Assembly (NCBI GenBank): GCA_011033025.1
Contig: WFMF01000282.1
Span: 124,001-188,000 of the forward strand
Origin: Beroe forskalii
Lineage: Eukaryota; Ctenophora; Nuda; Beroida; Beroidae
DNA: 64,000 nucleotides
Reading direction: 5' to 3'
In this document: positions 1 through 64,000 of the stretch, one piece after another
How the letters are laid out: every line of letters starts with the position of its first letter
Numbering within the stretch: position 1 is the stretch's first letter
Program-made: the position numbers and the translations under genes
Notes under the pieces: model-generated
What the model was told of the DNA's origin: nothing
The model's database searches: none
The model's input: the letters and a program-made list of their open reading frames with translations, nothing else

Positions 1-622
1 TTAGTGCTGGTTCGTCTAGCTGGACCCCACTTGTACAACTCTTTGTTATTCTCTACGAAGTTCATTATCCGTTGACTCGGCATCATATGCTCCACATTGG
101 ATGAACTCCGAGATCTGGTGATGCCCTGGTCAACACCCAGGAGGTCTGGGGAGGGCTCTGACATCAAGTGGAGGAGGTCGGTGGAGCCAAAGCTCAGGAT
201 ACTCGAAATATCAGAAGTTGCAACGGAGGCTCTATCTTCTTCTTCTCTATCCTGATGACAACAGCTCATCATGTTATCAGGAGTTGACACCCGATCATGA
301 TGCTGATACCAGACTGTCGGATTCAGGGACTGACACCGTATCATCATGTTGACACCAAACAGTGTTCTCAGGGATGCTCGACTTGGATCCAGAGAATTTG
401 AGAGCAGGCACCATTATCTCATTGCTACAAGGCGAGCTCATTACACGAGCCACACGGGTTTTAGGAGTACTGTGGGAGGTAGGTGGGTTGGAAATGGACT
501 TGCATCGAGGTATCTTGGAATTGCTGATTTTCTCAACGTCTGAGAGCGAAGCTGTTATTTTTTGTTTCGTTTTGGGGTTTTCTGAGGCGTTTTCATCCTT
601 TCCCAGCATCCAGCAGACCGAC
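1..622 (-). CDS. Probable 3' exon(s) of the golgin-like gene, with a frame break
   Basis: An acceptor (ctcttgatag) at 623 opens a frame whose phase fits the donor at 4316, giving R-SVCWMLGKDENASENP and a Ser/Pro-rich stretch. This frame stops at 295-297 (VSAS, stop). A second minus-strand frame is open from about 330 to the window edge and looks coding: DREEEDRASVATSD, ISSILSFGSTDLLHLMSEPS, then acidic and Ser-rich sequence to NNKELYKWGP. The two frames meet in a short imperfect direct repeat (about 295-365: TVWCQHDDTVS against TVWYQHHDRVS). Either a small intron removes the repeat (a gtgtca donor near 330 and an acceptor ending tcatcag near 255 would restore phase), or there is a frameshift. 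The gene runs off the left edge. Confidence 0.4.
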
Positions 623-1369
623 CTATCAAGAGAAAAGAACAGTAGCAAATAATTTCTTTAGGAAGTCATGTCGGAAAATCATTCATTCCGCTATCAAATT
701 ACACAGCACACGATTGACTAGAATAGAAATAATAAAACACGAGCAAATAATTTATAACTATGAGTTACTGCCAAGTCGCGAAACAAAACTATCAATGCTC
801 AAATCAAGTGAGTAAAATCAAGCAACTTGCTTCTTAGTAGCATGGTGATAGGATGTAAAATCTAATGGAATTAAATGGGCGCTGGTTATAAAAACTGTGA
901 TGTCACAATAAAGAATAACAACGATCAAGCATGGCATCTGTAAAAGAGTTCATTAGAGCATTTGAAATAAGAAATTAAAGTACAAAGTGTGACTTTATGG
1001 GATGTAAACTGTATAATGTATTCACACTTACTGAGAACAATCAATGAATATTAAATCAGTGAAAATGAATAGAAATTTCGAAGAAAGAATCACCGAAACT
1101 CTTCAGTAAATTACAAAAGTAAAACGAAAGTTAAACGAAAGATTCCCCAGGATCTTCAATAAACAATGATTTTCAATAACCACACTTCACCCGTTTAGAA
1201 TTACACTAATACACGACGCAGAGATTCACTGTAATCGAATGGTCAATGGGAGATGGCAATCAAACAAAGAACTGACACGTCAGACCGTGCAGCATTAGCA
1301 GCAATGATGAGTGAAGTGTACATCATAAAGCACCTGTTCAGAACAACACCTGTATACAGCAAACAAATA

Positions 1370-1680
1370 TAACAATGGGCCTGTACAATGTATGATTGTA
1401 TACTGTATACATGGAATCATGGAGTGTATACTCAATACTGAAACACTGCATAGTGCATAAACCTACATGGAGAATGAACAAAGTGTAGGGAAGTAACGAG
1501 CAGCATTACGGTGTACATTACTGTACAAACAATGTACACTTGGAGCAAGTGCAGCATTATACACAACAAATACACATTGTACAATGTATAATGTTCACTG
1601 TACAATTTGAACCAATTATGTACAATGTACATTTAATTGGTACACAAAATACACACAAGTTACAAAGTGTACCCACACCA
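1370..1680. repeat. TGTAC/GTACA palindrome-rich stretch
   Basis: Short self-complementary words (tgtacaatgtac, tgtatac, attgtacaatgtat) recur at irregular spacing over about 300 bp. There is no fixed tandem unit. It looks like decayed, hairpin-prone simple sequence inside an intron. Confidence 0.45.
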
Positions 1681-2428
1681 TTGTGTTACGTGTCTCATCA
1701 TTAAAGTTCTGTTACGAAGTTTCTAGATTGTTGTTTACAAACATGTGTGACTATATATTCACCATGTTACCATGTTATAGTATGTTACCGCATTAGATTA
1801 CCGGTCGCATTAAATTACAAGAGGCTCAAAAAGGACAACACAATAGGGACAACAAGGAATGGTTCGTATGTTACGCAATCAGCCAGGGGGGAAGGTTTTC
1901 ATCTACGATGACACACCACAACAACAACAAATGATTTTCGGAAGACTATCTCTCGAGTGAGGAGTATTGGTATAAAATAGCTACATTATAACTATCTACA
2001 TTATAACTTCACATTATAGGCACGTGCAACAAGTGACGTGTAACATAACTAAGGTCAAAGTACTAAGGATTAAGGAGCAGTTCAAAACACAGCAAAGTAA
2101 ACGACCAGAGTTGGTATAACACATCATTTAAAACGTAACAGGTAAACAATCATTAGGCAAACAAACAATGTATGTTTATATGTTTACAAAAAAAACTACA
2201 CTAAACTACACTAATACCAGGTGATATCAGTGAACAGAATAATACCTGCACAGTTATAGACACGCAATAACGCAATACTAAACGCAATTATCGGGTGTAG
2301 GTATTACCTAAATACCTCGCATTTCGCAATAACAATGAAAATAACAAAACAAAAACAACAAATAACGTGTGCTGCAGCAAAACTCAGAGCAGTATTCAAA
2401 TATGCTCTGCTATTATTAATAGAAAATG

Positions 2429-2765
2429 TACAAGCCGCCCTCTCTCAATCCCTCGCGCTGAAGTGACACCAGCATTTCCTTATATGGGATAATTAGGTAC
2501 GCTCTGCACCACGTCACTTTAGCCACGGAGCAGCAGAGGAGGCTGATGTTTAGCAATGTAATGGGGGATGACACACATTCAGGGTGAGAGGAGGGGGAGT
2601 GGGGGAGAAGGGGGAGTGAGGGGATGGTAGAGGGAGGGATTGGGAGGGATTCAAGCCGCCCTCTCTCAGTCCCCGCAGTGAAGTGACACCAGCACTTCCT
2701 TATATGGGATAATGAGGTACGCTCTGCACCACGTCACTTTAGCCACGGAGCAGCAGTGGAGGCTA
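2429..2765. repeat. Direct repeat pair of about 115 bp plus purine-rich spacer
   Basis: The block at 2429-2548 (from caagccgccctctctca through ggagcagcagaggaggct) recurs at 2652-2765 with few changes. The copies are about 222 bp apart. Between and after them, to about 3120, the plus strand is almost all purine (gggagg, gagggg words). Confidence 0.7.
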
Positions 2766-4315
2766 TAGGTATGTGATGTAAAACAAAGGGGGATGACGCA
2801 CATCCAGGGTGGAGGGAAGGAGGAGTTGGGGGAGGGTAGAGGAAGGGATTGGGAGGGGTGTTTGAGGGGGAAGGATTCAAGGGGCCAGGGATGGAAAAGT
2901 AGAGAGATGGAGGGGGAGGCAAGGGATGCGGCTAGAGAGGGAAGGGGGAGTAGAGGGTTGTTTGAGGGGGAGTGATTCATGGGGCCAGGGATTGGGAAGT
3001 AGAGGGATGAGGGCAGAAGAAGGACGGGGTTAGGGGGCAGGGAAATGTGCCAGAGATGGGGGAAGGGGAGGGGAGGGTAGACGGGTGTTTTGGGGGGGGG
3101 GGAGGTATTGGGAGGGTGTGGTCAGAGGATCGTAGGACCAGCTACAAAATACCTATTAACAAAGCAGGAGAGGAGGGACACAGAAACAAAAGAGGAAATC
3201 TAACAATGAATCACGGTTCTGCAGTGCGGATTGGAGCCTGGATATGCGGACACTGTATTGGCCATCATCTCATGTGACTATATAAGTCTTGCAAAGGAAG
3301 CAGTTATATTCGGTAGTTCCGGGACTACCGCTTCCTCCAATAGGGGGTTTCTATTGGACCCTTTTAAGGGTATTACACCATGTGTTACACCAGTCATTAC
3401 ACCAGTATAATACACCATATCAGATGAAGTGCACCCTCTGTTATAGGAGGTTTCTATTGGAGAGTATCAGTGGGTATTACAGAAAGGAGCAAAGCATTCC
3501 ATCCCCTAAGGAGAGGGTAATATATTAGAGAGAATTATACAGCCAGATATTTTACCCACATCCCTTCATCGCTAACCAAATCAGCGAGCAGTAGAGTATA
3601 AATCCTTAGCTCTGATTAGCCAGAACTCGATGCCCATGACGTAGAACTTTGAAGGTCTCAACTCTCAGCTATTCCCATTTCCTATTGACCAATTGAACAT
3701 CTTTACAGAGGGGTACTAGAGGGTCCACTAAATTGGAAGGAGTAATTTTAGTTTCCAGGAAGTAGGAAAGTCACTTGTTAGCATTCTAAGTTCCCAAATA
3801 TCAGATCATATAAACATTGATCCAGCGTGCAGTGATGAGTGCATAACATAGGGATGTACCATCATTATCCCATTTAATTAGTCATGTCAGTCACGTGATT
3901 TAATACCAAGGTTACAGTTAAATTTAGAATTAGAGAGACACGAAAAAATAGATACATTGATATGATGGTCGGAGAGGGTTTGGGTAAAATTTAATGAAAG
4001 AGGTTACGGGGCACTGGTAAGGGTTAAAGATTACCGACCAATGATCTTAATTGCCCACCTTGTCAAGTCTATCTTTATTCTTCTCAAATCTCAACTTGTA
4101 TCTTTGGTACCTGAAGAAACGTTATTTAAAAGTTTATTAAGCTACTATCAAAAACTAATATATCAGATGACTAAAGACAAATATATCAGATGCACATTAA
4201 ACGGGGGGACCTTCCGAGTCCGTAACTCCCCATATTTATCAGATAAAGAATAACTAAGTCTTGATTAATATTCTTTTGGGATTAAGTCTCTACAAATCTT
4301 AAGAAAAGTGTCTAC

Positions 4316-7300
4316 CTGTCGTAGAGTTGGTCGTAGGACATGTTCCGCTGAACAGTCTCACTAGCGTCGGACATGATGCCTCCACTTTCAGACAGCTCAG
4401 ACACGTCGATCAGAGCTGGGAAATAAGGGAACTGTCAATCAGAGCTGGGAAAGGAAAGGGACTAGTGCTGGTTAATAGCTCTGGGCCAGCACCAAACAGG
4501 TCCAGGTTTGAAATGCTGCGTATTTTGGAATTTGAAGATCATTTACGCTCCTCAAATGACAACAAGAACTTAATCTAAGGAATGAAATTTGAAAGTAATA
4601 CAATCATATTACACTCATAATTATAACTCACCCGCTCCCCCCATGCCTCCACTCTGGGAATGTTCAGCGACCAGGGCCGTGTCTTTCAGGATCTCCACCT
4701 GCGACTGAAGTTGAGCTATAATCTCCCCTCGCTCACTCAGCTGCTTCTGATACTCACTCGCTAGAGCTGCACTTGACCGGCACTTGGTGAGCTCCTCCTT
4801 CACAACCTTCATCTCATCCTGGGGTTGTGAAATTTTAACTGATATTTTGGGACAAATTATTAAACTGCTCATCCTGGGTTTATGAAATTGTAACTGATAT
4901 TTTAGGACAAATTATATTAAACTGCTCTGACGCTCTGTGAGGGAGTCTCAAAACGTTTCGATGTTACAAAGATGCATCTTCTTCAGTTCTAAAATTTGAT
5001 TGCAATTATTACCTCCTTCATCCCCCCCCCCTTTAGTAGTGTTATAAAGTTTTAAACTTAAAAACACTACGAATGACACCAACGATATTGACACCAACGA
5101 TATTGGTCGATTTCTTTGAGACCAACGAGACATAATGACCTTGGTACACCATTTTACCTGGACGATATTATGCTCGGAGACTACTCCGTTGTATTGCCCG
5201 ATCACGTACTTTAATTTCTTGCGTAGTTTTAGCCTGGCCACTGCCTGAAATTATAATGAATTGATTCATTCTGAACATGCACATCATGAAATATGAAATT
5301 GTGGTATCGTTAACAACAGGGTTATCCAAAAGTCTTGGACCCTTTTACGTTTTTAACAGTTCGAAAACTGCAGCAGATATTTTGCTTCTGGAAAAAAGTT
5401 TTCAGGTTGCTATGCCTTCCATAGCAACTACACGAGTTTCATAGCAACGGCACTGAAAATCAAGGAATTTAGCACTTTTTACAAAAAAAAGGTTTGTGGA
5501 ATTGTTGATCCATTCCAGAGAAAATATTAATATATTTCAATAATGAGAAATTGTGAAATCATTCCAAAAATGAGATCACTGCTCAAGAAATAATTCCCTC
5601 GTCATTAGGTATTATACTCGTTAGAACTATCCAAAAACAAAGAGGGAGTTCGATGACTTTATTTCCCACCAGATACTTGCTCAAGGTTAAATATTTTATC
5701 TTGATACCGGAATTCAAATATTCATAGCTACACGTAAGTATGAATTTAATTCCAGCAACGCGTGGGAGGGGGCAAGATATATTTATGGGAGGGGGCGTGT
5801 ACTATTTGAATAGCGAGAATGCTAGGAATTCATAGTAATTCAATCTACACTCGTAGGTAAGTAAGGAAATGACCAGTTCCTCAACTCTTTATATACTGCT
5901 GGTCTTGCTACGAATAGGATGCCGTATCAGTTTACATATTGAGGGCCACCTGGTCCCCCTCACTATATTATTATTTCAATAAAACATGTGTGTTTTATAG
6001 TCTTAGTGTGTCTGGTACTGCAATAAACATATGTTCGCCTGGATGTGTGGAGTTGTTTCACCAGTTTATTATAACTATATTTCAGCTCTTTTCATCTTCG
6101 TTGAGGGAGCCAATTGGTTATATTCTCTACTGTACTGCATAAATTTTTTAGTTTAAAGTCCGCTTTATTTTAATGGTTCTGATGTTGGTCTTAATAGATG
6201 CTATTTCTATCTCATATTTGATAACGCCAGGGAAACGACTACCTCTAACCTTCACAAATAACTTACTATCTCATTGCTTTTCGTGGTACTGAATTATTTC
6301 AGTCGAACTACCTACATCTAGATTGTACGCAACGAATATCGAAGTTTTGTTACAATTTGCACTGAAATTTCGTTAATTTGCTCTCGTTCATTGAAAATAA
6401 ATTCGGTGATACCAAACCACACATCCAATCAGGAATTTCAACATGTCAGATGATAAAGAAGCTGAAGCGGTGGCTGTAGATGGGATGTACCCCGCCATAC
6501 CTCAAGAAGAGGCGACAGAACCCCAAACATCAGAAATACAGGAGCCAGCAGGCCAGGGGACAGAAAAACAGGAGACAGAAATCCAGGAGACAGAAAATCT
6601 GGAAGCAGAAAATCTGGAAGCAGAAAAACCGGAGACAGAACAGCTTGTACAAAACCCACCACCTCCTTACCCGCCAGCAGGCACCCAACCACCACCTCAA
6701 CCCGTCGTTATGGTGCCTCTGAACGACGGAACACTACCAATCACCATCCTCTCCCGATATCCCCAACAAGTTACCTGCCCCCACTGCCATGCTAATGTTA
6801 CTACCACAGTGACCCTGGAGAACGGATTAGGGACTTGGTTGGTGTGTTTCGCTATCTTTGTGTTTACCCTTTGTTGCTGTTGGATAGCCCTCCTGATCAA
6901 TGATTTCAAGGATGCGATTCATACCTGTCCGAATTGTAAAGCAGTCATTGGGGCACGCAAGACTATCCAATGATTTTAATAAACTTTTAGTAACTATGTA
7001 ACCATATATTCAATGATTTTAAGTATGTAACATTCAGTGATTTCCTCATTTAACGACAATTTTTAACATAATGATTGATAAGCTAATTTCAATTTTGAAT
7101 GATTTTATCAAAGCTTTAATTTTTGCCTGCAGTACAAATTTCAATATCAATAATAAATAAGTAGGTACCCACTTAATAATGTATGAATAAACTTTTGAGG
7201 ACATGATTATTCTACAAGCTGAGCAGTGATTTTATTATTTTATTAAAATATGAATAGATAGACAGAATATCCTTATTTTGAGTCAATTATTCTTATTTTG

Positions 7301-8561
7301 AGTCAAATTCATTTGCTTCGTATTTTTGTGTTTAGCTGTAACTTGAACGCCTACATATTCTTACATTGACAGATTGAAGTGCTCTCAATTGACCAATTAT
7401 CAACATTCGTCAATTTTTGCGGTACAGAATTAATCTGATAGTTATCCCAATTACAGGCATTAAGTAAAAAAAGAATGGCATTTTTCTTGATAAGTCATTT
7501 AAAACTGTTAAAGAATGACCTGTTTCTTGAAGAGTTCTGGCAGTTGCTCGGTTGGTGTCACTATGATCAGCTTGTCAATCTCCAGAACTTCCTCCTCTGT
7601 CACTTTCAACACGGACTCTGGGGTCTCAACGTCCTGCAGAGACTGCGCATTCCAGTTATAAATTCATACTATCATGCTTCAGCAAGATGCTTTGCATTAA
7701 AATGCTTTAGCAAAATGCTTCATTAGAATGCATAGCTGTTAGTAAGGCGGAACATTCGAGTTCAGCTGCCAACTCTTACTATACTACTAACTTACTAGGT
7801 ACTACTACTGTGCTTTGATACAGCCCTATTTTAAGCAGGTTAGGCTTTAGAAAAAATCATTCCATGAGTTAGGATGAACATAACCGATTACTGATAGCAA
7901 TAAATATAAGAATAAAGTTCGAGCAAATTAAACTCAGTATTCCCTTATCAAAGTGGCTTTTCGGATTACATTTAGGTATAAAATCAATCTATTACTAATC
8001 TACTGCAAGTGAAATTTAACATGAAATGGGGAAGAATTCTTGAGTTTGTTAGACAATAGAGAAAATTGTGCAGCAGATGTCAAAGCGAAGTGCAATCTAG
8101 TTAAATCATGTGACTTATGGAAAGACACGCATTAATAAGAGCAGCTCCAACTCACCATGCTAGTGTTAGTAACCACTTCACTGATTCTCTGCTTAAACTT
8201 CCCAAACAAACTGGCCCCTGCTTGCTCATTGGCCAAGTTGCTGTTATTCACGACCATGCTCGTGTTAGGGGTGGAGGTCTCAGCAGATATGAAGGATGCC
8301 TGCAGAGAAAGGTTAGTTCTTGAAACTAAGCTCATTTCCAGAGCCCATTACTGACATAAATCAAGCAACCAGGTAGGTCACTTGTGAGCAAGGTTTAGTT
8401 CATTCGGATAAATAAAACCCTTACACCTGATATATAATTCACTCCACGTGTTTGTCTCTTCCCCATAAGTAGGAGCAAGAGGAAAGTGTGGAAAATCAAG
8501 AATTACTCACATCAGAACTTGCAATGGAGTCATTGAGACGAGCTTTCAATCCTTTAAACAT
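4316..8561 (-). CDS. Golgin-like coiled-coil protein, 5' and middle exons
   Basis: Exons read on the minus strand in matching phase: 8511-8561 (starts ATG, 17 codons), 8156-8299, 7520-7633, 5158-5244, 4632-4818 and 4316-4415. Each has an AG acceptor and GT donor (gtgagt, gtgagt, gtcatt, gtaaaa, gtgagt, gtagac). The protein starts MFKGLKARLNDSIASSD, like the MF-x-K/G-LK amphipathic start of golgin-97 and golgin-245, which captures vesicles at the trans-Golgi. A second LFGKFKQRI motif follows in exon 2. Exons 4 and 5 form a coiled coil ending near EIIAQLQSQVEILKD, recalling the same region of golgin-245. A Ser-rich exon follows. No GRIP domain is inside the window. Two tandem acceptors (tttcccag) precede exon 6; only the downstream one keeps the frame open. 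Exon chain is well supported; the golgin assignment is inference. Confidence 0.55.
6443..6973 (+). CDS. LITAF-domain membrane protein, 176 aa, intronless
   Basis: A single open frame starts at ATG 6443. Residues 30-70 are an acidic Glu/Thr tandem repeat (ETEIQET, NLEAENLEA). Residues 71-90 are Pro-rich with PPPPY at 72-76, a possible WW or Nedd4-type binding site. The C-terminal LITAF domain has CPHC (112-115), a hydrophobic Cys-rich segment (about 131-152, CCCW) and HTCPNC (160-165). In this family the two Cys knuckles bind zinc and bring both ends of the in-plane helix to the same face of late endosomal or lysosomal membranes. A poly(A) signal aataaa lies just after the stop (6979). The gene sits opposite in direction inside an intron of the golgin-like gene. 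Lack of introns could mean a retrocopy; no poly(A) tail or target-site duplication was seen. Confidence 0.85.
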   Translation: MSDDKEAEAVAVDGMYPAIPQEEATEPQTSEIQEPAGQGTEKQETEIQETENLEAENLEAEKPETEQLVQNPPPPYPPAGTQPPPQPVVMVPLNDGTLPITILSRYPQQVTCPHCHANVTTTVTLENGLGTWLVCFAIFVFTLCCCWIALLINDFKDAIHTCPNCKAVIGARKTIQ

Positions 8562-9006
8562 GATTAGTGATGGCTGGACTGCTCATTCAGCATGCAAATA
8601 CATCCTTGTAGGAATAAATTGGTGGTGACATGGAATTTTTACAATTCCTACCAATGAAATATTTTGCAATTCAAAGACAGCTCAAGTGAAAGTTGCCAAT
8701 TGGTAATGACATTTTACTATTTTATCAAACAGCACCTTTCTCAAATTTTGAGCTTTATTAATTTCACAAAGGTATACTGAGCATTCATGATGTTCGATGA
8801 AAGGTAAAGAAGTATGTCCAAACATAATGTAATAAATCATTAGATAATTTACATATCATAATATATAATACATCATGGCAGTAAAAGAAATAATAAATTA
8901 TCAGCATTGAATTGGCATGGATAAAGTAATAAAAGTTTTGGTTACATTTCTATATCTTGCATAATTCAATTAATTTCAGTTAGAAGTAGAATGCCCTTCA
9001 ATAAAT

Positions 9007-10872
9007 CTATTTCACAGCTATCCCATAAATGTGAGGGTTTAGTGCTAGCAGGGGTCCATACAGTCCCAGGTCTCTAAAATCAATCTCTACATCCTCTATG
9101 TTGACTGAGGAGAATCCAGCTTTTTCAAGATAGGATCTAGTGTTGTATGTGAAGCAATTCCACATCAGAAACTGAAATTTAATTCATATGATTAGTATGT
9201 AAAGCAATTTCAATTCAAAATTAAATGGCAGTTATTCTAAGTGATAAACTTGCAATCTTCAAGGTTTAGATCTAAGGAATAGATCTTACCTCATTCAGAA
9301 ATGATTAATTGAGCTCAAGACAAAACATACTTGAATAGAAAAATTCAGCTGAGATATCCACAGGGAACTATATTTTATCTTTGCAGGCACATGTTCCATA
9401 AAGAATAACTGAAATGATCATAAAATTTTGATGTAGCACTTACCCACACTAAAACAGCCAGAATCTCAAACTTATGGCATCATGATTATTGCTAGTTCAA
9501 CATCAGCAAAGATTTTGATTTTCATAGAATTGTACTATTACACCTTGATTATATCCACATTTATTTCAGCATAAGTCACTATAGATGGAAGTGATAGGAA
9601 TTACGGATAATCATAGAAAATGAATCTAAATCTAAATCTAACTTACCTTTCCACCAGGCATCAAAACCCTTCTTATCTCGAGCAGAGCAAGTGCAAGATT
9701 TGATGAAGAACAAAGGCTGTGAAAACTTATAATGGCAGAGACACTACAGTCAGGAATGCCTAGTAATCTGTCAGGAATAGTGTGTACAAATCTGAAAGTA
9801 AGTAAATGATCATGCACCATAAATGCTAAGTCTGGAGTTAATAGAAAAATGTTTGAGGTCAAGAGAAGAATTTGAGGGTATTGACATCTGACTTCTTCAT
9901 TTTCAGAGTGACTTCAACATTTTAATCAGTAATGGTCAATAATAGTCATTAACAATAGTCAATATATGTAAATCAATCATGATACAAATCTATCATATAT
10001 AATTCTATGAGAAGATTGTTCATTTGCAAAGTTCTGTTCAAGGTAATCCTTAGCTCCTTCCCAGTGATCAGTTGCTATGTATATACACTCATCAGGGTAA
10101 TAATTGATATTTGTCCCTGTAGTTTTTATTATTTAAGCACAGTTTAATAAAGACAACCATTAAACCTCAACCTAGAGAAAATAGATAAGGATCTTGTATA
10201 AGTTTGATATTATTCATATGAGGAGCAGATTGAAAGACATTCGGATCAAACCTCCTCCAGCATTGATCTCCAAAATGACTAATTTTCCATCTCTGTTGTG
10301 AGGGAGCTCTTGTTCATGATTAAGCTCTTTCAATAGTTCATGTTTGATATCCACCAAGGTTGGATGAAATGTTGAGCGGTGAAAGTGCCGACTTTGTATT
10401 TCTACATTGTAGAAAAATTTGGTCCTTCTAAGAATGAAAGGGATCAATCTTAGACTAACAATTGTACCTAAGAGAAGGAATGGTGTCAATAAATCACATT
10501 TCTACAGCAGTTGGTACAGTTATGCTTTCATACATCTGGTGGATCCTACATCAAGTAAAAAAGGGATCATTCACATATAATGTAATCAATCAACCAAATA
10601 ATTAATAGAATTCAATTGAATTGATGTCTTGAAGAAAGATTTCTTTATGATTCAAATTATATGTCAATTAAATTCCCATATATAATCACCTTTTGCTTAC
10701 CAGCTCCATAAAATAGACCCCGAATAAGGGTATTCTTTGGCAGCCAACTATTTATCCAACCTCCTATTTCTTTCAAGTTCTCTAGGAGGTCATGTATGCT
10801 AAAGTCATCTGACAAAGTTATTGCACTAATTGTGGTCATAGTTGTTATCCCAGTAATCAGAACACTTGACAT
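9007..10872 (-). CDS. METTL7/TMT1-like SAM-dependent methyltransferase
   Basis: Six exons on the minus strand: 10701-10872 (ATG), 10252-10467, 9990-10116, 9647-9791, 9331-9408 and 9007-9171 (stop TAG), about 300 aa with compatible phases. Exon 1 has a hydrophobic N-terminal stretch, fitting membrane anchoring in METTL7 proteins. SAM-binding motif I is split by an intron: LVILEINAGGG joins TNINYYPDE, matching the family GxGxxNFxxYP pattern. Further family landmarks are DRFVHTIPDRLLGIPDCSVS, RRVLMPGGK, LFFMEHVPAK and the terminal NPHIYGIAVK stop. METTL7 enzymes methylate alkyl thiols at the ER or lipid droplets; that role is inferred from family. The exon 3/4 junction lacks a normal GT donor (see findings). 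The 445 bp between this gene's end and the next gene's ATG at 8561 shows nothing else. Confidence 0.8.
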
Positions 10873-11545
10873 TTTAAGTATTGGATTCTTGATTCTGTGG
10901 TTCAACTTAGGACATCAAGGTGATAATTCTATAGCAGCTTCAGTACATCAAGCTAAAGTTGATCATTTTTATCAATCAGTAATAAACACAGCCATTGTGA
11001 ACAAAGCATGCAGTAGTGATAATAATATGATATACTATACAAAACATAGTATGTGAATTTTTATTTAATCAGATATTGTATTTGATCTAAAAAGAATATG
11101 TTCCGAGAAATTTCTGAACAAACTACAAACTAACTAAAGAAATTGAGAAAATTAAGATTCTTGAAAACATTTCTGATTTTAGACATCTTTTAAACTCTAT
11201 CTTAGACCACAACACAACACATATTAAATTAACTAACTGAGGGTCAAGTGTAACACTATGTGGAGATCCTGAAGAAGAAATATTTAATTTCGAAACTGTC
11301 AGTCGATTAATGGTTTACATAGTGTGTGGGTTTGATATCATTTTTGAGATTTGTGTTTCACTGCATCAATGATCAATCACTTCAAACATATCTTAGACCA
11401 GAATTGCAAACTAGAAAATCCTTGAACTCCCATTTACCAAGACAACTGCTCATGCTATAAATAATCCAATAACAGAGAAATAAGAGTCACCAGTCTTGCT
11501 ATATTCATACCTTGCTTGCTTGGATAGAAACGTTGAGGTCCAGGA
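10873..11545. other. METTL7-like upstream region with a hammerhead-like repeat
   Basis: No exon is seen. The first 200 bp should contain the METTL7-like promoter, but I see no clear core element. From 11251 the region holds the structured repeat listed separately. Confidence 0.4.
11253..11325 (+). ncRNA. Hammerhead-ribozyme-like motif, copy 1
   Basis: The core reads CTGAAGA (11269-11275), one extra A, a 5-bp stem II (11277-11281 with 11287-11291), then GAAA (11292-11295). A 3-bp stem III closes a GTC triloop (ACT...AGT, 11295-11303), and C at 11304 follows as the cleavage-site base. Stem I pairs 11065-style proximal bases 11265-11268 with 11305-11308 and distal bases 11253-11261 perfectly with 11317-11325. 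All invariant core positions of a type I hammerhead (CUGANGA, GAAA, NUH) are present. The extra A after A9 is known from one natural viroid hammerhead. Activity is untested. Confidence 0.6.
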
Positions 11546-11955
11546 CCCATGTCCGGGTTATTTTTGTCAGGCGTTGCCTGACCCCCTCGACGTCAGACAA
11601 GGGGGCCAGGCTTCCTAAGCCCGCATAGGCTAGGTGTGTGTACGCGCGCGGCGCGCAATGCAGACAGGGATATACGTGTTAAGCAAGGGCCAGGCAACAT
11701 TTGGGTGCAGTGTAACGTTCCTAAGCCCGCATAGGCAATAGGTGTGCGTACGCGCGCCGCGCTACCCTTCTGTGTTCTGAGGAAGCGCGCCGCGCAACTG
11801 GCAACGCAGACAGGGATATACGTGTTTAGCAAAGTTTATCGTAGGATGTTACCCTACCCTCGCGCGCGCGGCGCAACGTTCCACATTTGGACGTCACTTT
11901 GCGCCTTGTCAAACAACAAGTCAGAAGAAAGGGACGGACATCGCCCGTCGACGCC
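11546..11955. repeat. GC-rich dispersed repeat (aagcccgcatagg family)
   Basis: Modules reading ctaagcccgcatagg, gtgtgtacgcgcgc, cgcgccgcgcaac and cagacagggatatacgtg occur twice here (about 11610 and 11715). They recur at 26740-26840 and 27118-27215. The block is flanked by gttgcctga/tcaggcaac-type words. It stands out from the AT-rich surroundings and is probably transposon-derived. Confidence 0.6.
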
Positions 11956-12011
11956 GCGCACTCCGTGCGCGAAACCTCAAACCAGGGCGCTGGTTAGCTG
12001 GCATGGTTTGC

Positions 12012-12260
12012 GGTATCTCTCCCATATAAACGGCTCTGAGTGACGTCCGCGTCACAGATCTAAACGTCAATTTTTCTGTATCCTAAACCTAACCATAATC
12101 CTAACCAAAACCCTAACCTTAATCCTAACCCAAACCCCAACAAATCTTGACCCTAATCAAAACCCTAATCCTTAAAGCGCTAGGTGCGCTTAATTATATT
12201 TTTCTGAGTGACGTCATTGTCATAGATAATGAAGGATCCCGTTTATATGGGAGACCTACC
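12012..12260. mobile_element. Inverted-repeat element with telomere-like blocks, copy 1
   Basis: Terminal inverted repeats of about 22 bp (ggtatctctcccatataaa at the left; its complement with two mismatches at 12239-12260) bracket a 205-bp interior. The interior holds cctaacc/aaccctaac blocks and agcgctaggtgcgctt. It is noncoding and MITE-like. A second copy lies at 26349-26597. Confidence 0.7.
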
Positions 12261-12351
12261 AGTACCAGGTTTGCTCTAACCAGATCCCTAGTTTCGCAAC
12301 ACCCCTGGTTAGGGGAAGCCGGGGAAGGTCAGACAACGTCTGCACTGACAA

Positions 12352-14861
12352 GTAACACCTGGGTGTAACGCAGCGTAACATCTGGGTGTAACGCAGCGTA
12401 ACATCTGGGTGTAACGCAGCGTAACATCTGGGTGTAACGCAGCGTAACATCTGGGTGTAACACAGCGTAACACCTGGGTGTAACGCAGCTTAACACCTGT
12501 GTGTAACGCAGCGTAAAACCTGGGTGTAACGCAGCGTTACATCTGGGTGTAACGCAGCGTAACACCTGTGTGTAACGCAGCGTAACACCTGGGTGTAACG
12601 CAGCGTAACATCTGGGTGTAACGCAGCGTATTGCGTAACATCTGGGTGTAACGCAGCGTATTGCGTAACATCTGGGTGTAACGCAGCGTAACACCTGGGT
12701 GTAACGCAGAGTAACACCTGGGTGTAACGCAGCGTAACACCTAGCCTGGGTGTAACGCAGCGCGTAACACCTGGGTGTAACGCAGCGCGTAACACCTGGG
12801 TGTAACGCAGCGCGTAACACCTGGGTGTAACGCAGCGCGTAACACCTGGGTGTAACGCAGCGCGTAACACCTGGGTGTAACGCAGCGTAACATCTGGGTG
12901 TAACGCAGCGCGTAACACCTGGGTGTAACGCAGCGTAACATCTGGGTGTAACGCAGCGTAACATCTGGGTGTAACGCAGCGTAACATCTGGGTGTAACGC
13001 AGCGTAACATCTGGGTGTAACGCAGCGTAACATCTGGGTGTAACGCAGCGTAACATCTGGGTGTAACGCAGCGTAACATCTGGGTGTAACGCAGCGTAAC
13101 ATCTGGGTGTAACGCAGCGTAACATCTGGGTGTAACGCAGCGTAACATCTGGGTGTAACGCAGCGTAACATCTGGGTGTAACGCAGCGTAACATCTGGGT
13201 GTAACGCAGCGTAACATCTGGGTGTAACATCTGGGTGTAACGCAGCGTAACATCTGGGTGTAACGCAGCGTAACATCTGAGTGTAACGCAGCGTAACATC
13301 TGGGTGTAACGCAGCGTAACATCTGGGTGTAACGCAGCGTAACATCTGGGTGTAACGCAGCGTAACATCTGGGTGTAACACAGCGTAACACCTGTGTGTA
13401 ACGCAGCGTAACACCTGGGTGTAACGCAGCTTAACACCTGTGTGTAACGCAGCGTAACACCTGGGTGTAACGCAGCGTTACATCTGGGTGTAACGCAGCG
13501 TAACACCTGTGTGTAACGCAGCGTAACACCTGGGTGTAACGCAGCGTAACATCTGGGTGTAACGCAGCGTACTGCGTAACATCTGGGTGTAACGCAGCGT
13601 ATTGCGTAACATCTGGGTGTAACGCAGCGTAACACCTGGGTGTAACGCAGAGTAACACCTGGGTGTAACGCAGCGTAACACCTAGCCTGGGTGTAACGCA
13701 GCGCGTAACACCTGGGTGTAACGCAGCGTAACATCTGGGTGTAACGCAGCGCGTAACACCTGGGTGTAACGCAGCGTAACATCTGGGTGTAACGCAGCGT
13801 AACATCTGGGTGTAACGCAGCGTAACATCTGGGTGTAACGCAGCGTAACATCTGGGTGTAACGCAGCGTAACATCTGGGTGTAACGCAGCGTAACACCTG
13901 GGTGTAACGCAGCGTAACATCTGGGTGTAACGCAGCGTATTGCGTAACATCTGGGTGTAACGCAGCGTAACACCTGGGTGTAACGCAGAGTAACACCTGG
14001 GTGTAACGCAGCGTAACACCTAGCCTGGGTGTAACGCAGCGCGTAACACCTGGGTGTAACGCAGCGCGTAACACCTGGGTGTAACGCAGCGCGTAACACC
14101 TGGGTGTAACGCAGCGCGTAACACCTGGGTGTAACGCAGCGCGTAACACCTGGGTGTAACGCAGCGTAACATCTGGGTGTAACGCAGCGCGTAACACCTG
14201 GGTGTAACGCAGCGTAACATCTGGGTGTAACGCAGCGTAACATCTGGGTGTAACGCAGCGTAACATCTGGGTGTAACGCAGCGTAACATCTGGGTGTAAC
14301 GCAGCGTAACATCTGGGTGTAACGCAGCGTAACATCTGGGTGTAACGCAGCGTAACATCTGGGTGTAACATCTGGGTGTAACATCTGGGTGTAACGCAGC
14401 GTAACATCTGGGTGTAACGCAGCGTAACATCTGAGTGTAACGCAGCGTAACATCTGGGTGTAACGCAGCGTAACATCTGGGTGTAACGCAGCGTAACATC
14501 TGGGTGTAACGCAGCGTAACATCTGGGTGTAACGCAGCGTAACATCTGGGTGTTACGCGGCGTAACATCTGGGTGTAACGCAGCGTAACATCTGGGTGTA
14601 ACGCAGCGTAACATCTGGGTGTAACACAGCGTAACATCTGGGTGTTACGCGGCGTAACATCTGGGTGTTACGCAGCGTAACATCTGGGTGTTACGCAGCG
14701 TAACATCTGGGTGTTACGCAGCGTAACATCTGGGTGTAATGCAGCGTAGCATATGGGTGTAACGCCACGACATCTGGGTGTTACGCGGCGCAAGATCCAG
14801 GTATTACACAGAGTAACATCTGGGTGTTACGCGGCGTAACATCGAACATCTGGGTGTTACC
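12352..14861. repeat. 23-bp minisatellite, about 2.5 kb
   Basis: About 100 tandem copies of taacatctgggtgtaacgca-gcg, with variants carrying cacctgggtg, gcgcgtaac or attgcgtaac. The unit is not a multiple of three and one strand has no stops, so long minus-strand frames (up to 509 codons) appear; they are a composition effect, not a gene. Higher-order structure is present: a marker variant (cacctagcctggg) recurs near 12738, 13679 and 14017, and 12490-12760 repeats almost exactly 941 bp later. Confidence 0.95.
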
Positions 14862-15295
14862 GAAGAGCAGAAGTAGCAGTTAAATGTCTCTATATGTACT
14901 GGACGGTAGAACTAGATTGAATTGTAAAGATATACAAAATGTTCTGTAGAATTTCAATTAACGATTACCACGTTTAAAGCTTATCCATTACAAGTGTTTA
15001 ATTCTCAATAAATATAATCAATTCCTGCGTTCTGATTCCCATTCTCAGGTCAAAATATTATCTTATTCATTATTTATAAACAATAAAATAAACAGTTCAA
15101 TACTTGATAACGATAAAAAATAAATGATATGTGCATTGTAGTTGTACACAAGTTCAATGCGTAGAAGCACGTTCTTAAAGCTGAATAGAATTATTATTTA
15201 GGCAACATATAATTTCCATGTTATTATTTTAATCCGCCTACCAAATAAATTATTCTTCGTAAAACACAATAGAAATCTAGTATAAAAACACTACT
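14862..15295. other. AT-rich spacer downstream of SUCLG2
   Basis: No gene is seen. It lies between the minisatellite and the SUCLG2 stop codon and probably includes the SUCLG2 3' UTR and poly(A) site. Confidence 0.4.
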
Positions 15296-16774
15296 TCACT
15301 CCACACATCTGACAGCAGCCTGCGCCGCATCCTCAAACTGATCGTGCGCATGGATATCAAGTCCTGAGTTCGCCATGAGTTCCCGGGCGGCATCCATATT
15401 GGCACCCTTTAACCTCACCACCAGGGGCAGCTCCAACTTGCTCTTCCTACAGGCGCTGATAATCCCTCCAGCGATGATCTTACAGTCCACGATCCCTCCG
15501 AATATGTTGACGAATATGGCCTTAACCGCAGGGTCCTGGGTCAGGATGTTGAAGGCCTTTTCAACCTGCTCCTCCTGGACCTTACCGCCCACGTCCAGGA
15601 AGTTGGCCGGGCTGCCCCCGTGTAGCTGGATGATGTCCATGGTGGCCATGGCCAGCCCGGCCCCGTTCACCATGCACGCGATGTTGCCGTCCATGGCGAT
15701 GTAGTTGAGGTCGTACCTCGCCGCTTCCAGCTCTCTTGGATCACTCTCGCTCGTATCCTCCATTCCGAATATCTCCTTCTGACGGAACTCCGCGTTATCG
15801 TCGAAGTTAATCTTGGCGTCGAAACACACCACCTCCCTCTCGTCCGTCAGTCCGAAGGGGTTTATCTCGACTTGAGTAGCGTCCACCCCGACAAACAGCT
15901 CGTAAAGCTTCTTTATCTCGCTCGCTGCTTCGCTCACAGCACTCCCCTCGAACTCCAGCTTCTGCGCGAGATCCAGAGCCATGTCGTCCGTTACCCCCGT
16001 GAAGATGTCCACGGGGATCTTGAAGACTCGTTCCGGGGTCTGCTCGGCTACCTCCTCAATGTCCACGCCTCCGTCCGGGGACGCCACAATCACAGGACCC
16101 CCGAACGTCCGGTCCAGCACTATCGCCAGGTACGTTTCCTTGACGATGTTCAGCGCTTTGGCGACCATCACGTTGCTTACCGGGCTGCCTTGAGCGGAAG
16201 TCTGTTTAGTAACCAGGTTATATCCGATCATTTGCTCCGTCAGACTCCCTATCTCGGCTGGGTCACGTGACAACTTCACCCCGCCCTTGAGACCGCTGCT
16301 GAACGTTCCTTTACCTCGACCTCCGGCTAGGATCTGGGCTTTGAGTACGATCTCGTCCGCTCCTCGCTCGTGCAGCATGACTTGAGCTTTCTCTGCGGCC
16401 TCGGCAGCGGAACCAGCCATGAGGAAGGGCTGGATGGTAACTCCGTACTTATCCATGAGACCTTTACTCTGGTATTCCTGGGGAGAATGGGGCATTAGAC
16501 GCGTTATTGTGGCATGAAATGCATAATTTGCTTGGAAATAATACGATCAAAAGCGATTTCAATGGGTATTGGAAGGATATTGGAGCCTGCACCATGAGAA
16601 CACATGAGAACACATGAGGGAATACCAAGTACCCACGGCATGATGCCTAAGAGGGGTCTACTTTAAGAAGCTCCCTAGTGGACGTTGTCTGGCGTATCAC
16701 AGTACCTGGAGGTTGAGGCATCTGGCGAGTCCTGGCTGGCAGCACACCACTCTCCGCAACAGCCTCGTAGCCAT
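15296..16774 (-). CDS. SUCLG2: Succinyl-CoA ligase [GDP-forming] subunit beta, mitochondrial
   Basis: Two exons. Exon 1 (16706-16774) encodes MATRLLRRVVCCQPGLARCL then NLQ, a basic, acid-free mitochondrial presequence, and ends at a gtactg donor. Exon 2 (15296-16477) follows a cattctccccag acceptor and starts EYQSKGLMDKYGV, so the family junction LNLQ-EYQSK is restored in phase. The ATG at 16495 lies in the intron and is not the start. Product 416 aa, near the usual 430. ATP-grasp features: EIVLKAQILAGGRGKG, GGVDIEEVAEQTPE, ATQVEINPF and VCFDAKINFDDNAEFRQK. The C-terminal ligase domain has NGAGLAMATMDI and GGSPANFLDVGG. VCFDAKINFDDNAEFRQ fits SUCLG2 better than SUCLA2. Role: TCA-cycle substrate-level phosphorylation with the alpha subunit. 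The left duplication border falls inside exon 2 near 15988. Confidence 0.93.
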
Positions 16775-17983
16775 CCTACTCAAATGAAGGGTTACAAGAG
16801 GCATGGGAATGGTAGTGAAATTTTAGTGAATTGGTAGTAAAATGATAGTGAAATATGGAAATAGTAGGGAAATGGTAGTGATTGGAGTATCATATTTTGG
16901 CATATTTAACAGCTGCAATCTCGTTTACACTCAATTTCCCCGAATTGGTGCCAACACTTCGGTATATATTTTTGATATAAACTCTAGATGCGATAAGATT
17001 ATAATTGGTACAAACTGTGGCACGCTAATTACTTATATCACCTAGGAGAGGGTAAGGGTATAAATGATTGCTCCTGTACACTTTATCAGGGGGGATTGAA
17101 TCAGGCAATAACCAGAGTAAAACGTAGTCATAAATTCAGAAACACATCATAATATAAACATCAAAGTAATTTTACGTTAAATCTAATAAAGATCAAATAG
17201 TTCATGTGTTATTGATAAAAAACGATATATTTAGAGGGAAAGCGTTATTAAGTATACAAGTCAAACTACAAATCTATGGTATGATGATTATGGAACTCAA
17301 CTTGAAAGCCAACGTTTTGAAATGAAACGTGAACTACGGCTTTTTATGTATTATTCAGTGCAACGTATTTTGTTAGCTCAGAAAAGTACGTAAACTGTAA
17401 CACTAAACTTTCGCAAACTAAGACTTTTCATCCCTTCAAACAAGGCATTTTCTACGCACCCTTTTAACTTTATACATCAGTTGGGAGCCGTGGTTCCACA
17501 GTTTTCTGCTATTTAAACGTTTGAAACTCAATCACTTTTCAACGATATTTGGAAACATACCGAATATTTAAGTTAATATCTGAAACAACTGCATAACACC
17601 TCAACAGAGATACTTTATAATAGAAAGCTGCGAAAGAATCATATATATATTACGTAACTTAACTACGAAATTATGTATATATCAGTATATCTTACACGCC
17701 ATCTATATATTGTAATATACATGATACAAACGAAATACTCGCACTCAATATTCTCTGATATTTACCGTGTATATGTAACACGAGCTGGTTTATGTATATA
17801 TTTATGTTACGTAGATATACATTATTCACTCTTCCACAGGTTGTGCTGTAACAGCCGACGGAGTAAAAGCTTACCAACACCACACACAGGATCAACCAAT
17901 CAGAGTGCGGTACGAAATATATTCCTGCGCTCTGATTGGTTAAACTTTGCGGTGGGTAAACTATATATGGTGACTCCGCTACA
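16775..17983. other. SUCLG2 upstream / ARF downstream spacer, unit 1
   Basis: No exon is seen. The 1.2 kb is AT-rich and strongly conserved with 32792-34001 in unit 2, including a tatatcagtatatcttacac-rich block near 17675. It should hold the SUCLG2 promoter and ARF 3' UTR. Confidence 0.45.
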
Positions 17984-23257
<5,274 letters not shown>

Positions 23258-23809
23258 TTAGTTAGATCCAGTTGAGAGGAAAGCAACAATACAGGCTGAT
23301 GTGACAGAAGAACCCAGGTAGTTTGCTCCAGCACTGAAATTCTTGAGCACATAGAAACTCAGGATAATGGTAAGGAAGAGGAAGAGGGCATTGTTATAGA
23401 AAATACTGAAATGTGTAGCTTCCAAATCAGCAACTTCAGTTTTCTTGAAGAGTACCCGATCATCTTTCTCCTTCTTCACAGCCTTCTTCTTCTCACTGGA
23501 AGCATCAGCCACCTGCTGCATAACCTCAGCAGTAACCCCAGCATGCCTTCTCTGGGCTATTTTATGTTTCAGTGAATACTTCACATTTTTGTAGGCAAGG
23601 GACATTAGGAAGGTAGAAATGAGGGTAACAATCCCAAACATGATACCATAAGTATTCAGCTCCAGCTGCTGTATCCTCCAAAAGAGCCAAATGGGAAGTG
23701 CTGAGACAAACAGAGCATTGAGGTGGAAAAGAATGGAGGTGCTGCGAGGCACCTTCCTAGAGAAATCATTGAGCAGGATTTCTTCCTCAGCAGTCAATGG
23801 AGCTGACAT
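23258..23809 (-). CDS. SSR3: Translocon-associated protein subunit gamma, copy 1
   Basis: Single 183-aa frame from ATG 23809. It follows TRAP-gamma along its length: EEEILLNDFSRKVPRSTS, FVSALPIWLFWRI, LAYKNVKYSLKHKIAQRR, KKEKDDRVLFKKTEVADLEA, FSIFYNNALFLFLTIILSFY and the terminal FLSTGSN. Four membrane segments are predicted (about 25-45, 53-73, 133-155, 163-180) with a charged cytosolic loop (75-130) rich in Lys. TRAP-gamma is the multi-pass TRAP subunit that binds Sec61 and ribosome at the ER. The gene shares strand with ARF and SUCLG2. The duplicate at 40521-41072 is identical over the coding sequence as far as I can read. A TTAACTAACTGAGGA word precedes the ATG, as in ARF copy 1. Animal SSR3 usually has introns; none is visible in the coding part here. 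Confidence 0.93.
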   Translation of the reverse strand: MSAPLTAEEEILLNDFSRKVPRSTSILFHLNALFVSALPIWLFWRIQQLELNTYGIMFGIVTLISTFLMSLAYKNVKYSLKHKIAQRRHAGVTAEVMQQVADASSEKKKAVKKEKDDRVLFKKTEVADLEATHFSIFYNNALFLFLTIILSFYVLKNFSAGANYLGSSVTSACIVAFLSTGSN

Positions 23810-24077
23810 GGTCCTCAGTTAGTTAATTATTATAAATAAACTAAATTCATGTGAATATCAGAGTATTAGGAATGAAACTCAATTAAACAAGACAGGTTAC
23901 ACAACATGCATGTATCAATGAAGTAACTTTTTCACTTGATCAATGACTTTGACCAAGAGAGACTGAATGATGAAGATGTAATAAGCAATAACACATCTAA
24001 CTGGTAAATATATTACAACTTACACAGTTGATTTCATTCAACTTCATTAGTGTCTGCTATTACTTTACTATTTAAGT

Positions 24078-25230
24078 TATAATAATAATAAATAAATATT
24101 GACAATTATAAAGCACTTCTTTTAAGCAAGCTTTCACACAGAAGTGCTTGCAACATATCAATCCTACATGTTGATAAATAAATAAATGATTAACTTCAAA
24201 AGAAATCTTAAATTAGTTTAGAATCTAAGATGTCATAGCAGTAAAGCTAAATTCCTAATAAAGTAATAACTAATAAATAAACAATCCTAAATTATTAACT
24301 AACAATGAATTAAAGAATAAAATATCCAAAGCAAGAGACTAAAATCATAGTGCAAAATGCTTACGAACTAAATGACATGTAATAGGCAAAGTTGCTGTAA
24401 TATCCTGTTTCACAACACAAACATTATTCAATCAGATTTCTTATTGTAACTTCAGATGCACTAAATAAATAAGTTTTGAGCAATGCTTTAAACGAATCAA
24501 CATCATCAGCAGAAACTATATGTTTAGGGAGTCTGTTCATTAGTTTAGGACCCACTACACTAAAGCTCTTATTGCCATAAAGTGTGCTAAAATTTGGAAC
24601 AATAAGTTGAAGAGAATGGCCATGATGTGAATAAACAAAGAGTTCCTTCAGATACTCAGGTGAATTACCAATAATAGATTTGTATGATAGCAAAGCTAAC
24701 TTAAATATAACTCGTTTTCTCACATTAAGCCAATGAAGTTCATTCAAGTCATTTTCCATGTGATCATGTTTATATTTTCCTGTTACAGTCTTAGCACATG
24801 CATTCTGAATTAACTGAAGCTGATTAAGAAGTTTTTCTGATATTCCAAAATATAGGCTGTTGCAGTAATCAAGGCATGATACTACAAGGGCATTTATAAT
24901 AGTTTTAACTGACATTTGGTTAGGAGGAATCTAATCTTGTTGACATTTCTAATTGTCCTAAAACATCTCTTCTTTAGTTCAGTGATTTGCTTACTTAACG
25001 TCAACTTTGTATCAAAGTAAAGACCAAGGTTCCTGAAGGATGACACAAATCGGATTGATATACCTGATGGAAGGTTGAGTCCCCCTATTCCAATATCATG
25101 CAATAACCTGTGACTACCCAGTATTGCTATTTGTGTTTTTGATCCATTCAATTGAAGAAAGTATTGGTCCATCCAGAACTGTATCCTTTCAATACATCTT
25201 TTCAATTCATATACCAAAACAACACCTTGA
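24078..25230 (-). mobile_element. 5'-truncated CR1/L2-like LINE, reverse transcriptase C-terminus
   Basis: Two overlapping minus-strand frames (24894-25217 and 24424-24915) make up the C-terminal end of a non-LTR reverse transcriptase: FRNLGLYFDTKLTLSKQITE, ISCLDYCNSLYFG-type, NELHWLNVRKRVIFKLALL and FSVVGPKLMNRLPKHI. The frame break lies near 24905. The 3' end on this strand is an (ATT/TTA)n tail at about 24078-24095. Catalytic FADD is not included, so it is inactive. The equivalent region of unit 2 lacks it. Confidence 0.85.
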
Positions 25231-25484
25231 GAGTGTGGTTTGATGTTAATTTAATCTTAATCACAATTGTCATATGACCAGAAAGAATTAAACTGTTCAA
25301 ATTATGGTGTAATGTGCTACTAAATGTAAACTTATTTGTTTTATTAAACTTATTTGTTTTTATTACTGTCCATGGTGGAAAAATGTGTCACTCAACCTTC
25401 CCCAGTTGAAAAGTTAAATTTTAGAATTTGAATGGTTTTCACATTTCCATATCACCATACCATCATAATCTCAGAATGTTGTGT

Positions 25485-25556
25485 CACACTTTGTGGAGTT
25501 CCTGAAGAAGAGATATTTTATCTCGAAACTGACAGTTGAATAGCGGTGCAAAGTGT
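25485..25556 (+). ncRNA. Hammerhead-ribozyme-like motif, copy 2
   Basis: Same architecture as 11253-11325. CTGAAGA (25502-25508), one extra A, a 6-bp stem II (25510-25515 with 25519-25524), GAAA (25525-25528), a 3-bp stem III around a GAC loop, then T at 25537 in the cleavage position. Proximal stem I is 25498-25501 with 25538-25541; distal stem I is 25486-25493 with 25549-25556. The following 60 bp (gtttgatttcatatttgaga...cacttcaaacata) match the flank of copy 1, so the repeat unit is larger than the motif. Confidence 0.6.
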
Positions 25557-25737
25557 ATGGGTTTGATTTCATATTTGAGAATTTTTGTGTTTCACTGAAA
25601 TGATCAATCACTTCAAACATAAATTTTAGAATGTAATTGTTTTGAATTATTATTTGATCTTTTTTTACAACTGTGGACTAGGTCAATGGAATACCACAGA
25701 TGTTAACAAACATGGACTTCAGCAACCAAATTCAATT

Positions 25738-25787
25738 ATAATAATAATAATTTAAACTTTTATATTATAGTGGCACATCAACTTATG
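25738..25787 (-). mobile_element. About 50-bp LINE 3' terminus
   Basis: The stretch aataataataatttaaac...cacatcaactta interrupts a sequence that is continuous in unit 2 (caattatgttcgcagcc near 47730). The same sequence forms the 3' end of the LINE copy at 49418, so this is an extreme 5' truncation. Confidence 0.7.
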
Positions 25788-26269
25788 TTCTCAGCCATGC
25801 TCTCAATTGTTAGTTGACCAATATTATTGAGAATTTAACAATCCTTCCATCTGGATGGCCAGATATTTATTTCTCAAATAGCCACTGGCCAGATATTAAT
25901 TTATTGCTGCTCAGACTAGTCACAGCCAAACTGAAATTTAGTACAATTTTTAGTAGCTTTCAAAGGTTAGTATCGATATCATTTGTAATCAACATCATAT
26001 AACATCTGTTAACAAAATTGCATTACTCCATAAATAATACTATCCTTCCACATTACTATCCAAATGGAAATTTAACCAAAATAACTCAGGTATGCAATTT
26101 GGAAAATAATAACATAATAAAATATAATACAATGCAATACAAAATTTTTGGAAATACATCAACACAATTCAGGCATAAAAACAGTGCTCATAAGATTATA
26201 TCATTTAATAAGCAATTTGTCAAAATATTGCGTCTCTTGGTGTTAACAGGTTATATGAAAATTTAAAAT

Positions 26270-27240
26270 TCCCTTGCCAGACGTTGTCTGGCGCAAAGGC
26301 AGAAGGAAGCCAGGCAACGTCTGACAAAGATATTTCCCTTGAAAATGTGGTATCTCTCCCATATAAACGGCCCTGAGTGACGTCACAGATCTAAACGTCA
26401 ATTTTTCTGTATCCTAAACCTAACCATAGCCCTAACCAAAACCCTAACCTTGATCCTAACCCTAACCCTAACAAATTTCGACCCTAATCCTGACCCTAAT
26501 TCTAGTCCTTAAAGCGCTAGGTGCGCTTAATTATATTTTTCTGAGTGACGTCATTGTCATAGATAATGAAGGCTCCCGTTTATATGGGAGACGTACCGAA
26601 AATGTTTTTACTTAGCTCGAGCTTGCCTCAATGGGTTACTATTGTCTGACGTCGTCAGACCCATTATTTCAAGGGGGTCTGGCAACGCCTGACAAAGTTA
26701 CTAAACAAGTAAAATTTTGTTTGAGTTGCGTGTTCGAAACCTGAGCTCACATAGGTGCTGTGTATGCACGCCGCGCGCTTCCCTACGGAAAGGCGCCGCG
26801 CAACGCAAACAGAGGTATATGGTATACGTGTTTAGAAACGAAGCGAAGTGCACTGCATTGTGGACATTATACGCACACCAATGCGGGCGCTGCTAACCAC
26901 GCACGGCCACATGTTACTTGTTACGTGTCCCTGTTTGTTCGCGCGCGCGCTTTCCGTAGAAAGGCCTTTTCTATAAAGGGAAAAGGCGCGCTCCACGCTC
27001 GCGCGCAGAAAAGAAGGCTCCGTAACATTTAGTAAAGTCGTGGCCTTATTTCCCCTAACCAGGGGCGCCACGCCGCGCACTCCGTCCGCGAAACCAAGGC
27101 ACTGGTTAGAGCAACCTTTCCTAAGCCCGCATAGGTGTGTGTACGCGCGCAGCGTTTCCCTACGAGGAAGCGCGCCGCGCAACGCAGACAGGGATATACG
27201 TGTTTAGCAAGAGCAACCTTATTTTAAATGAAATTTAAAT
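26270..27240. repeat. GC-rich repeat block inserted in unit 1
   Basis: It contains the telomere-like inverted-repeat element (26349-26597) and two copies of the cgcataggtgtgtgtacgcgcg module (about 26745 and 27125). It is bordered by aacgtctgacaaag/aacgcctgacaaag words. Open frames in it are short and overlap on both strands with CpG-rich composition; none resembles a protein. Confidence 0.6.
26349..26597. mobile_element. Inverted-repeat element with telomere-like blocks, copy 2
   Basis: 22-bp terminal inverted repeats (26349-26370 and 26576-26597) match those of 12012-12260. The interior again has aaccctaacc and cctaaccctaac runs and agcgctaggtgcgctt. Interior and ends are conserved between copies. 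Confidence 0.7.
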
Positions 27241-27900
27241 TTTGAAATAATTGATAATGGATCTGACGACGCCAGACAAATGATGGTTTGATACCATTGA
27301 TTTTATCTAATCTTATCTTATCTCTACCATATTGAATCATGATTATAAAAATACGGGTATTATAAAAAAAGGGTATAATTCATGTAAAAAGGGCCTCAAG
27401 TGAATTGCCCAAAAATAAATCAAAAGCTTGTTTAAGCTCAATTTTATTGGCAGTTCATTTTTTGCACCTTTGTTCTATGCAATTATTTTTGGGAAACAAA
27501 TTCAGCCATGCAGCTCTACTATGATATACCATTTTTTGGATCTAACAGCCATGTAATACACATTTCTGGTACAATTGAATTGAAGAAATTGCCACTGGGA
27601 CAAAAGTGTTAGTTTACTCCCAATTCCCTCTAGTTCATGCTTGAAAAGCAAAATGGAAGTAACAAAAAGCCACAGTAAGTTTTTCAAAACATCAAAATAT
27701 ATCATTTATTCTGAACATTTGTTTTATTCTGATTGCAATCTTTTGAGCTCTGATTTTAGAATTTTGCTGTTGTATTTTCAAATATATTTCCAAATCATTT
27801 ATATTATTTGTTGAACTTGATTGCTTTTAGCATTGACTGAGGGAGACCCCATAGTGAAACACTAAGAATGCAAAAATGGATTCAAATCAGAACTACTTTA

Positions 27901-27984
27901 CACCGCTGGTTTACTGCCAGTTTCGAGAATACAACATTGAAAATGATTATATTATTTCTCGTCTTCAGAAAACTCCATTTGGTG
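27901..27984 (-). ncRNA. Hammerhead-ribozyme-like motif, copy 3
   Basis: On the minus strand: CTGAAGA, one extra base (C), stem II GAGAA with TTCTC around a longer loop, GAAA, stem III ACT...AGT around GGC, then A in the cleavage position. Proximal stem I is weak (two A-T pairs); distally CACC (27981-27984) pairs with GGTG (27901-27904). More decayed than the other two copies. Confidence 0.45.
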
Positions 27985-28475
27985 ATAAGCACCTTCCTCA
28001 AATTTGATTGTATAAAGTAGTGTTGTAAAGTTTATATATTATTGTATATAAATTATATTATTGTATATAAATTATTATTGTATATAAATTAGTCTTTCAT
28101 GAGTATAATACCATGAATTTGTTCTTGGTACCAATGTCATTATCAAAAAGATTTCCTTTCCTCAGAGCCAGTCTCACTTGCCTTGATCATCCAGAAGAAT
28201 ATCTCTGATGACAATAGAAATAATATGTAAGTATGCTGAATTTGATTGCTCATGGTTAGTAAAACACCATCAAACTTCAAATCAAACTAACTTACATTGC
28301 AAGTTTTAATACTAATTTCGAGTTTACATTGAAACATTACTTCTTGAATATATACCTAAATTTCTGGAAAGAAGAAAATCAATTGATTTCTAACCTAACT
28401 TAGAGTGTTATAGACTCAATTGTTACTCAACTTTTCTCTATCTTTCAATGTAATAAATAAAAACAGGTTCTATAA

Positions 28476-31210
28476 TGTTAAATGAAAACAGATGGTGAGC
28501 AATGAAACACAATTGGTGGTTGATAACAGGTAAAACCAATCTGAAATATAGATATACTGTAATTAGAATCATATCAACTTATCAACAATAATATCAAGAG
28601 AAGTCTCGACATAAATCCCAGAATACAAGTATATAATATAACACACCAATATAACAAATAGAATATGAAACTACTTAATAACTCACCACTGAAAGGTGGT
28701 GAATCACAACACTTCAGCACAAGAGATATATCACTATTTAAGCCATAACCTAAATTAGATATAACTGATGTTAGGAGAGATCTAGAAAATATAAAGTATG
28801 ATATTGAGATATAACAATCTCCCACCTAACTAGCAAGAAATATAAAATGATATAACAATCTCCCACCTAACTAGCAAGAAATATACAAATATGGAAAAAT
28901 GAAATAATAGAACAATCTCCCACCTAACTTCAAGAAATATAAAAACAATCAAATAAAAATCTTCCATTATCATCTACAATCCAAAATTGTACGATAACAA
29001 GTATTAAAATATCACATTTCAACTCTAGCATAAAGTTACAGACTGTGCTGATCTCAGCCCAAATACCCAGATATCAGTGATTGGCAATATAAATAAATAT
29101 TATGAATAATTACGAAATTAAAATTCAAAACTTAGTTGCTTGAAAATAGTAATAAATTAATTAAATCATGATTTAATAACTTTTCATCATGGATCTTGGT
29201 TAGGTAACTTTAATAGTATAATATCAATCAATTTCAAATCAATTCCAAATCAATTTCATTCAATTTTCAAATAACACTATATAAAATTGTATTCCATATA
29301 AATAGCTGAAATATCCATTCACTGTCATTTTGCCTTACAATTCCCAAATATGATGCTGAGATACCAGAAAATTTCCCACTACACACCAGTAATCCGACTG
29401 AAAAGGTAATTGTCCTTAGCCACAGAATATTCTTCACCATACTTCCATGGGCCGAATGTTAACACCTCCTCAATGCCTCATTTCCTCATTGTGGTCCTCA
29501 AACCTCAGCAACTTTATTTTGAACAAACAGCTCATTTTATTCAGGTATTGGAATAGACTGAAACCTTGAACAATGTCCCCATCCCTTCAAACCACACAGC
29601 ATGAAGAAGAAAACAAACATGCACCTCCTCAGAACATGAAAAAAATGTAAGGGACATCAAGTGAATTCATTGATTTTACAAATCTGCAGTTTGGGGTAAT
29701 TCTAGCATTGAATCAAATTTGGCCCCAAAATAAGATGTTGTTTCCCCCCACATTTGATTACATTGGATGAAAGGTCTTCAATTTGAACAGCAAGCCAATT
29801 ATTGAAGAGATGCAATAACATGCAGTGCAGGTATTTCTGAATAGGAAATTCTGAACCACCTAAAATTTTACAAAAAGGATGAGGTGTAATTGCTGTGTCA
29901 GGCAGTTCCATTGGGGAGAGGGAGTCATGAAAACCAAGTCCTTTTTTCATACCATATCCAATCTTCCATCGTTCCTCACACATATGAATCATGCTAGTTT
30001 TACCATTACACAGTCCAGCATGACCAAGCTTGATATAGTCATTCCCACCAGTATCATTTGTGAGGAGAGTTAGATGTGATTTCCCTGCTTTTATCATATT
30101 ATCATTCAGAATAGTTCCAGGCAATTGAGGTTTATTCATGTGCAATTCTGCAAGATCTTTTGGTAAGATCTTTTTGTCAAATGAGGCATAGAGTCCAGTG
30201 TTGTCTTCTTTCAACATAGTCTTGGAATCATCTTCCATTTTGAGCAATTTATGCTTGTAACAATACAAATCTGAACCAGTATCAGGATCATGAGTAAATT
30301 CCTCTTTGTCATTCATTACTTCATTTTTATGTCCTTCACACAGTGGATCATGAGCAAAGGTCTGATGAGCATCCATATCCTTACAGTTTTCACGAAATTC
30401 CAAATCCAAAGCAGAATCTGACTCATGCATCAAACTTTCATCCATCTTAAGCTCCTTTTCAACAATTACTGCATAGAAATCTGTACACTCCTTGCACTGA
30501 CATTGCACTTTCTTGATCCACAATATGTTCCCATATGCAATATCTAGTTCATACAATATCATATTGATGTTATGATCATCTAAACACAGGGCATCTAGCT
30601 GTGGATCTCCTCTCAGCATCTTCACAATCAATAAGGGGCCCTGTTTCTCCTCTTTTATCATAGTGTGGTTTTTCCAATGTTCAACAGAAAATCTCCAGCT
30701 ATAATAATCCTGATGCTCCCCATAAAGGATAAGGTATTCTGGTATAGCAAGATGATCTGTGTTCAATCCATGGTCTTCAGCTAACTTATCCAATGCATCA
30801 GCAATTTCCTTATCAACTTGCTCCAGCTCTGTCATTCCTTGATGTGCTTGATCTGCTACCATTGTTAAATGAAAACAGATGGTGAGCAATGAAACACAAT
30901 TGGTGGTTGATAACAGGTAAAACCAATCTGAAATATAGATATACTGTAATTAGAATCATATCAACTTATCAACAATAATATCAAGAGAAGTCTCGACATA
31001 AATCCCAGAATACAAGTATATAATATAACACACCAATATAACAAATAGAATATGAAACTACTTAATAACTCACCACTGAAAGGTGGTGATTGGTGAATCA
31101 CAACACTTCAGCACAAGAGATATATCACTATTTAAGCCATAACCTAAATTAGATATAACTGATGTTAGGAGAGATCTAGAAAATATAAAGTATGATATTG
31201 AGATATAACA
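28476..31210 (-). mobile_element. Non-autonomous copia-type LTR retrotransposon
   Basis: LTRs are 28476-28816 (341 bp) and 30863-31210 (348 bp), starting tgtt and ending aaca, near identical except for a 7-bp insertion (ttggtga type) in the right one. Target duplication is tataa (28471-28475 and 31211-31215); unit 2 holds the empty site tataataata near 50052. The primer-binding site tctgctacca (30852-30861) is complementary to the 3' end of initiator tRNA-Met. The polypurine tract is the complement of atctcccacc beside 28816. It carries one gag-like ORF and no protease, integrase or RT, so it must borrow enzymes. Confidence 0.9.
29702..30862 (-). CDS. Gag-like ORF of the non-autonomous LTR element, 386 aa
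   Basis: The frame begins MVADQAHQGMTELEQVDKEI, with its ATG sharing bases with the primer-binding site. The N-terminal third has YYSWRFSVEHWKNHTMI and EEKQGPLLIVKMLRGDPQLD, the W-x-EVE-W / KEKQGP pattern of copia Gag. A CQCKEC cluster (about residue 130) is not a CCHC knuckle. The middle is acidic with repeated HDP motifs (FAHDPLCEGH, FTHDPDTGSD). I recognise no enzyme domain. It is probably a structural protein retained for packaging; the C-terminal 250 residues are unassigned. Confidence 0.65.
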   Translation of the reverse strand: MVADQAHQGMTELEQVDKEIADALDKLAEDHGLNTDHLAIPEYLILYGEHQDYYSWRFSVEHWKNHTMIKEEKQGPLLIVKMLRGDPQLDALCLDDHNINMILYELDIAYGNILWIKKVQCQCKECTDFYAVIVEKELKMDESLMHESDSALDLEFRENCKDMDAHQTFAHDPLCEGHKNEVMNDKEEFTHDPDTGSDLYCYKHKLLKMEDDSKTMLKEDNTGLYASFDKKILPKDLAELHMNKPQLPGTILNDNMIKAGKSHLTLLTNDTGGNDYIKLGHAGLCNGKTSMIHMCEERWKIGYGMKKGLGFHDSLSPMELPDTAITPHPFCKILGGSEFPIQKYLHCMLLHLFNNWLAVQIEDLSSNVIKCGGKQHLILGPNLIQC

Positions 31211-31410
31211 TATAATACATGTAATATCTTTCAGAGAAGAAGAATTGCACAGGTTAAAGAGAATATGGCTTGATCGACTTGATATCACAACTATTGATAA
31301 CCTGGAAATGCTTGGAAAAGTGACTCATCTCTATTTAGATTATAATTCAATATCTCTCATACAGGTGTGCACATGGATTGATCAAAAGAACTGTCAAAAA
31401 CATGCAAATT

Positions 31411-31411
31411 A

Positions 31412-31451
<40 letters not shown>
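31411..31451 (+). repeat. (TG)n microsatellite
   Basis: About 19 TG repeats follow LRR exon 2 in unit 1. The unit 2 counterpart near 50266 has only about four. Confidence 0.9.
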
Positions 31452-32015
31452 AATCCTGTAATATCTTGATTTGGTTTTTATTGAATTTTTGTTGAAATTT
31501 GCATGTTTTTAGCAGATCTTTTCATCAACACTAGTGCACTCATATGGATTAGTTATGTGGGTAAATTATCAAATGTGATCTTATTTTGCATTATTGATTT
31601 ATCTCATAGTTGGGTTGTCACTATCCTTTCATTTTGAAATCAAAACAGTAAAAGCAGACATGGAAAAACAAAAATTTGCACTCATAGACAGAACAGATAA
31701 TATGAAACTTTCATCCACTTTGTCTGCTTTTTAATGAAAAACAAAACAATCAAAAGAGACAGAGTAGACTTAACAGACATGCCCATTTTGCCTGCTATGT
31801 CTTCTTCATCATATTCAACTGTTTCAGCATGATTTTGGCCTGGCAACACTAGTCCTGATCCTTAAGTCTAGATGATATGTTTTGTACTTGGATTCATGAT
31901 CTAATTCAAATTCAAATTCAAATCTTCTTTTTTCTTCTATTTGCAAAGTCATGTCTCCTTTATCTGTCTTGAAATTTAGTGGGCAAAATAGATATGTTTG
32001 TTTTGTCTGTGTTGT

Positions 32016-32791
32016 TCCGTTACCCCGTGAAGATGTCCACGGGGATTTTGAAGACTCGTTCCGGGGTCTGCTCGGCTACCTCCTCAATGTCCACGCCTCC
32101 GTCCGGGGACGCCACAATCACAGGACCCCCGAACGTCCGGTCCAGCACAATCGCCAGGTACGTTTCCTTGACGATGTTCAGCGCTTTAGCAACCATCACG
32201 TTGCTAACCGGGCTACCTTGCGCAGAAGTCTGTTTAGTAACGAGGTTATACCCAATCATCTGCTCCGTCAGACTTCCTATCTCGGCTGGGTCACGTGACA
32301 ACTTCACCCCACCCTTGAGACCGGAGCTGAACGTTCCCTTACCTCGACCTCCGGCTAGGATCTGAGCTTTGAGTACGATCTCGTCCGCTCCTCGCTCGTG
32401 CAGCATGACTTGAGCTTTCTCTGCGGCCTCGGCAGCGGAGCCAGCCATGAGGAAGGGCTGGATGGTAACTCCGTACTTATCCATGAGACCTTTACTCTGG
32501 TATTCCTGGGAAGGATGGGGCATTAGACGCGTTATTGGGGCATGAAATGCATAATTTGCTTGGAAATAATACGATCAAAAGCGATTACAATTGGAACTGG
32601 AAGGATATTGGAGCCTGCACCATGAGAACACATGAGGGAATACCAAGTACCCACGGCATGATGCCTAAGGGGGTCTACTTTAGGAAGCTCCCTAGTGGAA
32701 GTTGTCTGGCGTATCACAGTACCTGGAGGTTGAGGCATCTGGCGAGTCCTGGCTGGCAACATACCACTCTTCGCAACAGCCTCGTAGCCAT
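32016..32791 (-). pseudogene. SUCLG2: Truncated SUCLG2 copy in unit 2
   Basis: Exon 1 (32723-32791, same 23-residue presequence) and the first 490 bp of exon 2 (to 32505) are intact and in frame as far as IPVDIFTG. Then the copy stops at the duplication junction and runs into LRR-intron sequence. The entire C-terminal ligase domain and part of the ATP-grasp fold are lost. The upstream region is conserved with unit 1, so it may still be transcribed. Confidence 0.85.
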
Positions 32792-34001
32792 CCTACTCAA
32801 ATAACGGGTCACGAGAGGCATGGAAATGTTAGTGAAATGGCAGTGAAATATGGAAATAGTTGGGGAATGTTAGTGATTCGAGTATCATATTTTCGCATAT
32901 TTAACAGCTGCAATCTTGTGTACACTTGCCAACACTTCGGTATATATTTTTGATATAAACTCTCGAAGCGATAAGATCAGAATTGGTACCAACTTTGGCA
33001 CACTTATTACTTATATCACCTAGGAGAAGGTGGGGGTTCAAATGATTGCTCCTGGCTCCTGTATCAGAGGGGGGGGGGTGTGAAATTGGCAATAACCAGA
33101 GTAAAACGTGGTGATAAATTCAGAAACACATCATAATATAAACATCAAAGTAATTTTACGTTAAATCTAATAAAGATCAAATAGTTCATGTGTTATTGAT
33201 AAAAAACGATATATTTAGAGGGAAAAGCGTTATTAAGTATACAAGTCAAACTACAAATCTATGGTATGATGATCATGGAACTCAAATTGAAAGCCAACGT
33301 TCTGAAATGAAACGTGAACTACGGCTTTTTATGTAATTCCGTGCAACGTATTTTGTTAGCTCAGAAAAGTTCGTTAACCGGCGTACACTAGAACTTTTAA
33401 AATTTTTGCGAACTTATACTTTTAATCCCTTCAAAAAAGGCATTTCTACGCACCCTCTTAATTTTATACATCAGAAGGGAGCCGTGGTACCATAGTTTTC
33501 TGATTCATCTAAACGTTTGAAACTCAATCACTTTTAAACGATATTATTATTTGGAAACATACCGAATATTTAAGTTAATATCTGAAACAACTGCATAATA
33601 CCTCAACAGAGATACTTTATAATAGAAAGCTGCGAAAGAATCATAATATATTACGTAACTTAACTACGAAATTATGTATATATCAGTATATCTTACACGC
33701 CATCTATATATTGTAATATACATGATACAAACGAAATACTCGCACTCAATATTCTCTGATATTTACCGTGTATATGTAACACGAGCTGGTATTTATGTAT
33801 ATATTTATGTTACGTAGATATACATTATATATCACTCTTCCACAGGTTCCACTGTAACACAGGCGACGGAGCGAAAGCTTACCAACACCACACACAGGAT
33901 CAACCAATCAGATCGCAGTACGAAATATATATATATATTCCTGTGCTCTGATTGGTTAAACTTCGCGGTGGGTAAACTATATATCTGGTGACTCCGCTGC
34001 A
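32792..34001. other. SUCLG2 upstream / ARF downstream spacer, unit 2
   Basis: Counterpart of 16775-17983, with scattered substitutions and small indels. No gene is seen. Confidence 0.45.
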
Positions 34002-40520
<6,519 letters not shown>

Positions 40521-41072
40521 TTAGTTAGATCCAGTTGAGAGGAAAGCAACAATACAGGCTGATGTGACAGAAGAACCCAGGTAGTTTGCTCCAGCACTGA
40601 AATTCTTGAGCACATAGAAACTCAGGATAATGGTAAGGAAGAGGAAGAGGGCATTGTTATAGAAAATACTGAAATGTGTAGCTTCCAAATCAGCAACTTC
40701 AGTTTTCTTGAAGAGTACCCGATCATCTTTCTCCTTCTTCACAGCCTTCTTCTTCTCACTGGAAGCATCAGCCACCTGCTGCATAACCTCAGCAGTAACC
40801 CCAGCATGCCTTCTCTGGGCTATTTTATGTTTCAGTGAATACTTCACATTTTTGTAGGCAAGGGACATTAGGAAGGTAGAAATGAGGGTAACAATCCCAA
40901 ACATGATACCATAAGTATTCAGCTCCAGCTGCTGTATCCTCCAAAAGAGCCAAATGGGAAGTGCTGAGACAAACAGAGCATTGAGGTGGAAAAGAATGGA
41001 GGTGCTGCGAGGCACCTTCCTAGAGAAATCATTGAGCAGGATTTCTTCCTCAGCAGTCAATGGAGCTGACAT
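40521..41072 (-). CDS. SSR3: Translocon-associated protein subunit gamma, copy 2
   Basis: Same 183-aa product as 23258-23809 and, by direct comparison, the same nucleotides including silent sites. The identity extends a few hundred bp downstream and to the 5' leader (taattaactaactgagg). Four membrane segments and the conserved FSIFYNNALFLF and FLSTGSN motifs are intact, so this copy should be functional. Confidence 0.92.
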   Translation of the reverse strand: MSAPLTAEEEILLNDFSRKVPRSTSILFHLNALFVSALPIWLFWRIQQLELNTYGIMFGIVTLISTFLMSLAYKNVKYSLKHKIAQRRHAGVTAEVMQQVADASSEKKKAVKKEKDDRVLFKKTEVADLEATHFSIFYNNALFLFLTIILSFYVLKNFSAGANYLGSSVTSACIVAFLSTGSN

Positions 41073-41353
41073 GGTCCTCAGTTAGTTAATTATTATAAAT
41101 AAAACTAAATTCATGTAATTATTAGAGTATTAGGAATTAGGAATGAAACTCAATCAAACAAGACAGGTAACATACATGCATGCATCAATGAAGTAACTAT
41201 TTCACTTGATCAATGACTTTGACCAAGAGAGACTCAATGATGAAGATGATTGAATTGAATAAGCAATATTAGCCAATTTTGAGGGTACTTGTAGGCGTGC
41301 AATAATAAGTAATATTGCACTCCTCACATTGGTTAATGGCAAATGGTCATGAC

Positions 41354-41546
41354 TGAAAAGATAGGAAGCAATGAGACGAGAGATATACTAATAAAGTGAT
41401 AGAAGTAGATATCTAAAACAAGGCTCCACAGCTATCTATATCATTACAAGTCATCCTGGAAATATATTAGTAAATGTACTATAAATAACATCTTTATTAT
41501 ACTCGAAATATTCAAAATACAATATCATCAATTATTGATATTCACA
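41354..41546 (-). repeat. 3' LTR of copia copy 1
   Basis: 193 bp; pairs with 46748-46940. The adjacent atctccccttc (41547-41557) is the complement of the polypurine tract. Confidence 0.93.
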
Positions 41547-41787
41547 ATCTCCCCTTCATTTCTCTTATCAAAACTTAAAAATAATATGAATCTCCAATCC
41601 AATCAAGCAATAAAAGAATTGTGACCAATTTGAGAATTTGATATCTATTTAAATTCTTTTAAAAACGAAATTCAAGAATATTGATGAATATAAAAATTTC
41701 ATTCCTTTAATAACGATCTTTCCTTATCTTGCCAATAAATATAAATAACAATGAATTTATTAAGAAATGATTTCCCATTGGTGTCCT

Positions 41788-43038
41788 TTATTTTGGATTA
41801 GAGAACAAATGCCCAAGGAGGGAGTTATGGATCTTTCCATTTTCCAAACACCAGCGTAATAGGGATGATGATGCACCTGCCTTTGTTAGACTGTCAGCAA
41901 GCTGAATATCAGTAGGAATCCACACAAACACTGCTTCATTTTGATTATAGCGTTGCCTCAGTGATGCCATTGCAATCCTCAACCCTTTATCATCAATAGT
42001 ATTTGTGGTTCTGATTGCATCATAAAGTGATTTACAATCTGTAAAGCAGATTATAACCCATTTGTTCAGGTTACCACTGATTTCTTGAAGCTGTTGTGTG
42101 ATTAAATCAGCTGCATCAATAGCGTCAACTAGAGACCAGCTCTCTGCTGCTAGAGTGCTCTTACAGATTTTCTTTATTTTCCGACTTTGCCATGTAAGTG
42201 GACAACTTCTTCCAAATTTATCAACCAGAAATATAATATGCCCCCCTTGAGAGGACCCATCCAACAAATTTCCAAAAGATGCATCACTGAAGACCGCTAT
42301 ACAAGCCTCACTTAATGATATCTTGGGGAACTTGACAGATAAGGGGTTTCCTTTCAAGAATTTTATAGTTTTATTCACAAGTTTTAAATCTTTCACTGTA
42401 CCCAAGGAGTATGAGTTTGTGGCATGACATGTTCCATAACAGATGTCTGGTCTTGTCTGTGTAGACACCCATAAAAGCTGTCCGGCAGTGGATCTTAGCA
42501 GTTTTTTCTCACCTTCATTAAGTAAACTCTTGTTACTCTTTGATCTTTCTATTTCAATAGACACTGGGATGATTTGTTCCACATACCCATTTTGAGATAA
42601 ATTTGTTACAGCCATACTTTGCTTAATATCAAGTCCAGTGTATACGAAAGTTCCTTCCACCTCTGTACTCAGCTGGAATTTATTCTTCATTGTTCCAATT
42701 ACATTGGTCAGAAACCATATTGTACCAGCAAACATAAGGTCATCCACATGAATTGCAATCAACCCTTCAATAGTCTTTTCCACTCGGCAATAGAAGAAGG
42801 ATTCATCTAGTTTGGATATTTTCATACCAAGTGTTATGAGATAATTTTTTAGTGCTAAATACCATCTTCGTGGGCCATCCACCAAGCCATAGATGCATTT
42901 AAGGAGACGCCATAAATTGGTTGTTCCTGCTTCTTTAGGGGGTTTAATGTACAATTCTCTATCAATTGGCTCACCTTGTAGAAATGCTGCTTGTACATCA
43001 ATGTGTTGTATAGTCCAGTCATGAGCTTGAGTGATCAT
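41788..43038 (-). pseudogene. Copia copy 1 RT-RNase H fragment
   Basis: 416-codon frame with RT motifs (HIDVQAAFLQGE, KCIYGLVDGPRRWY, HVDDLMFAG) and RNase H motifs (VFSDASFGN, LAAESWSLVDA, TDCKSLYDAI, PTDIQLADSLTKAG). It is separated from integrase by the internal deletion, so no complete polyprotein is encoded. Confidence 0.88.
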
Positions 43039-43188
43039 AACTACTAACCGAATGGTATCTTTGCTACACGTGGGAGAGTCAGACCTGATACCCTTATCTC
43101 TTTCTTGGTAGCCCAGGGCAACTAGCCTAGCCTTAGGCTTCCCAGTCTTGATTTGAGAGCTCGTTTAATCTTGGAACTACTTTCAGCA

Positions 43189-46100
43189 TTAACCAAACTC
43201 CTCTCGAGCTTTCCTCATAGCACATAGGTTATCCTCTAGAGTCTTTCCTACCACTGTTTCTTCCATAGCTGGCAGCAAATCATCAATTACACTGGGGAGT
43301 GTTGGATTTCTCCCAAAGACTAGCTGGTGAGGAGAATAACCACCTGTCATTTGCAGGGTATTTTTGGCACTCAGTGCCCAAGACAGTGCAACATTCCATG
43401 AACAGCCTGTTTCTTCCTTTGTTTTTACCATCATTCTAGTCAGCATTTGATGGTGACGCCAACCATTCCATTACTGAATGGTGATTCTGCTGCTGATTGC
43501 TGTAGTTCCACATTGAACTGTTCACATTATCTCTACATACTCTGAGTTTGCAAAACTCACCTCCATTATCAGCCATAAAACGTCTTGGTGTCCCAAATAG
43601 AGCAATCCAATTAGTACAAATTGCATCAACAATTGTACCTTTCTTCTTATTTGGAACTATTTTACCAGCTGATAGTCTTGTGACACAGTCAATCAAATGC
43701 AGGAATGTCACTGTGTGTACATCTATCGTTTTCAAGTCCATAGCTACACAATCATTGAAGTCAATTCCTCTTGGTAGTCCCACCACTGGCCTACTCTTTG
43801 GCTTAGCATAGCGCTGGCAAACTTCACACTCTTCACAAACTTTGTCTATTGCTTCCATGAAGTCTTTGTTTACTATCCCTGCATTCTTCATCAGAGATTT
43901 CAGTTTACTTGCTCCAGCATGCGCAAACTGTCTATGGAGCTTCAGGGCCTTCAACCCCATTTCTTTTTTATTTTGCCCCAAATTTTCTTGATCTGTTACC
44001 TTAAGCACAATTTCTGAGCCACTCTCAGAGTCACTGGTAAGTCTCTTCTTATTGCAAATTGGGATACAGTAATGGCCTGAAGAGCATTCTACCAACTTGA
44101 CATGGTGGCCTTTAAACTCCATTGTGTCCTTGGTAAAATCAATAATTGCTCCAACTTTTTTGAGGGATGGCTTGCTAAGAAGAAGAGGAATGTCACAATT
44201 CACAACATTTGCATCGATAAGGATCTTGTTCTTTCCAATCCTCCCTGGAATTTTAAGTTTCTGAGAGGAAATGACTTGTTTCCCATCCCCAAATTTGAAT
44301 GGGATGGAACATTGACACCGTGAAGATTCTAACAGGTTCCTTTCATCATGTTCCAGTGTTTGTATATACTCTTTTAGCCAATTTTCTCCAACAACTGTTC
44401 TTGTGCAGCCAGAATCAATAACTGCACACGATAAAGTTTCGAACACAAGAGAACTTGCTTTTGTTTCATGATCTTTTGTTTCTTCTTGAATAAACGATGT
44501 TTCTTCACAGACCAAAGTTATGTATGCTTCCACTGGTGATCCACTAGGCTCGCCCCCTGACTCACTTACCAAGTACTGAGAGTTTTGAGGACAATCACGA
44601 ATAAAATGATTCTTGTCACCACAGCCATAACAAACGTTATTATCACTATTTTTTCTTGCCCTTGCACCTCGTCCTCTAACAACATATGGTGCTGTATTCC
44701 CTCTGGCTCTGTTACCTCGTTCATTTTTCCATGGCCCGAAAGCATAATTGGCCCCTCTCTTTCTTTTAATAATAATAATAATAATGTTTTGGCAGCTTAG
44801 CCAACTCAAATCTTACATGAAAACTCTAAATCTACCCCAATTCCAAATCATACTGTAGATTGTTATTCAGTTTGGTGATTAACAAACAAATCAGTGGACC
44901 TCTCAAACTTCTATTCAGAGTCTGAGTTCGAACTGACTAATGTCAACGATGCGACGACCTCGTCCAAATGAACCATTGCTAACAACCTCACCCTTACCGA
45001 ATGACCCATTTAATAGATGGTTCGTTTTTTGATCTTTTCCTTCAATTTTCGACGAGTTCTGCTCTTGCTTTCCGTTCAGCAAATGTCCGATCAGGTGCGA
45101 TGTAAACTTTGGAGTACTCTTCAGAGCGTTTCAGATGCTTCGATCTTTCTAGCACCTTGGTCGCAATGAACTCACTCTGGAACTGTACTCGTAGTGTACA
45201 AGTTGATATGTCTTGTCCTATTTCGTCATCATGATGGAAATCGTTCGATTTCCTCAATAGTTCCACATAATTAGGTTTTATGGAAAACTCTAATCTATTC
45301 TCCATTTGTTTTAGTACACCGTTAAGTTCACTTTTGTAGTCGAAGATATCATTCTCGAGATCAACGTGAATTCCTCGTATACCATAGAATACGAGGTTAC
45401 TTCTTCTGTTGGACGCTTTCATCTCGGAAACCATTTGCTTTGCCAATTTTTCGGGTTGATTGTTCACTCTGTTGTTAGTTTCTGCTGACTTTTGTAGTAT
45501 ATCGGCATATGTTGAAACCTTTTCAGCCTCTTCATACACTTTTTTCTGCCTGATTCTCAATGTTTGTCTTCAGTTCCGATAATTTCTTTCCATTTTCTTT
45601 GACTTCTTCCAGGATGCTGTTCATCATTGTAGTTTGGGAGGACATTCCTTCTTCAATGCTTGAGTTCATTGTATCAATTTGACGTCTTTCCATTTTCATG
45701 TTTTCTGTTTCTTTCTTGTGGTTCTTGAGATATTTCTGGGCCTCATAAAGGCAGGAGAAAAGATCAAATGTCAACTCTGACATGGGCCCTTTGTTGAACT
45801 TTTTTTTCAATATCTTTCGGTTTTAATCCGTCATTTCCTCCAAGCGTGAAAATCATGGAACAAAGCTTTTCCATGCGTACCATCAGGGAATCCAGTTTAT
45901 TCGTCATAGTTGTTCACAAGTCGCACAAACCACAAGGTGGTAGGTGGAGAGGTGGTGTCGCCTTACTGGTACTGTTAAAAGTCGGAGAGCGAAATTCGAA
46001 ACAAACGATAAGTAGAAATAAGAGAAGTCAATAATAACCTTTCTGGTGGTGTGAAGTAAAATTACACTCCTCAGGTTCTGTCTTGATGTTAAAATCACCA

Positions 46101-46714
46101 TCTGTACAAACCAATTCATTTTTACCCCCTAGAGGCTGCTGTGAGAATATTTTCATGATTGTATTACTCATATCATCATATGATAGACTCTTAACTGTTG
46201 CCAAAGCAAGGTCAACCTTCTCTGCAGGCATGTTTGCACTATTCAAAAGCCTATATGCTAGCACAACCTCTGGCAAAATTATCTTGTACTTTTTTAGGTC
46301 ATCATATAGCTTCTCAAATTCAGATATATAGCCTTGCAATGACAGTCCATCAGGTCTCTGATATTTTTCGAATTTGCAATATGCCTTATATGCTGAATGA
46401 GATGAGTCTTCTTTGTATAACTTATCTAGTCTTTCAATGATCTTTTCTAACCCATCATCTTTGGTCAGAATTTCTTTGCCTAGTGATCTCACATGATTCT
46501 TTACCTTTCCCTCTTTCAGTTCTAGCAACAATGCTGTTGCCCTACGACTTTTAGGCAATGAAGTAAATTCCTTCCATAAGTCAATGTCAAGCCTCCAGTC
46601 TTCGTAACATTGCCCCTCTTTATAAGCTGGTGGAGCCTTGTAGTTGTACCCTGAAGTTCTCTCATGTCCACTACTTCCTGAGCTTGAATTGCTACTTTCT
46701 CGTTCTCCTGTCAT
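43189..46714 (-). pseudogene. Copia copy 1 gag-protease-integrase, interrupted
   Basis: Gag starts at 46714 (MTGERESSNSSSG; YEDWRLDIDLWKEF) and is cut near 46034. It resumes at about 44767 with the CCHC knuckle CYGCGDKNHFIRDC, protease AVIDSGCTRTVVG and the integrase zinc region (LHRQFAHAG, CEECEVCQRY). Integrase then breaks near 43440-43560 through single-base changes in the NGGEF region. The protease-integrase border reads through in one frame here (QNKKEMGLKALK). Confidence 0.88.
44768..46033 (-). mobile_element. ORF1-only LINE derivative inserted in copia gag
   Basis: About 1.27 kb absent from copia copy 2. On the minus strand it starts with a short leader and ATG near 45907. It encodes a coiled coil (ENMKMERRQIDTMNSSIEEG) then an L1-ORF1p-like RNA-binding segment (RSNLVFYGIRGIH, STCTLRVQFQSEFIATKVLE, RKARAELVEN), and ends in a UTR and an (ATT)n tail (44768-44783). 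No ORF2/RT follows. ORF1 is split over three frames, with one break in an A8 run near 45805 and another near 45550. Target duplication is hidden in taa repeats. Confidence 0.7.
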
Positions 46715-46747
46715 GAGTATCTGGTAGATCTATTTTTTCTGCTACCA

Positions 46748-46940
46748 TGAAAAGATAGGAAGCAATGAGACGAGAGATATACTAATAAAGTGATAGAAGT
46801 AGATATCTAAAACAAGGCTCCACAGCTATCTATATCATTACAAGTCATCCTGGAAATATATTAGTAAATGTACTATAAATAACATCTTTATTATACTCGA
46901 AATATTCAAACTACAATATCATCAATTATTGATATTCACA
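46748..46940 (-). repeat. 5' LTR of copia copy 1
   Basis: 193 bp, differing from the other LTR at one base (caaactac against caaaatac). The primer-binding site abuts it directly on the left. Confidence 0.93.
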
Positions 46941-46945
46941 ATGAC

Positions 46946-47075
46946 GCTAATAAAATTATTGCACTCGGCTTCACCTCGTGCAATAATTTGGTATTGTCGC
47001 ACTCGGCCTGCTCCTCATGCGACAATACAAATTATTGTACTCGGCTACGCCTCGTGCAATAATTTGTATAAGCGC
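46946..47075. repeat. GCACTCGGCT...CGTGC hairpin repeat, unit 2
   Basis: Three runs of attgcactcggct-cctcgtgcaataa, each able to fold (ttgcac...gtgcaa). The copia copy 1 insertion split this element: related gcaataataagtaatattgcac sequence lies just left of 41354. Confidence 0.6.
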
Positions 47076-49081
47076 ATTCCCAGCCATGCTCTAAGCGTAT
47101 AACACATCTAACTGGTAATCATATACCACAACTTACACAGTTGAGGCATAGCCAAGACTTTGTAAGTTGAATAATGAATAAGGCATGCCAAGTTCATAAT
47201 CAAAAGTATACAATCACAGCAGACACAAGTGAAGTGGAATGAAATACATTGTAGAAAAACTACATTGCTATTACTGGTCGGGTATTGTCTGTATCACAGC
47301 TAAGATCATGGAACCAGATTACCAGAAATAGCAAGAACTGATCAACAATGTCGTATTTCATTCAACTTCATTAGTGTATCCATTTTTGTCAACAAGACCC
47401 TAATCACTAGAGTATGGAAGTGAAGACCCTTTGTCTTTCATTCGTGAATTATTATGCTTTTCCTGGGGGCAAGCCTTCTTTTTATTTTTTGGAATGGACT
47501 GCTTGGGTAACTGACTGGCCATGGGCCAAGTTTTTTTTTTTTTTTTTTTTTTTTACTGTCCATGATGGAAAAATGCGTCGCTCAAAATTTCCCAGTAGAA
47601 AAGTTAAGTTTTAGAATGAAATTGTCTCGAATTATTATTTGATATATTTCACAACTGTGGACTGTAAACAATTTCTAGGTTGATGGAATACCACAGATGT
47701 TAACAAACATGGACTTCAGCAACCAAATCAATTATGTTCGCAGCCATGCTCTCAATTGTTGGTTGATGAATATTATTGAGAATTTAACAATGCCTCCATC
47801 TGGATGGCCAGATATTTATTTCTCAAATGGCCAGATATTAATTGCTCAAATGATTCATTTATTGAAATTTATTGCTGCTCAGACTAGTCACAGCCAAACA
47901 GAAATTTAGTACAATTTTTAGTAGTTTCAAAGGTTAGTAAGAATATCATCTGTAATCAACATCATATAACATCTGTTAAAAATTGCATTAACCCATAAAA
48001 TAATCCTATCCATCCACATTACTATCCAAAATAACTCAGATATGCAATTTTGAAAATAATTATATAATACAATGCAATTCAAAATTTTTGATAATACACC
48101 ATTACACCGGTTCTGAGGAGAAACGACGGCCGCGCGCCGCGCCACGCGCGCAGAACAGGGCGCTGGTTAGGGAAAAGGAAGCATAGCTAGGCAAGCGACG
48201 AAGTGGCTTGCATGTGCAGCGCGCGCGTGGTGCTGAATTCAGAATTCTCCTTAGGGTCTGTCAATAGTTTAAAAACAGTATTTCTCGTATGTGTGCAGAC
48301 CGCGACTGCTCGATTGAAAAAGGCCTCGATAAAGACGCGCAAAAAATTATGTGCTTTTCAACGGACGCTGCCCGTCTATTTCTTCTGACTGGATTTCTTC
48401 TATGAAATGTTGCAAAATGTTGTTGATAAATGGACACCTGTGTTAGTATGTGATCAAAGGTGTGTTCTTAATGTAAACCAATAGATTGAATATTGTTAAG
48501 ATTTGTGATGGTTCGATAACATTAATTTCATCTTATCTTATCTTATCTCTACTATATTGAATCATTATAAAAAAATACGGGTCACTCTATCAGTATAATT
48601 CATGTACAAATGACCTCAAGTGAATTGCCCAAAAATATATCAAAAGCTTGTTTTAGACCAATTTTATTGGCAGTTCAATTTTTTGCACCTTTGTCCTATG
48701 CAATTATTTTTGGGAAACAAATACAGTCATCTTTGCACAGTCAAGCCATGCAGCTCTAAGTCTACTTTGATATACCATTTTTTGGATCTAACAGCCATGT
48801 AATACACATTTCTGGTACAATTAAATTGAAGAAATTGCCATTGGGACAAAAGTTTAAGTTTACTCCCAATTCCTTCTAGTTCATGCTTGAAAAGCAGAAT
48901 GGAAGTAACAAAAAACCACAGTAAGTTTTTTAAAACATAAACATCTATCATTTATTCTGAACATTTGTTTTATTCTGATTGCAATCTTTTGAGCTCTGAT
49001 TTTAGAATTTTGTTGTATTTCCAAATATATTTCGAAATCTTTTATATTATTGTATAATTAGTCTTTCATGAGTAGAATACC
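47076..49081. other. SSR3-LRR spacer of unit 2
   Basis: Aligns piecewise with 23990-28112 of unit 1 (47540-48110 with 25370-26200; 48440-49081 with 27270-28112). It holds a T20 run (47531-47552), a short CpG-rich block (48118-48240) and probably the LRR-gene promoter. No supported exon. Confidence 0.45.
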
Positions 49082-52000
49082 ATGAATTTGTACTTGGTAC
49101 CAATGTCATTACCAAAAAGATTTCCTTTTTCAGAGCCAGTCTCACTTGCCTTGATCATCCAGAAGAATATTTCTGATGACAATAGAAATAATATGTAAGT
49201 ATGTTGAATTTGATTGCTCATGGTTAGTAAAACACAAATATTGGAAAAATGGACTTCAAACCAAAACTTCCTTACATTGCAAGTTTTACTGCTAGTTTCG
49301 AGTTTACATTGAAACATTACTTCATGAATCATATACCTAAATTTCTGGAAAGAAGAAAAACCAATTGGTTTCTTACCTAACTAAGAGTGTTATAGACTCA
49401 ATTGTTAGTCCATTCTTCTTTAATAATAATAATAATTTAAACTTTTATATTATAGTGGCACATCAACTTAAACTATTGCACAGCTGTGCCACGAAAACAG
49501 ATTCAACAACAAAAGCTATGACAGTGCTTTATCAAATAACATTATATACAAATAGTCAAAAATAAAGCTAAAAACAATATTCATGCTGGAGTTTAAGCAC
49601 TGTCAGAAATTCAAAGCTTAAGTACTTAAATAGTTAAAAACAAATAGAAATTATAATAAGTTAAATATTAAATGCAGTATTAAATAAATGAGTTTAAAGG
49701 GCTGATTTGAAAGAATCAATAGAGGAACATGTTTTCAGTTCTATTGGCAAACTATTCATAATTTAGGGCAGACTTCTGGAAAGATCTTTCCCCAAAATGA
49801 GATACAACTCTAGGTTCATGCAGTGAGATAGAGTGATTAAAATCTACATATCTAAACATTGAAGTCAAATACTCTGGAGCTAGGCCATTAAGACATTTAT
49901 ATACTATGAGAAGGATTTTAAATTGTATACGAAATTGAACAGGAAGCCAATGCAGCTCTTTAAGAGTATCTCCAAGATGATCTTTCAATGTAATGATAAA
50001 TAAAAAACAGGTTCTATAATAATATAATACAGGTTCTATAATAATACAGGTTCTATAATAATATAATACATGTAATATCTTTCAGAGAAGAAGAATTGCA
50101 CAGGTTAAAGAGAATATGGCTTGATCGACTTGATATCACAACTATTGATAACCTGGAAATGCTTGGAAAAGTGACTCATCTCTATTTAGATTATAATTCA
50201 ATATCTCTCATACAGGTGTGCTCATGGATTAATCAAAAGAACTGTCAAAAGACATGCAAATTACAGTGTGTGTGCAATCCTGTAATATCTTGATTTGGTT
50301 TTTATTGAATTTTTGTTGAAATTTGCATGTTCTTTTGGCAGATCTTTTCATCAACACTAGTGCACTCATATGGATTAGTTATGTGGGTAAATTATCAAAT
50401 GTGATCCTATTTTGCATTATTGATGTATCTCCTAGTGAGGTTGTCACTATCCTTTCCATTTTGAAACCACAACAGTAAAAGCAGACATTGAAAAACAGAA
50501 ATTTGTACAATTATAGACAGAACAGATAATATGAAATTTTCATCCACTTTGTCTGCTTTTTAATGAAAAACAAAACAAACAAAAGAGACAGAGTAGACTT
50601 AACAGACATGCCCATTTTGTCTGCTATGTCTGTTTCATCATATTTGTCTGTTTCAGCATGATTTTGGCCTGGGCTGGCAACACTAGATGATATGTTTTGT
50701 ACTTGGATTCATGACCTAATCTTCTATTTTTCTTCTATTTTCAAAGTTATGTCTCCTTTATCTGTCTTGAAATTTAGTGGGCAAAATAGACATGTTTGTT
50801 TTGTCTGTGTTGTTCCAAAAACCAGTCCAGTAATAAAAAATTAGTAAAGACGGATATAAACCAAATAGGCATTGTCATTCTCCTTGCTAGTTAAGACTCA
50901 GCATCATATAATAAATTCAAGTCTAAATGGACAAATATTCTTCAGAACCTGGAAACTCTGGGAAACTCTTTGCATCACCTCAGCCTGAAAGGAAATAAAA
51001 TTGCAGAAATTGGTGATGGATTGATATGCCTTGAACAACTTACAAGCTTAGATTTGAGTGAAAACTGTTTAGGTTTGTGGATCACTTTTGATGCTTAGAA
51101 TTGATCTTGTAAACTTGATATGTACCAAACAATTAGACAGTTGAAATGATATACCTAATTGTTATTTGTACTATTTATGGGGAGCACTGAGCAGGGGGTC
51201 AAAGGTTGATTTCTTGCTCAATCAAAAGTTTTTATGTTGGTAGTTTGTGTGCACTAAAATTACTGATGAAATCATAATTTGAAAAATCCATAATAAAGAT
51301 ATTTTTGATTGTTAATAACTTACTGGTACCTGCCATTCTCCTCTATCAGAAACAATAAAAACCTGGAAATCGACCTTGGAACACCAGCTCCCTTAAGACT
51401 TGCTCAACATTTGCTTTATTGCTGATGTGCTGTTGTCAATGGCAAAATCACTTTGATAAATAATCTAATGCCAGCTTAATCAAAATCTATTTTCAGAAAA
51501 ATGTTCTGTTGAAGAGGTACCTCCGAAATTGTCCTTTTTGAACCTGTTAGACAATCCTTTAATGACATCTGAACATTTTAAGGAAGAAAGTTTGATAAAG
51601 GTAATATGTAATTTCTCTCAACTTAACAGTTCAACTTCACACTGCCATTTCTATTTGAATTCCTATTGATTGTATAAATGTGTGCCCATCAGTCAAAAGC
51701 AGCACTCCAACAGTGTTGTGCAGCTCTTACGGAAGAAAAACTTGTGTTTCCTGGCCTATAGGACCACATTTGGCTCTCCATACCAGCCTTTCTACTACCC
51801 TTTCGACAATTTGTTTCTTTGCTAATGAGCACACATACACATTGTCCTGGTTTATTCTAAATTTATCATGAAATTCTAATTAGAAATAGCTGAAACTCTT
51901 ATATTCAGGCATTACCCCATTTAAAAGTTTACAACAACTTGGTGTTACATGATGATGATGAGGAAAATGAAGAAGATAGTGAAGAGGAAGAAGAAGAAGA

Positions 52001-55000
52001 TGAAAACACAGGAGAAGAGGAAACTGAATGTCTTCAAGACATCTCTCGGAATTTGAGGGAAACAAGTAAAGCTCGGCAAATCATTGTTAGTAAGTGAAGT
52101 ATCATTTTTAAATACAATAATATTGACAACGTTTATTCTTAAATACCATATAAGGCGCCCGTAACGTTCGTCGGTCGATCGAATGGAATTAGTCGATCGA
52201 TCAACTTCATTTGATCGACTGATGTGTTTTAAATAGAAAATCTTTGACCTAGTAGGGAAGTAACTAAAAATTGCTCATTTAAACACGATTCAAGTCATTA
52301 GGGACTAGTAAAACACTTCATTCGTTCAAATGGAGTTGATCAATTGACCAATTTCATTCGATCGACCGACGAACGTTACGGGCGCCTTATAATATAAGCT
52401 TTAATAAAACGCTCATACTTTATGAATAACATTCACCTAAATTGGTAGAATTTTATCTTGATATAAGTATGCATAATAAATGATCAAATCTGCCCAATTC
52501 AGATTGATGAGGATCACAGAAATAAGATATCAACCCTTACTGTCATGAAAGCAGAGCTCAGTATGACAAAAAGTGATTCAACTACAGTGTCCAACTTTCA
52601 GGAACCTCTAAAACAGCAAGGTAGTTTAGACATACTATAATGATAATATCAAATCTACCATTACTTTAGATAAATCTGGGGCGTAGCCAGATTTCTGAAA
52701 AAAGGAGGTGGCGAGTTACATTCAAAACCTGTCGATTTTTTGCTCAAAGCCTTCATCTTAACAAAATTTTTACGTTGTCTGTTCAAAAAGGGGGAGGCAG
52801 CCGCCTGCGTCTCCTCCCCCTTCGTTACCCTCCTGAGATAAATCTTAAACCTTGGAGTCTACCATACTGTCAACAATGTTTCTTTAATTTATATTCGAAC
52901 TTTAGGCATCTCTTTATTTTAGAATTTGTCCAGCCACAAAGTTTTTGCTGCTTTTACTATGTTACTGTGACAGTTATGCTCTTTAGAGTGATCCACTAAC
53001 AGTTCTTGAACAGTTGGTTACCTTAGACTTCCCTGATTTCCTCATAACCAGTTTAAATTACTTGTCAATCCACCCACCTATAGAGTGACTCTCACCATCG
53101 AGACTAGTGGTGCCAGTGTTGAGCTAACACCAGGAGGAGTGTGTCAGCAGAGAAGTACTAGAGTACTCCTAGAGTCAACATAATATTGCTCATTATGTCC
53201 CTGTAGGTGAAATAGAAAACGCTTCATTATGATAGTTCTGGTTTTTGTTTTTAAAAAATTTTTTGGGTTTCCCCCCCTTTTCCACCCCAAAGAAAAAATG
53301 TGAATGAAAAATCATAAATTTTGATGAGTTCGGACAACATTCCATACGAGGCTACCTATATAGAAAAAGCTATTAGATGGGGTAGGAGTTAATAGTCTGG
53401 TTTTTTCCATTCCTTTTGATAATAAAAGCGAACATACATATGGGGGTTCTAAATTTGAGTATTTTGAAAATTTCGTTACAGCAGTGGTAGATGTGAAGGT
53501 TTCGGACATTCATTATACCATTTTTATTAAAAGTGGTTTGTTGTTCTCCTTTGTAGAACTCAGGCCAAGGCATTGGTTGTCAATATCTCTTGTCCTGGCA
53601 CAGGTTTTAAATTTGTCAAGATAGGCTTCTTTATCTCCAAATAAAATTCTCATACACTTTTTCTGAAGTTTGAAAAGTGTTCAATTTTATTGTTAGATAC
53701 TCCACCCCATACTGTTATACCATAGGAGAGATGGCTTTCAAAAAGTGTGTATATAGGTTTGTATGTAACTCATCTGTATGTTGTCTTTGATTAAATTTAG
53801 AATTCCAGCACTGCAGGATAGTTTTTTGAGAGTTTTGGAGATGAGAATTCCAATTTAAGTTCTCATCAATAGTCACCCTGAGAAATTTTGCTTCATTGAC
53901 TTGTTCAATTTCAATGCCATTAATATTTAGTATGCAGTTTTCACATTCGTTATTGAGTTTAGAGGGTTTGAAGTCAATGAAGCAACACTTGACATATTTA
54001 TATGAAGTTTGTTAACAAGCATGTACAGACTTACCTTATCAAGAACTTTGTTTGCTTTTTCATATGCAAGTTTTTTATTTGGTGCATTGACAAAAATATT
54101 TGTATCATCAGCAAATAGAACGAACTTTGAGTCATTACTTATGTTTGGGAGATCATTAATATAAATCAAGAACAAAAGTGGGCCCAGACAGCTGCCCTGT
54201 GGCACTCCAAAAATGACAGAAAGTTCGTCAGAAGTTTCACCAAGGACATTTACATATTGCTTTCGATTGGTGAGATAACTTTCAATAAGATCAAGTGTTT
54301 TACCACGTATGCCATAGTTTTCTAGCTTTTTGATAAGTATGCCATGGTCAATAGTGTCAAATGCCTTGCTTAAGTCGATAAAAATACCAAGGACATGATT
54401 TCCCTCTTTCATTGCCTTTTGTATATGGTCTACGGAGAAATTTAATGCATGAGATGTTGAGTGGCCCTGTCTGAACCCAAATTGGTTGTTAGTCAATATA
54501 CCATTAGAGGTGAAGAAGTCATATAGCCTTGAGTATATTATTTTCAAAATTTTACCAAATATTGGCAATGTAGATATTGGCCTATAATTCTCTAAGAGTT
54601 GTTCATCATCTTTTTTAAAGACAGGTGTGATTTTGCCAGTTTTAAGGATGGATGGGAATGTACCTTCTGCCATTAAATTGTTGAATTGTGCAGACAAGAC
54701 TGGAGCTAGAATATTGGAAAGTTTCTTAATTACTCGGATGGGAAGTCACTAGCCTTACCATTTTCTAGGTCACTTATTATTTGGCCAACTTCATGTTCAG
54801 TGCATTCACTAAGAAATATTGAGTTAGGTGTAGGAGGGGCAAGAATTGACTAAAGTTAATGGATGCATTTCTAAGTGTCTCCGTGGTTTCATCATTAAGT
54901 TTCGTTGCTAGGAGGCAAAGTATTGATTAAATTTGTTAGCTATCAGTCTACGCTGAACGACAAGGACCCCATCCACTAAGAAACAGGGCTTGATGGACTT

Positions 55001-58000
55001 CTTGCTTTTCCTCTAAGTTGATTAATGATCTCCCATGTTTTCTTGATGTCACCAGAGCATTGTGAAATTTTGTTTTTGTAATACCTGGCTTTTTGGTTTT
55101 TATTATTTTCTTAAGGTTATAACGATATTTACTAAATTTCTCATAAAGTTGTGGGTCACCAGAGGTAGAGTTGTTAGATTTTGTTCGAACCCAATCACTA
55201 TATAAGTCGTTTTTATGCTCAATGGCATCAATAATGCCATCTGTTATCCATGGGTTGTTTATTGGATTCCGTTTAGAATATTTTGGTTTTTTTAATTTAC
55301 GCGTTGTAAGTTTGCGCGCGCACTGTATTTACAGGCGAACCCGCGATTTGAAAAATTCATAACTTCGGCTAGGAACAATATTTTTTCATGGGGTAAAAAC
55401 CTACTTGTAGCTGGCGTTCTCCTCTATCAGAAACAACAAAAACCCGAAAACCGACCTCGTGAAAAGATAGGAAGCAATGAGACGAGCGATATACTAATAA
55501 AGTGATAGAAGTAGATATCTAAAACAAGGCTCCACAGCTATCTATATCATTACAAGTCATCCTGGAAATATATTAGTAAATGTACTATAAAAATAACATC
55601 TTTATTATACCTGAAATATTCAAAATACAATATCATCAATTATTGATATTCACAATCTCCCCTTCATTTCTCTTATCAAAGATTAAAAATAATATGAATC
55701 TCCAATCCAATCAAGCAATAAAAGAATTGTGACCAATTTGAGAATTTGATATCTATTTAATTCTTTTAAAAACGAAATTCAAGAATATTTATGAATATAA
55801 AAATTTCATTCCCTTAATAACGATCTTTCCTTATCTTGCCAATAAATATAAAAGATTATAAATAACAATGAATTTATTAAGAAATGATTTCCCATTGGTG
55901 TCCTTATTTTGGATTTGAGAACAAATGCCCAAGTAGGGAGTTATGGATCTTTCCATTTTCCAAACACCAGCGTAATAGGGATGATGATGCACCTGCCTTT
56001 GTTAGGCTGTCAGCAAGCTGAATATCAGTAGGAATCCACACAAAAACTGCTTCATTTTGATTATAGCGTTGCCTCAGTGATGCCATTGCAATCCTCAACC
56101 CTTTATCATCAATAGTATTTGTGGTTCTGATTGCATCATAAAGTGATTTACAATCTGTAAAGCATATTATAACCCATTTGTTCAGGTTACCACTGATTTC
56201 TTGAAGCTGTTGTGTGATTAAATCAGCTGCATCAATAGCGTCAACTAGAGACCAGCTCTCTGCTGCTAGAGTGCTCTTACAGATTTTCTTTATTTTCCGA
56301 CTTTGCCATGTTAGTGGACAACTTCTTCCAAATTTATCAACCAGAAATATAATATGCCCCCCTTGAGAGGATCCATCCAACAGATTTCCAAAAGATGCAT
56401 CACTGAAGACCGCTATACAAGCCTCACTTAATGATATCTTGGGGAACTTGACAGATAAGGGGTTTCCTTTCAAGAATTTTATAGTTTTATTCACAAGTTT
56501 TAAATCTTTCACTGTACCCAAGGAGTATGAGTTTGTGGCATGACATGTTCCATAACAGATGTCTGGTCTTGTCTGTGTAGACACCCATAAAAGCTGTCCA
56601 GCAGTGGATCTTAGCAGTTTTTTCTCACATTCATTAAGTAAACTCTTGTTACTCTTTGATCTTTCTATTTCAATAGACACTGGGATGATTTGTTCCACAT
56701 ACCCATTTTGAGATAAATTTGTTACAGCCATACTTTGCTTAATATCAAGTCCAGTGTATACGAAAGTTCCTTCCACCTCTGTACTCAGCTGGAATTTATT
56801 CTTCATTGTTCCAATTACATTGGTCAGAAACCATATTGTACCAGCAAACATAAGGTCATCCACATGAATTGCAATCAACCCTTCAATAGTCTTTTCCACT
56901 CGGCAATAGAAGAAGGATTCATCTAGTTTGGATATTTTCATACCAAGTGTTATGAGATAATTTTTTAGTGCTAAATACCATCTTCGTGGGCCATCCACCA
57001 AGCCATAGATGCATTTGAGGAGACGCCATAAATTGGTTGTTCCTGCTTCTTTAGGGGGTTTAATGTACAATTCTCTATCAATTGGCTCACCTTGTAGAAA
57101 TGCTGCTTGTACATCAATGTGTTGTATAGTCCAGTCATGAGCTTGAGTAATCATAACTACTAAACGAATGGTATCTTTGCTACACGTGGGAGAGTCAGAC
57201 CTGATACCCTTATCTCTTTCTTGGTAGCCCAGGGCAACTAGCCTAGCCTTAGGCTTCCCAGTCTTGGCACTCTTTGTAACAACCCACCTTACTCCTATCG
57301 TGGATTGTCCTTCATCCAACACTTCTTTGTACACATGATTCTTTTCAAACTTTTCTAGTTCAGTAACTTTTGCATCAACTACCTCTTGATCAAACATGTT
57401 CACACTTGTGAATAATATCTCTTCTTCTCTATCCTGAGCTAGGTCATCTTCATGCCATTCTTCAACAAATTCTGGCCAATCTATACAGTCTATGTTTTCA
57501 TGACCCTCTAACTGGATATTCAAGCAATTTTTGTATTTCCCTTTTGCCTTTCCAGCACGACTATGTATGTATGCTTTCTCCCAAGTCTCTTCTTGGCCCT
57601 GCTCAGGATATTTCATTTTGAAGATAACATGAGACTTAACTTTTGGCAGCTGACTCTTTCTCTCACCAATTTTGGCCCCTTCTCTGTTTTCTGGTTCAAC
57701 ATCATCTTGAACTGTTGGTGATTCCACTACTGCAGACCTTTCTACAGTACTCTCTTCTTCAACTTCTTTATCCATATCAAAGCTCTCCCCATATACTGGT
57801 GTACTTTCTAGTTGGCATTCTTCTGGAGCTGTGTTTCTCTTGGCATTTTCAGCACAACTTGTAGATGGGGTTTTCCTTGTAATGTGACATGGATGTACCT
57901 TTACAATCTGATATCCATGCTTCACTGTAAAACATTGTCCATCTTTGCCGATTACAACACCTGGCCCATGCCATCTATCCGAATTATTTCTCTTGTAGAG

Positions 58001-61000
58001 AACCTTGTCCCCATTGTCCAGGACAACATCTTGACAAGTACGCACTTGTGATTTGAGAGCTCGTTTAATCTTGGAACTACTTTCAGCTTTAACAAACTCC
58101 TCTCGAGCTTTCCTCATAGCACATAGGTTATCCTCTAGAGTCTTTCCTACCACTGTTTCTTCCATAGCTGGCAGCAAATCATCAATTACACTGGGGAGTG
58201 TTGGATTTCTCCCAAAGACTAGCTGGTGAGGAGAATAACCACCTGTCATTTGCAGGGTATTTTTGGCACTCAGTGCCCAAGACAGTGCAACATTCCATGA
58301 ACAGCCTGTTTCTTCCTTTGTTTTTACCATCATTCTAGTCAGCATTTGATGGTGACGCTCAACCATTCCATTACTGAATGGTGATTCTGCTGCTGATTGC
58401 TGTAGTTCCACATTGAACTGTTCACACATCTCTACATACTCTGAGTTTGCAAACTCACCTCCATTATCAGCCATAAAACGTCTTGGTGTCCCAAATAGAG
58501 CAATCCAATTAGTACAAATTGCATCAACAATTGTACCTTTCTTCTTATTTGGAACTATTTTACCAGCTGATAGTCTTGTGACACAGTCAATCAAATGCAG
58601 GAATGTCACTGTGTGTACATCTATCGTTTTCAAGTCCATAGCTACACAATCATTGAAGTCAATTCCTCTTGGTAGACCCACCACTGGCCTACTCTTTGGC
58701 CTAGCATAGCGCTGGCAAACTTCACACTCTTCACAAACTTTGTCTATTGCTTCCATGAAGTCTTTGTTTACTATCCCTGCATTCTTCATCAGAGATTTCA
58801 GTTTACTTGCTCCAGCATGCGCAAACTGTCTATGGAGCTTCAGGGCCTTCAACCCCATTTCTTTTTTTATTTTGCCCTAAATTTTCTTGATCTGTTACCT
58901 TAAGCACAATTTCTGAGCCACTCTCAGAGTCACTGGTAAGTCTCTTCTTATTGCAAATTGGGATACAGTAATGGCCTGAAGAGCATTCTACCAACTTGAC
59001 ATGGTGGCCTTTAAACTCCATTGTGTCCTTGGTAAAATCAATAATTGCTCCAACTTTTTTGAGGGATGGCTTGCTAAGAAGAAGAGGAATGTCACAATTC
59101 ACAACATTTGCGTCGATAAGGATCTTGTTCTTTCCAATCCTCCCTGGAATTTTAAGTTTCTGAGAGGAAATGACTTGTTTCCCATCCCCAAATTTGAATG
59201 GGATCGAACATTGACACCGTGAAGATTCTAACAGGTTCCTTTCATCATGTTCCAATGTTTGTATATACTCTTTTAGCCAATTTTCTCCAACAACTGTTCT
59301 TGTGCAGCCAGAATCAATAACTGCACATGATAAAGTTTCGAACACAAGAGAACTTGCTTTTGTTTCATGATCTTTTGTTTCTTCTTGAATAAACGATGTT
59401 TCTTCACAGACCAAAGTTATGTATGCTTCCACTGGTGATCCACTAGGCTCGCCCCCTGACTCACTAACCAAGTACTGAGAGTTTTGAGGACAATCACGAA
59501 TAAAATGATTCTTGTCACCACAGCCATAACAAACGTTGTTATCACTATTTTTTCTTGCCCTTGCACCTCGTCCTCTAACAACATATGGTGCTGAATTCCC
59601 TCTGGCTCTGTTACCTCGTTCATTTTTCCATGGCCCGAAAGCATAATTGGCCCCTCTCTTTCCTTTATAATAACCTTTCTGGTGGTGTGAAGTAAAATTA
59701 CACTCCTCAGGTTCTGTCTTGATGTTAAAATCACCATCTGTACTAACCAATTCATTTTTACCCCCTAGAGGCTGCTGTGAGAATATTTTCATGATTGTAT
59801 TACTCATATCATCATATGATAGACTCTTAACTGTTGCCAAAGCAAGGTCAACCTTCTCTGCAGGCATGTTTGCACTATTCAAAAGCCTATATGCTAGCAC
59901 AACCTCTGGCAAAATTATCTTGTACTTTTTTAGGTCATCGTATAGCTTCTCAAATTCAGATATATAGCCTTGCAATGACAGTCCATCAGGTCTCTGATAT
60001 TTTTCGAATTTGCAATATGCCTTATATGCTGAATGAGATGAGTCTTCTTTGTATAACTTATCTAGCCTTTCAATGATCTTTTCTAACCCATCATCTTTGG
60101 TCAGAATTTCTTTGCCTAGTGATCTCACATGATTCTTTACCTTTCCCTCTTTCAGTTCTAGCAACAATGCTGTTGCCCTACGACTCTTAGGCAATGAAGT
60201 AAATTCCTTCCATAAGTCAATGTCAAGCCTCCAGTCTTCGTAACATTGCCCCTCTTTATAAGCTGGTGGAGCCTTGTAGTTGTACCCTGAAGTTCTCTCA
60301 TGTCCACTACTTCCTGAGCTTGAATTGCTACTTTCTCGTTCTCCTGTCATGAGTATCTGGTAGATCTATTTTTTCTGCTACCATGAAAAGATAGGAAGCA
60401 ATGAGACGAGCGATATACTAATAAAGTGATAGAAGTAGATATCTAAAACAAGGCTCCACAGCTATCTATATCATTACAAGTCATCCTGGAAATATATTAG
60501 TAAATGTACTATAAAAATAACATCTTTATTATACCTGAAATATTCAAAATACAATATCATCAATTATTGATATTCACACCTCGGACCCCCCCCCCCGGCC
60601 CCCTTAACATATTTACATTTTAATGCTGCAATTTTATGACTTGCCAACTGCCAAGGTCAACCTATCAGCATACATGTTTCAGAACAGCAACATGGTGTAA
60701 ATTTCTATTAAAAGTGTAGTATGGCTCCCATTTTCACATTAAAAAAACTCCATGGGATGTCACATTTCAAAACCTAGATCTTTTTAACTTTTTTAACCTA
60801 AACTTAACCTGATCCCTAACCTTGATCATAACTTGAAAATAAAAGAATTATAAAAATTAAGAAACAAAAATCTTAGCCTTTACCCCCAAAACTGATGGAA
60901 TCTTGACCAGGCCAAATGTCCAATAAATAGGGATTGTTCACATATTACATAATCATTACAGGGTGTTTTAACATGATTGTGTTTTACTGTTTTTTATCAC

Positions 61001-62238
61001 TATAACATTCCATTGGCATTGAGGGTCAGAGATGGATGTTAGTCAGTTTAGTATTCTGGGAGAATCTCTCATAGGAGACAGTGTGGAAATGATGACTTCA
61101 CCAACTTCCTCTCAACCATTTTCTCCCAATGTGTCTGACAGTGAGGGCCATGAAATATGGCAGAGATCAGTGTCCCAGCAGACTGATGAAAGAATGGAAA
61201 ATCTCGAGAAGCTAGATTCTTTGAAATGTAATTGTAAATGTGCTTGTCACCTATTTCGAAATGGACAAGTATCTGAAGAAACTCCATGTCAAGGTTAGTG
61301 AATTTGAATTTGAATTTGAAATATAGTAAACTCTATATTTTATCATGGTAGGAATTATGAATTTACCTGGATAAACCAAGTCCCAGAATTATAATGTAAC
61401 TAATAATAAAACAAGTAATAAAACAAGTAATAAAACAAGTAATTATATTTTACTAGCAGAACCCATGGCCTCCGGCCATCGTGCACAATTTTTTCGCTTC
61501 AGCAATTCGTACAGTATAATGCAGTACTGTAGTTCTTATCAGTGATGAGGTCATATTTTAATCGGGTGTGCCTACTCCTCTATGTGATGTCATATGTCGT
61601 CAGGTGGTGTCAAACGTCACTGGTACTCTGGTATGAACATTCCGATCATCGGCAATCGGCATGTGATTGGGTACTGAGTGGTGTCAGAAAATCTGTGGCT
61701 ATATATAAGCCACCGGACAGACAGAAATCATAAACCGGACAGACAGATATATATTTATTTATTTATTCATTTATATATTTATATATGAGGAAGAATTATA
61801 AGTAGTAAGATTGTTAGGCTTTAAAGTGGCTTGTTGGGCTTTAAAGTAGGAAATCATTAATTATATCCTATGCTTATATATCTACATGTGGAGATGTATT
61901 GAAACAAACAGTACAAAATATACATGATGTAGTTTTGAGGTGCCAGGGTTTATCTGTTTTTTAGGTTGGTATTTAACAGCTATGAGTCAAGTGTTGGTAC
62001 ATACAAAATGTGTTTCTCAACACAACCCTAGATTGAAAAGTTGGATGATATTATGTCCTCTACTTTTGCTGCAAACCTTTTCCCATTGAATCAAATACAT
62101 CTAATATAAACGCTATAAAATTCACTTTTATTTCAGTCTGTTGTGTAGACAGCTTGGAAATGTCTAGTTCCGTATCAGACATGATTTCTTTGTCTAGACC
62201 ATCAGCATCAGTTCGAACAAGTCGTCATCTTTCAAATG
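49082..62238 (+). CDS. LRRC46-like leucine-rich-repeat protein, 5' eight exons
   Basis: Exons with consistent phases: 49082-49194, 50086-50215, 50946-51072, 51497-51600, 51909-52085, 52503-52620, 61030-61293 and 62137-62238; it continues past the window. The start is ATG 49082 (MNLYLVPMSLPKRFPFSEPV) with an in-frame TAG just upstream; ATG 49103 is an alternative. Residues about 20-150 follow LRRC46: LALIIQKNIS, LKRIWLDRLDITTIDNLEML, VTHLYLDYNSISLIQ, LHHLSLKGNKIAEI, LTSLDLSENC and LSFLNLLDNPLM. Then comes an acidic run (DDDDEENEEDSEEEEEEDEN) and a Ser-rich tail with CNCKCAC. Exon 5 needs a gttagt donor to keep phase with exon 6. LRRC46 is a flagellar/ciliary protein; that role is by homology. 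Introns host a MITE (52151), a LINE and copia copy 2. Confidence 0.75.
49418..49982 (-). mobile_element. 5'-truncated CR1/L2-like LINE tail in LRR intron 1
   Basis: The minus-strand frame (49752-49988) encodes the terminal RT-ORF signature LKELHWLPVQFRIQFKILLI, YKCLNGLAPEYL and FGERSFQKSA. The 3' end is a (TTA)n tail at 49420-49436. Unit 1 lacks it: attgttactcaa...ctttcaatgtaat is continuous near 28420. Confidence 0.85.
52151..52389. mobile_element. MITE with about 63-bp terminal inverted repeats
   Basis: 239 bp in LRR intron 5. The left end taaggcgcccgtaacgttcg... is matched by its complement at the right end. TA flanks both ends (52149-52150 and 52390-52391), as for Tc1/mariner-type insertion. 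The interior is rich in gatcgatc and gatcgac words. No coding capacity. Confidence 0.85.
53240..55340 (-). mobile_element. 5'-truncated Jockey/CR1-group LINE with RT domain
   Basis: The main frame 53927-54697 carries RT motifs in order: TPVFKKDDEQLLENYRPIS, NQFGFRQGHSTSHAL, FIDLSKAFDTIDHGIL, GVPQGSCLGPLLFLIYINDL and the catalytic FADDTNIF. Downstream frames (53300-53925) hold the thumb and C-terminal region (EAKFLRVTIDENLNWNSHLQ-type, CCNEIFKILKFRTPICMF) in shifted frames. Upstream (54700-55330) lies the linker (KARYYKNKIS, WEIINQLRG-type) in broken frames. The endonuclease domain is missing. It sits in LRR intron 6. Confidence 0.85.
55460..55654 (-). repeat. 3' LTR of copia copy 2
   Basis: 195 bp, TG...CA, identical to 60384-60578 by eye. 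Confidence 0.94.
55904..58858 (-). CDS. pol: Copia copy 2 integrase-RT-RNase H
   Basis: 984 codons. Integrase: zinc region LHRQFAHAG with CEECEVC (about 8-47), catalytic Asp in VAMDLKTID, Asp in FMADNGGEF and Glu in SNGMVERHHQ. A chromodomain-free linker (about 280-480) is acidic. RT: RWVVTKSAKTGKPKARLVAL, DVQAAFLQGE and HVDDLMFAG (VDD catalytic pair). RNase H: VFSDASFGN, AAESWSLVDA and TDCKSLYDA. All catalytic acidic residues are present. The first codon shown is an internal Met; natural synthesis would be from the Gag frame. Confidence 0.9.
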   Translation of the reverse strand: MGLKALKLHRQFAHAGASKLKSLMKNAGIVNKDFMEAIDKVCEECEVCQRYARPKSRPVVGLPRGIDFNDCVAMDLKTIDVHTVTFLHLIDCVTRLSAGKIVPNKKKGTIVDAICTNWIALFGTPRRFMADNGGEFANSEYVEMCEQFNVELQQSAAESPFSNGMVERHHQMLTRMMVKTKEETGCSWNVALSWALSAKNTLQMTGGYSPHQLVFGRNPTLPSVIDDLLPAMEETVVGKTLEDNLCAMRKAREEFVKAESSSKIKRALKSQVRTCQDVVLDNGDKVLYKRNNSDRWHGPGVVIGKDGQCFTVKHGYQIVKVHPCHITRKTPSTSCAENAKRNTAPEECQLESTPVYGESFDMDKEVEEESTVERSAVVESPTVQDDVEPENREGAKIGERKSQLPKVKSHVIFKMKYPEQGQEETWEKAYIHSRAGKAKGKYKNCLNIQLEGHENIDCIDWPEFVEEWHEDDLAQDREEEILFTSVNMFDQEVVDAKVTELEKFEKNHVYKEVLDEGQSTIGVRWVVTKSAKTGKPKARLVALGYQERDKGIRSDSPTCSKDTIRLVVMITQAHDWTIQHIDVQAAFLQGEPIDRELYIKPPKEAGTTNLWRLLKCIYGLVDGPRRWYLALKNYLITLGMKISKLDESFFYCRVEKTIEGLIAIHVDDLMFAGTIWFLTNVIGTMKNKFQLSTEVEGTFVYTGLDIKQSMAVTNLSQNGYVEQIIPVSIEIERSKSNKSLLNECEKKLLRSTAGQLLWVSTQTRPDICYGTCHATNSYSLGTVKDLKLVNKTIKFLKGNPLSVKFPKISLSEACIAVFSDASFGNLLDGSSQGGHIIFLVDKFGRSCPLTWQSRKIKKICKSTLAAESWSLVDAIDAADLITQQLQEISGNLNKWVIICFTDCKSLYDAIRTTNTIDDKGLRIAMASLRQRYNQNEAVFVWIPTDIQLADSLTKAGASSSLLRWCLENGKIHNSLLGHLFSNPK
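58830..60350 (-). CDS. gag: Copia copy 2 Gag-protease
   Basis: 506 codons from ATG 60350. The Gag fold has YEDWRLDIDLWKEFTSLP and LNSANMPAEKVDLALATV. The CCHC zinc knuckle is CYGCGDKNHFIRDC (about 274-287). Aspartic protease has AVIDSGCTRTVVG (DSG type, about 343-355). After QNKK the frame shifts relative to copy 1, giving RNGVEGPEAP and stop, because the T-run at 58861-58867 has seven bases where copy 1 has six. It assembles particles and processes the polyprotein. Confidence 0.9.
   Translation of the reverse strand: MTGERESSNSSSGSSGHERTSGYNYKAPPAYKEGQCYEDWRLDIDLWKEFTSLPKSRRATALLLELKEGKVKNHVRSLGKEILTKDDGLEKIIERLDKLYKEDSSHSAYKAYCKFEKYQRPDGLSLQGYISEFEKLYDDLKKYKIILPEVVLAYRLLNSANMPAEKVDLALATVKSLSYDDMSNTIMKIFSQQPLGGKNELVSTDGDFNIKTEPEECNFTSHHQKGYYKGKRGANYAFGPWKNERGNRARGNSAPYVVRGRGARARKNSDNNVCYGCGDKNHFIRDCPQNSQYLVSESGGEPSGSPVEAYITLVCEETSFIQEETKDHETKASSLVFETLSCAVIDSGCTRTVVGENWLKEYIQTLEHDERNLLESSRCQCSIPFKFGDGKQVISSQKLKIPGRIGKNKILIDANVVNCDIPLLLSKPSLKKVGAIIDFTKDTMEFKGHHVKLVECSSGHYCIPICNKKRLTSDSESGSEIVLKVTDQENLGQNKKRNGVEGPEAP
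60384..60578 (-). repeat. 5' LTR of copia copy 2
   Basis: 195 bp. The transcript should start in this LTR. The primer-binding site abuts it at 60383. Confidence 0.94.
60584..61029. other. Remainder of LRR intron 6
   Basis: A C-rich run (60586-60598) follows the LTR, then ordinary AT-rich intron up to the acceptor gagggtcag at 61029. Nothing else is seen. Confidence 0.4.
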
Positions 62239-63177
62239 GTAAGTATTTAATGTCTATGAAAAATATTAATTTTTCCTGTTGAGAAAAAACTTATAATAAA
62301 GAAACAACATTTATCAAATAAACATAATATATAATCATATGTATGCATGTAAATAGCATTGTCAGCAGATTGTTGAAGTGATTATTTATTAAAAACTAGC
62401 AAGCCCGTTGGAGCTGCTTGATAATACAGAACCAAATACTTATCTCAAAAAACAGTTCATGAGGGAGCAAAAGTAACAACGTTTTAGGATTTTGAATTTG
62501 AAAATATATTTAAACCCTGCGATCCTGTGTGGCGTGCGCTCAGGCTAAGTGCAGCAAAATAAAAATCATGATTTTACGCCGCGCATTTGCTCTTGCAAGC
62601 ATGAGACTTAATCTGAAATAACTTTGCAGAATGACAGCGCTGCGCGCAGAGTTTTAGCGCGCATTATTAATCAGAATGAGCGCGCGTTTTGTTCATTTCG
62701 TTAGTTCAACAATTTTATTTTCCCTTACGTTTACGTGAAGTGTTCTGAATCTGAATCGAACCTCTCATTAATTTTGAAACAGGCCGAGACGTACGGACAT
62801 CGTTTGATGCGAATTTATTTCATCGGTTGAACTCTACAGCTAAGAGATTTTTTGTAAAACCTTCCTACTTTCCTAAACTTCCAATTATTGTCCTCCTAGT
62901 TCCTACATGCCTCATGAAAACATGAACTTTAAAGTTTAAAAACATCAACATTTAAAAGCAACATCTCGACAGCTTTAAATCACTAACGTAATAGTAACAC
63001 TAATTTACGAACTACTTTATGTTGCACGTGCGCAAATATCCAATCTCCATAGCAACAGCACCTCATTTCTCCCGCTTGTATTCGTTTCTCTTGATATTTT
63101 CTTGGCAAGCTCAAATTTAATTGTATACGGCGGCACAGACAAACATAATTCACGTGCTCTTACGAAATTATAATTAA
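62239..63177. other. LRR intron or downstream region with degraded repeats
   Basis: No exon recognised. At 62396 a worn copy of the ctagcaagcccgttgg hairpin repeat begins. A related word lies in the preceding intron at 61455 (ctagcagaacccatgg). CpG-rich patches occur at 62520-62700. Confidence 0.4.
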
Positions 63178-64000
63178 GACTAGCAGGCCCGTTGGGCCTG
63201 CGATTACACAGCTCACTGGACGCTGCTACGCAGCATCTCGTTCGCAAATTTCAAACCCAACCATGCCCATTGATTAAATACTTTTTACCGCATCAAAAAA
63301 TTCCATTCCAATCAAAAGTTAGGTATAAAGCTCCGAAATCAAAACAGCATTAAACCGAAATGAGCGCGCGCTACTCATCTGCACGTGCATTGCGCGAGCG
63401 TTGCCATGACGCGTGACGTACAAAGAAACACGATTCGCGACTTTATAAAAGAGACTAGCAGGCCCGTTGGGCCTGCAAATACACAGCTCACTCGGCGCTG
63501 CTACGCAGCACCTCGTTCGCAAAATTCAAATCAAATAAATACTTTTTACCGCATCAAAAATTCAACCACATCAAAGTTATGAAGCTCCGAAATCAAAACA
63601 GCATTAAACGAAAATGAACGCGCGCACTATCCATCTGCACGTGCAATTTCCCCATTGCGCGCGTTGCCATGGGGCGTGACCTAAAGAAAACATACGAAAG
63701 CGCGAAATTATAAGTAAGACTAGCAGACCCGTTGGGCCTGCAAATACACAGCTCACTCGGCGCTGCTACGCAACACCTCGTTCGCAAAGTTCAAATGCAC
63801 TAAATACTTTTTACCGCATCAAAAAATTCCAATCCGTTCAAAAGTTATGCGAAGCAACGTATTCAAAACATCATTAAACAGAATTGAACGCGCGCGCAAT
63901 ATGTAACCATAGCAACGCGCGCGCCTATATCCATACTGCACGCGCGCGCCCACAAAAGGACGAAAAACGCGACAGAGAATGGCAAATTATATTAGAGACT
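63178..64000. repeat. Tandem repeat of about 270 bp capped by a GCAGGCCC palindrome
   Basis: Units start near 63178, 63453 and 63718, and the window ends in the start of a fourth (gagact). Each begins gactagcaggcccgttgggc-ctgc, a perfect 8-bp-stem hairpin (GCAGGCCC gtt GGGCCTGC; one base changed in unit 3). Then come acacagctcact, gctgctacgcagca, actttttaccgcatc, aaacagcatta and a cgcgcgc patch. Minus-strand frames (64-76 codons, MRTRCCVAA...) repeat with the unit and are not taken as genes. Confidence 0.85.

Follow-up and report, generated by a model that had tools for sequence, protein, structure and literature searches.

The window, here the whole stretch of 64,000 nucleotides that was analysed, carries at 11253–11325 a motif that is, by its sequence, a minimal type I hammerhead (HHR) such as those of Penelope-like elements (PLEs). 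It is part of a short element with target-site duplications, and two further HHR elements lie in the same window (Table 1). Direct reading of the motif agrees with the initial annotation on every element and position named there: the hammerhead core is complete, every named pair being standard and one of them G–U, and a single extra A follows A9 (at 11276). Such an extra A is known from the hammerhead of chrysanthemum chlorotic mottle viroid.

Table 1. HHR elements of the window and their parts, in window positions
Feature	Position	Strand	Evidence
Left target-site duplication TATCTTAGACCA, 12 bp	11198–11209	+	Own-versus-cross control
Probable retrocopy element, 179 bp, bounded by the duplication	11210–11388	+	Copies elsewhere share it
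Putative spliced-leader exon SL-A, truncated by 11 nt at the 5' end, ends TGAG, 32 nt	11210–11241	+	C691 tandem array
Sequence 3' of the putative trans-splice junction; the PLE reads CTCAG/AATGTTGTGTT (bar at junction)	11242–11252	+	
Distal stem I, 5' strand, 9 bp with 11317–11325	11253–11261	+	Sequence, strand-swap test, fold energies
Proximal stem I, 5' strand, 4 bp with 11305–11308	11265–11268	+	Alignment, fold energies
Core CUGAAGA (11269–11275) and extra A (11276)	11269–11276	+	Sequence, descriptor
Stem II, 5 bp GAAAU/AUUUC (11277–11281 with 11287–11291), loop AUUUA	11277–11291	+	Alignment, folding
GAAA (11292–11295), near-palindromic helix III ACUGUCAGU, predicted cleavage base C17 = 11304	11292–11304	+	
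3' strands of proximal and distal stem I	11305–11325	+	Strand-swap test, fold energies
PLE reading frame, nt 1–20 (start codon ATG at 11369); 3' end shared by the family, the probable start of reverse transcription	11369–11388	+	
Right target-site duplication TATCTTAGACCA	11389–11400	+	
Second HHR element, S2, C3 at 25502, acceptor CTCAG/AATG unspliced	25428–25619	+	Descriptor, covariance model
13-bp duplication TAAATTTTAGAAT of the S2 element	25415–25427 and 25620–25632	+	
Third HHR element, S6, model match 27904–27976 (38 bits), C3 at 27968	27904–28033	-	
SL-B head of the S6 HHR element	28033–27997	-	

Several other repeats and frames are found in the window. A succinyl-CoA ligase beta-like frame occurs in two copies (15296–16546 and 32020–32574, minus), the second being shorter with 184 of 416 aa. 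Another frame, which we take to be TRAP-gamma-like, is present in two identical copies (23258–23818 and 40521–41081, minus). In both pairs the members are separated by about 17 kb, which resembles a tandem duplication. The region 12284–14700 is a satellite with units of about 23–25 bp (TAACACCTGGGTGTAACGCAGCG), over which long frames are open. Two copies of an LTR-retrotransposon-like coding region, presumably of the Copia type, occupy 41788–46729 and 55904–60365 (minus)—one is split, and one has frames of 990 aa and 511 aa. A MITE-like inverted-repeat unit lies at 20800–21010 on the minus strand; inside it, a CTGAAGATGATG...ACATCGAAAC piece that lacks helix III is joined to an SL-B-like stretch. 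A piece resembling this insert is also present at 4850–5060 on the minus strand.

The motif features the CUGANGA, GAAA, and U–H core of a type I hammerhead in a three-way junction with an open stem I. Three helices had been proposed for it. Their complementary strands are all present, and helix III would consist of the pairs A–U, C–G, and U–A between 11295–11297 and 11301–11303, with a GUC triloop between them; however, this helix does not hold in the fold prediction of the monomer. The monomer fold has −7.2 kcal/mol with helix III and −7.4 without it, the mean pair probability of helix III is 0.0, and the predicted free-energy minimum (−18.3) is a misfolded form with the core bases paired otherwise. 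The vestigial helix III could form between two molecules: the predicted duplex of ACUGUCAGU with itself has −8.3 kcal/mol and that with ACUGACAGU −12.3 kcal/mol. The middle base of ACUGUCAGU is A in 17, U in 16, and G in four of the 37 distinct places of subfamily S1. A helix III that is absent or vestigial in the monomer and predicted to be formable between two copies is the state of minimal PLE hammerheads. Since helix III adds no stability in the monomer, the predicted ribozyme activity is probably dimeric or protein-assisted.

The Rfam scan that had been suggested gave no hammerhead match for the window and the motif (gathering threshold and E up to 10), and there was likewise none for 20 relatives (E up to 1) or for a second stretch of the window (E up to 5). 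This absence is one half of the refuting condition given in the initial annotation and the one point in favor of a chance resemblance to a hammerhead, and it is judged to be outweighed by the covariation across subfamilies described below. In addition, a descriptor modelled on the motif (core, stem II of at least 4 bp, helix III, and proximal stem I; both strands) has two hits in the window, at 11269 and at 25502, and none in 100 Markov-1 shuffled windows, which further disfavors chance—an explanation that is hardly credible. A covariance model built from nine HHRs with the distal stem I left out matches the window at E <0.001 at 11262, at 25495, at 27904–27976 (minus), and, more weakly with 22 bits, at 20879–20924 (minus).

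Seven subfamily examples were compared. The sequences of the distal stem I differ among them, and the core is constant. Stem II has a length of 5 bp in S1 and 13 bp in S4, an extra nucleotide (A, U, or C) follows A9 in all seven, and in S7 the base of stem II has a U–U mismatch or, read otherwise, two extra U. Pairing in the distal stem I is stronger between cognate strands than after swapping (2 of 5040 permutations for the seven subfamilies, three of which are close relatives, and 1 of 120 permutations in each of two sets of five subfamilies). For single subfamilies, the number of equally good shuffles among 2000 is 0 for S1 and 18 for S4, which are clearly better than the shuffles; 96 for S2, 91 for S3, and 167 for S7, which are borderline; and 389 for S5 and 263 for S6, which are no better. 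In an alignment of nine rows, 97.2% of the cells pair, a value reached by none of 500 shuffles; only two pairs change on both sides in this alignment, and 75 of the 500 shuffles also reach two.

The PLE lineages of S1 and S2 allow for a comparison over a longer distance. Their frames show a pS of about 0.76, which is saturated, and a pN of 0.115 (412 codons, L068). The HHR is identical in 61 of 73 columns, compared with 46 of 64 in the stretch from the HHR to the tail and 122 of 261 in the pseudo-LTR further upstream. All 12 HHR differences fit the fold: three pairs are changed on both sides, one U–A is changed to U–G, and five columns are unpaired. By these comparisons, selection acts on the HHR structure between subfamilies. 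None is seen inside the young S1 family: over 37 distinct places, 34 of them with an intact core, the core has 0.0074 changes per site, compared with 0.0075 at other sites.

The fold could also be a by-product of other conservation—of the translation start region, of RNA binding by the PLE protein, or of a promoter—without any catalysis. The lacking helix III of the monomer prediction and the conserved stretch between HHR and tail are consistent with this, as is the count of copies that begin at the cleavage site, which shows no enrichment (one exact match, compared with none at the neighbouring base on each side). We regard a fold without catalysis as quite unlikely, given that CUGANGA, GAAA, and U–H are kept in the seven subfamily examples while the stems are replaced by compensated sequences. 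PLE HHRs of this kind are, moreover, reported to cleave; work by Lunse in 2017 is said to have shown this for dimers. Cleavage with protein has been reported as well (PMC11167929).

The suggested search for further copies found relatives dispersed in the genome, which has 216 Mb and, by its gene content, is presumably that of an animal: the DNA of the window copy gave at least 43 matches at E ≤0.001 (40 scored of 995 first-look candidates). Searches with three related subfamilies gave at least 42, at least 42, and at least 41 matches (644, 211, and 85 candidates). At one place (L015 1097–1650, contig C303), three pieces of HHR elements follow one another; two of them contain an HHR, and the third is partial and starts close to the HHR cleavage site.

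The link with PLEs suspected in the initial annotation is borne out by a PLE on contig C253, which carries the same HHR in both of its pseudo-LTRs and an open frame of 1050 aa. The element (L032) features direct repeats of 258 nt, which are 99% identical, lie 3507 bp apart, and contain one HHR each. The frame extends over 3775–6927 of L032 with an ATG at 3796. It matches a reverse-transcriptase model at E 1.7e-4, and its C-terminus is GIY-YIG-like, staying below the Pfam cut-off and reaching E 2e-12 in a pairwise comparison with another genomic GIY-YIG frame. Pfam yielded no reverse transcriptase in this frame, and a search of solved structures yielded a single chance match (E 1.3). The C253 element combines reverse transcriptase and GIY-YIG in one frame flanked by pseudo-LTRs, which is the organization of a PLE. 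The HHR of L032 has the tandem pseudo-LTR location, and that of the window sits in a lone dispersed copy. Among 14 S2 loci other than that of the window, seven carry the HHR 3' of a frame that is 69–83% identical to the C253 frame.

A search for GIY-YIG also led to a second PLE-like family with this domain near the N-terminus, which we take to be Naiad-like; 19 of its 20 loci gave no HHR match by the covariance model. The twentieth locus (L050) has its HHR in a separate upstream repeat, and three stretches 3' of frames with the N-terminal GIY-YIG gave no HHR match. Long open frames of this second family are present at L044, L047, L048, L052, and L055, each without an HHR by the covariance model.

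A tandem array on contig C168 (L031 4138–5793) consists of 4.1 units over 1656 bp. The units have a length of 405 bp and match PLE 3640–4048. The array is bracketed by a single 10-bp target duplication TTGTTGATAT, and its 3' end is the standard end of the family. The array includes nt 1–253 of the PLE frame; in the PLE of Anolis, the first 172 nt of the frame were found to be needed (PMC11167929). The array units are, as far as their sequence tells, deletion derivatives of the PLE with a minimal HHR. Tandem HHR repeats of a few hundred base pairs together with duplications, as in metazoan retrozymes, are found in the C168 array and not in the window copy, which is a monomer. The array may have arisen by insertion of multimeric cDNA made from circular or tandem RNA. 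Unequal crossing-over of an inserted dimer is a possible alternative that we consider the lesser one: the units are about 98–99.8% alike and tandem repeats can expand, and against it stand the single duplication and the standard 3' end—both of which would survive a later expansion too.

The 5' heads of the short copies point to spliced leaders. Head A followed by GT has 32 exact matches in the genome, ten of which lie in one array on contig C691, and the reversed control has 0. The C691 array consists mostly of tandem units of about 499 bp (seven of nine spacings are 496–501 bp) that read ...CTAACTGAG/GTAAGATT..., where the bar is the boundary between exon and GTAAG donor. Outside this array, none of the four sampled places with head A and GT (L100–L103) is a leader gene. 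These four places carry the SL-A leader joined to another retrocopy family (e.g., GTAACTCAAT..GCACTGATGATGATGATTTGAAAGTACTTTGC), which suggests that further retroelements undergo trans-splicing too. Head B followed by GGTA has 108 matches, partly clustered, with a control of 0, and all seven sampled places are gene-like. The SL-A and SL-B genes share the GTAAG donor, a 3' hairpin in which one pair is compensated, and a U-rich TCTTTTGGTTTG-like site, which we take to be a likely Sm site. No Rfam family matches eight leader-gene loci, and parts of both leader exons have no match in literature text. The C691 array unit looks like a spliced-leader RNA gene and the head of the window copy like its exon.

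The position of the leader relative to the ribozyme was determined for 80 HHR places, allowing up to five mismatches in the 19 leader positions and leaving out seven loci that repeat other places; the S6 copy of the window, which is not among the 80, was placed separately. A leader lies 25–29 nt from C3 in 52 places (27 nt in 29 of them and 28 nt in 18), and the unspliced acceptor lies at exactly 27 nt from C3 in 24. Neither is present in four: L036 has a truncated-looking SL-B, L050 runs off the edge of its locus, and L027 and L031 (8958) are chance-like. An earlier, looser descriptor of this distance classified 99 of 160 rows as having no leader, many via the leader's own CTGAGAA, and was replaced by the stricter one. 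Exact junction-spanning 32-mers occur genome-wide 42 times in the leader type and 14 times in the unspliced type, four of the latter in the C168 array; the window copy, with other letters at its junction, is in neither count. The S1 copies carry SL-A in 14 cases and SL-B in 11, and the S4 places carry SL-A in two and SL-B in 18. The heads correspond to the leader exon up to its donor and are joined at the acceptor AG of the parent, as expected of a spliced-leader retrocopy. With leader exons joined at the PLE acceptor and two leaders on several HHR subfamilies, the short copies look like run-off products of reverse transcription that started internally on trans-spliced PLE mRNA.

The 3' ends of the copies are uniform as well. 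In all 30 S1 loci, the end is ATGATCAATCACTTCAAACA or a near form of it (by a tolerant pattern), corresponding to nt 1–20 of the frame. In the window copy, this end lies 84 nt after the cleavage site, with 64 nt between the cut and the start codon. We infer that the common end at about frame position +20 is the start of reverse transcription. Duplications of at least 7 nt flank 11 of the 22 elements with both ends recognised, compared with 5 of 462 cross pairs; the other 11 have no duplication of 7 nt. In the PLE of Anolis, reverse transcription starts 111–118 nt into the frame, the HHR cut lies 26 nt in, and HHR mutants still insert (PMC11167929). Cleavage appears to be unneeded for making the leader-joined copies, since they keep an uncut ribozyme and starts at the cut site are not enriched. 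The role of the predicted cleavage is more likely the resolution of multimers.

Taken together, the motif is probably the minimal type I hammerhead of a PLE pseudo-LTR, and the window copy probably arose from a trans-spliced PLE transcript as a short retrocopy. An independent SINE family with few master loci, having a 5' head derived from spliced-leader RNA and a 3' end matching the PLE, would share the common 5' end, the small size, the target duplications, and the PLE-matching 3' end. This origin is unlikely: the head stops at the leader donor, with none of the leader-gene intron behind it, S1 and S4 places each carry both leaders, and L002, L003, L009, L015, L018, L021, and L024 are 100% identical to the PLE-derived array unit over 141–142 nt—as expected for direct retrocopies in the case of these seven leader-joined S1 copies.

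For the retrocopy origin, a series of steps is proposed. Tandem PLE units would be transcribed together, and the host would attach the spliced leader at the AG acceptor, which lies 27 nt before the ribozyme core. The product would be a capped monomer mRNA in the order leader, ribozyme, and reading frame, of which the footprints are seen in the DNA. The PLE protein would then start reverse transcription inside the frame at about +20, where the common 3' end is observed. On the trans-spliced monomer, the enzyme would soon run off the 5' end and leave a leader-starting copy of about 180–200 bp, often with target duplications of 7–13 bp. On tandem or circular RNA, it would continue into further units, which would give full PLEs with two pseudo-LTRs or multimers such as the C168 array. 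The ribozyme would most likely cut only on multimeric RNA, with two copies paired through ACUGUCAGU with ACUGUCAGU or ACUGACAGU, or with the help of protein; its cuts would resolve multimers and supply circles or monomers. The RNA behind the leader-joined retrocopies would have been left uncut by the ribozyme.

A broader proposal, put forward tentatively at somewhat less than an even chance, is that host trans-splicing and a dimer-dependent hammerhead, with its cut 63 nt downstream of the junction, act at the same spot of the PLE and jointly decide the fate of its RNA. Trans-spliced monomers would be translated and would leave only short, dead, leader-starting retrocopies; unspliced tandem or circular RNA, cut or circularised by paired ribozymes, would be the sole template for complete elements and arrays. 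If this is true, the short leader-joined copies are a genomic record of the internal initiation of PLE reverse transcription in vivo.

Animal spliced-leader trans-splicing features leader RNA genes in tandem, a GTAAG donor, and a 3' hairpin, and all three are alike here. A limited search of literature, available in part, on spliced leaders together with Penelope, SINEs, and retrotransposition found no trans-spliced PLE retrocopies. The HHR is of a known kind, and the trans-spliced origin of the copies appears to be new. The spliced leader marks the complete 5' end of an RNA template, so that template length, start site, and prior cutting become readable from DNA; the leader-joined copies hint in this way at how PLEs process and copy their RNA.

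The minimal type I hammerheads of PLEs are described, in the available parts of two reviews, with a missing or vestigial helix III, a pseudo-LTR location, and a dimer logic (PMC7761336, PMC6466107). The window motif shares all three with the minimal PLE hammerheads of Cervera and de la Pena (2014) and Lunse, Weinberg and Breaker (2017). Compared with these, as portrayed in the available review descriptions, it has the extra nucleotide after A9 (seven of seven examples) and lies just 3' of a putative trans-splice acceptor. The role of minimal hammerheads in PLEs is called unknown in the accessible portion of one review (PMC7761336). The Poseidon PLE of Anolis carolinensis (PAc) likewise carries an HHR at the junction of pseudo-LTR and frame and has an internal start of reverse transcription that gives a tail (PMC11167929). 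The distance from the cut to the start of reverse transcription is 85–92 nt in PAc and 84 nt here. In PAc the start codon is inside the HHR, whereas here 64 nt separate it from the cut, and the main text on PAc makes no mention of a spliced leader, in contrast to the leader-joined copies found here (PMC11167929).

Metazoan retrozymes are described, in the part of the source available, as non-autonomous type I HHR elements with tandem repeats of 150–450 bp and duplications of >4 bp, and a PLE is proposed as their mobilising partner, being only a candidate (PMC7229834). In the same part, no PLE origin is given for the characterised retrozymes, and minimal PLE-like HHRs are counted separately, whereas the 405-bp units found here are, by their sequence match, PLE-derived (PMC7229834). 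The present genome brings together a PLE, its 405-bp HHR-array deletion derivative, and dozens of short copies that share an internal 3' end of the PLE. The PLE, the derived array, and the shared end tie the HHR arrays to the PLE by sequence and not by coexistence alone.
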